A stretch of DNA of 39,436 nt from a virus: positions 1 through 39,436 of the IMG/VR virus record IMGVR_UViG_3300032893_000152; one strand, 5' to 3'. Both the position numbers and the translations under genes were made by a program. Of this stretch, positions 1 to 39,436 are shown piece after piece. How positions within the stretch are numbered: the first letter of the stretch is position 1; every line of letters begins with the position of its first letter. The notes under the pieces were generated by a model. It was not told the DNA's origin. It saw only the letters and a program-made list of their open reading frames with translations, and ran no database searches.

Positions 1-801
1 GGATTTGTCGCGGCGGCAGATATTCGTTTGGGAGATGAGGTGCTCACATGCCTGTCGAAGTCGATGTTGTCGTGTGGAATGGAATTGACTGGCGGCGGTA
101 TCCGAATGCCAAGCAGCGGAACCGCAGGAGGTACTATCAGGGATACTACAACGGCAAACTCACATCGCTGCACCGCGCTAAATGGGAGCATGCCAACGGG
201 CCGATCCCTGATGGGTACGAGATTCACCACAAAGACAGCAACCCACTCAATAACGAATTGGACAACCTCGAACCACTTATTGTTGCCGAGCATCGCAGGC
301 GCGAGGGCGATCTCGGCTCCTTCAGTACCAATGCAGTACACGCCAATCTCGAACGAATTCGACCATTGGCTGCTGCGTGGCATTCCACTGAGGAGGGGAA
401 GAAGTGGCACAGTGAGAACGCCAAGAAGTCTTTCGCCAAGCGCAAGCTACACGACCTCGTGTGCAAGCAGTGTGGCGGCGACTTCCAATCCAAATTCAGC
501 GATGCGATGTTTTGTGGCAATGCCTGCCGCGAGAAAGCTCGACCGGACAGACCAGAGATTCACACACTTACCTGTCCGTGGTGTAAGCAGAAATTCACAA
601 GCGACAGACCCAAGCAGAAGTTTTGCTCTTACAGTTGCAGTGGAAAAGCTCGATGGGCAGCACGGCGTGCCCGTCTACAACCTCCAAGTTGAAGGCGAGC
701 CGGAGTTCTTTGCGGCTGGTGTCCTCGTCCATAACTGCGACTCGCTTTCTGGTGCCTATAACCGTCTGTCTCGCGGCGGTTTTGCTATGTCCGTGGCGTA
801 A
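1..801 (+). CDS. terL: Terminase large subunit C-terminus with intein (5' partial)
   Basis: Frame 1 is open from the first base to the TAA at 799-801. It begins inside an intein: GFVAAADIRLGDEVLT resembles a Hint-domain N-terminal block. It ends with a clear C-terminal splicing block, VYNLQVEGEPEFFAAGVLVHN followed by Cys at about 736. The C-extein CDSLSGAYNRL fits the end of a phage large terminase, the ATPase/nuclease that packages DNA, where DDxxDSLSGAxxR-like endings are common. That identity is an inference from a short tail and from the portal and capsid genes downstream. The middle (about 48-640) has no protein-like composition in this frame, although it contains no stop; the HNH gene occupies that stretch in another frame. 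The N-extein and first intein residue lie outside the window. Confidence 0.7.
   Translation, partial: GFVAAADIRLGDEVLTCLSKSMLSCGMELTGGGIRMPSSGTAGGTIRDTTTANSHRCTALNGSMPTGRSLMGTRFTTKTATHSITNWTTSNHLLLPSIAGARAISAPSVPMQYTPISNEFDHWLLRGIPLRRGRSGTVRTPRSLSPSASYTTSCASSVAATSNPNSAMRCFVAMPAARKLDRTDQRFTHLPVRGVSRNSQATDPSRSFALTVAVEKLDGQHGVPVYNLQVEGEPEFFAAGVLVHNCDSLSGAYNRLSRGGFAMSVA
48..692 (+). CDS. HNH homing endonuclease nested out of frame in the intein
   Basis: A 214-residue protein. Residues about 43-77 carry the HNH_3-type motif (RAKWEHANGPIPDGYEIHHK, then DSNPLNN and LDNLEPL), typical of phage homing endonucleases. Two Cys-rich fingers follow: CKQC...FCGNAC, and CPWC...FCSYSC near the C-terminus. The reading frame differs from the intein frame, and a TGA at 36-38 closes it upstream, so it must be initiated separately. 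ATG 48 has a GAGG/GGGAG purine run 7-15 nt upstream. The stop at 690-692 lies inside the intein's C-terminal block, so about 50 nt are used by both recognisable proteins. Its likely role is to cut an intein-less terminase allele and spread the intein. Confidence 0.8.
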   Translation: MPVEVDVVVWNGIDWRRYPNAKQRNRRRYYQGYYNGKLTSLHRAKWEHANGPIPDGYEIHHKDSNPLNNELDNLEPLIVAEHRRREGDLGSFSTNAVHANLERIRPLAAAWHSTEEGKKWHSENAKKSFAKRKLHDLVCKQCGGDFQSKFSDAMFCGNACREKARPDRPEIHTLTCPWCKQKFTSDRPKQKFCSYSCSGKARWAARRARLQPPS

Positions 802-813
802 TTCCAAGAATCT

Positions 814-844
814 TTGAAAGATTCTGTATCGAGTGGCGTATACT
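814..844 (+). promoter_or_regulatory. Sigma70-like promoter with CGAGTGG element
   Basis: TTGAAA (814-819), 19-nt spacer, TATACT (839-844). The spacer holds TATCGAGTGGCG, the element shared with the promoters at 1101, 17662, 28647 and 30478. It drives the small membrane protein gene at 874. Confidence 0.6.
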
Positions 845-873
845 AGGTGTTCAGACTCACGAGGAGTTTTCAC

Positions 874-1056
874 ATGGTGACCGCTGGCTTGGTTCTGTTT
901 GCTCTGCTGCTTCTCTTTGCAGCAATTGGTGTCGTGGTGCAGTCGTTTACGTCGCCGTTCTGGTGTGCGTGGCACTTTTTCTGCGGCACACTCGGTCTAC
1001 TCGGCGAGTTGTTCGCGGCTACACTCGATGCGATTGGCTCGGCTCTGAACAACTAA
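874..1056 (+). CDS. Small two-TM membrane protein
   Basis: 60 residues and almost entirely hydrophobic: a first membrane segment at about residues 3-22 (VTAGLVLFALLLLFAAIGVV) and a second at about 33-55. No family was recognised. ATG 874 is preferred over an in-frame GTG at 847 because GAGGAG lies 8 nt upstream and the promoter's -10 box ends at 844, which puts the RNA start near 851. It has its own promoter and a strong terminator immediately after it, so it is a single-gene transcription unit. In position (just after terL) it could be a holin-like or superinfection protein, but nothing in the sequence proves this. Confidence 0.65.
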   Translation: MVTAGLVLFALLLLFAAIGVVVQSFTSPFWCAWHFFCGTLGLLGELFAATLDAIGSALNN

Positions 1057-1066
1057 CTCCTGCGCC

Positions 1067-1098
1067 ATCCCACCGGGCGAAAATCCGGTGGGATTTTC
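1067..1098 (+). terminator. Rho-independent terminator
   Basis: Perfect stem ATCCCACCGG / CCGGTGGGAT around a short A-rich loop, followed by TTTT. It lies 10 nt after the stop of the membrane protein gene and just ahead of the next promoter. Confidence 0.85.
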
Positions 1099-1100
1099 TG

Positions 1101-1129
1101 TTGGGGAGGCGTATCGAGTGGTGTATATT
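1101..1129 (+). promoter_or_regulatory. Sigma70-like promoter with CGAGTGG element
   Basis: TTGGGG (1101-1106), 17-nt spacer containing TATCGAGTGGTG, TATATT (1124-1129). It immediately follows the terminator and precedes the run of small genes starting at 1195. Confidence 0.6.
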
Positions 1130-1194
1130 ACTGGTGCAGGGTAGGCGACGGACTCACGCCGGGCGATTGTCCGGCAACCTGGAGGATGATTGAG

Positions 1195-1494
1195 ATGCAG
1201 AGTTACAGCGAACCAATCGTGGTAGTGCCTTACGGCGAGCAACCCGCATTCCCCTGCGGTACGCCGGTTGAGAAGTATACGAGTGGCGAGACGAAGCGTT
1301 GCGCTTCCGGGCTAACCGTTCGCGACTGGTTCGCAGCGCAAGCGCTCGCGGGGATGTTGGCGCGTGCCGACTTCGTTCTCTTCCCTCATGCCGACTTCGT
1401 TTTCTTCCCTCATGACGACATGAACGAAGGGCTGGCGGCGAGGAATGCTTACCGAATCGCCGATGCAATGCTCAAAGCCCGCGAGGGGAAGTGA
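1195..1494 (+). CDS. Small conserved phage-type protein (GLTvRDWFAAQALAG motif)
   Basis: 99 residues. The segment YTSGETKRCASGLTVRDWFA followed by AQALAGML resembles a small protein family of unknown function common in phages and prophages; the function is not known to me. GGAGG at 1181-1185 is 9 nt from ATG 1195 but only touches ATG 1186, so 1195 is taken as the start. A 24-bp tandem duplication at about 1367-1414 encodes ADFVLFPH then ADFVFFPH, a recent in-frame expansion. First gene after the promoter at 1101. Confidence 0.7.
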   Translation: MQSYSEPIVVVPYGEQPAFPCGTPVEKYTSGETKRCASGLTVRDWFAAQALAGMLARADFVLFPHADFVFFPHDDMNEGLAARNAYRIADAMLKAREGK

Positions 1495-1530
1495 GTTGGC
1501 GGCTGACTATCACGTGCGGATCGCCGGTTA

Positions 1531-1550
1531 ACTTTCTTTCTCCTAACGAA
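1531..1550 (+). repeat. Dispersed CTCCTAACG motif, first intergenic copy (family description)
   Basis: Family consensus ACTTTCTTTTCCTAACGGAA. Plus-strand intergenic copies: 1531, 2916, 3394, 4097, 4779, 5852, 6263, 17701, 18222, 18764, 26974, 28609, 29498, 29933, 32112, 35307, 36682, 37036 (split), 38155, 38429. Reverse-orientation intergenic copies: 17614, 26464, 28199, 35766, 38168. Inside genes, forward: 9996, 10216, 12150, 13042, 14836, 15626, 23371, 23748, 25005. Inside genes, reverse: 10811, 12081, 14212, 23710, 24061. Most intergenic copies end 5-15 nt before a start codon. This copy precedes ATG 1563. Confidence 0.85.
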
Positions 1551-1562
1551 ACCACAACATTT

Positions 1563-2402
1563 ATGCCCTCGACACTGCCCATACCAGAACGTGACGCCTT
1601 CGTGCGGTCGATCTGCGAGAACCTCGACGATGATACCTCGCGTCTGGCGTTCGCGGACTGGCTTCAGGAGCACGGCGAGGATGCACAAGCCGAGTTTATT
1701 CGGCTCCAGATTGCGTCTGCTCGCCACGCCCCGCGTGCGGGACATGATCTCGGCGAAGAATTCGACGCCGTTCTGGCGATGGACGCCAAGGCGGCAAAGC
1801 TTCTTGCCGTTCACTGCAAGGACTGGCTGCCGCCGTGCCCGGTGTGCGGAGGGACTGGCGACGATGGCGGTCATGCCTGGGATCGCGGTATGAAGGGTGA
1901 ATGCAAATACTGCAAGGCGGCAGGTCACATCGGTGAATGCTGTCGCGGTCTACCATACAGTGTTTCCGTGCGGCTGGAGGATGCGTTTACGCCAGTCTTG
2001 GCGGGCGACCACGCGGAGCACGCGGCGCATGGCGACTACCGGCCGTCTCTTTGGGCACTCAACACGCTCCGCCAGTTTCCGACTATTGAGCGTGTGTTTT
2101 TGAATGACCAGACGCCATTTGATTATTGCGGTTCGGATGGTCGAATTGACCCGGATAGCTGGCAGTGGTGGGACAGCACCTCTCCCAGTGCGCAACACGA
2201 TTTGACGGGCGACCCGACTGGCTATCTCATTCCGCTCCTGTTCAATCGACTCTGGCAAGATTGGGTGCCACAACGGTTGCACGGTCCCGAATCTTGCTGG
2301 TTACGATTCTCCTCCCTCGTCGATGCCAACGATGCTCTCGCGGAAGCGGCAGCAAACATCATTCGGGAATCGCTCTCGAAAATCGTTCCGGCTCATGCTT
2401 GA
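1563..2402 (+). CDS. TIGR02996-domain protein with CxxCxGxG zinc motif
   Basis: 279 residues. Residues about 7-55 match the planctomycete TIGR02996 motif (ENLDDDTSRLAFADWLQEHG then AEFIRLQ). A DnaJ-like Cys-rich stretch follows, PCPVCGGTGDDGG...CKYCKAAGHIG, likely a zinc site. The C-terminal half ends in a region with NTLRQFPTIERVFLNDQ and was not recognised. ATG 1563 is chosen because the dispersed motif at 1531-1550 ends 12 nt before it; an in-frame upstream start would have to read through the motif. The role of this domain is unknown; related forms recur at 5876, 7248 and 8258. Confidence 0.75.
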   Translation: MPSTLPIPERDAFVRSICENLDDDTSRLAFADWLQEHGEDAQAEFIRLQIASARHAPRAGHDLGEEFDAVLAMDAKAAKLLAVHCKDWLPPCPVCGGTGDDGGHAWDRGMKGECKYCKAAGHIGECCRGLPYSVSVRLEDAFTPVLAGDHAEHAAHGDYRPSLWALNTLRQFPTIERVFLNDQTPFDYCGSDGRIDPDSWQWWDSTSPSAQHDLTGDPTGYLIPLLFNRLWQDWVPQRLHGPESCWLRFSSLVDANDALAEAAANIIRESLSKIVPAHA

Positions 2403-2408
2403 CTTGTC

Positions 2409-2423
2409 GTACACCACTCGGTA
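2409..2423 (-). promoter_or_regulatory. ACCGAGTGG operator-like element, reverse orientation
   Basis: TACACCACTCGGTAA, the reverse complement of the TTACCGAGTGGTGTA element found in promoters elsewhere here. The -10 equivalent (TACGAC) is poor, so this may be an operator without a good promoter. No minus-strand gene follows. Confidence 0.35.
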
Positions 2424-2463
2424 ACATTCTTGCATCACCAGTGGGGGCACGGAGGTACTCACG

Positions 2464-2688
2464 ATGCCCAAGCGGCCATCGGTCCCGCTCCAGACAATGC
2501 GTATCAATCCTTCGGATGTGCGCTGCTTAGGACCGCGAGAGCCGGAGTATTATTTTGCTGGCTCTCGCACGCGCCGTATCTGTCCGGTGTGCCGTCGCGA
2601 CCTCGACCGCGCCGACCTCTCGATTCGGCAGTGTAGTGCGACTCCTCTCTTGGTGGGCGATGCTGAGAAGAAGGCGTTCTTGGAGTGA
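2464..2688 (+). CDS. Small zinc-ribbon-like protein
   Basis: 74 residues. One CPVC pair sits mid-protein (RRICPVCRRDLDRADL), with another Cys near CSATP, so a one-sided zinc knuckle is possible. GGAGG lies about 9 nt before ATG 2464. No family recognised. Part of the small-gene run of unknown function. Confidence 0.6.
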   Translation: MPKRPSVPLQTMRINPSDVRCLGPREPEYYFAGSRTRRICPVCRRDLDRADLSIRQCSATPLLVGDAEKKAFLE

Positions 2689-2700
2689 ATCAAGTGTGTC

Positions 2701-2781
2701 ATGGCGGAGCGGTGCTGTCCGGTCTGTGAAATGGGCGACATGGCCCGGCACCCGCTCCGCCAGTTGAACACTCGCTGGTAG
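2701..2781 (+). CDS. Possible micro-gene, 26 aa with CCPVC
   Basis: A short frame (MAERCCPVCEMGDMARHPLRQ...) between two genes. It has a Cys cluster but no convincing ribosome-binding site. Kept only because it fills a gap in a very compact gene run. Confidence 0.25.
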   Translation: MAERCCPVCEMGDMARHPLRQLNTRW

Positions 2782-2806
2782 CCGCCACTATCTGCGAGTT
2801 ATCCCG

Positions 2807-2947
2807 ATGGCTGTCTTGCAAGTAACACGAGGTGGCACTCCGACACTTCGGGTGCGTGGTTGCAAGCGGTCAGTAGGCACTCTCATGCCGGCTCTGAGGG
2901 CGGGAGCAAACCGGCAACTTTTCTTTCCTAACGGAATACAAGCATGA
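2807..2947 (+). CDS. Small protein, 46 aa, overlapping next start
   Basis: Frame MAVLQVTRGGTPTLRVRGCK... ends by reading through the dispersed motif copy (QLFFPNG) and stops at TGA 2945-2947, which overlaps the ATG of the next gene as ATGA. That overlap and the fill of an otherwise empty 160 bp favour a real, translationally coupled gene. The lack of a strong ribosome-binding site argues against it. Function unknown. Confidence 0.4.
   Translation: MAVLQVTRGGTPTLRVRGCKRSVGTLMPALRAGANRQLFFPNGIQA
2916..2936 (+). repeat. Dispersed motif copy
   Basis: AACTTTTCTTTCCTAACGGAA, ending 7 nt before ATG 2944; also readable in frame as the end of the possible 46-aa gene. Confidence 0.8.
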
Positions 2948-3306
2948 AGCTGTTCGCCTGTCGTGAAGTCGAGGAAGCTATCGCTTACGCTTCTTCTGGC
3001 GGCATTGCCATCCATCTGCACACGATCATTCCCGACCGGGCGACGGCGCCGCGCTGTTTTGTGCAAGCAGTAGATCGCGGTGAACCCATCGCGCACGTCT
3101 TCTGTCGAGACGAAGCCAAACTCATTACTCTGGCTCGGCAGCTTGGCGTGCGTGCGATCAAGATCGACCGACGTGGTACAGTCCGCTCGCACATCGATCT
3201 CTGCTCCGGCCCGCTGTGGAAGGCGCTACGAATGCTCGACGTGGCGGACCAAATCAAGCTGCGAGAGATTCTTGCCAAGATGCGGGGGAACCATGTCACC
3301 GATTAA
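2944..3306 (+). CDS. Hypothetical protein, 120 aa
   Basis: Soluble, no membrane segment. The central part (HVFCRDEAKLITLARQLGVR then RGTVRSHIDLCSGPLWKAL) faintly recalls the DUF4031 layout, a small phage and bacterial protein of unknown function, but I would not assign it. The motif copy at 2916-2936 fixes the ATG. The end overlaps the next small gene by 14 nt. Confidence 0.7.
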   Translation: MKLFACREVEEAIAYASSGGIAIHLHTIIPDRATAPRCFVQAVDRGEPIAHVFCRDEAKLITLARQLGVRAIKIDRRGTVRSHIDLCSGPLWKALRMLDVADQIKLREILAKMRGNHVTD

Positions 3307-3391
3307 GCCAAAGGACGTTCCCGACAAGAAGGTGTACGCTATTCCCGAAATTGTGTTTGAGGCGTTCTTCGAGTTTCGCAAGCGGCAGTAG
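3293..3391 (+). CDS. Very small protein, 32 aa
   Basis: MSPIKPKDVPDKKVYAIPEI followed by VFEAFFEFRKRQ. The pattern IPxxVxEAFxEx resembles small phage proteins of unknown role in which a short amphipathic segment follows a Pro/Lys-rich start. GGGGGAA lies just upstream of the ATG, and the gene overlaps the previous one by 14 nt, as expected for coupled translation. Confidence 0.55.
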   Translation: MSPIKPKDVPDKKVYAIPEIVFEAFFEFRKRQ

Positions 3392-3393
3392 CA

Positions 3394-3413
3394 AACTTCT
3401 TTTCCCTAACGGA
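3394..3413 (+). repeat. Dispersed motif copy
   Basis: Variant AACTTCTTTTCCCTAACGGA, starting 3 nt after the stop at 3391 and ending 7 nt before ATG 3421. Confidence 0.8.
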
Positions 3414-3420
3414 GATTTCC

Positions 3421-4089
3421 ATGCAACGAGACTTGAGTGACATTACCATCATTCTCGACCGCAGTGGTTCGATGTCCTCCATCCGCGCCGATGCAGAAGA
3501 CGGCTTGAACACCTTCATCGAGAAGCAGAAGCAGCAACCCGGTCGGGCGAATTTCACGCTCGTTCAGTTCGATCACGAGTACCAGATCGTTCACAATGGC
3601 ATTCCCATCGCGTCCGTTCCGCATTGCACGCTCGAACCGCGCGGCAATACCGCTCTCTACGACGCCATCGGCCGCACGATCAACGACATCGGTGCCCGGC
3701 TCAAGAGTCTTCCCGAAAGCGACCGGCCGGGGCTGGTGTGCGTGGTGATCCTCACGGACGGGATGGAGAACGCTTCACGCGAGTATACGGCCGCTCGCGT
3801 CAAGGAGATGATCGAGCACCAAACGAACGTCTACAAGTGGCAGTTCACGTACCTCGGCGCGAATCAGGACGCGTTCCTCGTGGCGGGCGCGATTGGTATT
3901 CCAAAAGCGGCCTCGGCCAACTACGCCAACGCGGCGGTCGGCGGCGCACTTGCGGCGGCATCTTCCAACGTTGTCCGCATGCGACACGCGTCTGCATGTG
4001 GGCAGTCCGTCATCAATGCGTACAACGCGGACGAGCAAGAAGCCATGCTCCTCGACCCAAGCAAGGCGACCGACGCAGACGCCAAGTGA
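3421..4089 (+). CDS. von Willebrand factor A domain protein
   Basis: 222 residues, one vWA domain over nearly the full length. The metal-ion site is complete: D13-R-S15-G-S17, T77 in GNTALYDA, and D113 in ILTDGMENAS. Such domains bind divalent metal and mediate protein-protein contacts; in phages and tellurium or AAA-ATPase operons they usually act as adaptors. No signal peptide, so cytosolic. The C-terminal end is Ala-rich (AAVGGALAAASSNVV). A motif copy upstream sets the start. No MoxR-type ATPase partner is seen in the window. Confidence 0.85.
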   Translation: MQRDLSDITIILDRSGSMSSIRADAEDGLNTFIEKQKQQPGRANFTLVQFDHEYQIVHNGIPIASVPHCTLEPRGNTALYDAIGRTINDIGARLKSLPESDRPGLVCVVILTDGMENASREYTAARVKEMIEHQTNVYKWQFTYLGANQDAFLVAGAIGIPKAASANYANAAVGGALAAASSNVVRMRHASACGQSVINAYNADEQEAMLLDPSKATDADAK

Positions 4090-4096
4090 TCGCCCT

Positions 4097-4117
4097 ACTT
4101 CCTTTTCCCCTAACGGA
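4097..4117 (+). repeat. Dispersed motif copy
   Basis: ACTTCCTTTTCCCCTAACGG..., ending 7 nt before the GTG at 4125. Confidence 0.8.
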
Positions 4118-4124
4118 GATTGCT

Positions 4125-4778
4125 GTGGAAGAAGATGACCCTGAAATGGAAGAAGTTTCCGCCGGTGATGCCGACGAATCTTCTTCCACGGTTCCGACTT
4201 GGATGAAACCGGTTCGCCGCAATGACCAGATTGGCAAACTGGCGTGGTTACTGTGCGGTGAACTGGGCGCTATGCCCGACCTTACTGCTGGCCCTCTTCT
4301 CGTCGATGAACTACGTGCCACTTACGGCGACGCTGCGGCCGACGACTGCGCGCACAAACTCGTCGTGCTACTCAATCTCATTCCTCGGTCGGCTGTACGA
4401 GATATCGAGAACAATCCCAATGATGACTTCTCGCACTTTGCCACGAACTTCCGCCGGCAGTTGCGGAAGCTCTGCGCGGCCTACCTCTACGATCTCACCT
4501 CGGCATGCGGCATTATGTCGCGGTTCCTTGAACTGGCTTGCCGGCCAGTGAAGCCGGTTGCTCAGCGACCCACACAAGTCGATTTGGTGTACCTCAAACT
4601 GCCGTCGCACATGACGCCCGGCGACCGGTGCCGTTTGCCAGACGGACGCCGTGGCACGGTGATGATTGGGCACGACGCGAACGGCGAGTGCGGTGTTCTG
4701 CCGCACAACGAAACGAATCAGTATGATGGCCCCATGATGCAGGACAGCACAGGCGGAGAGTCGGACGGCATTCTCTAA
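4125..4778 (+). CDS. Hypothetical acidic-N-terminus protein, 217 aa (GTG start)
   Basis: The N-terminus is strongly acidic (VEEDDPEMEE...DADESSS), followed by a mostly helical region (NDQIGKLAWLLCGELGAMPD, then ADDCAHKLVVLLNLIP) and a C-terminal segment that looks like a small beta-barrel (MTPGDRCRLPDGRRGTVMIG, which resembles KOW/SH3-like turns). GTG 4125 is chosen because it follows the motif copy directly and the frame upstream overlaps the vWA gene. No known family recognised. Followed immediately by another motif copy. Confidence 0.65.
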   Translation: MEEDDPEMEEVSAGDADESSSTVPTWMKPVRRNDQIGKLAWLLCGELGAMPDLTAGPLLVDELRATYGDAAADDCAHKLVVLLNLIPRSAVRDIENNPNDDFSHFATNFRRQLRKLCAAYLYDLTSACGIMSRFLELACRPVKPVAQRPTQVDLVYLKLPSHMTPGDRCRLPDGRRGTVMIGHDANGECGVLPHNETNQYDGPMMQDSTGGESDGIL

Positions 4779-4797
4779 TCTTTTTCTCCTAACGGAA
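4779..4797 (+). repeat. Dispersed motif copy
   Basis: TCTTTTTCTCCTAACGGAA, immediately after a TAA stop and 8 nt before ATG 4806. Confidence 0.8.
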
Positions 4798-4805
4798 CCT
4801 CTGCC

Positions 4806-5018
4806 ATGCCACAGTGTGAAGAATGCTCCGCTCGATTCATCGAACTTGCCGAGTGTCCGGCTGAGATTACGACCGAGTGGACGTGTCCCACGTGCGGCCC
4901 GCAGAAGTTTCACAAGAACAAGTCGGAGCTACCGCCCTCCAGTTGCGCCAATGCCATCATTGGCATTGGCATTATCCTCAGTGGTCTGGCGATTGCTTTA
5001 TCCATTGTGACACGGTAA
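4806..5018 (+). CDS. Zinc-ribbon plus one-TM small protein
   Basis: 70 residues: two Cys pairs (CEEC near the start, CPTC at about 31) form a likely zinc ribbon, followed by a C-terminal membrane segment (AIIGIGIILSGLAIALSIV). This suggests a tail-anchored protein with the ribbon in the cytosol. The same arrangement in reverse order is seen in the gene at 18567. The next gene starts 2 nt after the stop. Confidence 0.7.
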   Translation: MPQCEECSARFIELAECPAEITTEWTCPTCGPQKFHKNKSELPPSSCANAIIGIGIILSGLAIALSIVTR

Positions 5019-5020
5019 CC

Positions 5021-5317
5021 ATGACTCCAATCGGTTCCGCGCTGTTGCGACTGCTCGTTGGCACACCGGGCGATTGGGTGTTCACGGCGGCATTCGATGG
5101 CGTACGCCACAAAACAGGCGTCATCCTGGCGACCGGATCGAAAGATTGCGTGATCGTCGTGTACGACACGGAATACTGCTCGGATGTGCTCTCGGACGAA
5201 GATCACGCGGCTCTCTATCGTCAGGTGGCGCCGATGATCGATGCGGCAAAAGCGACTCGCGTCGATCAGCACAAAACGCTACTCGCTTCCGTCCTCCATT
5301 TGGAGACTTTCCCATGA
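5021..5317 (+). CDS. Hypothetical protein, 98 aa
   Basis: Starts 2 nt after the previous stop and ends in an ATGA overlap with the next gene, so it sits in a coupled operon 4806-5864. The first half looks beta-rich (GDWVFTAAFDG...TGVILATGSKDCVIVVYD), the second half helical. No motif recognised. Confidence 0.65.
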   Translation: MTPIGSALLRLLVGTPGDWVFTAAFDGVRHKTGVILATGSKDCVIVVYDTEYCSDVLSDEDHAALYRQVAPMIDAAKATRVDQHKTLLASVLHLETFP

Positions 5318-5622
5318 TGAACGTTCGCGGCCCGGTGCCGGCTGTTCAGTTTCGCCGGTGCAATCGGTGCAATGCGTCGGCGGTCTTGCCGCTCAATCCG
5401 AGTACGGCGCTCCCGTGCGCGTGCAAGGGTGAACTACTTGTGGCTACACCCACTGCGGCCGATGTTCTTGCCGAGCGGCAGTTGTGCTGCACGCAACTGC
5501 TCGCTCTTGCGGCCGGGTGCGACGATCCCGCAAATCAGGACAAGAACGGTAATGTCAATGGCAAGCGCGCGGCCGACAAGATGCGTGCTCTCGCAAGTCA
5601 GTGGGCGCAGGGCACAGCATGA
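5314..5622 (+). CDS. Hypothetical Cys-containing protein, 102 aa
   Basis: CNRC at residues about 15-18 and C-A-C at about 36-38 could form a small zinc site; the rest is helical (ADVLAERQLCCTQLLALAAG). GGAG lies 8 nt before ATG 5314, and the start overlaps the previous stop as ATGA. A second in-frame ATG at 5317 is possible. It ends in another ATGA overlap. Confidence 0.65.
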   Translation: MMNVRGPVPAVQFRRCNRCNASAVLPLNPSTALPCACKGELLVATPTAADVLAERQLCCTQLLALAAGCDDPANQDKNGNVNGKRAADKMRALASQWAQGTA

Positions 5623-5864
5623 CGCCCGATTTTCGTCACGAAGCGGAAACCTGCTGTCGTCAAGTGTGCGATGCAATGGGGGCATTGCCGAACATTCTTG
5701 CCACTGAGATTATCCGCCGGGCACTCATCGAAGCCGCCCTCGCGGAACGCCGCCAACTGCACGAGAGTATCGAGGAAGCGATTCGCAATTATGCGGAGAT
5801 GGAACCTGACTTCCGCGACCCCGAAGACGTACTTCGCTCCGTGCTACCAGACCTTTCTTCCTAA
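5619..5864 (+). CDS. Hypothetical helical protein, 81 aa
   Basis: MTPDFRHEAETCCRQV... begins inside the previous stop (ATGA). Predicted mainly helical, acidic C-terminal half. The final codons and the TAA stop are supplied by a dispersed-motif copy (5852-5868): the last residues are encoded by its CTTTCTTCC and the stop is its TAA. No family recognised. Confidence 0.6.
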   Translation: MTPDFRHEAETCCRQVCDAMGALPNILATEIIRRALIEAALAERRQLHESIEEAIRNYAEMEPDFRDPEDVLRSVLPDLSS

Positions 5865-5868
5865 CGTA
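5852..5868 (+). repeat. Dispersed motif copy providing a stop codon
   Basis: CCTTTCTTCCTAACGTA; its TAA terminates the upstream gene and its end is 7 nt from ATG 5876. Confidence 0.8.
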
Positions 5869-5875
5869 ATCTCCG

Positions 5876-6262
5876 ATGCCCGTCACCGTTCGGCTGCTTG
5901 ATCTCGTCGCGCTACCCGGTTCACAGCATTTGTGGCCGGCGGAATTTGTCGCTCTGATGGCTAAGCTCGAAGAGGATCCGCGCGAGCGAGCACAGTGGCT
6001 TGTAATCGCTGACTGGCTCAAGGAGAACGAGGAATTGGAACTCGAAAGCATCTGTCGCTGGATCGCGGCACGACCGAAAGTGCAACTGTATCGTCCGGCC
6101 GGTGACGAAGCGTGGTCTTGGCGCGGCTTGCCCAAAGTGGTTGAGAATTCTTGGCATGTGATTGGTGATCGGCGAACGCTCCCCGGCGCGATTGCAAATC
6201 TTCACTATCGGGTCACGGAATTGCGCAATGACGCTCGTAGGCGGTTCGAGGAGTTGGCCTAA
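5876..6262 (+). CDS. TIGR02996-like protein, 128 aa
   Basis: Residues about 23-62 are a divergent TIGR02996 segment: EFVALMAKLEEDPRERAQWL then VIADWLKENEELELESI. The rest (HVIGDRRTLPGAIANLHYR, C-terminal helix) was not recognised. A motif copy precedes and another follows the gene. Confidence 0.65.
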   Translation: MPVTVRLLDLVALPGSQHLWPAEFVALMAKLEEDPRERAQWLVIADWLKENEELELESICRWIAARPKVQLYRPAGDEAWSWRGLPKVVENSWHVIGDRRTLPGAIANLHYRVTELRNDARRRFEELA

Positions 6263-6283
6263 CTCCTTTTCTTCCTAACGGAA
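6263..6283 (+). repeat. Dispersed motif copy
   Basis: CTCCTTTTCTTCCTAACGG..., between a TAA stop and ATG 6291. Confidence 0.8.
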
Positions 6284-6290
6284 CACTGTC

Positions 6291-7034
6291 ATGTCTCAGC
6301 AACCGGTGTGCGGCTCCTGCCCGGCGTTCCTGAGTGATCCTGAAAGCTTGGCTCTCGGACGCTGCTTCGGGTGCCGGAGCGGACCTCCGCAAATGCGAGT
6401 GGAGTCGTCACCAAGCGGTAAGCCTGTACCAACGGAACTGGAATCACTGCGCGCTGAGCGTGACATCCTCAAAGCGGCCATTCAGAAACATCACGATCAG
6501 TACGCCGATGATCGCTGTTTTATCGACGATGTGGAACTCTATGCTGCCGCCGGGCTTGCTCCTGCCGATGTGCGGGTCGGTGACAAGTTTGCCATGCTCA
6601 AGAACTGTGTGCGATTTGTCGAGCAGCGATGCGAGAGTGGTGGCCCGTGGAAAAGTTACGCCGACCTTGAAACTGAACGCGATGCTATCAAAGCGCAAGC
6701 GGAAATGCTGCGCGTTGAGAATACGCGACTGAACGAGCAGCATGAGCAGAGTAAATCTCGCTGGTGGGAACTCAGCAACGAGAACGAGAAGTTGGTGGCC
6801 GAGAATGAGCGGCTGAAGGACGAGTTACAGGGCGAGATCAGGGCACACGCCGCCCATCATCAATACGAGAATGCGGCTGTCACTGAGCGAGATCAACTCC
6901 GCACGCTTGCGGAGCAGTTGGCGAAGGCGTTGAATGAAGCAATATTTGAGTTGGGGCGAGTGAACCGCTTCGCCGTAACCGAGGAAATGGAGGCCGCTCT
7001 CGCTGTCTACGCCCCGATGGAGGGCAAGTCGTGA
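6291..7034 (+). CDS. Coiled-coil protein with N-terminal Cys motif
   Basis: 247 residues. The N-terminus has CGSC and CFGC pairs (possible zinc ribbon). DQYADDRCFIDDVELYAAAG resembles a segment found in small phage proteins of the Ea22/Ead type. A long coiled coil runs from about residue 120 to 220 (LETERDAIKAQAEMLRVENT, NEKLVAENERLKDELQ). Likely a cytosolic oligomer; function unknown. The stop overlaps the next GTG start. Confidence 0.7.
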   Translation: MSQQPVCGSCPAFLSDPESLALGRCFGCRSGPPQMRVESSPSGKPVPTELESLRAERDILKAAIQKHHDQYADDRCFIDDVELYAAAGLAPADVRVGDKFAMLKNCVRFVEQRCESGGPWKSYADLETERDAIKAQAEMLRVENTRLNEQHEQSKSRWWELSNENEKLVAENERLKDELQGEIRAHAAHHQYENAAVTERDQLRTLAEQLAKALNEAIFELGRVNRFAVTEEMEAALAVYAPMEGKS

Positions 7035-7240
7035 ATGAGTATCAAATGCGGGAGGTTATTCGTCAAGAAATGAATGCAGTAGGTTCTCTTAGAGAAGCCG
7101 CAAAGAAATGGAAATTGTCGCCCGCATATCTATCGGACTGTCTCAATGGCCGTCGTAATCCGGGACCAGCAATTCTCCGAGCTTTGGGATATGTACGAGT
7201 CGTGAAGGTCACTTACCAAAAACTTACTTCTAAGGAATGA
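7031..7240 (+). CDS. Small helix-turn-helix protein (GTG start)
   Basis: 69 residues. SLREAAKKWKLSPAYLSDCL then NGRRNPGPAILRALGY is a compact XRE-like helix-turn-helix with the recognition helix at about residues 29-38. It is a likely DNA-binding regulator, too small for other domains. GTG 7031 overlaps the previous stop (GTGA); the nearby ATG 7035 is in another frame. It has lower GC than its neighbours, so it may have been acquired separately. Confidence 0.7.
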   Translation: MNEYQMREVIRQEMNAVGSLREAAKKWKLSPAYLSDCLNGRRNPGPAILRALGYVRVVKVTYQKLTSKE

Positions 7241-7247
7241 GGCAGTC

Positions 7248-8261
7248 GTGACCACCTACACACCTGACATGCTTGCCTTGCTCAAGGCGATTGCAGCCAA
7301 CCCCGACGAGGACACACCGCGATTGATGTACGCCGATGCCTGCGAGGAGTACGACCCTGCACGGGCGGAACTGATTCGCCTTCAGGTGAAGATTGCCATT
7401 GCAAAGCGTTCGTGCCGGTGCGCTTCATGTGTTACATCGGGACAGCACCATAACGGGCCGTGTGCTGGATCGCGAGTTTATGTCGATTCACAATCAGGGG
7501 TGCGTGCCCACGCTCGCGAACAAGCCATCCTTCGCGAGCACGAAGTCCACTGGCGTGCGGGGATGAAGTGCGAGAAGTGTAGAGGCAGTGGAAAGTCAGG
7601 TGGAGATGAAATTAGTGGGAACCAATGTACCGTTTGTCACGGCACCGGTGATGCGGGCGGCTTGCTGCGGAAAGTCGGCTATGATCGTCACAATGAAGAA
7701 ACAGGTGGTAGAAAACGCCGCCATGATTGGTTCACTGGCTGCATTTGGAATCGCGGCTTCATCGAGCGGGTTCTCGTGCCGCAGGTGAGGGATTTGGTGG
7801 AAGAAGGCTATTTACCAAACACCAAGTGTGAGATGTGTAATGGTACAACTCGTGTGACTCAATCCGGCCCTTATCGTGTTTTTGGTCCGGGTAGCTGGAC
7901 GTGTAGCGCGTGTAATGGAACAGGGAAGAAACAGGGACTCGTCCCCACCGACTTCGCCCGTTCGCTGCTCGACACGCAGCACTCACCAGAGCGAGCGTTG
8001 ATCTCACAGCTTATTCCACTTGACCGACAGCCATACAAACCCGCTGGCTTAGGTGATCTGTGGTATTGGCGACGAGACTGCCCCAACTTCCCGGAGCCGT
8101 CAGACTCTACGATACCTAGCCCAGTGTTCGACCACCTGCCCGGTGTGACTGATACCGTCATCGCCACACACCAGCCATCCCGCGAACAAGTCGTTTCCGC
8201 ACTCGGCCGAGCATTCGCTACCTTCACTCGCTTGCATCTTACAGCACTCGCACCTCTATGA
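7248..8261 (+). CDS. TIGR02996 protein with four CxxCxGxG zinc motifs
   Basis: 337 residues. The N-terminal TIGR02996 motif (AANPDEDTPRLMYADACEEY then RAELIRLQ) occupies about residues 13-48. A DnaJ-type Cys-rich region follows: CEKCRGSGKSG, CTVCHGTGDAGG, CEMCNGTTRV and CSACNGTGKKQG, enough for two zinc ions. In DnaJ this module binds unfolded protein, but there is no J domain here, so the target is unknown. GTG 7248 follows the HTH gene by 7 nt. It ends in an ATGA overlap with another TIGR02996 gene. Confidence 0.75.
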   Translation: MTTYTPDMLALLKAIAANPDEDTPRLMYADACEEYDPARAELIRLQVKIAIAKRSCRCASCVTSGQHHNGPCAGSRVYVDSQSGVRAHAREQAILREHEVHWRAGMKCEKCRGSGKSGGDEISGNQCTVCHGTGDAGGLLRKVGYDRHNEETGGRKRRHDWFTGCIWNRGFIERVLVPQVRDLVEEGYLPNTKCEMCNGTTRVTQSGPYRVFGPGSWTCSACNGTGKKQGLVPTDFARSLLDTQHSPERALISQLIPLDRQPYKPAGLGDLWYWRRDCPNFPEPSDSTIPSPVFDHLPGVTDTVIATHQPSREQVVSALGRAFATFTRLHLTALAPL

Positions 8262-8539
8262 CTAACGACGCTCTCGCTCTGTTGCGTGCGATCATCCTCA
8301 ACCCCGATGAGGATACACCGCGACTGGCATTCGCAGATGAAATTCAATTCACCGAACCACGGCGTGCTGAGTATATTCGTGATTTGATTTGGTTGTACAC
8401 CATCGGTTCGACGGCGCGCGTTCTGACACTGCCGTCGGATTATCTCCCGCAGTATTCCACGTTGGGTATTCAAATCGACGCCTTTTCAACACGCTACCGG
8501 GTGCGAGCTACAGCGACCGGTTCTGTCACTTCAATCTAG
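8258..8539 (+). CDS. Short TIGR02996 protein, 93 aa
   Basis: Residues 5-40 (ALALLRAIILNPDEDTPRLA then FADEIQFTEPRRAEYIRDLI) match the same motif as the preceding gene, with a short unrecognised tail. Start and previous stop overlap as ATGA, so the two are co-translated and probably arose by duplication. Confidence 0.7.
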   Translation: MTNDALALLRAIILNPDEDTPRLAFADEIQFTEPRRAEYIRDLIWLYTIGSTARVLTLPSDYLPQYSTLGIQIDAFSTRYRVRATATGSVTSI

Positions 8540-8575
8540 CTATCCCGCTACGCCTGATGCCCACGTAATGCGATC

Positions 8576-11500
8576 ATGGGGAAGTCCATTCTGAAACGAC
8601 GGCGGAAGCCTTCCGAGAATGCGTTTGCGGCCGGCACGCTCCAGTTAGCCGATTTGCTCCGGCGCGACCCACAAGGGCAGCAGACCGACAACCGGATGGA
8701 GCAGAGTTCCCATTATAAGGGAATTTTGTATATTGCTATCCGTTCGATCATGGATTGCGTGTACTCGGCGACGGTGCAGATCAACAAGAAACATCGTCGC
8801 TACGCTCGTGTCTCGCTGCGTCGTCTGGAGAAGTCGCTTGACCGTCTCCGCGCGAGTGATCCCCGCTCTATTGCTCTCATCGAGAAGGCGCTTCCGACGC
8901 CACACGCGAACACGGAGGACGAGCAGTTCCGGCCGTTCGATGATCCCGACCATTCGCTCTGTAAGCTCATCGACCAACCGAACCGTACCGAGACGTTCAA
9001 CGAACTCCTCGCGCAGCTTGTCCTTCAGTACAACCTCACCGGCTCTGCTCTTCTGTGGGCGAATCCGAATCATCTCGGTGTGCCGGGCGAACTCTACGTG
9101 CTCCCGACCGCACTTTGTTGGCCGCAACCACCCACGGTGGATTACCCGGAGGGCTGGTGGCGTGTCACGCAATACTATCCTTCCGGTGGTTATGGCTTGC
9201 TGCCGTCCGCCATTGCCGGCGGTGGCGCTCCAGTCGATGCCCGCGACATTTTCGTATTCAAGAATCCGCACCCGCTCTGGCGGTGGGATGCTTACTCACC
9301 GCTGACCGCTTGCGCGACTCAACTGGATGTGCTGGAATCTATCGATATCTCGCGGTGGGCCGCGATGGATCGCGGTATTACTCCGGATATGGTGCTGCTC
9401 GCGCCCGGCGTGCAACAGGCTCAACTCGATGCGTATCTCGAACGTTTGAAACAGACCAATATCGGTAAATTCCGGCATCGCGGAATCATGGCGATTGGTG
9501 GCGATCAGTACGACTCCAAATATGACATTAAATTTCCTAGCCAAACGGCGAAGGACATGGACTACGGCAGCGGTTGGGATCAGATGGTAGCGTTTGCGCT
9601 TGCGGCGTTCGGCGTTCCCAAATCGGTTGCCTCACTCGCGAACACTGGCTCTTACGCCGAACTCTACGCGGCCCTCAAGCAGTTCCACACGCTCACCATG
9701 CGTCCGCTCGCGGCTCGTATGGGTGCGTGGCTGACCCGCAAGCTGGCTCGCATTTGGGGACGCGATTTTGCCATTGAACTCGACCTGCCGACCATCGACG
9801 ACCAGCAACTCCAAGAGCAGCAACTCAGTACCGACCTCGCACACGACGGTCTGACCTACAACGAATATCGCGCCACTCGTGGCCGTAAGCCGGTACCGGG
9901 CGGTGATGTGATCGTGTCGGTTTACGTCCAGGCACAGCAAGCCAAAGCCCAACAACAGCAACAGGCGACCGCTCCTCAGCCGCCAGCCGCCGAACCTTCT
10001 TCTCCTAACGGCCCTCCGGCTTCGCCCACCGGCGGCGGAGAGGAAGCGGCGCCGCAACAGCCCGCGCCGCAATCCGAACAGCAATCCGCTCCCGCTCCGC
10101 AGGGTGGTGATGAACTGGCGAACTTCCTCGGCCATCCGCAACCCGGTTCCGACGAGGGACACATCCAGAACTCGGTCGCCGATGCCGCGCTCCAGTCGCT
10201 CGGCGTGCCGCAATCCTCTTCTCCTAACGGAACTCAGGAGAAGGGCTACACGCCCGCTTACCTTAAAGCGAGTGGCTATCCCGGCACCAAAAAACCGCCG
10301 TTCCCGCGCACGGCAAAGCCAGTCACGCAGAAAGTAGCTGCGCCGGCTGGTGAAAACACCCGCTCGCCCGCTGCATCCGACTCGCTGCCGAAGTCGCAGG
10401 AAACCAATCGCGATCCGGGCGAACTTTACCCGGCTTCGACGACTGGCGCACCGCGTCAACAGACCGCTGCTGATACCAGTGCGCCCGCACCGCAACCTAA
10501 GCCGGCACCGAATCCCTTCAATCCGCCCGCTGGTCCGCCAAAGCCCAAAGCCCCGCCGGGCAGTGGTCAGGCAACCAGTGTGACCGCAGGTGAAAAGCAA
10601 ACAATCCAGAACAGTGTCGAACCGCCGACATCGCCACCGGTACCGCCGCCTACCAAGCCCGGCACGGTCGCATCCACATCTCCCACGGATGCGACACCGA
10701 ATAACCCGAATCGCGTGGCGATCAATCGGCAAACCGGCCGGCCGATTGCGAATCGTCCGACTCCGCCGACGCCCGCCACTCCCGCAGAAAGTACAACTAA
10801 CACCCGTACTCCGTTAGGAGAAAAAGAACTTCCCGGCGCTACGTCCGACGAGCACCTTGCGGCCGACGATCTGCCGACCGCTCGCGGTGTTGCCATGCCA
10901 ACGCGCGAAAGCGATCTGGCCCAATCGCAAGCTCGCGCGAAAGCCGTCATCAAAGACCCGGCGAAGTGGTTCTACACGCTACCGCGCGGCCGTTTGAACG
11001 AAGTGCGCGATGTAATGAGTCGGGCAATGCGGGGCGAGGATGTGCAGGCGCCCGCGTGGATGCACCCGGATGAAGCCTATGTGATGAAGTGGCTTACAGA
11101 GAAAGAGGCCCGCAACCAAAACATTCATCCGTCCAAGCTCGGCGAGATTACATCAAGCCCTGTGCCGCAGCAAGCAACGCCTGCCCAACCGCAACAAGCG
11201 ACCGGCCAGCAACCCACGCCACAGCAACCTGTACCACAACAACCACAACTGCCGCCAAACTTCGATTACGACGCGGCTGCGGAAGCAATTCGGGGCGGTC
11301 ACAATGTGGTGTACCGCTACACGACCTCGTTCCCGAATCCTGGGACGCGACACGAGATTCGCACCGGTGCGGACCTCAAGCAATACCTCGATTCGGGCGG
11401 TACACTCAGTGACGAAGACGCGATGCGTGCGGGCGTGGCAAAGCCATCGGCCACACCAGCAGATGCCGTTCCTACGGTGCAACCCATCGCGAGCAAGGAG

Positions 11501-14104
11501 GAGATTGCGACTCTCGCGAATGCAGGGCAATTGCCGCCCGCTGAACACTTCGCTGAAGCTGCGAAATCAGTCCCCGTTCAGACGCCGGAACACGCTCAGG
11601 TGCTTCGCAACGTCGCATCGTGGGTTGGCAACTACGCGGAGAAACACGCGGACGCCGTTGCACAGCATTTCAAGATTGACCCTCAACAGGCGTTCCGTCT
11701 GCTCGTTCACGCGATGACCGCTATCGCTCACCACGCGGCGAATAATCTCGCTACCACCGGCAATCCAGAATCCGCCAATATCAACGCGACGCTGACACAC
11801 ACACCCACGGGCCGCACCGCGAACATCAAGTTCCATCCGCGCACTATTGCAGCTCGCCAAGCGATCAACGACATTGTTGATCATCTGCGCGGTGGCAATG
11901 AACTGACCGAACAGCAAGCGGCGGAAGCGACAGAACATCTCAATCATTTGCCGCAGGACGAAGTGGAACAACTGGCGAACTCGCTCGAACGCTCCCGCAC
12001 TGTGGGACAGCATCGAGCGATGTCGCGAGCAGCCAAGTGGGCGGAAACCGCCGCTGCTGAGCAACCCGCTGAAGAAGGAACGTTAGGGAAAGAATCTCCC
12101 GCTGCCGCACCCTCCGACGAGCAGATTGCTAATCAGGCTCTCGCTCAACCTTCTTCTCCTAACGCACCTTCGGACGAGGAGATTGCGAACTCTGCGCTGC
12201 GCCAACGTCCTGTCTCTGCACCAATTGCCGCCGGCTTCCAAGACATCAATGCCGCACCGCGCGGTCCGACCAACGAAGAACTGGCAGCGAGCGAACCGGG
12301 CGCGCACCTGCATCCCAATGTTCAGGTCCGTCGTATCAACGGCAAAGATTGGGTCGTTAAGGGTCGCAATGGGAAATCGCGTGCCGTTCAGAACGAAGTC
12401 GCGACTTCAACACTTGCTCGCAGCATCGGTCTCGACGTGCCGCAAGTTCATGCAGTCAAATTGCACGGACAGGACGCGGCGGCGGTCGAGCATGTTCCGG
12501 GTCGCGCTCTCTCGCGCATGACGCCGGATGAACGCCGCGCAGCAATCGCTTCAGTGCCGCGCGAGGAACTCGACAAGCACGCTCTCTTCGATTACCTGAT
12601 CGGGTCGTCTGATCCCAACAACGGGAACTACCTCATCTCCTCAGACGGCAAGCTCGTCGCCATCGACAAGGAGGCGTCGCTTCGCAACGGAGATGTGGGC
12701 GACCGCGCTCACTTTAACATTCCGTTCTTCCTCGAAGATGCTCAACCGCCAAACACGCCAGCCGGTCAGTATCAATTCAGCCCGGAATCGCTCGCCCACA
12801 TGGCGGAAGCCGGGCGTGAAATGGCCGATACGCTGACTCAGATGAATCGCCCGGCGGATGCACGCGGTGTGCTGCGTCGGGCACAAGTGCTCGCCAATCT
12901 CGCTCGCGCTGGTAAGCCCGTTACAGCAACGCAACTCGATCATGCTGGTGCAGCATTCGATAAGACCTCACCACCGCCGAACTTCTTGCGTCGCGTCGCA
13001 TCCTCCGTGCGAAACTTCCTCAACCCATCCGTTGCGCCGGCAACTTTTTCTCCTAACGAACATCACCGCTCACCCATCGGCCCGGTGTTCACACGCAACC
13101 CGGATACCGGACTCATCGACAGCGCCCGCGTCGGAGTGCCTGCGATGTCCGTGCCCGAAAAAGCGAGCGAGATTCCGCGCCTGCCGAACCTTTCGAAGAA
13201 GCAAAAGAAAGTTGAAACGCGATTTGCGGACGCCTACGAAGCGAACCCAGACGGCATGGCGGACAAGTATCTCAAGGCGCTCGCGGAACGCAAAGTCGGT
13301 GTCGAACCGAATGTCTTTGCAACCGACGATGTGAAGATGCTCAATCGAGACTGGAATCCCGGCAAAGTCAAGGCCGGTGAACCGCTCGACAAAGACACTT
13401 CGAAAGCAATGGCGAAGTACAACACCGCTGTTCACGGCACTGCGAACGCTATTGCCAAGCGGGCATTCCTCAAATACCTCGATAGAACGGTTCAGCACTT
13501 ACCACCAGATAAAAGAACGGTCTTAATAACAAACGGAGGTTGTGCAGGCGGCAAAGGTAGTTCTCTCGCTCGTGCGAATGATCAATCGTCGCCTTACCAC
13601 GGTAAGATTCCAGTGGCTTCTCAAGTCGGCGCCGTCTGGGATGCGGCCGGCGAGCAAAACGCTACGGAGAATGAGTGGATCTGGCGAGAGTGCAAGAAAC
13701 GCGGCATTACGCCGGTCTTTGCTTATGTGTGGGCTGATCCCAAAGACACCTGGGAAGCAAAAGATCGCGGGGTCGTGCGTCGTGCCATGCGAAAGGGTAG
13801 AATGGTGGATGCCCGTCTGTTTGCGGACTCCTACGCGGAGGGTGCGAAGAATATGCACGCCTTCTGGGAGAAGCACAAGGACGACGGCACCAAGTTTGTC
13901 TTTCTCGATAACCGAAAGAAGGGCGACCCGAAGGTTCTCCCGACTTTCCCAAAGGAAACGCTTCAGTGGAACGCCGAGCAGATTTATCACATGGCCGTCG
14001 AGAGTCTGAAGAAGCACGCCAAGAAGGGCACACTCCCGAAAGCGCTGCTGAAGGGCGGTCTGGCCGGAACGAAGATTTGGGGCAAGCCGCGTCCGACGAG
14101 TTAA
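8576..14104 (+). CDS. Portal protein fused to kinase-like and Zeta-like P-loop domains
   Basis: 1842 residues. Residues about 1-450 are an HK97-type portal (YKGILYIAIRSIMD, LVLQYNLTGSALLWANPN, FALAAFGVPKSVASLANTGS, TLTMRPLAARMGAWLTRKL), the ring through which DNA enters the head. Residues 450-780 are Pro/Gln/Ala-rich linkers. Residues about 1244-1450 look like a PI3/4-kinase or HipA-like catalytic fold (HALFDYLIGSSDPNNGNYLI, then KLVAIDKEASL; D...N and ID motifs at about 1345-1366). Residues about 1560-1842 carry a P-loop GGCAGGKGSS at 1654-1663, as in Zeta-toxin-type kinases. The dispersed motif is read in frame at 9996, 10216, 12150 and 13042 (SPN) and, reversed, at 10811 and 12081 (LGEK, LGKE), always in linkers. 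A normal portal is about 400-550 residues. There is no strong ribosome-binding site at ATG 8576. The C-terminal domains might be injected or face the head interior; that is inference. Confidence 0.85.
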   Translation: MGKSILKRRRKPSENAFAAGTLQLADLLRRDPQGQQTDNRMEQSSHYKGILYIAIRSIMDCVYSATVQINKKHRRYARVSLRRLEKSLDRLRASDPRSIALIEKALPTPHANTEDEQFRPFDDPDHSLCKLIDQPNRTETFNELLAQLVLQYNLTGSALLWANPNHLGVPGELYVLPTALCWPQPPTVDYPEGWWRVTQYYPSGGYGLLPSAIAGGGAPVDARDIFVFKNPHPLWRWDAYSPLTACATQLDVLESIDISRWAAMDRGITPDMVLLAPGVQQAQLDAYLERLKQTNIGKFRHRGIMAIGGDQYDSKYDIKFPSQTAKDMDYGSGWDQMVAFALAAFGVPKSVASLANTGSYAELYAALKQFHTLTMRPLAARMGAWLTRKLARIWGRDFAIELDLPTIDDQQLQEQQLSTDLAHDGLTYNEYRATRGRKPVPGGDVIVSVYVQAQQAKAQQQQQATAPQPPAAEPSSPNGPPASPTGGGEEAAPQQPAPQSEQQSAPAPQGGDELANFLGHPQPGSDEGHIQNSVADAALQSLGVPQSSSPNGTQEKGYTPAYLKASGYPGTKKPPFPRTAKPVTQKVAAPAGENTRSPAASDSLPKSQETNRDPGELYPASTTGAPRQQTAADTSAPAPQPKPAPNPFNPPAGPPKPKAPPGSGQATSVTAGEKQTIQNSVEPPTSPPVPPPTKPGTVASTSPTDATPNNPNRVAINRQTGRPIANRPTPPTPATPAESTTNTRTPLGEKELPGATSDEHLAADDLPTARGVAMPTRESDLAQSQARAKAVIKDPAKWFYTLPRGRLNEVRDVMSRAMRGEDVQAPAWMHPDEAYVMKWLTEKEARNQNIHPSKLGEITSSPVPQQATPAQPQQATGQQPTPQQPVPQQPQLPPNFDYDAAAEAIRGGHNVVYRYTTSFPNPGTRHEIRTGADLKQYLDSGGTLSDEDAMRAGVAKPSATPADAVPTVQPIASKEEIATLANAGQLPPAEHFAEAAKSVPVQTPEHAQVLRNVASWVGNYAEKHADAVAQHFKIDPQQAFRLLVHAMTAIAHHAANNLATTGNPESANINATLTHTPTGRTANIKFHPRTIAARQAINDIVDHLRGGNELTEQQAAEATEHLNHLPQDEVEQLANSLERSRTVGQHRAMSRAAKWAETAAAEQPAEEGTLGKESPAAAPSDEQIANQALAQPSSPNAPSDEEIANSALRQRPVSAPIAAGFQDINAAPRGPTNEELAASEPGAHLHPNVQVRRINGKDWVVKGRNGKSRAVQNEVATSTLARSIGLDVPQVHAVKLHGQDAAAVEHVPGRALSRMTPDERRAAIASVPREELDKHALFDYLIGSSDPNNGNYLISSDGKLVAIDKEASLRNGDVGDRAHFNIPFFLEDAQPPNTPAGQYQFSPESLAHMAEAGREMADTLTQMNRPADARGVLRRAQVLANLARAGKPVTATQLDHAGAAFDKTSPPPNFLRRVASSVRNFLNPSVAPATFSPNEHHRSPIGPVFTRNPDTGLIDSARVGVPAMSVPEKASEIPRLPNLSKKQKKVETRFADAYEANPDGMADKYLKALAERKVGVEPNVFATDDVKMLNRDWNPGKVKAGEPLDKDTSKAMAKYNTAVHGTANAIAKRAFLKYLDRTVQHLPPDKRTVLITNGGCAGGKGSSLARANDQSSPYHGKIPVASQVGAVWDAAGEQNATENEWIWRECKKRGITPVFAYVWADPKDTWEAKDRGVVRRAMRKGRMVDARLFADSYAEGAKNMHAFWEKHKDDGTKFVFLDNRKKGDPKVLPTFPKETLQWNAEQIYHMAVESLKKHAKKGTLPKALLKGGLAGTKIWGKPRPTS
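9996..10011 (+). repeat. Dispersed motif, in-frame coding copy
   Basis: CTTCTTCTCCTAACGG inside the portal linker, read as PSSPNG. Other in-frame copies in the same gene are at 10216, 12150 and 13042 (forward) and at 10811 and 12081 (reverse). Confidence 0.75.
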
Positions 14105-14265
14105 CACAAGCTCTCCTCGCAGGACTCGCATCAAACGATGACGACACGGATGACGAGCGACAACAGAATCAGATGGCGCATCTCCAGCCGGAAGACTTCT
14201 TCGATCTTCCGCCGTTAGGAGAAGAACCCGGCGACGCCGAAGATGCCGATTGGGAGCGCGAATAA
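14077..14265 (+). CDS. Small acidic protein after the portal gene
   Basis: A frame overlapping the portal's end (possible TTG start at 14077, start uncertain): LGQAASDELTQALLAGLASN then DDDTDDERQQN, with C-terminal acidic residues EDFFDLPPLGEEPGDAEDADWE. The reverse motif copy at 14212-14226 encodes PLGEE. It ends with TAATG shared with the next gene. Similar short acidic frames may follow the other two giant genes (17165, 25688), so it might be a detached tail of the portal polypeptide. Confidence 0.5.
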   Translation: MGQAASDELTQALLAGLASNDDDTDDERQQNQMAHLQPEDFFDLPPLGEEPGDAEDADWERE

Positions 14266-14459
14266 TGCTCCGTCGCTTTCTCTCGCGACTTACGGCAACC
14301 TTTCTCGGCCTTAAGTGCGACCGCTGCGGGCGACGCGGTGCCTCGCTCACCATTGACGCGGTACGCACTGCTCGCCATGACGACGGACGCACTTGTACCA
14401 GCACCTATCAAGTGCGTCGTTGTGCGGCGCTCTGCCCGGCATGTCGGAGGTTCGCATGA
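14265..14459 (+). CDS. Small zinc-ribbon protein, 64 aa
   Basis: MLRRFLSRLTATFLGLKCDR then CGRRG: a CDRC pair at about 18-21 and a C-terminal RRCAALCPACRRF with CPAC. The two pairs probably bind one zinc. The N-terminal helix is basic and amphipathic. Starts in a TAATG overlap and ends in an ATGA overlap, so it is translationally coupled on both sides. Confidence 0.6.
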   Translation: MLRRFLSRLTATFLGLKCDRCGRRGASLTIDAVRTARHDDGRTCTSTYQVRRCAALCPACRRFA

Positions 14460-14719
14460 AACGCTTGCATATCGGCTTCGACGGTGAACCGCATGGTTCC
14501 ATCGCACTCATCGACGGCAAGCTGCACCTCGACGGGCCAAATCAAGACGCGCTCACACATCACATTGAGGCTGCTGGCCGGTGTATCGCTCGCAAGCATG
14601 GATTTGCCGCCTTGACGCCTGCGGCGATCCTGAAGCACCTCGCGGATACTCTGCAAGGACGAACTCATGCACACTGGCAAGACGATGAAGCCGCTGCCGC
14701 TCGATCTCAAGCCGGCTGA
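14456..14719 (+). CDS. Hypothetical protein, 87 aa
   Basis: MKRLHIGFDGEPHGSIALID... starts in an ATGA overlap and runs 53 nt into the following gene. No family recognised. A short beta-rich N-terminus is followed by helices (LTPAAILKHLADTLQG). Confidence 0.55.
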   Translation: MKRLHIGFDGEPHGSIALIDGKLHLDGPNQDALTHHIEAAGRCIARKHGFAALTPAAILKHLADTLQGRTHAHWQDDEAAAARSQAG

Positions 14720-17168
14720 CATTCTGCGGGCGGTCATTCACTTGCGGGCGCAGGGCAAGCACCGCGAGGCGGACTTGCTCGCCTCGCACCTGCCGCCCGC
14801 ACACCCGCCGCTACCGCATCTCGGCGAGCCGCCGGCTTTTTCTCCTAACGAAGAACCGGATTCCGCACCGCGTATCTCCGGTGCACTCCAGGCATCCGGC
14901 CCTCCGTCGCCGTCCAATCCCCACGGCGCCGGCTCGCTCCCTGCTCACACCAAAGCCTACGAGATTTTCGGCAATCCTCAGCCCGCGCCGCACAGCTACG
15001 GCTGTGTGTATCTTCGCATTCCCTCGCCCGTCTCCGACCGTGTACTCCGCATCGGACAGTCGATCCCCGATACCGAACTCGCAGCCGATGGCCGCGAGCA
15101 AGAAATCCACGTCACCGCTCTCCACGGTCTGACCAATCCTGATCCGGAGCCAATCTTCAACATCCTGTCGCACTTCCGGCCGATCCGTCTACGCTTGACC
15201 TCGGTCAGCGTGTTCGCTGGCGAAGAATATGATGTCTTAAAAATCGACGTGGAATCGGATCAACTCACGCAACTCCACGAAACGCTGCGCGACTTGCCGC
15301 ACTACGCCAAGTTTCGCGATTTTCGACCACACTGTACAATTGCCTATTTGCGTCCTGGTCTTGGCTCGCTGTGGGCGGCACAGTTCACGCCATTTGATGC
15401 CGACTGTGTATGCGAGACGGTTGTGTTCTCGGACGCCAGCGGTACACGCTATCTCTACCCGCTCGGCCGCACAATCACCATCACCAAAGCGATGTCCTCT
15501 CTCAACGCGACCACGGGCGGTTCGCTCGTCGCTCCTCCCGCGCAGGGCAAGCCCGTTCGTCTCAAGCGGCGGAAGCGGACTTTAGTTGCGGTGCAAAAGG
15601 CGCTCGCCAGCATTGGCGCCGTGAATTCTTTTTCTCTAACGTCCGTACCGGAGTTGGTGGAGGAAGCGACCGCCGCTCCCGCCTTTCCCGACATAGCCGA
15701 TCCGGTGGAGTCATTCTTCGGTTCTCCTATCTTCAAAGCGTTCGACGAGTCGCGTGTCTCGCGCGAAAAAACCAAGCATGACGGCAAGCGTCCCGGTGAA
15801 TTTGCACCGAAGAATACCGGCGGTACTAAGACGGAAGAGGGCAAGAGCAATCGCGTCAAGAAGAAAGGCGAGGAGGACGAAACACCAGAGTGGGACGGCA
15901 CAATCGAACAACGCGAAGTGAAGCGAGATCGCGGCGGCTGGCACGAGGATAATGTTGCATCGTGGGATTTCTATGATGATGGCGGACTTTTCCCGCAGAC
16001 AATCGCGCTGGAATCTGGTGAGTATACGCCGCCGGGTGCCGATGAGTCGATTCCAGTGTACCGCTGGGTGAGTTATCAAGATGGGGATGGTTTTCAGAGC
16101 GACTACGGGCAATGGACAGCGGATGAATCCGTAGCGCGCAGTGGTGGCAAGCATTTCGCACGGATAAGTGATCAAGAAGCACCCGACCCGGAAGATTCTG
16201 ACATCCGCAACGTCTCGCATCAGCAGTGGCTAGACCGCGATGTGATTGCTCATTACGACAACGAGCGTGGCGCTACTCGGCAAGTGCGACTCGAAGAAGG
16301 CACATTCGAGTTTGCGGGTGATACTCACAATTGTTACCGCTGGACAACGCGAGATGACGAAGATGGCGAATGGACGCTCAGTCGCCGACAAGCGATTCGT
16401 GATGGTAAAGAGTACGCGGGAGACATGCACCACGAATCCGAGGAGAAGGACGCTGACGAAGTATGGCAGGAGATGTTCGGCGAGGATGGTCCTTCGCCGC
16501 TTGAAATCTGCGGCGCTCTCGATGGAAGCGAATACACATCCAAAGTTGACGACAACGGCAACCTAGAAGTGACGATCACGCATCCGAAGATCGAGGATTG
16601 CATCCGCACTTTCTACCGCACAGACGACGGGCGGGTTTATGTCCACAACGATCTGTTCATCGTCAAGGACAAGTACCAGAAAGAGGGTATCGGTGCGACG
16701 GTTTTCGCTGCGCAAGCAACCGCGTGCGCCAAGGCGGGCGTTGCGTGGATCGAATGCCACGCAGCGGGACCGCCCGCTAACCCAACGATGAACGGCTACT
16801 ACACATGGCCGCGATTCGGTTACGATATGTCGCTATCAGAATACAAACCGGAAACGCAGGCGAAATTCAAGAAACTGTTTCCAGACGCCAAGAGTGTACT
16901 CGACATCATGGCGACGCCATCGGTTGAACTTTCGCCGGACGATTTCGCGGAAACCAAAGCGAAGCTCGACGCCCTGGATCGCAAGTTGAAAAAAGAACCA
17001 CAAGAACGGACCACAATTTCGGGAGGTGACTGGTGGAAGGTCAACGGGACGCAAATGCTCAACGCCAAGTTCGATCTGTCGCCGGGAAGCCGGTCGCTGG
17101 CGATCCTGAGCGATTACCAAAAGGAACTGCGGGCCAAAAAGGAAAAGGCCATGAAGAAATCGACTTGA
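14667..17168 (+). CDS. 2H phosphoesterase / GNAT multidomain head-region protein
   Basis: 833 residues. Residues about 100-270 are a 2H phosphoesterase with both catalytic tetrads: H148-V-T150 (EIHVTALHG) and H222-C-T224 (FRPHCTIAYL). This fold cleaves 2'-5' or cyclic phosphodiester bonds; the phage anti-CBASS enzyme Acb1 belongs to it. At residues 275-294, GGSLVAPP and its flanks match the major capsid protein (157-176). Residues 320-370 are typical of head-protein N-termini (KHDGKRPGEFAPKNTGG). Two copies of a YRW-x-D-D module follow (about 468 and 556). Residues about 620-740 are a GNAT acyltransferase (YQKEGIGATVF acyl-CoA loop), then FDLSPGSRS. Motif copies are in frame at 14836 (FSPNE) and 15626 (FSLTS). 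ATG 14667 has AAGGA 7 nt upstream. Substrates unknown. Confidence 0.75.
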   Translation: MHTGKTMKPLPLDLKPADILRAVIHLRAQGKHREADLLASHLPPAHPPLPHLGEPPAFSPNEEPDSAPRISGALQASGPPSPSNPHGAGSLPAHTKAYEIFGNPQPAPHSYGCVYLRIPSPVSDRVLRIGQSIPDTELAADGREQEIHVTALHGLTNPDPEPIFNILSHFRPIRLRLTSVSVFAGEEYDVLKIDVESDQLTQLHETLRDLPHYAKFRDFRPHCTIAYLRPGLGSLWAAQFTPFDADCVCETVVFSDASGTRYLYPLGRTITITKAMSSLNATTGGSLVAPPAQGKPVRLKRRKRTLVAVQKALASIGAVNSFSLTSVPELVEEATAAPAFPDIADPVESFFGSPIFKAFDESRVSREKTKHDGKRPGEFAPKNTGGTKTEEGKSNRVKKKGEEDETPEWDGTIEQREVKRDRGGWHEDNVASWDFYDDGGLFPQTIALESGEYTPPGADESIPVYRWVSYQDGDGFQSDYGQWTADESVARSGGKHFARISDQEAPDPEDSDIRNVSHQQWLDRDVIAHYDNERGATRQVRLEEGTFEFAGDTHNCYRWTTRDDEDGEWTLSRRQAIRDGKEYAGDMHHESEEKDADEVWQEMFGEDGPSPLEICGALDGSEYTSKVDDNGNLEVTITHPKIEDCIRTFYRTDDGRVYVHNDLFIVKDKYQKEGIGATVFAAQATACAKAGVAWIECHAAGPPANPTMNGYYTWPRFGYDMSLSEYKPETQAKFKKLFPDAKSVLDIMATPSVELSPDDFAETKAKLDALDRKLKKEPQERTTISGGDWWKVNGTQMLNAKFDLSPGSRSLAILSDYQKELRAKKEKAMKKST

Positions 17169-17233
17169 CTGCTGAACAAGACGATGCTCTCGACGCCGTG
17201 TGGGCGAAGCTACGCGACCACGACGCCGAGTGA
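17165..17233 (+). CDS. Possible micro-gene, 22 aa
   Basis: TTG 17165 overlaps the preceding TGA: LTAEQDDALDAVWAKLRDHD then AE. Acidic, helical. Very short and weakly supported; listed because the other giant genes also have a short acidic follower. Confidence 0.25.
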   Translation: MTAEQDDALDAVWAKLRDHDAE

Positions 17234-17315
17234 CCTTCCCCTCTACCGCAAGTGTCACTTCTGGCGTACAATGCTAGTGCCCACCCACTGCGCCCTGTTC
17301 GGGAGCCGTCTCACC

Positions 17316-17612
17316 GTGGCTAATGGCGTTCGTAACTCCGTCCCACGCGACCTTGTTCCGGGTTTTGCGGCGACGATCAAGAAAGCGCGCGAGGAACGCG
17401 AATGGAGTCAGCGTGATCTGGCCGACAAAGCGAACGTGTCGCTGATGTCCGTGTGGGGCATCGAAGCGGAAGTTCGCTCGCCGTCGCTGCGAGTGGCGGC
17501 GAAGATCGCGGAAGCACTCAAGCTCAAAATTTCACTTCTGGATGTGGCGAAATGCTTGCGGGAACCACTGCCCGCACCGCAGCAGCGCGTCGTCAAATCT
17601 CGAAAGTCCTGA
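17316..17612 (+). CDS. XRE/Cro-type helix-turn-helix repressor
   Basis: 98 residues. A canonical HTH_3 domain lies at residues about 14-70: FAATIKKAREEREWSQRDLA, then DKANVSLMSVWGIEAEVRSP and IAEALKLK. The basic tail (QQRVVKSRKS) may contact DNA. GTG 17316 is preferred because GGGAG lies about 10 nt upstream; ATG 17271 is an alternative but overlaps a possible -10 box (TACAAT, 17267-17272). It lies directly upstream of a second regulator and the CRISPR locus, so it is a candidate for the protein that reads the ACCGAGTGG operator family. Confidence 0.8.
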   Translation: MANGVRNSVPRDLVPGFAATIKKAREEREWSQRDLADKANVSLMSVWGIEAEVRSPSLRVAAKIAEALKLKISLLDVAKCLREPLPAPQQRVVKSRKS

Positions 17613-17661
17613 ACGTTAGGAATGAAAAGTTCACCGCAGCAGGCTCACTGCGGAAACTCTG

Positions 17662-17690
17662 TTGACAGAGTGTACCGAGTGGCGTACTAT
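17662..17690 (+). promoter_or_regulatory. Strong sigma70-like promoter with ACCGAGTGG element
   Basis: TTGACA (17662-17667), exactly 17 nt, TACTAT (17685-17690). The spacer contains GTACCGAGTGGCG, the shared operator-like element. It reads toward the regulator at 17731 and possibly on into 18256-18764 and the degenerate array. Confidence 0.75.
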
Positions 17691-17700
17691 TCCGAGCGAG

Positions 17701-17720
17701 ACTTTATTTCCCCTAACGAG
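17701..17720 (+). repeat. Dispersed motif copy
   Basis: ACTTTATTTCCCCTAACGAG, 10 nt before the TTG start at 17731 and inside the transcript leader of the promoter at 17662. Confidence 0.7.
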
Positions 17721-17730
17721 AGATATCGCC

Positions 17731-18222
17731 TTGAATCTCTACCCACACGACACGCCCACCGTGTTTTACGACCTCACTCCCGATACCGCGCCTGCTGCCA
17801 TTTGGCAGGCGCAAGTGGACGCCGTGCGTGAGGCTCACTCCCTGCTCGGCACGCTCGATATCGCGACTCTCTCGCGGCGCTGCGATCTTCCGCACTGGAA
17901 CATCACTCGCGCCCTGGCCGAACTCAAACTAATCAAATCCAAGTCGCTCCCAACGCAAACAACGCTGATGCGGAAAGGCCGCAAGCGTTCCGAGCGCGTG
18001 CTGGCGTACCTCACGAAACTCAACCGGCTGGCGACTGTGCAGCAGATCGCGAAGGCGCTCAACATGAGTCGCCCACACGTGCGGCAATGCCTGATCTACG
18101 ACGGTGCGCCATTCCAGCCGCACCGCTTACCCAAGAAAAACGGCAGGACTCGCGTGGGATGGCAGTTGCGCGGTTGGTCGCCGAAGTCAGCGGGCAAACT
18201 TCAGGCAGCGGCAGCGAGTTGA
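17731..18222 (+). CDS. Putative two-winged-helix regulator (TTG start)
   Basis: 163 residues. Two consecutive helix-turn-helix-like segments: LGTLDIATLSRRCDLPHWNI then TRALAELKLI (about residues 40-70), and LNRLATVQQIAKALNMSRPH then VRQCLIYDG (about 95-125), followed by a basic tail. It is probably a DNA-binding regulator. No ATG is available near the motif copy; TTG 17731 directly follows it, and any longer frame would start inside the promoter. It has the best promoter in the window, carrying the shared operator, so autoregulation is plausible. Confidence 0.65.
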   Translation: MNLYPHDTPTVFYDLTPDTAPAAIWQAQVDAVREAHSLLGTLDIATLSRRCDLPHWNITRALAELKLIKSKSLPTQTTLMRKGRKRSERVLAYLTKLNRLATVQQIAKALNMSRPHVRQCLIYDGAPFQPHRLPKKNGRTRVGWQLRGWSPKSAGKLQAAAAS

Positions 18223-18242
18223 ACTTTCTTTTCCTAACGGAA
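18222..18242 (+). repeat. Dispersed motif copy, closest to consensus
   Basis: AACTTTCTTTTCCTAACGGA..., starting in the last base of the upstream stop and ending 13 nt before ATG 18256. Confidence 0.85.
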
Positions 18243-18255
18243 GCGAGAGCGGCCC

Positions 18256-18567
18256 ATGTTCATGATTCCGGTCGAATCCATTGGACACACGCGAGATTTA
18301 CTCGTGGTGATCCTCGACGACACGAGTCTTGCCCGGATGGCGAAGGCCGATCCGGCGGAAATCATTCTTCAAGAGTGCGGTAAAACGCTCGTCAATCCGC
18401 GCATCTTGCTCTGTCACGAAAATCCCTCGCATGAACTGCGGGCGATTCTTTCGACTCGCGATCCGAAAATCATCGAGGAGCATTTGCGGCGTGGTTTTGA
18501 GTTTCGCCCGGATTTGGGCGACCACGACAACGGCCCGCAAATGTTCGACTCTAGCGGAGCTAAATAA
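18256..18567 (+). CDS. Hypothetical protein, 103 aa
   Basis: MFMIPVESIGHTRDLLVVIL... with alternating beta and helical stretches; no motif recognised. Set by the motif copy upstream (GCGAGAGCGGCCC lies before the ATG). The stop overlaps the next ATG as TAATG. Confidence 0.6.
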   Translation: MFMIPVESIGHTRDLLVVILDDTSLARMAKADPAEIILQECGKTLVNPRILLCHENPSHELRAILSTRDPKIIEEHLRRGFEFRPDLGDHDNGPQMFDSSGAK

Positions 18568-18764
18568 TGCGATGGCTTCAGATGTTTCTGTTCGTTTTGA
18601 TGTTGCCGTTTTATCCGGTCTTCTATCTCATGTGTCGGATGAGCGCGAAACCATGCCCGAAATGCGGCGAGGACTGGTACACCGAACTCATCGGCGAGTG
18701 GGATGGCGAAGACTGGAAGTGCCACCGATGCAGAAATGTTTGGACTGAACCGTACTGCAAGTAG
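18567..18764 (+). CDS. One-TM protein with C-terminal zinc ribbon, 65 aa
   Basis: An N-terminal membrane segment (WLQMFLFVLMLPFYPVFYLM) is followed by CPKCGEDWYTE...KCHRCRNVW, two CxxC pairs of a zinc ribbon. It is probably anchored with the ribbon in the cytosol. Translationally coupled to the preceding gene. It is the last gene before the CRISPR region; nothing links it to CRISPR function except position. Confidence 0.65.
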   Translation: MRWLQMFLFVLMLPFYPVFYLMCRMSAKPCPKCGEDWYTELIGEWDGEDWKCHRCRNVWTEPYCK

Positions 18765-18783
18765 CTTTCCATCCCCTAACGGA
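18764..18783 (+). repeat. Dispersed motif copy at edge of degenerate array
   Basis: A weaker copy (GCTTTCCATCCCCTAACGGA) just before the first degenerate CRISPR repeat at 18787. No start codon of a clear gene follows it. Confidence 0.6.
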
Positions 18784-18786
18784 GAT

Positions 18787-19303
18787 GTGGTCATCCCTGT
18801 GCAACGGGCTTGTAGTTGCAACTTCACGCCGGATGCGGCCGTGAAGTCGCTGTTCAGCGTTATCATCCCTGTGCAGCGGGTTTGTAGTTGCAATGCAAGA
18901 AGACGGCGCATGATGGCAAATAGGCCGGTGATTGTTAACCCTGTGCAGCGGGTTAGTAGCTGTAACATGTGGCGAACGAGACGGCATCCGTTAGCCTTGT
19001 GCAACAGGTTCTTAGTTGCAACGCGACGGCTTCCTTTGCAGCGTAGAGTCGTTATCCCTGTGCGACGGGTTTGTAGTTGCCACCTGCACGCGAAAGTGGA
19101 GTAGCACTTGCGATCTTGTCGTGTTGTCACCCCTGTGCAGCGGGTTTGTAGCTGCAACGTATAAGGTGTCCCGCGTTACGTTCTCCGTAGTGGTCTGTTG
19201 TTGTCCCTGTGCAGCGGGTTTGTAGTTGCAACCGTCACAGAGCCAACATTGATCGCCCTCGCTAATGGTTATCAACCCTATGCAGCGGGTTAGTAGCTGC
19301 AAC
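18787..19303 (+). CRISPR. Degenerate CRISPR-like array upstream of the effector (8 units)
   Basis: Eight diverged 36-nt units at 18787, 18859, 18931, 18987, 19048, 19123, 19197 and 19268, with spacers of 36, 36, 20, 25, 39, 38 and 35 nt. The 3' two-thirds (CTGTGCAGCGGGTTTG...GTAGTTGCAAC) matches the regular array's repeat; the 5' third drifts. The hairpin arms are kept by compensation: TGCAAC/GTTGCA in some units, TGCAGC/GCTGCA in others, with TGCAGC/GTTGCA (G-U) intermediates. Spacers are all different, and I could match none to the rest of the window. It ends 31 nt before the effector's ATG. It is either a decayed array or a set of crRNA-like leaders with a fixed role. Confidence 0.75.
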
Positions 19304-19334
19304 GTACCGCAAATCTCACAAGAGGTAATCTCTC

Positions 19335-21251
19335 ATGGCATTTGGTCACGCTTCACTTCCGACTCGCAAATACTCCTACGGTGTCTGCGAGTTCATTCCG
19401 CGCAAGTACATTGCTCCTGCGCCCGATTCCACTCCTGCCGTTCCTGCTGCATCCCCTTCACGCGTTCCACGCCAGCGGTTCGAGGGGCACGATCTTGCCA
19501 TTGAGCAAATGCGTCTTGCGCATGTCTTCCAGAACAAGCTTGTCAAGCTAGAGCGTACGCGGCGGCACTTGATCGAGCAGGCGATTCTCGCTCACGATTC
19601 TGCTTACGTGCAAGCTCTCGCGGATGCCGAGCACGAGCAAGCGGTTCTTAATCTCTTGCGCCACCAATTGCGTCGAGCGAACATCCACAACCGAGCGATT
19701 GTTTCGGAAGAATCGCTTGCCATTCGCGCTCGCAATCAGGAGCCGGTCGCGAAAGCGGCGTGGGATACTTGCTATCAAGCTCGCCGTGTCGCGTTCACGA
19801 ATGCTGCTGTTAAATCGGCAATCGCTACCATTGACTCGCAAAGCGAAGCTGACAAAGCGGCGGCTCGCACTGAGGCAGTGCAGCACGGGCTGGCGTGGCC
19901 GACTTCGTTGCAGGTGATGGGACGTGTCAAGAAGACGGGCGAGATGCCGCAGTTTCGTAATCTTCCGGATGACGAGCCTATCGAACTGAATCTTGAAAAC
20001 ACAATTTCAGTTCAGTTTCAGCGGAAGCCGGATAAGTTGTCACCCAAACAGCCGGTCCTCGACTCGAAAGGCAATCCGCGCATTCACCCGCGCAGCAAGC
20101 GGCCCATGATGGCACATGCGAGCGGATCTTCGCTCGATACGGCCAATATCTTCCAGCCAAATACGATGTGCTGGATTGAACGCACGGCTGACCGCAAGTT
20201 GGTCTACGTTCACTTCCGAGTCGGTTCTACCGACAAGGGTAAACCCGTTTGGGCCAAGCTGCCCACCGTGTTGCACCGACCGCTCGCAGAAGGGCAAGTA
20301 AAGTGGGTGCATCTCTCGCGGCGCCGGATCGGTTCGCGGTTCAAGTGGGATGTGATGTTTGACATTGCTCGGACGGAAGAATGGGATACGCACCCGGCCG
20401 GTGAAGAGCGAGCCAAGTCTGGCGTCGTGGCGGTCGCGCTCGGCTGGCGTGTGATCGACGGATTAGTTCGTGCCGGTGAATGGGTCGGTGATGACGGTGT
20501 GCAGGGCGCTATTCGTATTGCTGACGATCTAGTATCGCAGTGGCGATATCTCGAATCGCTGCAATCCATTCGCGACCGTGAATTCGAGCGTTGGAAGGCG
20601 GGCGTCCTCAACTTCGTGCAATCCCAAGTGTCTCTCTCGCCGGAGTGGCAGGCTCGCACGGCTAATCTTGCACGCTGGCGTTCACCGCGCCGACTGGTGG
20701 CTCTCGTGTTGTGGTGGCGGTCGAATCGAATCGACGGCGACAAGGATGCGTTTTTGGCTGCGGAAGGTGAATTGATCTGTCGCCCTGGTCAGCGGAACTT
20801 TTACAGTGGCGGTCGCAAGCAAGACAAACATCTGGCAGACGAGCAAGCTCACTTGCGTTCCCGGCTGATTTCCTACCGCAAGCACCTGTATCAACAACTG
20901 GCGATTGACTTGTCGTACCAGTACAAGCAAGTGATTATCGAAGAAATCGACTGGCACAAGATCGCCGAGAACCCGGAAGTGGAAGACGCGGACGAGAAGG
21001 TGAACAAAACTTATCGGGCCATCTCAGCGTGCGCGTCGCTGCGGAATTGTTTGACGCAGTACATGGAAGAAGTACAAGTTTCAGCGGTGCACATTATCGA
21101 CACGTGCCACCGCTGCGGTATTCGGGTAAAACATCCGAACGCGGGTCGGTGGATTCGGTGCGAGCGGTGTCGTGGTGGATCAGTGGACCGTGCAGAAAAT
21201 GCCGCCCGCAACATGCTTTTGCGGGCTAATGCGATTGTTTCGACAATTTGA
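19335..21251 (+). CDS. cas12: Compact Cas12-like type V effector, RuvC-I Asp replaced by Ala
   Basis: 638 residues. The N-terminal about 200 are helical (recognition-lobe-like) and about 220-350 beta-rich (wedge-like, WVHLSRRRIGSRFKWDVMFD). The RuvC domain is split: RuvC-I SGVVAVALGWRVIDG, where the usual catalytic Asp is Ala368 (codon GCG 20436-20438); RuvC-II VIIEEIDW with Glu536; zinc finger C591-H-R-C594 and C609-E-R-C612; RuvC-III VDRAENAARNML with Asp618. Losing the first Asp should abolish DNA cutting while leaving guide-directed binding, as known for Cas12m and the transposon-linked Cas12k. The subtype cannot be assigned from sequence alone. A TnpB protein is less likely because two arrays of one repeat family flank the gene. 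No cas1, cas2 or cas4 nearby. AGAGG is 9 nt before the ATG. Confidence 0.8.
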   Translation: MAFGHASLPTRKYSYGVCEFIPRKYIAPAPDSTPAVPAASPSRVPRQRFEGHDLAIEQMRLAHVFQNKLVKLERTRRHLIEQAILAHDSAYVQALADAEHEQAVLNLLRHQLRRANIHNRAIVSEESLAIRARNQEPVAKAAWDTCYQARRVAFTNAAVKSAIATIDSQSEADKAAARTEAVQHGLAWPTSLQVMGRVKKTGEMPQFRNLPDDEPIELNLENTISVQFQRKPDKLSPKQPVLDSKGNPRIHPRSKRPMMAHASGSSLDTANIFQPNTMCWIERTADRKLVYVHFRVGSTDKGKPVWAKLPTVLHRPLAEGQVKWVHLSRRRIGSRFKWDVMFDIARTEEWDTHPAGEERAKSGVVAVALGWRVIDGLVRAGEWVGDDGVQGAIRIADDLVSQWRYLESLQSIRDREFERWKAGVLNFVQSQVSLSPEWQARTANLARWRSPRRLVALVLWWRSNRIDGDKDAFLAAEGELICRPGQRNFYSGGRKQDKHLADEQAHLRSRLISYRKHLYQQLAIDLSYQYKQVIIEEIDWHKIAENPEVEDADEKVNKTYRAISACASLRNCLTQYMEEVQVSAVHIIDTCHRCGIRVKHPNAGRWIRCERCRGGSVDRAENAARNMLLRANAIVSTI

Positions 21252-21396
21252 ACCGCTCGCGTATTGTAAAGCTTTGTGGATAAGTAGTTTAAAACTACTC
21301 GATATGATCTTTGATAATCAGGTGATTCAAGCATTACGCGACCGCTCGCGGTATGTGAATGAAATGCTTGTAGTGTTGTTGTTTATGTTGAAAGAT
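21252..21396 (+). promoter_or_regulatory. Putative CRISPR leader
   Basis: 145 bp, clearly richer in A and T than its surroundings. It holds a perfect inverted repeat GTAGTTTAAAACTAC (21284-21298), TATGAT (21303) and GATAAT (21314) as weak -10 candidates, and a direct repeat ACCGCTCGCG at 21251 and 21341. It adjoins the most regular end of the array, while the far end has the degenerate repeat, so transcription probably runs in the plus direction from here. Confidence 0.5.
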
Positions 21397-22466
21397 GTCA
21401 TCGTCCTTGTGCAACGGGTTTGTAGTTGCAACCCACACGGCCCGAGGAAGGCTCACGGCACCGCCGGACGTCGGCACCGATGTCATCGTCCTTGTGCAAC
21501 GGGTTTGTAGTTGCAACGCGCCTAAAGCGCGCACATCCGCTACAGACGTGCGCTGGCTGTCATCGTCCTTGTGCAACGGGTTTGTAGTTGCAACGGGTGC
21601 GGGAGCGCCGGTACGCCCGTATCGAGCGGCGTCATCGTCCTTGTGCAACGGGTTTGTAGTTGCAACCCGGCCGTATGTGGGCGTGGGCGCAGCCCGACAG
21701 CAACGTCATCGTCCTTGTGCAACGGGTTTGTAGTTGCAACTTGCTTTCCTCGATCTCGCCTTCCGACGCAACTGCTTCGTCATCGTCCTTGTGCAACGGG
21801 TTTGTAGTTGCAACTCTCCCCTCAGAAATGTCCGCCGCGGACGAAAAGCCGTCATCGTCCTTGTGCAACGGGTTTGTAGTTGCAACTCTTCGAGGAAGAA
21901 CGGAATGTTAAAGTGAGCGCGGTGTCATCGTCCTTGTGCAACGGGTTTGTAGTTGCAACGACGGCTGCTGACTGAGCACGGTGCCGGTCGCTGCGCCGTC
22001 ATCGTCCTTGTGCAACGGGTTTGTAGTTGCAACCACATCATCGACGGCAAGCCGCAGTTCTCGCGGCTAGTGTCATCGTCCTTGTGCAACGGGTTTGTAG
22101 TTGCAACCCATCTCAGTGAGGATGTCGCCGAGCAAGAGCGATCGTCGTCGTCCTTGTGCAACGGGTTTGTAGTTGCAACAACACCTTGTTTTCGCTGATG
22201 CCGAGTATTTTTGCGGTCATCGTCCTTGTGCAACGGGTTTGTAGTTGCAACCACGCCATCGACCACAAATCGGACATGTTCCGTTATGGTCGTCGTCCTT
22301 GTGCAACGGGTTTGTAGTTGCAACGCGAATCATGTCGTACACACCGCGCCCGACGCCCGTGGTCATCGTCCTTGTGCAACGGGTTTGTAGTTGCAACTTG
22401 TCTGAAGTCGTGGAGTGGGTTTCCGCCTGCGAGTCATCACCCGTGCAACGGGCTTGTGGTTGCAAT
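21397..22466 (+). CRISPR. Regular CRISPR array: 15 repeats, 14 spacers
   Basis: 36-nt repeat beginning GTCATCGTCC and ending GTAGTTGCAAC. Repeat starts: 21397, 21482, 21559, 21631, 21705, 21779, 21851, 21924, 21998, 22072, 22144, 22216, 22289, 22362, and a shortened degenerate last copy at 22433-22466. Copies at 22144 and 22289 have G for A at position 4. Spacers are 49, 41, 36, 38, 38, 36, 37, 38, 38, 36, 36, 37, 37 and 35 nt, all different. Positions 14-19 (TGCAAC) pair with 29-34 (GTTGCA) around a 9-nt loop, placing a small hairpin just before the spacer, as expected for a type V crRNA handle. No spacer match was found by eye in this window. Short frames such as SSLCNGFVVAT are translated repeats, not genes. 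Confidence 0.97.
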
Positions 22467-22547
22467 GCGGTCGTCCTGTACAACTGATACCGCTACGCCT
22501 TAAACTGCCACACTCCCAAGTTGAATCACTCTCTGCGGAGCGGGACG

Positions 22548-25500
22548 GTGCGCACTCCTGACGATCTGATTCATACAGCCGTTCGCACGGCACATGCTGC
22601 CGGACGCGAGCAAGCTCTCGTTACTATTTGTGCCTCGCTCGGTCGCGAACTCGCGTCCCGTCTCTTGCCGTCCTTTACCAAAGCTGTCGATACCGCTCCA
22701 GTAATACACGACCCGGACCTTGCGGCCGATCCACACGAAGCGTTGCTTCTCGCACAACTCGACCACCTGATTCACTGTCTCGAATCACACACCAATCCCG
22801 ATCACGGCTGGCGTGCTCTTCACGCTCTCTGGTATGAACCGGATGCCCTTGCGTCCGTTCTCGCGCCGCACTTTCACAACGACACACACGCACAGAAGGC
22901 AGTGGCTTACGCTCTCTTTCTGAAAGCCGCCGAGCGTTCGCCCAAAGGAGGTATCAGTCTCAAGGGCACGTTCTACCCTGGCGGTCAGTGGATCCCTTCC
23001 TCGGTGATCGCTACAGCATCACCTGAAGAGAAAACCGAACTCTCGGAACGCTCTTCTGGTGCACGTCCGAATCCACTCAATGCCCGCGAACGCGTTTCCC
23101 AAGCGGCTCGCAATCGTCGTGGCACACGCGATGAGGTACGCAAGCGAATTGCCGATATCGGATGGGATATTCTCCGCAAGCCCAATGATCGCACACCAGA
23201 CAAGTACCGCGACCTTGCGGAAGCTATCCGGCAGGGCGTCAAAGATGGGCATGTTTCACTCCGCGAATTGCGAGAGACGCGACTCAAGCTCGGCGCCTCG
23301 TTCGCGGGCGCCCGTCGCAAGGATCTAATGGTAGCCGCTCTGCTCCACTATGCCGAGCAAGCGGGCCGCGAACTTTCTTCTCCTAACGCGCCGGCCGAAA
23401 CGCACGAGCAAACCCGCGATGAATTTCGTCAACACTTTGCGGGCTTCGTCCCCGATGCGCACAAGGGCGATGAAAAGCTCGCGGCGGTAGTTGGTGCGCA
23501 AGCTGACCGCATCCACAAACAGCACGTGGAACGCGCACTCAAAGAGGGACGTGATGTATCCTGGCGGGTGCTCGATGCCTACCCGGACCTCAAGGCGAAG
23601 TATAAGACTGGCGAGGAGGAGTCGGCACAGACGCTGAGCGAACAGCAATCATCAGAATCCCCGTCTGAGCAACCTTCTGTGGCTGACATCACTGCAAATC
23701 CGGGCGCTGCGTTAGGGAAAGAAACTCCCGCTACGGCTGCGCCTGCCACTTTTTCTCCTAACGTCTCGGCTTCACCGCTCCACGTGCTCGCACAGCATGC
23801 TCACGATCCCGCGAAGCTCCAGGCTGAAGCCAAGAAACTTGAGGAACTTGCCAATCGCACGTCTGCACAAGGCGGTTCACTTGCGTTCCACGATGCGATG
23901 ACGGCCGCTCTGCGTGGCGAGCACGGCCCTGAAGTGCGCGACGCGGTTTCGCGAGCACTCGATGACTGGCATTCGCACGGCGGTAGCACTGCAAAGCGCT
24001 ACGCTCGCGTTGCGGAGGAAATGGCGAAACTGAGTAAAGCTATCCAGCCGCAAGCGGAATCGTTAGGAGAAGAAAGCTCATCCCCCGCTCAACCCGCCCG
24101 CTTTACTGGCAATGTGACGGTATCCAAGTTTGATCCTGGCGCGACAGAGCGATTGCCGGGCGTGCTCTCACGAGTATTCGGCACCGGTGCTACACCGGCT
24201 CATGTGGCCGATGCGCTCGGTGCGGAAGACGGTGCGCAAGTCAGAATCGGGCAGGCTCGCACTCTGGAAGATGGTAACGACTATATCGGCGCGACGATCA
24301 AAACGCCGGAAGGGATTTCAGCCTCTCGCAGTCTTAACTACGATCCCAAAACGGGTCGCAAGTGGATTGTCAATGATACCATTCATGCCGATTCGCCGGG
24401 ACAAGGCTACGGAACCGCTCTGTTTGCACGCCAAGCACAGCAAGCCGCTGCGCTGGGAATAAACAGCATTGAAGCCGGGGCGGATCGCGGCGCGAAGAAC
24501 GGCTACTACACACTGCCGCGATGGGGTTTCGATGGGTCGATTCCTGCCGTTCAACGTGCCAAGTTGCCGCCCGAACTTGCACATGCGAAGACGCTACTGG
24601 ATTTAATGGAAACGCCAGCGGGGCGAGCATGGTGGAAACAACATGGCGTACCGGTGGATACGCAGTTTGACCTCACACCGGGATCGAGAAGTCAGCAGGC
24701 TCTTGCAAAGTATCTGGCTGAAAAGTCAGCGAGTCGCTCTACCGAAATCACTCCACAAGAACCGCTACCATCGCACGAAGAACTCACTCGCCGCATTTCC
24801 GAGCGTCGCAAGCAGCGCGATGCTGCTGGTCGCGTGAGTGAGCACGCTCCGCCATCCGAGGAAGAATTTGCTGCCGCGAGCAAGCCAGCACAAGCTACAC
24901 CGCCCGTAGATTTGCAAGCTACGCCAGAGGTAGCTAAACTGCCTTCGGTGGCCGATGTGGTCGCGGCGCCCGGTGAGCATACCGCTACGCCAACCGGCCA
25001 GAAATTTTCTTCTCCTAACGAACCCCCGGCGCCGGCTCACAAGGAACCATCACAATCCGACGAGCAGCACGACTACGCGACCCAATCCGCTCGCTCCATT
25101 GTCACTACACCAGACGAATCCGAGCGTGACAAACAGCGTGCTACTCGCGCCGCCCTGCCGGAAGTGCCGCACGCAGATGTCATTCATTCGCATGCGGAAT
25201 CGGTCGAACGCGAAGCTCGCAAATCCTCTGTGCCGTGGGATGTGTCCGGTGCCGACCGGATTAGTTTGCTCAATGATATTGCTCGCTCTGGTAACTTCAG
25301 CAATGCAGGTAATATTGCCGAAGCCATCCGAAACTACGCCAATCGACCGGGGCACTTGGAACGCAAGGTCGGGCAAACGGTGGAGTCACTGGCCAAGCAC
25401 ATCATTAGTCGCATGACGCCTGCTCAGAAAGCGAACCTCGCGAACGAGTACCGCGTGCAGAATAAGCACAATCCCGACACGGCGCCGGTGATGCGAGAAC

Positions 25501-25700
25501 TGCTCGCTCAACATGAGCCGGCAGAACACGCACGCGCTCGCGAAGAAGCGGTGCGGCGACTGGCGAATATGAATCTGACAGACGAGCAGCGGAAGCAATT
25601 CGCGGAGCGAATCCGAGGCGTGAAGGGCGATAACGAAGAGGCGGTCGTTGATGCGACCTATGGTGTGCTAGGCGAGGCTCAGAAAAGTGCGCGGGCATGA
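22548..25700 (+). CDS. Large head-region protein with GNAT domain
   Basis: About 1050 residues. GTG 22548 has GGAG 7 nt upstream; TTG 22521 is an in-frame alternative without one. The N-terminal 150 residues are helical, then KGGISLKGTFYPGGQWIPSS, of a type seen at the start of phage head proteins. FVPDAHKGDEKLAAVVGAQA then ERALKEGRDVSWRVLDAYPD is another phage-typical helical segment. The central GNAT domain (about 24340-24600) has the acyl-CoA loop SPGQGYGTALF and GYYTLPRWGFD, closely parallel to the domain in the gene at 14667, and both end with FDL-S/T-PGSRS. The rest is helical linker. In-frame motif copies: 23371, 23748 and 25005 (SPN), and reversed 23710 and 24061 (LGKE, LGEE). Probably a virion or head-cargo protein; acetylation target unknown. 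Confidence 0.6.
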   Translation: MRTPDDLIHTAVRTAHAAGREQALVTICASLGRELASRLLPSFTKAVDTAPVIHDPDLAADPHEALLLAQLDHLIHCLESHTNPDHGWRALHALWYEPDALASVLAPHFHNDTHAQKAVAYALFLKAAERSPKGGISLKGTFYPGGQWIPSSVIATASPEEKTELSERSSGARPNPLNARERVSQAARNRRGTRDEVRKRIADIGWDILRKPNDRTPDKYRDLAEAIRQGVKDGHVSLRELRETRLKLGASFAGARRKDLMVAALLHYAEQAGRELSSPNAPAETHEQTRDEFRQHFAGFVPDAHKGDEKLAAVVGAQADRIHKQHVERALKEGRDVSWRVLDAYPDLKAKYKTGEEESAQTLSEQQSSESPSEQPSVADITANPGAALGKETPATAAPATFSPNVSASPLHVLAQHAHDPAKLQAEAKKLEELANRTSAQGGSLAFHDAMTAALRGEHGPEVRDAVSRALDDWHSHGGSTAKRYARVAEEMAKLSKAIQPQAESLGEESSSPAQPARFTGNVTVSKFDPGATERLPGVLSRVFGTGATPAHVADALGAEDGAQVRIGQARTLEDGNDYIGATIKTPEGISASRSLNYDPKTGRKWIVNDTIHADSPGQGYGTALFARQAQQAAALGINSIEAGADRGAKNGYYTLPRWGFDGSIPAVQRAKLPPELAHAKTLLDLMETPAGRAWWKQHGVPVDTQFDLTPGSRSQQALAKYLAEKSASRSTEITPQEPLPSHEELTRRISERRKQRDAAGRVSEHAPPSEEEFAAASKPAQATPPVDLQATPEVAKLPSVADVVAAPGEHTATPTGQKFSSPNEPPAPAHKEPSQSDEQHDYATQSARSIVTTPDESERDKQRATRAALPEVPHADVIHSHAESVEREARKSSVPWDVSGADRISLLNDIARSGNFSNAGNIAEAIRNYANRPGHLERKVGQTVESLAKHIISRMTPAQKANLANEYRVQNKHNPDTAPVMRELLAQHEPAEHARAREEAVRRLANMNLTDEQRKQFAERIRGVKGDNEEAVVDATYGVLGEAQKSARA

Positions 25701-25780
25701 CTTCGAGCCGCTGAACGAGGATCATTCCTGGCGCGGCGGCAAGAAGCATCCGAAGAATGTGCAAGAAGAGTTGTTCTAGC
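25688..25780 (+). CDS. Possible small gene, 30 aa, overlapping the large gene
   Basis: GTG 25688: VRGHDFEPLNEDHSWRGGKK then HPKNVQEELF, with GAGG about 10 nt upstream. The composition looks protein-like, so it is either a small gene or the continuation of the large protein after a frameshift. Confidence 0.3.
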
Positions 25781-25788
25781 GAGCGGAG

Positions 25789-25971
25789 TTAGTACGACTC
25801 TGCAAGCCATGCTCCTGCGCTCTTATCCCATCGCCAGTACATCCGCCGGTTGCCGCAATCACAGCGTCGCGAGCGACCGTCCCACGACTTGCACTCGTGG
25901 CAGTCGCCGCGAACGCCATCCTCAACTTGCTGACGCAAGCTCGGCATCGCGGAGAGCGTCGTGATAGTCAT
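25789..25971 (-). CDS. Small Cys-rich protein, 60 aa
   Basis: Contains CHECKSWDGRSRRCDCGNRR, a probable zinc-binding knot with four Cys. Last gene of the minus-strand block. Convergent with the plus-strand genes; no terminator hairpin was recognised in the gap. Confidence 0.55.
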   Translation of the reverse strand: MTITTLSAMPSLRQQVEDGVRGDCHECKSWDGRSRRCDCGNRRMYWRWDKSAGAWLAESY

Positions 25972-25988
25972 CGTCGTTTATCGTTCCC

Positions 25989-26447
25989 TCACTCGTTGAA
26001 CACGGGTGTCTCGCGCCAGTGAGTCGGCAAGTTCTCGAACTCAGTATACATCTTCCAGATTTGCTCAGGTGGCACGCCATGCACATTGCGAGCAATCGCG
26101 ATCTTCGGATTGCACACCATGCGGATGATCTTCACCTCAAAGCCATACGCTTCCGCGAGTCGCACGTAGGGTGCGACCTCCCACACGCGAATGTTTGTGT
26201 TGGACACGGCAATGTCTCGCGGCGATCCCGCGAAGAACTTCTGGTTGACGATTTCATGCACGAATGCCTTCAGGCATGAATCGTGTGCCAGCTTGATGTT
26301 CTCCGGCTTGAACTTGTACAGGCCGTCGAGCGGATCGAGATGGTAGGTATCAGCACTGGCAACTTCTGTCAGCGGGTGTGCATTCCGCTGCAGCCAAGTG
26401 CTTTTACCACTACCTGGGATTCCGCGCATCACGTAGGCAATCGGCAT
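25989..26447 (-). CDS. P-loop kinase, polynucleotide-kinase / AAA_33 type
   Basis: 152 residues. Walker A GIPGSGKST at residues 9-17 and ASADTYHLDPLDG after it (the substrate-side Asp). NTNIRVWEVAPYVRLAEAYG and a C-terminal RNVHGVPPEQIWKMYTEFEN are characteristic of the NEDD4BP2/AAA_33 branch related to T4 polynucleotide kinase. It probably transfers phosphate to a nucleic-acid 5' end or a small substrate. ATG 26447 is preceded, in gene sense, by a motif copy (26464) and by GGAG about 8 nt upstream. It might act in RNA repair, but there is no ligase in the window. Confidence 0.75.
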   Translation of the reverse strand: MPIAYVMRGIPGSGKSTWLQRNAHPLTEVASADTYHLDPLDGLYKFKPENIKLAHDSCLKAFVHEIVNQKFFAGSPRDIAVSNTNIRVWEVAPYVRLAEAYGFEVKIIRMVCNPKIAIARNVHGVPPEQIWKMYTEFENLPTHWRETPVFNE

Positions 26448-26463
26448 AGTTCTGCTCCGTTCA

Positions 26464-26479
26464 CGTTAGAGAAAAAGAA
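26464..26479 (-). repeat. Dispersed motif copy
   Basis: CTTTTTCTCTAACGTG read on the minus strand, upstream of the P-loop kinase gene in gene sense. Confidence 0.7.
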
Positions 26480-26518
26480 TCGCGGGCCGACTTGCTTTGC
26501 CGCCCGCGATCACTCAAC

Positions 26519-26974
26519 TCATTCTTCGCGAGGGTTAATCGTCTGCCACGGCCCGCGATCCTGGCTGTTCTCGAACTTCAATGCGGCGAACTCTTCGAAC
26601 GTCCACTCTTTCTCCGGCTTCGCGGCTTCCGCACAGTTCAGCACGCGACCGCCCTCGAAGTCGCTACGCGAGAACATCAGCACTTTCTGCTGCTCCGACT
26701 CGACCAGTAGGAGCGGGTATTCGTTGTCGCAGATGTCAGTGCTGATGCCGAAGCCGGTCAAGTTATTCACACCGCTCGCACCGATCATCTGACAGAAGAT
26801 GATACGGGCAAGATACGGTGGGTCACTCCACCTGCCTTTGCCGCGCGCCAGTGCCTCTGCCAACTTCTCCGGTACGCTGTAGCCGCTCCAGTGCGTGTAG
26901 AATACCACGCAGGCGCCCGGTTCGTTGAACTTGCTGCCGTTGGTGCGGACAACGATATTCGCTCGGTCTCCCAC
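26519..26974 (-). CDS. Conserved phage hypothetical protein (GDRANIVV family)
   Basis: 151 residues. GDRANIVV...CVVFYTHWSGYSVPEKLAEA then GRWSDPPYLARIIFCQMI and DNEYPLLLVESEQ match a family of unknown function that I recognise from phages and prophages. GTG 26974 is chosen because the motif copy lies right in front; read on this strand the motif supplies TTAGGAG, a good ribosome-binding site 7-8 nt upstream. Confidence 0.75.
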   Translation of the reverse strand: MGDRANIVVRTNGSKFNEPGACVVFYTHWSGYSVPEKLAEALARGKGRWSDPPYLARIIFCQMIGASGVNNLTGFGISTDICDNEYPLLLVESEQQKVLMFSRSDFEGGRVLNCAEAAKPEKEWTFEEFAALKFENSQDRGPWQTINPREE

Positions 26975-26992
26975 TTTTTTCTCCTAACGGAA
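26974..26992 (+). repeat. Dispersed motif copy, antisense to its gene
   Basis: CTTTTTTCTCCTAACGGAA on the plus strand, abutting the GTG start of a minus-strand gene; the complement reads TTAGGAGAAAAAAGTG. Confidence 0.8.
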
Positions 26993-27033
26993 CCTCGGAA
27001 CAAGCGGGTAGCCCCACACTACCCGCACTCGAC

Positions 27034-27717
27034 TTACTTGCCGCGCATCTGCGCGTCTGTCTTGTTCAACCGTGCCATCTCCGCATGCGTCCAGTCTTGC
27101 ACGCCAGTTACGCTCAATGCGGGTATCCGATGCGAACCGGGCAGCGGTGTCACCTCGTCGTCGCTACTGTACTTGCCATCTGCGAGGAATGTGTAGAGGT
27201 TGTTGATCGCTCGGATTTCGTGTGCACCCGGCTTTAGCTTCAAGTACATCAACCCAATTTCATCGATCACGCCGTGGTAATAAAACGTTGGTGTTTCGAT
27301 GAACACAATCTGTTCAACCTGCAAGCCCCACATCGGTTGCTCCTCTAGTTCTTGGTATTTGTCTTTGAAAGCCATCCACGCCGTTTCGTCGCCTAGCAGG
27401 ACTTGATTCCAAATGGCATTCAGTTCGACATTTTGAAAAATGCCACAGTAACCATCCACCCGTGCCCATGTCCATGCCCCTGCCCGTGCCCGTGCCCATG
27501 CCCATGCCCCTGCCCGTGCCCGTGCCCATGCCCGTGCCCCTGCCCCTGCCCCTGCCCGGGCCCGTGCCCCTGCCCGTGCCCCTGCCCGGGCCCGTGCCCC
27601 TGCCCGTGCCCATGCCCCTGCCCGTGCCCATGCCCCTGCCCCTGCCCGTGCCCATGCCCCTGCCCCTGCCCCTGCCCATGCCCGGTCTATCATTTCATTC
27701 GTTCGGTATGCGATCAT
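27034..27717 (-). CDS. Protein with Ala-(Arg/Trp/Gly) hexanucleotide-repeat tract
   Basis: 227 residues. Residues about 12-86 are an Ala-x repeat where x is Arg, Trp or Gly ([18 protein letters not shown]...), encoded by a hexanucleotide tract. Residues about 90-225 form an ordinary soluble domain ([40 protein letters not shown]) with no family recognised. ATG 27717 overlaps the previous stop as ATGA. The tract is open in all three plus-strand frames too, but only this frame continues into a normal protein. The repeat may be a flexible or hydrophobic extension; function unknown. Confidence 0.65.
27461..27684. repeat. Variable hexanucleotide tract (TGCCCN)n
   Basis: About 37 units of TGCCC plus one variable base that is C, G or A and apparently never T. 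On the coding (minus) strand each unit is GCA-NGG, giving Ala-Gly, Ala-Arg or Ala-Trp. One unit near the start deviates (CATGTCCATG). Confidence 0.9.
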
Positions 27718-27938
27718 CGCTGCGCCCTCTGCAATGCGTCCATCGCTTCGCGTTCACTGGTGTACGCTCGTGTGCCCATCATCGGGCAACCCTCGCTGCC
27801 CGTCAGGCTGGCGAATACAGACGGCTCCAAGTAGTGCTCGGCAATTTCTTTGTCGCCATCGTATGTTACGCCCTCGTCGCCGGGCTTGCGGACGTACCAC
27901 ATCCAGCGATCCGGCAGAATCTTCAGTGGCTTGTTCAT
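27714..27938 (-). CDS. Hypothetical protein, 74 aa
   Basis: MNKPLKILPDRWMWYVRKPG... soluble, no motif recognised. It starts 2 nt after the previous minus-strand stop and overlaps the next gene as ATGA, so it is the middle gene of a coupled trio. Confidence 0.55.
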   Translation of the reverse strand: MNKPLKILPDRWMWYVRKPGDEGVTYDGDKEIAEHYLEPSVFASLTGSEGCPMMGTRAYTSEREAMDALQRAQR

Positions 27939-27940
27939 GG

Positions 27941-28180
27941 CTAGTTCACTCGCATGTCGTTGGGTTGGTGCTTCTCGAATCCCATCAGCTTCATCTTGAG
28001 CCGCAGCACGCTCCATACGAGTCGCGCTGTCTCCACGTCGAGGAGCCGTACACGGAACGGATCGCCGGGAATACCGTGCAAGCTGACCGTATGGCCTTTC
28101 GGACCAGCCGCGTAGGTGATTGCGGCGAACTTGCCAGCGTCGTTGCGGTATAGTTCGGTCGCTTCAGTGACAGGGGCCAT
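27941..28180 (-). CDS. Hypothetical protein, 79 aa
   Basis: MAPVTEATELYRNDAGKFAA... with a short beta-rich core (HTVSLHGIPGDPFRVRLLDV). ATG 28180 is chosen because AGGAG lies 9 nt upstream within the shared leader GCCAAGAGGAGCG, itself preceded by a motif copy in gene sense. Confidence 0.6.
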   Translation of the reverse strand: MAPVTEATELYRNDAGKFAAITYAAGPKGHTVSLHGIPGDPFRVRLLDVETARLVWSVLRLKMKLMGFEKHQPNDMRVN

Positions 28181-28198
28181 GTGATACGCTCCTCTTGG

Positions 28199-28217
28199 CG
28201 TTAGGGAAAGAAAGTTA
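28199..28217 (-). repeat. Dispersed motif copy
   Basis: Read on the minus strand AACTTTCTTTCCCTAACG; it overlaps the stop of the coiled-coil gene and leads the gene at 28180. Confidence 0.8.
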
Positions 28218-28607
28218 CTTGTCTTCAGCTTTGGCGATGGCTTTGTCCAAGTCAGCAACCATCTGCGGCCAGTTCCACTCGCCGAGTTTTGGTGCGGGCT
28301 GCAAAGCCAACACTTCGCGCAGGTTCTTGCACGCAGCGAGCAGCCCATCTTTCGCCGCTCGCTCCTTTGCGAGTGCTGTCTGCAACTCGCTGATTTCCTC
28401 ATTCAGAATCTCGCGTTCCTCTTCGTGTGAGCAGCGCTCTCGCTTGGCGTCTTCGGCCGCTCGGCGAGTATCACGCTCGGCACGCTCTGCTGACTCTTTC
28501 GCCCGCTCGGCATCGTACTCGGCGTCTTCAATGGCGCGAGCGGTTCGTTCCCACTCGCGGCGCTCAGCATAGTCCATCGAGTACCAGTTAGACGGCTTCG
28601 GCGGCAT
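28215..28607 (-). CDS. Highly charged coiled-coil protein, 130 aa
   Basis: Residues about 12-105 form a continuous Glu/Ala/Arg coiled coil (AIEDAEYDAERAKESAERAE, REILNEEISELQTALAKERA). Likely a structural or scaffolding oligomer; function unknown. First gene after the minus-strand promoter at 28647. The motif copy ahead of it supplies GTTAGGAG as ribosome-binding site. Confidence 0.65.
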   Translation of the reverse strand: MPPKPSNWYSMDYAERREWERTARAIEDAEYDAERAKESAERAERDTRRAAEDAKRERCSHEEEREILNEEISELQTALAKERAAKDGLLAACKNLREVLALQPAPKLGEWNWPQMVADLDKAIAKAEDK

Positions 28608-28608
28608 G

Positions 28609-28626
28609 ACTCTTTTCTCCTAACGA
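28609..28626 (+). repeat. Dispersed motif copy, antisense to its gene
   Basis: ACTCTTTTCTCCTAACGA; its complement gives TTAGGAG ahead of ATG 28607 on the minus strand. Confidence 0.8.
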
Positions 28627-28646
28627 GAGATTGGAAACACGCTCCT

Positions 28647-28676
28647 AGTATACACCACTCGGTACACCAGGAGCAA
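28647..28676 (-). promoter_or_regulatory. Sigma70-like promoter with ACCGAGTGG element
   Basis: On the minus strand TTGCTC, 18 nt containing GTACCGAGTGGTG, then TATACT (28652-28647). It drives the coiled-coil gene at 28607 and probably the genes beyond. Confidence 0.7.
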
Positions 28677-28683
28677 GAGAGAA

Positions 28684-29187
28684 TTACTCACGCGGTTCGC
28701 TGACTAATGCGACTTCGAGACTAACCAAACCGGCGTCCACGGCGACCGCCAGCGGGACCGCAAGCAACATGCCGCTACCGGTCAGAATCGCGATGCTCGT
28801 GGCACAGTGGTAGACGCTCAAGAACAGCAGAGCCACGCCGCTACCGCCTGCGAAGTAGCTCACTGTCTTCTGCCCATCGCGGTACTTCTCGCTCGCGACC
28901 TTCGCGAGTACCAGCACGATCACCGGAATACTCAAACCCATCAGCCAGCCGGCGAACGCCAGCGGTGCGTGTTGCGCGTTCGCATAGCCGTTGAGCAGTG
29001 CCGACAGTATCAGCGTAAACGACACCCCGAAAATAGCCCATCGCTGCGTTGCGCGGTTCGCTTTCGCTGCGGGCGGTACTGTCGCGGGCTTGACTTTGGG
29101 TTTCCGCTTCGCGGGCTTTGGCTTGGCGGTCGCGACCGCTTCATAGCCGGGCATCGCGTCAGCGGACAGAAGTGGATTCGCAGACAT
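28684..29187 (-). CDS. Membrane protein with four TM segments
   Basis: 167 residues. A basic Lys/Pro-rich cytosolic N-terminus (KPKPAKRKPKVKPATVPP) is followed by about four membrane segments: WAIFGVSFTLILSALLNGYA, FAGWLMGLSIPVIVLVLAKV, GGSGVALLFLSVYH, and the C-terminal GSGMLLAVPLAVAVDAGLVS. It resembles phage-encoded DUF2637-type membrane proteins in length and layout, but this is not certain. AGGAG 8-9 nt before ATG 29187 lies within the shared leader GCCAAGAGGAGCG. Confidence 0.65.
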   Translation of the reverse strand: MSANPLLSADAMPGYEAVATAKPKPAKRKPKVKPATVPPAAKANRATQRWAIFGVSFTLILSALLNGYANAQHAPLAFAGWLMGLSIPVIVLVLAKVASEKYRDGQKTVSYFAGGSGVALLFLSVYHCATSIAILTGSGMLLAVPLAVAVDAGLVSLEVALVSEPRE

Positions 29188-29237
29188 GGAACTCGCTCCT
29201 CTTGGCGTTCAGGGTTGGGAATCAGATTGCAACCGAA

Positions 29238-29495
29238 CTACTTGATTTTCGGCAACTTCTCGTAGGCTTGGTGAATCTCGCGGGAACCGTCGTCGGCAAC
29301 GAGGTTGTTGATGTCCACGTCGCGTTCGGTGCCGACTGCGAAACCGCCACTGAATCCCGGCAGATGTTCGCCGTAGCGGACTTTGACGAACCGGAATTCG
29401 CCTTTCAATTTCTTGCCGAACTTGAAGCAGTGCTTTTGCACCGGATAACGGCCGATCAGTTCGACTGACTGCCGCGTGATGGGGTCGTAGATCAC
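29238..29495 (-). CDS. Hypothetical protein, 85 aa (GTG start)
   Basis: Beta-rich with VELIGRYPVQKHCFKFGKKL, perhaps a small beta-barrel. Not recognised. The start is fixed by the antisense motif copy (complement TTAGGAG, then GTG). Confidence 0.55.
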   Translation of the reverse strand: MIYDPITRQSVELIGRYPVQKHCFKFGKKLKGEFRFVKVRYGEHLPGFSGGFAVGTERDVDINNLVADDGSREIHQAYEKLPKIK

Positions 29496-29497
29496 GA

Positions 29498-29514
29498 TTC
29501 TTTTCTCCTAACGA
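29498..29514 (+). repeat. Dispersed motif copy, antisense to its gene
   Basis: TTCTTTTCTCCTAACGA upstream of GTG 29495; it also overlaps the stop region of the next upstream minus-strand gene. Confidence 0.8.
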
Positions 29515-29648
29515 GGTTTCGGTTTCGGAGCTACTTCGGGTCGCCAGTGACCGCAGCGAGGGCATTTGCGCGGCCACTTGGAACGTTTGCCAGTCCAGCC
29601 GCATTTGCCACAACGATGCGGATACTTCGGACGCCAGACACGGCCCAT
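29508..29648 (-). CDS. Small zinc-ribbon protein, 46 aa
   Basis: MGRVWRPKYPHRCGKCGWTG then KCPRCGHWRP: CGKC and CPRC pairs 15 residues apart, strongly basic. A classic rubredoxin-like zinc ribbon, likely nucleic-acid binding. Starts 5 nt downstream of the previous gene's stop. Confidence 0.6.
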   Translation of the reverse strand: MGRVWRPKYPHRCGKCGWTGKRSKWPRKCPRCGHWRPEVAPKPKPR

Positions 29649-29652
29649 GTGA

Positions 29653-29934
29653 TTAATCCAGAATAGGCAGCCCGCAAAACGTGTTGCCGTCCGGCGAGTC
29701 GCCAGATTCCAAAGCAACGCAACACCAGAGATACCGGGCGAGCGCGTGCGCCGATAGTTCAAACCGGCCGCACGGCGAATTATCCGAGTCCGTCAAGTTG
29801 TAGAGCCGACATTCGAGCGTGTGCAAGAACTGGAAGAGATTGAAATGCTTTTCGCCCTCTTCTATGACAATGTGGTCCTTAACCTCTTCGCGAGCCATGT
29901 GCATCGCTCGCAGGTGCAGGTTGACGGGAAGCAC
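29653..29934 (-). CDS. Hypothetical protein, 93 aa (GTG start)
   Basis: Helical with HFNLFQFLHTLECRLYNLTD and LSAHALARYLWCCVALES. No family recognised. The start is set by the antisense motif copy that provides AGGAG. Confidence 0.55.
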   Translation of the reverse strand: MLPVNLHLRAMHMAREEVKDHIVIEEGEKHFNLFQFLHTLECRLYNLTDSDNSPCGRFELSAHALARYLWCCVALESGDSPDGNTFCGLPILD

Positions 29935-29950
29935 TTTCTTCTCCTAACGA
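29933..29950 (+). repeat. Dispersed motif copy, antisense to its gene
   Basis: ACTTTCTTCTCCTAACGA, abutting GTG 29934 on the minus strand and the 3' end of the gene at 29944. Confidence 0.8.
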
Positions 29951-30201
29951 AGTTTCGGTTGCCTGCTTGTTAGTCTTGCATACTCGCGTTCGACCGCTCG
30001 CTTGGCGGCGCGAAGGGTGCGAGTATGACCCTTCGCATCTTGGTGACCGCCACCACTGAGGGTGACACCCCATCCGTAACCATTAGCTTTGACGTTGCCG
30101 AGTCCGCCGCAGTACGGCTCTAACCCAACATAGCCGACTCGTTTGGTGCCAAGCCAGTAGCCATGACAACGGTAGCCGTGTTCCCAATGTGGTTCGTTCA
30201 T
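29944..30201 (-). CDS. Hypothetical Gly/Tyr-rich protein, 85 aa
   Basis: MNEPHWEHGYRCHGYWLGTK, then GYGWGVTLSGG and a basic helix (RTLRAAKRAVEREYARL). No family recognised. ATG 30201 overlaps the previous TGA; GTG 30204 is an alternative. Confidence 0.55.
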   Translation of the reverse strand: MNEPHWEHGYRCHGYWLGTKRVGYVGLEPYCGGLGNVKANGYGWGVTLSGGGHQDAKGHTRTLRAAKRAVEREYARLTSRQPKLR

Positions 30202-30434
30202 CACATCAGGTCGTAGTATTCGACTTGCCGCGCCTCCGCGAAGTACAGAGCGCGGCCCATTCTCTGCATGACAATCTGAAGCCAGCGTGTCATTTCCGCA
30301 GGCTTACTTTCATCGAGCGTCACCGGGATGGTGTGCGATTTGGTTTTCCCGACACGGAAGTTCATGCGCCCGTTGCTGTAGATTTGCCGTTTGGTCTTCA
30401 CGTCGCGCACAACGTGAACAGTCTTGAAAGGCAT
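30201..30434 (-). CDS. Hypothetical protein, 77 aa
   Basis: MPFKTVHVVRDVKTKRQIYS... a beta-rich first half and a C-terminal helix. First gene after the minus-strand promoter at 30478. AGGAG within the shared leader GCCAAGAGGAGCG lies 8 nt before the ATG. Function unknown. Confidence 0.6.
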   Translation of the reverse strand: MPFKTVHVVRDVKTKRQIYSNGRMNFRVGKTKSHTIPVTLDESKPAEMTRWLQIVMQRMGRALYFAEARQVEYYDLM

Positions 30435-30477
30435 TGCTCGCTCCTCTTGGCGGTTCACTGCACTCACCACACAACCT

Positions 30478-30506
30478 AGTATACACCACTCGGTACACTT
30501 TCTTGC
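30478..30506 (-). promoter_or_regulatory. Promoter with ACCGAGTGG element
   Basis: On the minus strand a weak -35 (GCAAGA), 17 nt containing GTACCGAGTGGTG, then TATACT (30483-30478). It reads into the minus-strand genes from 30434. Confidence 0.6.
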
Positions 30507-30603
30507 ACACAATTCTGAAAATATTTTCTTCCGCATTCGCCTAAATCACTACGTCGCTACGCCTTGCCACTCCAAACTTTCATCCATACGCGGAGATTCT
30601 GCC

Positions 30604-32103
30604 TTGCGCTGGCTGGACACTCTTACCGAGAAGCAACCGAACTCGCTCTATGGCGTGAGCGTGCTCAAGGACACGCACGCTTCGCTCGCGGCACCTGTGA
30701 GTGCGTTCAAGCCGACCGTCGATCAATCCAACTGCTCTGTGACCGCTGTGCTCACAACGCGCACCGCTGACCGACAGGGCGACATTATCGACCCGGCGGG
30801 CGGTGACTTTGACGAGCATCGCACCAACCCGGTGGTGATGTTCCACCACGGTAAGACCCATAAGCTGCCTATTGGTAAGGCTGAAGATGCCAACGGCAAT
30901 TACACCGTGCGTCTCGTAAAAGCGCGCGACGGCGAAGTGCTGCTCGGCACGACGCACTTTTCACAATCTAATCGCTTTGCGCAAGACGTGTTCGGGCTTG
31001 TCGCCGAGGACATTCTGCGGGGCGTGAGCATCGGTTTTGATCCCATCGACGGCGAGGATTCATTCGAGTCGCTTGGGCCGTCGCCGGTTCTCGAACGCGA
31101 TGCAATGCACTTCAAAGCGTGGAAACTGCTCGAATACTCGCACACGCCTATCGGAGTGAATCGCGACGCTCTCACTGTCGCGGTGCAGAAAGCACTCGAA
31201 GGATCTCGCAAGCTCGATCCGCGTCTGCTCGAAATTCTCAAACCGCTGACGACGCCACGCAAGACGACAGTTACCGTCTCCGCAGAACCCAAAACCAATC
31301 CGAACGCCATGAGCGCGACCGTCGAAAAAGCGGCTGGTTGCGCGGGCATGCCGAAGAAACAGAAAATCGCCATTGAACTGAACAAGCTACGCAAAAAAGG
31401 TAAGCGCGTCCCGCCACCGCCAAAGGAGCGCAAGGCAATGGATGACGACGAAGAGCGCGACGACGAAGAGATGGATGGCGAGCCTGAAGGCGGTTCCACC
31501 ACGGTCGCGAGCGACGACGAATACGAGCCGAACGTTGACGACCCGTCGCAAGATCCGAATCTCCCGGACCATGCTGGTTACGGCGAAGAAGAGGAGATGC
31601 CGCACACGGTCAAAACGCTCAACGACGGTGCGCAGGGCTTGCTCGACATGGCGGCGATGCTCGAAGAGAACATGAAGAAATCGGAGCACATGGGCGGACG
31701 CAAATACTGCGGTAAGCTCTGTGCCGATCTCCGCAAAACCGCCGCTGAAATGTCTGCGAAAGCGGACGCGATTCACAACGAAATCAAGGGCGTTGAACCG
31801 CCCAATCCGGAAGACGCCGAGGACGCGGACCAGGACGGCGATACTCAGGATGCGGCCGAGGAAGAATCGGCAGGCGAAGAGCCAGAGATGCCGGAGACGG
31901 ACGAAGAAGGTGCGATGCTCAAGAAGGGCTATACGCCGCGCCGCTGGACGTTCCATGATGTTGCCGCCTCGGCTGTCGCTGCGGCTCCCGTTGAGCCGGC
32001 GAACAAGAAGTCGCTCGAAAAACTGAAGAACGAAAACACCCTTTTGCGGCGTGAACTCAAGAGTCTGCTCGACGACCTCGAAGCGGGCGCTGCTCGCCGC
32101 TAA
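30604..32103 (+). CDS. Prohead protease with acidic scaffold-like C-terminus
   Basis: 499 residues from TTG 30604, which has GGAG 8 nt upstream. Residues about 40-200 are an HK97-type prohead protease: the His motif VVMFHHGKTHKLPIGKA (H81/H82) and the Ser motif LRGVSIGFDP (S142). It matures the capsid by cutting the capsid protein's N-terminal region. Residues about 270-499 are very acidic (DDDEERDDEEMDGEPEGG, EDAEDADQDGD) with helical stretches and a C-terminal coiled coil, as expected for a scaffold. The gene sits directly before the major capsid gene, the standard HK97 order. The portal lies 16 kb upstream, unusually far. Confidence 0.85.
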   Translation: MRWLDTLTEKQPNSLYGVSVLKDTHASLAAPVSAFKPTVDQSNCSVTAVLTTRTADRQGDIIDPAGGDFDEHRTNPVVMFHHGKTHKLPIGKAEDANGNYTVRLVKARDGEVLLGTTHFSQSNRFAQDVFGLVAEDILRGVSIGFDPIDGEDSFESLGPSPVLERDAMHFKAWKLLEYSHTPIGVNRDALTVAVQKALEGSRKLDPRLLEILKPLTTPRKTTVTVSAEPKTNPNAMSATVEKAAGCAGMPKKQKIAIELNKLRKKGKRVPPPPKERKAMDDDEERDDEEMDGEPEGGSTTVASDDEYEPNVDDPSQDPNLPDHAGYGEEEEMPHTVKTLNDGAQGLLDMAAMLEENMKKSEHMGGRKYCGKLCADLRKTAAEMSAKADAIHNEIKGVEPPNPEDAEDADQDGDTQDAAEEESAGEEPEMPETDEEGAMLKKGYTPRRWTFHDVAASAVAAAPVEPANKKSLEKLKNENTLLRRELKSLLDDLEAGAARR

Positions 32104-32111
32104 GGCTTACG

Positions 32112-32130
32112 AACTTTCTTTCCCTAACGA
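32112..32130 (+). repeat. Dispersed motif copy
   Basis: AACTTTCTTTCCCTAACGA between the protease and capsid genes, 33 nt before the capsid ATG. Confidence 0.8.
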
Positions 32131-32162
32131 ATTTTTCTGGTCCTGCTTGGGAGTGCTACGGA

Positions 32163-33575
32163 ATGGCGGATACAACGAAAGACCTGCTCCGGCGCTCGCA
32201 GGCGGTCAAATCGCCGCGCAATGCTGAAGAGGTGGCACCGTCGCGTAATCCCAACCCGGTTCCCGCTATTCGCAAGGGCGAAGACGCGACCACCGGCCGA
32301 CCGTTCTCGATGCTCCGTCTCTTTGGCGTGATGGGCGGACAGATTCACAAGGATAACGCCAAAGTCGAAATGGATCTCATCACCGGCTTCCGCAAGGCGA
32401 TGGAAGACACCGGCACGATGATCCAGGGCGGCAGTCGCCAGTCGGCTTACCTCATCGGCGCGCGGTCTTTCCTGCCAGATGATCTCGCGTACCACAAGGC
32501 CACGAAAGAACTCTTCGACGGCTGTGCCGGCTTCCAGAAAGCGGTCGATCCTGACGAGATGCTCTGGACCGCTCGGCAGATGGACGCCGCGCTCATCCAG
32601 AAGGGTTACGAACCACGTTTCCAGAAAACAGCAATGAGCTACCTCACCGATACCATCGGCGGTTCGCTCGTGGCGCCGCCGGAGATGGGTGAAATCATCC
32701 CACTCATGCGTAACCAGTCGGCGGTAGACCGTGCGGGTGCTCGCAGTGTGCCGCTACCGCCGCAAGGGAAGTGGGTTGCTCCGCGTGTGACCGGGCCGAC
32801 AACCGGCTACTGGATCGGTGAAAACACCGCGATCACCGAATCGAACCCGATGACCGGGCAAGTGGAGATGATGGCGAAGAAGTTGGGCGTACTTGTCCGC
32901 GTGCCGAACGAACTTTTCAAGTACGCCAACGCCTCAGCCGACGCGATGCTCCGCACGGATATTGCCAAGACCCTCGCCCTCGGTTTCGACTACGCCTGCC
33001 TCTACGGCACCTCCGGGGCGCAGCCGAAAGGCTTGATCTACTACGATTCAACAAACGAAGTGCTGACCTACACCGCGAGCGTGACCGGTTCCGCAGGCGA
33101 CACACTGCAACCGCAAGACGGCTACAAGATGTCCGCTGCCATCGAGGATCGTAACTTCGACCTCGCGAACTGGAAGTGGATCATGCGGCCGAAGTTCTGG
33201 GGCACCATCGCATCCTTCCGGGCATCCAGCGGTGCGGTGACGACCGCTGATCAATTCGGACTGTTCGTGCAAGACCTGACCCGCAAGCTCGGCGACGGCG
33301 CGGCGCCCAACTGGTGCGGTTACCCGGTCGTGCGATCCTCGCAACTGCCGAACAACTTGGTCAAGGGCGGTAGCGGTGCGACGCTGACCGAGATTTGGGG
33401 CGGCTGCTGGAACGAATTTTTGATGGGCCTCTACGGCGCTGTGGAATTCGCAACAGCCGTGCAGGGCGACACGACGTTCGCGGCGGATCAGACGCTCATA
33501 CGAGGGATACTGCATGCAGATGCGACACCCAGGTATCCCGGCGCGTTCTCCAGATGCACGTCGCTGGTTTTCTAA
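32163..33575 (+). CDS. HK97-fold major capsid protein
   Basis: 470 residues. The N-terminal about 157 residues are probably the removable delta/scaffold region. AMSYLTDTIGGSLVAPPEMG (157-176) looks like the junction with the mature protein. Then come typical HK97-fold segments: GYWIGENTAITESNPMTGQV, LGVLVRVPNELFKYANASAD, FDYACLYGTSGAQPKGLIYY (P-domain helix and loop), and the C-terminal LIRGILHADATPRYPGAF. GGGAG is 9 nt before ATG 32163. The short segment at 157-176 is shared with the 2H/GNAT protein at 14667. Confidence 0.9.
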   Translation: MADTTKDLLRRSQAVKSPRNAEEVAPSRNPNPVPAIRKGEDATTGRPFSMLRLFGVMGGQIHKDNAKVEMDLITGFRKAMEDTGTMIQGGSRQSAYLIGARSFLPDDLAYHKATKELFDGCAGFQKAVDPDEMLWTARQMDAALIQKGYEPRFQKTAMSYLTDTIGGSLVAPPEMGEIIPLMRNQSAVDRAGARSVPLPPQGKWVAPRVTGPTTGYWIGENTAITESNPMTGQVEMMAKKLGVLVRVPNELFKYANASADAMLRTDIAKTLALGFDYACLYGTSGAQPKGLIYYDSTNEVLTYTASVTGSAGDTLQPQDGYKMSAAIEDRNFDLANWKWIMRPKFWGTIASFRASSGAVTTADQFGLFVQDLTRKLGDGAAPNWCGYPVVRSSQLPNNLVKGGSGATLTEIWGGCWNEFLMGLYGAVEFATAVQGDTTFAADQTLIRGILHADATPRYPGAFSRCTSLVF

Positions 33576-33593
33576 TGGCGTCGTAGTGGCACT

Positions 33594-34286
33594 TTAGTCA
33601 ATCCAGACGAACGGTTCGTACTTGATGGGGTCGGCTTTGCGACGGCCCTTTCCGACTGGCTGAGACAGGGCTTTCTCTGGCGTCCATCCGAGAAGTTCGA
33701 TTCGCGAAATGATAGCTTTACGACAGATGCCAGTTTCGCGAGTCCATTGGGCAACAGTTTGTGTTCGGCCGAATGCGGTGATGAATCTGTTGGTTCGAGT
33801 GTTGTTAGCTTGAACCTCTTTGGTTGCCCAGCGAACATTGCCCGGCTCGTAGCCTTTTTCACTCTTGATACGGTCGAGCGAGTATTTCTGGCCGTCTGTT
33901 GGGATTGCTCCGATGTGGGCAAGGAACGCCTCGAATGAGTCAATCCATTCTTGGCAAACGGTGACTCCGCGACCGCCGTATCTGGGATAGCATTTGTTCT
34001 TCTTGTTAAGACAGCGGGCTTTCATGCCGTTCCAGATTGCGTATTCGCGGGTTGTAGACTTGCCGTGGGTTTTGTTGAATGCGCCGAGTCTCGCTCGACC
34101 ATAACATCCGCATGTTTGAGTGCGACCGCTGCGAAGTGGGAACAAAGGAGTAGCGAGAGTTTTCCCGCACTCACATTGGCAGAGCCAGACGGCATGACCG
34201 CCCGGTCCTTGGTGACTGCGACGCAGAACCGTGAGGCGACCAAAAACCTGACCGACGATCTGTTCGTCAGTTTCGAGAGCCTTCAT
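33594..34286 (-). CDS. Free-standing HNH-type homing endonuclease
   Basis: 230 residues from ATG 34286. An N-terminal CQCECGKTLAT...TCGCYGRA zinc module is followed by a catalytic region with YGGRGVTVCQEWIDSFEAFL and SLDRIKSEKGYEPGNVRWAT and the Asn-Arg end NNTRTN, a layout of phage HNH/AP2-type endonucleases. The C-terminus has a helix-turn-helix-like DNA-binding segment (TVAQWTRETGICRKAIISRI). It lies antisense between the capsid and decoration genes, 18 nt after the capsid stop. Its composition is lower in GC than its neighbours, in line with recent insertion. Likely target: the capsid region of related phages lacking it. Confidence 0.75.
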   Translation of the reverse strand: MKALETDEQIVGQVFGRLTVLRRSHQGPGGHAVWLCQCECGKTLATPLFPLRSGRTQTCGCYGRARLGAFNKTHGKSTTREYAIWNGMKARCLNKKNKCYPRYGGRGVTVCQEWIDSFEAFLAHIGAIPTDGQKYSLDRIKSEKGYEPGNVRWATKEVQANNTRTNRFITAFGRTQTVAQWTRETGICRKAIISRIELLGWTPEKALSQPVGKGRRKADPIKYEPFVWID

Positions 34287-34379
34287 TGGGAACCCATTGG
34301 TGGTTAATTGAACCGGGCGAATCGTGATTGTATCGCAGTGTCGCAGAAAACACAATATTTGTTCTAAGGGTCAAACGAA

Positions 34380-34829
34380 ATGGCTAACACATTCCTAGAC
34401 ATCGGAAGTAACGCTCTCGTTGGCGAGTCGTTCACGCCTGCCGCGTTGACCACGACCACCAACGGAACCGGCATCGATCTGTCTGACAGCAATGCGAACA
34501 TGGCGTCTGCTCTTCTCAACGTGGGCGCCGTCAGCGGTACGCAAGGCACGCTCAACGTGAAGATTCAGGAGTCTACCGACAATACCACCTTTGTGGACAT
34601 CACGGGCGCTACCTTTGCACAACAGACGACCTCCGGCACAGCAGGCTCGCTCGGCTCCGCGAACGGTTCGCAGATCATCAGTTTCCAGCGGAACAAGCGG
34701 TATGTGCGGGCCTACGCCACAATGGCGGGCACATTCACGAACTTCCTGTTTGGCGTGACGATCTTCTCGCAGATGAACGCGATGCCGCTGGCGAACGGCG
34801 GGTGGATCAACGAATCTGGCGGAAGCTGA
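34380..34829 (+). CDS. Capsid decoration-like protein
   Basis: 149 residues, Thr/Ser/Gly/Asn-rich and beta-rich, without Cys. TLNVKIQESTDNTTFVDITG then ATFAQQTTSGTAGS is typical of head decoration or cement proteins placed directly after capsid genes. The assignment rests on composition, length and position. AAGG is 9-12 nt before ATG 34380. The homing endonuclease now separates it from the capsid gene. Confidence 0.65.
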   Translation: MANTFLDIGSNALVGESFTPAALTTTTNGTGIDLSDSNANMASALLNVGAVSGTQGTLNVKIQESTDNTTFVDITGATFAQQTTSGTAGSLGSANGSQIISFQRNKRYVRAYATMAGTFTNFLFGVTIFSQMNAMPLANGGWINESGGS

Positions 34830-34842
34830 TCGCGGTTCGTCC

Positions 34843-34890
34843 TTGCTGACTCGTACACCGGACGGTACATTACGATGTACTGTCCGGTGT
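34843..34890 (+). promoter_or_regulatory. Promoter overlapped by a 16-bp inverted repeat
   Basis: TTGCTG (34843-34848), 17 nt, TACATT (34866-34871). The arms ACACCGGACGGTACAT (34855-34870) and ATGTACTGTCCGGTGT (34875-34890) pair throughout (one G-U in RNA) around a 4-nt loop, covering the spacer and -10. It could be an operator at this promoter or the terminator of the decoration gene; there is no long T run. Confidence 0.6.
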
Positions 34891-34908
34891 GTCATTTTGG
34901 AGGCCCGC

Positions 34909-35307
34909 ATGGACGCAACTCGTCTTCGCCCTCTGATTGAGGACGCCATCGAGTCGCAACGTCAGCTTGACGTGGCAATAGCGGCTCAGCAAGAGGCTGA
35001 GAAATCCGTCGAGCGCGCTCGCGAGCGGCAGCGCACTCACGTCGCCAAGCTCAAGGACGTGATTGGCCGTACATTCGTCATTTACGGCAGCAAGGTACTC
35101 TACGTCAGCACTTCCGAAATTCGTCTGTGCTCCGATGAACTCGTTAACGTGCCTGTGGCCGGGCCGTTGCCGCCGCCGATCCCGGAAGTGGTTGCGCCTC
35201 CCGCTGCCGAAGTCATCGCTATCAAGCCATTAGAAGAAAAGCGCACGACAGGGCCGGGTATTCCACTGTCGGGCGGGAAGGTACCGCCGGTCGCTGCGAA
35301 GAAGTGA
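34909..35307 (+). CDS. Hypothetical coiled-coil/Pro-rich protein, 132 aa
   Basis: Residues about 5-50 are a coiled coil (ESQRQLDVAIAAQQEAEKSV then ERARERQRTHVAKLKD), followed by a short beta-rich domain (IGRTFVIYGSKVLYVSTSEI) and a Pro-rich tail. GGAGG lies 8 nt before ATG 34909. The transcript probably starts at 34843 and carries the hairpin in or near its leader. A degenerate reverse motif (35228) encodes PLEEK in the tail. Confidence 0.6.
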   Translation: MDATRLRPLIEDAIESQRQLDVAIAAQQEAEKSVERARERQRTHVAKLKDVIGRTFVIYGSKVLYVSTSEIRLCSDELVNVPVAGPLPPPIPEVVAPPAAEVIAIKPLEEKRTTGPGIPLSGGKVPPVAAKK

Positions 35308-35326
35308 CCTTTTCTCCCTAACGGAA
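35307..35326 (+). repeat. Dispersed motif copy
   Basis: ACCTTTTCTCCCTAACGGAA, beginning at the previous stop and ending 8 nt before ATG 35335. Confidence 0.8.
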
Positions 35327-35334
35327 CTTCTGTT

Positions 35335-35751
35335 ATGTCGCGCCGATTTGTCACTGTTCGCATTGATCCGTCGATCATTGCTGACTTGTGCTCGCCATCC
35401 TTCCCGGGCACTTACATCCGCACCGACTACGGACTACCCGAAGGCGCGAAACTCATCGGTGCGGGCTATGATTGCGACCGCATGGTGTTTTTCCTCTGCT
35501 TCGAGCACCCTTCGTTTCCGGAAGTGCCCAACAACGAGTACGCTCCGCTATTCGACCAGATCGGAACCACGGCCATTCAGATTCCAGAGAAGATTGACAG
35601 TGCAACGCTCGCGATATTGGAGAGGGCGACTTCTCAGCAAATCGCTGCTGCGCGTGTAGCACAATCCACCGAACCACAGTTCGCCCGCGACGGTTTCCGT
35701 GTGCTGCCGGTCAAGCCGAACGACGGCGAGCAGCCGCACATTGTGGGTTGA
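35335..35751 (+). CDS. Hypothetical protein, 138 aa
   Basis: MSRRFVTVRIDPSIIADLCS... mixed fold with GAKLIGAGYDCDRMVFFLCF and a C-terminal helix. No family recognised. Lies between a motif copy (start) and a reversed copy (35766) that leads the next gene. Confidence 0.6.
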   Translation: MSRRFVTVRIDPSIIADLCSPSFPGTYIRTDYGLPEGAKLIGAGYDCDRMVFFLCFEHPSFPEVPNNEYAPLFDQIGTTAIQIPEKIDSATLAILERATSQQIAAARVAQSTEPQFARDGFRVLPVKPNDGEQPHIVG

Positions 35752-35765
35752 TCGTCTTCTCTTCA

Positions 35766-35780
35766 CGTTAGGAGAAAAAA
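35766..35780 (-). repeat. Dispersed motif copy, reversed
   Basis: CGTTAGGAGAAAAAA on the plus strand; here the reverse orientation puts AGGAG in front of the plus-strand GTG 35784. Confidence 0.8.
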
Positions 35781-35783
35781 ATC

Positions 35784-36365
35784 GTGCCCACCGCGCCGCC
35801 TACTGAGACGCCTACTGTTGCTGGTGTTCCCGGCTGGTTCACATACAGCGACCTCTATAACCGCATTGTGGATGATGCGCCGCCAAACTCCTGGCTGGTC
35901 GAGGTGGGAGTCTTCCACGCTCTTTCTCTTCGGCATCTCACACACGCGGCGAAAGCGGCCGACAAGAACCTCACCGTTGTTGGCGTGGATCACTTTCGCG
36001 GTTCGCCGGAGCATCGCGATCATGTCGCGTCGCTTCCGCACGGCAACCTCGCAGGCGCCGCGCTCGCGACGCTTATCACAGCCGGCGTGGCGGATGATTG
36101 TACGCTCATCTGCGCGCCCTCGGTAATAGCGGCGAAGTTTGTGCCTGATGGTTCGTGCTACATGGTGTTCCTCGATGGCGATCACTCGCACGACGCGGTG
36201 AAAGCGGATATTCGCGCGTGGCTGCCGAAAGTCGCGGTCGGCGGATACCTCTGCGGACATGACTACTTCACGTTTCCTGGCGTACGTACGGCGGTGCATG
36301 AGGCGTTCGGGCACAAGGACTGGATGTGCCGCGATTCCGAATCGTGCTGGCAAGTGCAATTATGA
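35784..36365 (+). CDS. Class I SAM-dependent methyltransferase (Methyltransf_24 type)
   Basis: 193 residues. Motif I VEVGVFHALSLRHL (about 39-52), motif II VVGVDHF ending in the acidic residue that binds SAM ribose, and VFLDGDHSHDAVKADIRAWL followed by GGYLCGHDYFTFPGVRTAVH match the Methyltransf_24 family, often found near glycosyltransferases and sugar-modification genes. The substrate is unknown; with the GT-like gene at 37110 it may modify a virion or host glycan. GTG 35784 has AGGAG from the reversed motif. Confidence 0.75.
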   Translation: MPTAPPTETPTVAGVPGWFTYSDLYNRIVDDAPPNSWLVEVGVFHALSLRHLTHAAKAADKNLTVVGVDHFRGSPEHRDHVASLPHGNLAGAALATLITAGVADDCTLICAPSVIAAKFVPDGSCYMVFLDGDHSHDAVKADIRAWLPKVAVGGYLCGHDYFTFPGVRTAVHEAFGHKDWMCRDSESCWQVQL

Positions 36366-36682
36366 AACGTTCTTACTGCCCGGAACTCGACGACCCGTTC
36401 CAGGTGTTTGACTTGGAGTACGGCGGCTTTTTCGCGGCGCGAACACGATACAGCATCGGCATTCTGTTCGATACACGCGAGAAAGCAGAGACGCATTGCG
36501 ACCACATGAACGCTTTCACTGACTTGCACCGGCGCAAGGACGAAGCGTTGGATTGGGCGCTCGAAAACGAAGGGCGGAAGGTGACCTGCGAGGAGATCGA
36601 GGTTGCACTTCGCTCGCCTGATTGTGTGGGGCTGCTTGCATTCGAGCAGCGGATGGGCGACTCGCCGGTCGTTGTAGGCTGA
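36362..36682 (+). CDS. Hypothetical protein, 106 aa
   Basis: MKRSYCPELDDPFQVFDLEY... starts in an ATGA overlap with the methyltransferase. Predicted helical centre (REKAETHCDHMNAFTDLHRR), acidic. No family recognised; coupled translation suggests a shared pathway with the methyltransferase. Confidence 0.55.
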   Translation: MKRSYCPELDDPFQVFDLEYGGFFAARTRYSIGILFDTREKAETHCDHMNAFTDLHRRKDEALDWALENEGRKVTCEEIEVALRSPDCVGLLAFEQRMGDSPVVVG

Positions 36683-36702
36683 CTTTCTTTTCCCCTAACG
36701 AG
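36682..36702 (+). repeat. Dispersed motif copy
   Basis: ACTTTCTTTTCCCCTAACG..., from the stop at 36682 to 7 nt before GTG 36710. Confidence 0.8.
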
Positions 36703-36709
36703 GACTACT

Positions 36710-37030
36710 GTGCCGCCGATCACAGAATACTCTGAAGAGCGATACGAATTCGGCTGCGTCGATCCCGGCAATCCCGCGCCGGGTGTAATGCAGGTGTACT
36801 ACGAGGATGGCATTCCAAGCATGGTGGATTTTTTATGTCCCTGCGGATGCGGAAGCACTTGCCCGATACACTTGCAGCATCCGAACTACTCTGGTACGGG
36901 CGGATGCCCGCGTTGGGCTTACAGTGCCGGGCCAACGCTCACGCCTTCGATTCGCTTTTTGAGTGGCTGCAAAGCTCATTTCAACATCACGAACGGCAAA
37001 GTGCTGATCCACGCTGACAGTGGCAAGTAG
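36710..37030 (+). CDS. DUF6527-like zinc-binding protein
   Basis: 106 residues. VDFLCPCGCGSTCPIHLQHP then PTLTPSIRFLSGCKAHFNIT and NGKVLIH fits the DUF6527 pattern (CPCGC, TLxPSI, CxxHFxI, GxV), small proteins of unknown function often linked to ubiquitin-like modification genes in bacteria and also found in phages. Metal binding by the Cys/His set is likely. No E1/E2 partner is visible here. GTG 36710 follows the motif copy. Confidence 0.65.
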   Translation: MPPITEYSEERYEFGCVDPGNPAPGVMQVYYEDGIPSMVDFLCPCGCGSTCPIHLQHPNYSGTGGCPRWAYSAGPTLTPSIRFLSGCKAHFNITNGKVLIHADSGK

Positions 37031-37035
37031 CCGCG

Positions 37036-37088
37036 AACTTTTCTTCTTGTCAGTCCTGTGCAGCGGATTTGTAGTTGCAACCCTAACG
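37036..37088 (+). repeat. Dispersed motif interrupted by a lone CRISPR-like repeat
   Basis: The left half of the motif (AACTTTTCTTCTT, 37036-37048) and the right half (CCTAACG, 37082-37088) flank a single CRISPR-like unit (37046/37049-37081) ending GTAGTTGCAAC. The unit has TGCAGC/GTTGCA arms like the degenerate array, not the regular array. It lies 28 nt before ATG 37110. Confidence 0.75.
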
Positions 37089-37109
37089 TCCTCCCCGGAT
37101 GCCTCCCTC

Positions 37110-38153
37110 ATGTCGTTCCGTGACCTGCCTGAGAAAGTCAACATCCTCATCGCTCGCCTGTCCTACAACGGCTACGAGCGCGTTGAAATCGCGAATTGGC
37201 TCTGCCAGACGGTACTCGCTCTCGACGGCAAGCATCCGCGTGTCGGCAATGTGGCGCACAAGATCGTGATGGGCTATCCGACGCCGCGTGTCCGCAATCA
37301 AGTGATCGCACTCGGACTCAAACGCGGTTTCCACTTCGCGGTGATGATCGACGACGACATTATTCCCGACGTGCATTCCCGCGACCGCGCAGTGTCCTAC
37401 GGCAGTCAGTCCGAGGATACCACTCGCGCGCCAGTGATGACCGACCCGCTGCCGATCATGCGTGACCAGTGCAATTTCTTTCCCGCCGCGCTCGATTTCG
37501 CACTCGAACACCCTGGTCCGTGCGTGATCGGCGCACCCTACTGCGCGGGACCGCCGGAGGAGCGCGTGTTGGTGTCTCGATTCCGCGAAAGACAATCCGA
37601 TGATCCGAACGCCATCGCAGGTGGCTTGCAACTGGAGTGCTTCACCCGCGATGAGTCGGCTTTGCGTACCGGGATTGAAATGGTTTCCTCGCTTCCCACT
37701 GGACTCATCCTGATCGACTTGCGGGTGTGCGATGTGCTGTCAGCGCCGTGGTTTTCCTACGAGTACCAAGACGACACCGAGACGGAACTTGCCAGTACGG
37801 AAGACACGGTGTTCAGCCGCAACGCGATGTTCCTCGGTGTGCCGCAGTATTGCACTTGGCAAAGTTTTGCAGCCCATGCCAAGACCAAAATCGTCGGGCG
37901 CCCGCGCAAGCTGCCGAGTTCTGCGATTCCGCCGCAAGTCGAGAAAGCCATGCGGGAGCAGATCGCCCGCGAGCAGCGTGCCGCACGCCCGGCCGACAAA
38001 CCCAACGAGCGAGCGTTGCAACTGCTCAGTCGACTCTACGCGACCGATGACGATGCGGCACCGGTGCTGCCATTCACGCCGGACGAGGAACCGCATCCGA
38101 ACGGCGACGCCACGCACTATGCTCACGGTGGAGCGACCGGCGCGCCGGACTGA
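37110..38153 (+). CDS. Glycosyltransferase-like protein (GT-A fold)
   Basis: 347 residues from ATG 37110; an in-frame GTG at 37020 would read through the inserted repeat and overlap the previous gene. TPRVRNQVIALGLKRGFHFA then VMIDDDIIP has the D-x-D metal site of GT-A enzymes. SSLPTGLILIDLRVCDVLSA then PWFSYEYQDDTE and STEDTVFSRNA resemble the acceptor region of phage GT2-type enzymes. A charged, Pro-rich tail follows from about 290. It probably transfers a sugar to DNA, virion protein or host polysaccharide; the target is unknown. The leader carries the lone repeat. Confidence 0.6.
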   Translation: MSFRDLPEKVNILIARLSYNGYERVEIANWLCQTVLALDGKHPRVGNVAHKIVMGYPTPRVRNQVIALGLKRGFHFAVMIDDDIIPDVHSRDRAVSYGSQSEDTTRAPVMTDPLPIMRDQCNFFPAALDFALEHPGPCVIGAPYCAGPPEERVLVSRFRERQSDDPNAIAGGLQLECFTRDESALRTGIEMVSSLPTGLILIDLRVCDVLSAPWFSYEYQDDTETELASTEDTVFSRNAMFLGVPQYCTWQSFAAHAKTKIVGRPRKLPSSAIPPQVEKAMREQIAREQRAARPADKPNERALQLLSRLYATDDDAAPVLPFTPDEEPHPNGDATHYAHGGATGAPD

Positions 38154-38154
38154 T

Positions 38155-38181
38155 AACTTTTCTTTCCTAACGTTAGGAGAT
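38155..38181 (+). repeat. Two dispersed motif copies overlapping as a palindrome
   Basis: ACTTTTCTTTCCTAACG and its reverse CGTTAGGAGA share TAACGTTA, giving CCTAACGTTAGG. The reversed half supplies AGGAG 7 nt before ATG 38187. Confidence 0.85.
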
Positions 38182-38186
38182 TTCGC

Positions 38187-38405
38187 ATGCACCCGGCTTA
38201 CGCACACCACAAGCCCGGACCGCGCGCCCTAAAGGAAATGGCTGCGATTCGTGCCAAGTTTGCCGAACTTCACGAAGCCATCGAGGAACTCACTGGCGGC
38301 CCTTCTCGCGAGAAGTCGCTGGCGCTGACTCACCTGGAAGAGTCGGCGATGTGGCTCAACAAGGCGATTGTGAAAGCTGACCCACAATCAGTACCGGAAG
38401 CCTGA
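38187..38405 (+). CDS. Acb2/Tad1-hairpin-like anti-defence protein
   Basis: 72 residues: two helices linked by a short loop, with FAELHEAIEELTGGPSREKS then LALTHLEESAMWLNKAIV. The S-R-E-x-S-x-A-x-T-x-L-E-E-x-x-M-W-x-N-x-A-I pattern is that of phage proteins assigned to the Acb2/Tad1 hairpin family. Acb2 sponges cyclic oligonucleotides made by CBASS defence. Length and motif fit; binding of a particular signal is not shown by sequence. AGGAG from the reversed motif sets the start. Confidence 0.7.
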   Translation: MHPAYAHHKPGPRALKEMAAIRAKFAELHEAIEELTGGPSREKSLALTHLEESAMWLNKAIVKADPQSVPEA

Positions 38406-38424
38406 CGCCCATCTCACGATAGCT

Positions 38425-38466
38425 ACGCCTTTTTCTCCTAACGTTCCGTTCTGGGAGAAGAGGCGT
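38425..38466 (+). promoter_or_regulatory. Hairpin pairing a motif copy with a ribosome-binding site
   Basis: ACGCCTTTTTCTCC (38425-38438, overlapping the motif copy at 38429-38443) can pair with GGGAGAAGAGGCGT (38453-38466), about 13 bp with one bulge. The right arm contains the purine-rich ribosome-binding site of the gene at 38472. Confidence 0.5.
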
Positions 38467-38471
38467 ATCGC

Positions 38472-39185
38472 GTGCCGCCAGTTTTACTCAGTTTGACTGA
38501 GCACAAGCAATTTGCATCCATCGTGACGAACGATCCGGTGCGGGACGCGTCGTTGCAAGCGATCATCGACGAAACAACCGACTCCATCCTTCGCTACTGC
38601 AACAACGGCAACATCCTCCAATCGACCTACACGCAGATTCTTCCGCTACCGATCACGCCGTCTCTCTTGCTCCCTTTTGCACCGGTCATTTACGCGCCCT
38701 CCGCTACGCCGACGCCTATTGACTTGCAGATTTACATCAATGTGTGTGCCAACGGTGATCCGGCGCAGTTCACCTCGGAGACGCTGACGACGCCGTACAG
38801 CGATTGGATTCTTGACACCTACTCCGACATTACGACCTCGGAGAGCGGCATCGTCAAGTTCACTAACGGCACATGGTTCTTCTCGCGCGAGCGACCAATC
38901 TACTCGCTTGGTGTCAAGATCACACCGACGCCGGGCGCGGTCAAAGTGGTTTACACGGCAGGGTACACAACTGTTCCATCCGCGATCAAGGGGGCTATCA
39001 ACTTGATCACACGGAAGATTTACAACGCGCGCAAGTTGGGCTTTCCCGTCGTGTCGGAATCACTGGCGGGATACTCGTACTCCGGGCAGCAATCGGCGAC
39101 GGCAAACGGCGTTCTACAAGGTGACCCAACGATTCGACAAATGCTCGCTCCGTTCTGCCGGCCGCAGATTGGTGGTTACAGCTAA
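38472..39185 (+). CDS. Head-tail connector, gp6-like
   Basis: 237 residues. LTEHKQFASIVTNDPVRDAS then LQAIIDETTDSILRYCNNGN is the helical N-terminus of HK97 gp6-type connectors. VVYTAGYTTVPSAIKGAINL, ITRKIYNARK and a Gly-rich end are also typical. It forms the ring below the portal. A beta-rich insertion (about residues 60-140) makes it longer than many relatives. GTG 38472 follows the hairpin. Confidence 0.7.
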   Translation: MPPVLLSLTEHKQFASIVTNDPVRDASLQAIIDETTDSILRYCNNGNILQSTYTQILPLPITPSLLLPFAPVIYAPSATPTPIDLQIYINVCANGDPAQFTSETLTTPYSDWILDTYSDITTSESGIVKFTNGTWFFSRERPIYSLGVKITPTPGAVKVVYTAGYTTVPSAIKGAINLITRKIYNARKLGFPVVSESLAGYSYSGQQSATANGVLQGDPTIRQMLAPFCRPQIGGYS

Positions 39186-39231
39186 TGCGACTGACTGCAA
39201 TTGCGTGAAAGATGTGCGCGAAGGGTAATCC

Positions 39232-39436
39232 GTGAGCATCGGGTTGATCACACATGCGAAAATCAGCAACAGCGGCGGCTCGCCAGCGTCGGTAACCAGT
39301 TCGGCTTTCAACAGCACCGGGGCAAACCTTCTGATCGTTGCGATTGACTGGCTTCAGACGACCGCTCCCACGTTGACGGACTCCAATAGTAATACGTGGA
39401 CACCATTGACAGTCAGGACGAATACGACTCGGTTTA
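39232..39436 (+). CDS. Structural protein, N-terminus only (3' partial)
   Basis: From GTG 39232 the frame stays open to the window end: VSIGLITHAKISNSGGSPAS, then SAFNSTGANLLIVAIDWLQT and TLTDSNSNTWTPLTVR. This beta-sandwich-like opening is common in phage virion proteins and lectin-like domains. Position after the connector fits a tail or fibre protein; the domain cannot be named from 68 residues. Confidence 0.5.
   Translation, partial: MSIGLITHAKISNSGGSPASVTSSAFNSTGANLLIVAIDWLQTTAPTLTDSNSNTWTPLTVRTNTTRF

What the first reader, a model, noticed from the sequence alone, without database searches (positions are those of the whole stretch)
37036..37088. Lone CRISPR-like repeat inserted into the dispersed motif, 15 kb from the array
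A single unit of the degenerate-array type splits a CTCCTAACG motif into its two halves directly upstream of the glycosyltransferase-like gene. A repeat plus the following leader sequence would be a one-unit crRNA, or a site where the effector could bind the mRNA leader. Precise insertion also suggests that repeats of this type can move.
Basis: seen in the sequence. Interest (0 to 1): 0.85.

Follow-up and report, generated by a model that had tools for sequence, protein, structure and literature searches.

The report
Lone Cas12m guide unit in phage motif
A phage that carries its own cutting-dead CRISPR protein (a Cas12m) has one stray copy of the CRISPR repeat sitting exactly in front of a short sequence that recurs about 36 more times in its genome, so the stray unit could act as a guide that sends the protein to all those places as a gene silencer; a plasmid with a related system shows the same arrangement.

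Summary
Positions 37046-37081 are a full 36-nt repeat of the degenerate-array type. Held out of a covariance model of the other units, it still scores 40.5 bits (E 5e-8); no other solitary copy is in the contig. It keeps the crRNA stem, and its pseudoknot carries a compensated pair (C-G to U-A). Removing 36 nt restores a normal dispersed motif (left half P about 1e-3). The effector (19335-21251) is a Cas12m (type V-M) homologue with Ala at the first RuvC catalytic position.

The first seven guide bases, CCTAACG, are the commonest 7-mer with a pyrimidine-only 5' flank in the contig (35 sites; array spacers at most 4); Cas12m PAMs are T/C-rich. Independently, Methylomonas plasmid pLM6 has a solitary V-M repeat whose 20-nt guide matches 10 palindromic sites of its own (16-18/20), several next to conjugation and partition genes. 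A third element, phage G001, has a solitary repeat without such a match; three others have none.

Best reading (0.45): a one-unit crRNA that makes dead Cas12m a repressor of dispersed motif sites. Expression and binding are untested; in the window only 7 nt match. Alternatives: cis-acting mRNA leader, RNA decoy, inert relic. Mobility is not shown.

The parts
37046..37081 (+). solitary 36-nt V-M type CRISPR repeat (stem 37059-37064 with 37074-37079; pseudoknot 37054-37056 with 37065-37067, U-A compensated)
37082..37101 (+). presumed 20-nt guide CCTAACGTCCTCCCCGGATG; first 7 nt are the core of the dispersed motif
   Evidence: guide length from PMC10442227
37036..37045 (+). left half of the interrupted motif (AACTTTTCTT)
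   Evidence: P 9.5e-4 at insert length 36
37082..37088 (+). right half of the interrupted motif (CCTAACG)
19335..21251 (+). Cas12m (type V-M) effector homologue, 638 aa, RuvC-I Asp replaced by Ala (VAVALGWR)
18787..19303 (+). degenerate array of 8 units just upstream of cas12m; last unit ends 31 nt before its start codon
21397..22466 (+). regular array, 14 units plus one degenerate terminal unit
21887..21923 (+). array spacer identical over 37 nt to 12702-12738 (minus strand) of the same contig
12702..12738 (-). protospacer of the self-matching spacer, inside the portal-containing ORF 8576-14104; 5' flank TTGAGCA
18765..18781 (+). motif copy 5 nt upstream of the first degenerate-array unit
1532..1548 (+). 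dispersed motif, 14 nt before an ATG
2917..2933 (+). dispersed motif, 10 nt before an ATG
3395..3411 (+). dispersed motif, 9 nt before an ATG
4099..4115 (+). dispersed motif, 9 nt before a GTG
4778..4794 (+). dispersed motif, 11 nt before an ATG
5850..5866 (+). dispersed motif, 9 nt before an ATG
6264..6280 (+). dispersed motif, 10 nt before an ATG; intact counterpart of the interrupted one
18223..18239 (+). dispersed motif, 16 nt before an ATG
35307..35323 (+). dispersed motif, 11 nt before an ATG
36684..36700 (+). dispersed motif, 9 nt before a GTG
38156..38172 (+). dispersed motif, 14 nt before an ATG
9994..10010 (+). dispersed motif inside ORF 8576-14104 (other + copies inside that ORF: cores at 10223, 12158, 13052)
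14834..14850 (+). dispersed motif inside ORF 14667-17168
23372..23388 (+). dispersed motif inside ORF 22521-25700 (others there: cores at 23757, 25014)
26973..26989 (+). dispersed motif (further + cores at 17712, 28619, 29507, 29943, 32123, 38437)
28199..28215 (-). dispersed motif on the minus strand (other minus cores start at 38177, 35772, 24067, 23716, 17620, 14219, 12087, 10818)

Best explanation
The lone repeat is a one-unit CRISPR RNA gene for the phage's own Cas12m. Transcribed with the leader of the downstream gene, the repeat folds into the V-M handle (stem plus pseudoknot), is bound and trimmed by Cas12m, and the sequence after it becomes the guide. Because the unit sits exactly inside a copy of the dispersed motif, the guide's first seven bases are the motif core, and the pyrimidine tract before every other copy serves as the PAM. 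The RNP, which probably cannot cut (RuvC Asp to Ala), would then bind many of the about 36 motif sites as an RNA-guided repressor or roadblock. Its own locus is spared because there the repeat (ending AAC) replaces the pyrimidine PAM. Shown by sequence: the repeat, its folding constraint, the split motif, the seed and flank statistics, the effector family, and the same arrangement in pLM6. Inferred: transcription, processing, binding with a 7-nt match, repression, and its purpose (phage self-control or exclusion of relatives).
For: Unit intact: held-out model score 40.5 bits; same predicted stem as array units. Over 12 distinct units 98% of pair cells are standard, pseudoknot included, with 3 pairs changed on both sides; 3 of 500 shuffles reach that. 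Two of its four differences from the degenerate-type consensus are the two partners of one pseudoknot pair (C9-G22 to U9-A22). Effector: PADLOC Cas12u1 (old name of Cas12m) 2e-60, PDB Cas12m 3e-35; a seven-homologue profile finds Cas12m2 and other Cas12m structures; Ala at the RuvC-I Asp. Cas12m needs no tracrRNA, binds DNA without cutting, and has T- and C-rich PAMs (PMC11013384). Guide: CCTAACG has 35 pyrimidine-flanked sites, rank 1 of 5540 7-mers; the 23 other units' seeds have 0-4. A 6-nt seed suffices for the related nuclease-dead TldR repressors (PMC13418256). Independent parallel: plasmid pLM6 has a solitary V-M unit (one difference in 36 from an array unit) whose guide matches 10 other sites at 16-18/20, against 0.13% of random 20-mers with as many. 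These sites lie next to mobI/parM, traL, the gene below mobH, traF and a DNA-binding protein gene, with TTT, TTA or TCT 5' flanks.
Against: In the window only 7 of 20 guide bases match the motif sites; beyond the seed the best sites (14/20) are no better than chance. Only 8 of 36 sites have a strict TTN flank, and this effector's PAM is unknown. No expression, processing or binding data exist. In phage G001 the solitary unit's guide matches nothing else in its contig; Rctr197k, pMESIL02 and pPRO1 have no solitary unit. The motif adjacency may reflect an insertion preference for leaders. No promoter-like site was found near the unit. The effector's closest relatives found are only about 28% identical.
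Confidence: 0.45

Rival explanations
1. Cis-acting leader element: Cas12m binds (and may cleave within) the repeat in the 5' leader of the 37110-38153 mRNA, covering the region before the start codon and lowering its translation or changing its stability.
For: The unit is on the coding strand, in the leader, 28 nt before the ATG. The last degenerate-array unit has the same geometry, 31 nt before the cas12m start codon, suggesting leader control of cas12m as well. Cas12m acts on repeats in pre-crRNA (PMC11013384).
Against: It does not explain why the junction falls exactly at a motif core, nor pLM6, where the unit is about 160 nt from the next gene and its guide matches operator-like elements. 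It is compatible with the best explanation and could act together with it.
Confidence: 0.2
2. RNA decoy (Racr-like): the solitary unit makes an RNA that ties up a Cas12m, either the host's or a rival element's, to block CRISPR interference.
For: Solitary repeat units in viral genomes act as RNA anti-CRISPRs against most CRISPR types (PMC10651486).
Against: The phage encodes the matching effector itself, so a decoy would mainly inhibit its own system. Catalogued solitary units are typically not associated with cas genes (PMC10651486). The guide's match to the motif would be a coincidence.
Confidence: 0.1
3. Inert relic: a repeat copied or recombined into the leader, with the motif as a preferred landing site, now decaying without function.
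For: One copy only. It differs at 5 or more positions from every array unit. Motif and leader are both places where small insertions are tolerated.
Against: All nine scaffold pairs are intact, one by a compensating double change. The same type of arrangement occurs in an unrelated plasmid.
Confidence: 0.2
4. Chance match: an unrelated leader that happens to resemble a repeat and a motif.
For: None beyond the small size of the feature.
Against: E 5e-8 for the repeat; P about 1e-3 for the left half and 7e-4 for the flush right half.
Confidence: 0.01

Closest known systems
Type V-M CRISPR-Cas12m (PMC11013384, PMC10442227)
   Same: Effector family by sequence; 36-nt repeats with 3' stem, pseudoknot and terminal AC; non-cutting DNA binding expected.
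   Different: Known crRNAs come from arrays; here a solitary unit with a guide taken from the element's own dispersed motif. RuvC-I residue is Ala, not D/H/N.
Solitary repeat units / RNA anti-CRISPRs (Racrs, PMC10651486)
   Same: Single CRISPR repeat in an intergenic region of a viral genome.
   Different: The cognate effector and arrays are on the same phage; the guide side matches a genome-wide motif, so a targeting rather than decoy role is suggested.
TldR, nuclease-dead TnpB-like RNA-guided repressors (PMC13418256)
   Same: Phage-borne, nuclease-dead relative in the TnpB/Cas12 superfamily with a short guide; a 6-nt seed suffices for repression.
   Different: TldR uses a TnpB-type guide RNA next to its gene and a single flagellin target; here a CRISPR repeat 16 kb from the effector gene and many sites in the element's own genome.
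Mycobacteriophage stoperators (PMC6550527, PMC9283540)
   Same: Many short asymmetric sites spread over a phage genome, mostly in one orientation relative to transcription.
   Different: Stoperators are read by a protein repressor; here the proposed reader is an RNA-guided Cas12m, and binding is untested.
CreR/CreA and scaRNA-type crRNA-like regulators (from memory, plus the abstract of PMC10097628)
   Same: A repeat-like unit with a partly matching guide that turns a CRISPR effector into a repressor of the element's own promoters.
   Different: Those act on one promoter of a cas or toxin gene with class 1 or Cas9 effectors; here a dispersed motif and Cas12m.

Membership tests
Type V-M (Cas12m) system | Effector homologous to Cas12m | tested here: met
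Type V-M (Cas12m) system | RuvC site unable to cut (degenerate or inactive) | tested here: met
   Asp to Ala at RuvC-I in alignment; activity itself not testable
Type V-M (Cas12m) system | Repeat scaffold of stem plus pseudoknot ending in AC | tested here: met
   same layout in seven V-M arrays
Type V-M (Cas12m) system | No tracrRNA | not tested
   no anti-repeat search with expression data
Type V-M (Cas12m) system | PAM-dependent DNA binding | not testable with these tools
   needs biochemistry
Solitary repeat unit (SRU/Racr) | Single full repeat, no other repeat nearby | tested here: met
   nearest unit 14.6 kb away
Solitary repeat unit (SRU/Racr) | Not associated with cas genes of the same element | tested here: not met
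   cas12m and two arrays on the same contig
Solitary repeat unit (SRU/Racr) | Inhibits a CRISPR effector | not testable with these tools
   needs an interference assay
TldR | Guide RNA encoded next to the effector gene | tested here: not met
   unit is about 16 kb from cas12m
TldR | Nuclease-dead TnpB-superfamily protein | tested here: met
   (shared superfamily only)
TldR | Guide seed next to a fitting TAM/PAM at a regulatory target | tested here: inconclusive
   35 pyrimidine-flanked seed sites; PAM of this effector unknown
Stoperator-type immunity | Dispersed asymmetric sites, mostly one orientation | tested here: met
   28 on +, 9 on -
Stoperator-type immunity | A dedicated binder represses transcription at the sites | not testable with these tools
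   needs ChIP-seq and transcription assays

The most novel reading that the evidence does not exclude
The phage uses a CRISPR effector as its immunity repressor: catalytically dead Cas12m, loaded with a one-unit crRNA carved out of the genome's own dispersed motif, silences motif-bearing genes of the resident phage and of incoming relatives, an RNA-guided counterpart of stoperator repression. Solitary V-M units on mobile elements are then a general device, used on conjugation genes in pLM6.
Probability: 0.22. Interest if true: 0.92.

Novelty: new variant of a known kind. Interest (0 to 1): 0.74.

Why it matters
It suggests that mobile elements carrying non-cutting Cas12m can turn it from an immune system into a regulator of many genes at once with a single stray repeat, by borrowing a motif already present throughout the element. 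That gives an array-independent, directly testable route from CRISPR to gene regulation, and a concrete prediction (which guide, which sites, which flank) in two independent elements. I found no report of it in the open-access library searched.

Tried and rejected
Relatives: repeat and motif patterns and the Cas12m and downstream-gene proteins found no close relative in IMG/VR or GTDB contigs, so the leader without insertion could not be compared. Motif as a host genome motif: single hits only in ten unrelated genomes, so no host was identified. Rfam: no match. Sigma-70 promoter near the unit: none. Longer guide matches beyond the seed in the window: no better than shuffled tails. G001 solitary guide: no second site. 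Manganitrophus plasmids: one V-M unit directly behind cas12m, guide without a convincing target. Empty site for pLM6: homologous genes in two other plasmids have different upstream DNA. Structure of the downstream protein: unusable. Mobility of the repeat: not supported.

Full report
WHAT WAS CLAIMED. A single CRISPR-like unit splits a CTCCTAACG motif in front of a glycosyltransferase-like gene, far from the array, and might be a one-unit crRNA, a leader binding site, or a mobile repeat.

THE OBSERVATION. The window is a linear 39,436-base virus record with portal, capsid and head-maturation genes. It has two sets of 36-nt repeats: a degenerate array of eight units (18787-19303) and a regular array of fourteen plus one degenerate terminal unit (21397-22466), with a 638-aa protein gene between them. 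A twenty-fourth unit is alone at 37046-37081. A covariance model from eleven distinct other units, without the lone one, scores it 40.5 bits (E 5e-8), and no further match is better than E 0.8. It is closest to the degenerate array (5 differences).

RNA ARCHITECTURE. Units fold with a stem TGCARC:GYTGCA followed by AC. Three bases upstream can pair with the first three loop bases as a pseudoknot, the layout reported for Cas12m crRNAs (PMC11013384). A scan written from this layout also recovers units of the arrays of Allomeiothermus, Methylomonas, Pelobacter, Rctr197k and two IMG/VR phages. Across twelve distinct units 98.1% of pair cells are standard, three pairs change on both sides (3 of 500 shuffles reach this), and sliding the partners destroys the signal. 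The lone unit carries one of these changes, U9-A22 for C9-G22. Related units are not independent, so I treat this as moderate evidence that its fold has been under selection.

THE MOTIF. CCTAACG preceded by a pyrimidine tract occurs 28 times on the + and 9 times on the - strand. Eleven + copies, not counting the lone-unit site or the copy next to the degenerate array, lie 9-16 nt before an ATG or GTG; others lie inside long ORFs. The bases before the lone unit match the left half of the motif (P 9.5e-4 for a 36-nt insert), and CCTAACG follows flush. I could not identify a host, and the motif is not a common motif of sequenced genomes.

THE EFFECTOR. 19335-21251 matches PADLOC Cas12u1, the older name of Cas12m (2e-60), and a solved Cas12m (3e-35). 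A profile of seven homologues finds Cas12m2 and further Cas12m structures. The RuvC-I position that is D, H or N in other members is A here. Cas12m proteins bind but do not cut DNA, use a single crRNA without tracrRNA, and have T- and C-rich PAMs.

GUIDE AND MOTIF. If the lone unit is used like an array unit, its guide is CCTAACGTCCTCCCCGGATG. Its first seven bases have 35 sites with a pyrimidine-only 5' flank, more than any other 7-mer in the contig; the seeds of the other 23 units have 0 to 4. Flanks are TCT 20, TTC 5, TCC 4, TTT 3 and others; only 8 of 36 are strict TTN. Beyond the seed nothing matches better than chance. A 6-nt seed is enough for the related nuclease-dead TldR repressors (PMC13418256); whether this holds for Cas12m is unknown.

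INDEPENDENT CASES. I searched six further Cas12m elements for solitary units. (a) IMG/VR phage G001 (124.6 kb): regular array of 23 units, one solitary unit in an intergenic leader (71522-71557), a three-unit degenerate array on the other strand (about 106172-106325), and one spacer identical to its own 54153-54188. (b) Methylomonas plasmid pLM6: five-unit array, and a solitary unit at 185566-185601 that differs at one position from an array unit carrying a compensated pseudoknot. Its guide TAAATGCATTTTGCCAGCGG matches ten other sites at 16-18/20, most of them paired as palindromes. They lie next to mobI and parM, traL, the hypothetical gene below mobH, traF, a DNA-binding protein gene and a neighbouring intergenic site, with flanks TTT, TTA or TCT. 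Only 0.13% of random plasmid 20-mers have as many matches. Related plasmids pFW12EY and pUP202 carry similar elements but were not found to encode a Cas12m, so the guide could act on the plasmid itself or on relatives. (c) Rctr197k and pMESIL02: no solitary unit. (d) IMG/VR contig G002 (13 kb): six-unit array, no solitary unit, too short to judge. (e) Pelobacter pPRO1: four-unit array only, at the stringency used. Counting the window, solitary V-M units occur in 3 of 6 elements long enough to judge (window, G001, pLM6; not Rctr197k, pMESIL02, pPRO1), and in two of the three the guide is a dispersed motif of the same element.

MECHANISM. The best-supported account is a one-unit crRNA that re-aims catalytically dead Cas12m at the element's own dispersed sites, with the pyrimidine tract as PAM and the unit's own site protected because the repeat replaces that PAM. 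For a phage this would resemble stoperator immunity, where a protein repressor acts at many asymmetric sites mostly in one orientation (PMC6550527). Transcription, processing, binding and repression are inferred. A cis-acting leader role is the main alternative and could coexist: the last degenerate unit stands in the same place before cas12m itself. An RNA decoy is less likely because the effector is the phage's own. An inert relic remains possible.

LIMITS. No relatives of this phage were found, so junction conservation is untested. The seven-base match is short. Conditional on the unit lying in a gene leader, a flush motif is only moderately surprising (my estimate: a few percent); the pLM6 case carries much of the weight. 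The effector's PAM is unknown.

VERDICT.

Noticed in passing
21887-21923 and 12702-12738 (minus): One regular-array spacer is identical over 37 nt to the phage's own portal-containing ORF; phage G001 likewise has one spacer identical over 36 nt to its own genome. The 5' flanks (GCA, CGG) are not T/C-rich.
   Followed up: partly
28 sites on +, 9 on - across the window: The dispersed motif (pyrimidine tract plus CCTAACG) occurs both in gene leaders and inside long ORFs; its own function is unexplained.
   Followed up: partly
18765-19334: A motif copy lies 5 nt before the first degenerate-array unit, and the last unit ends 31 nt before the cas12m start codon, which suggests leader control of cas12m.
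   Followed up: no
L140:4733-4788, L069, L143: Three Candidatus Manganitrophus plasmids have exactly one V-M type repeat directly behind cas12m and no detected array; the guide TCAGAATCCTGAACTAACGA is the same in all three.
   Followed up: partly
G001 106172-106325 (L109), minus strand: A three-unit degenerate array (spacings 72 and 50) far from the regular array, parallel to the two-array layout of the window.
   Followed up: partly
27429-27725: A dense repeat region with spacings of 12 and 18 bases in the window.
   Followed up: no
14667-17168: 833-aa ORF with a 2'-5' RNA ligase superfamily domain (Pfam PF13563, E 6e-9).
   Followed up: no
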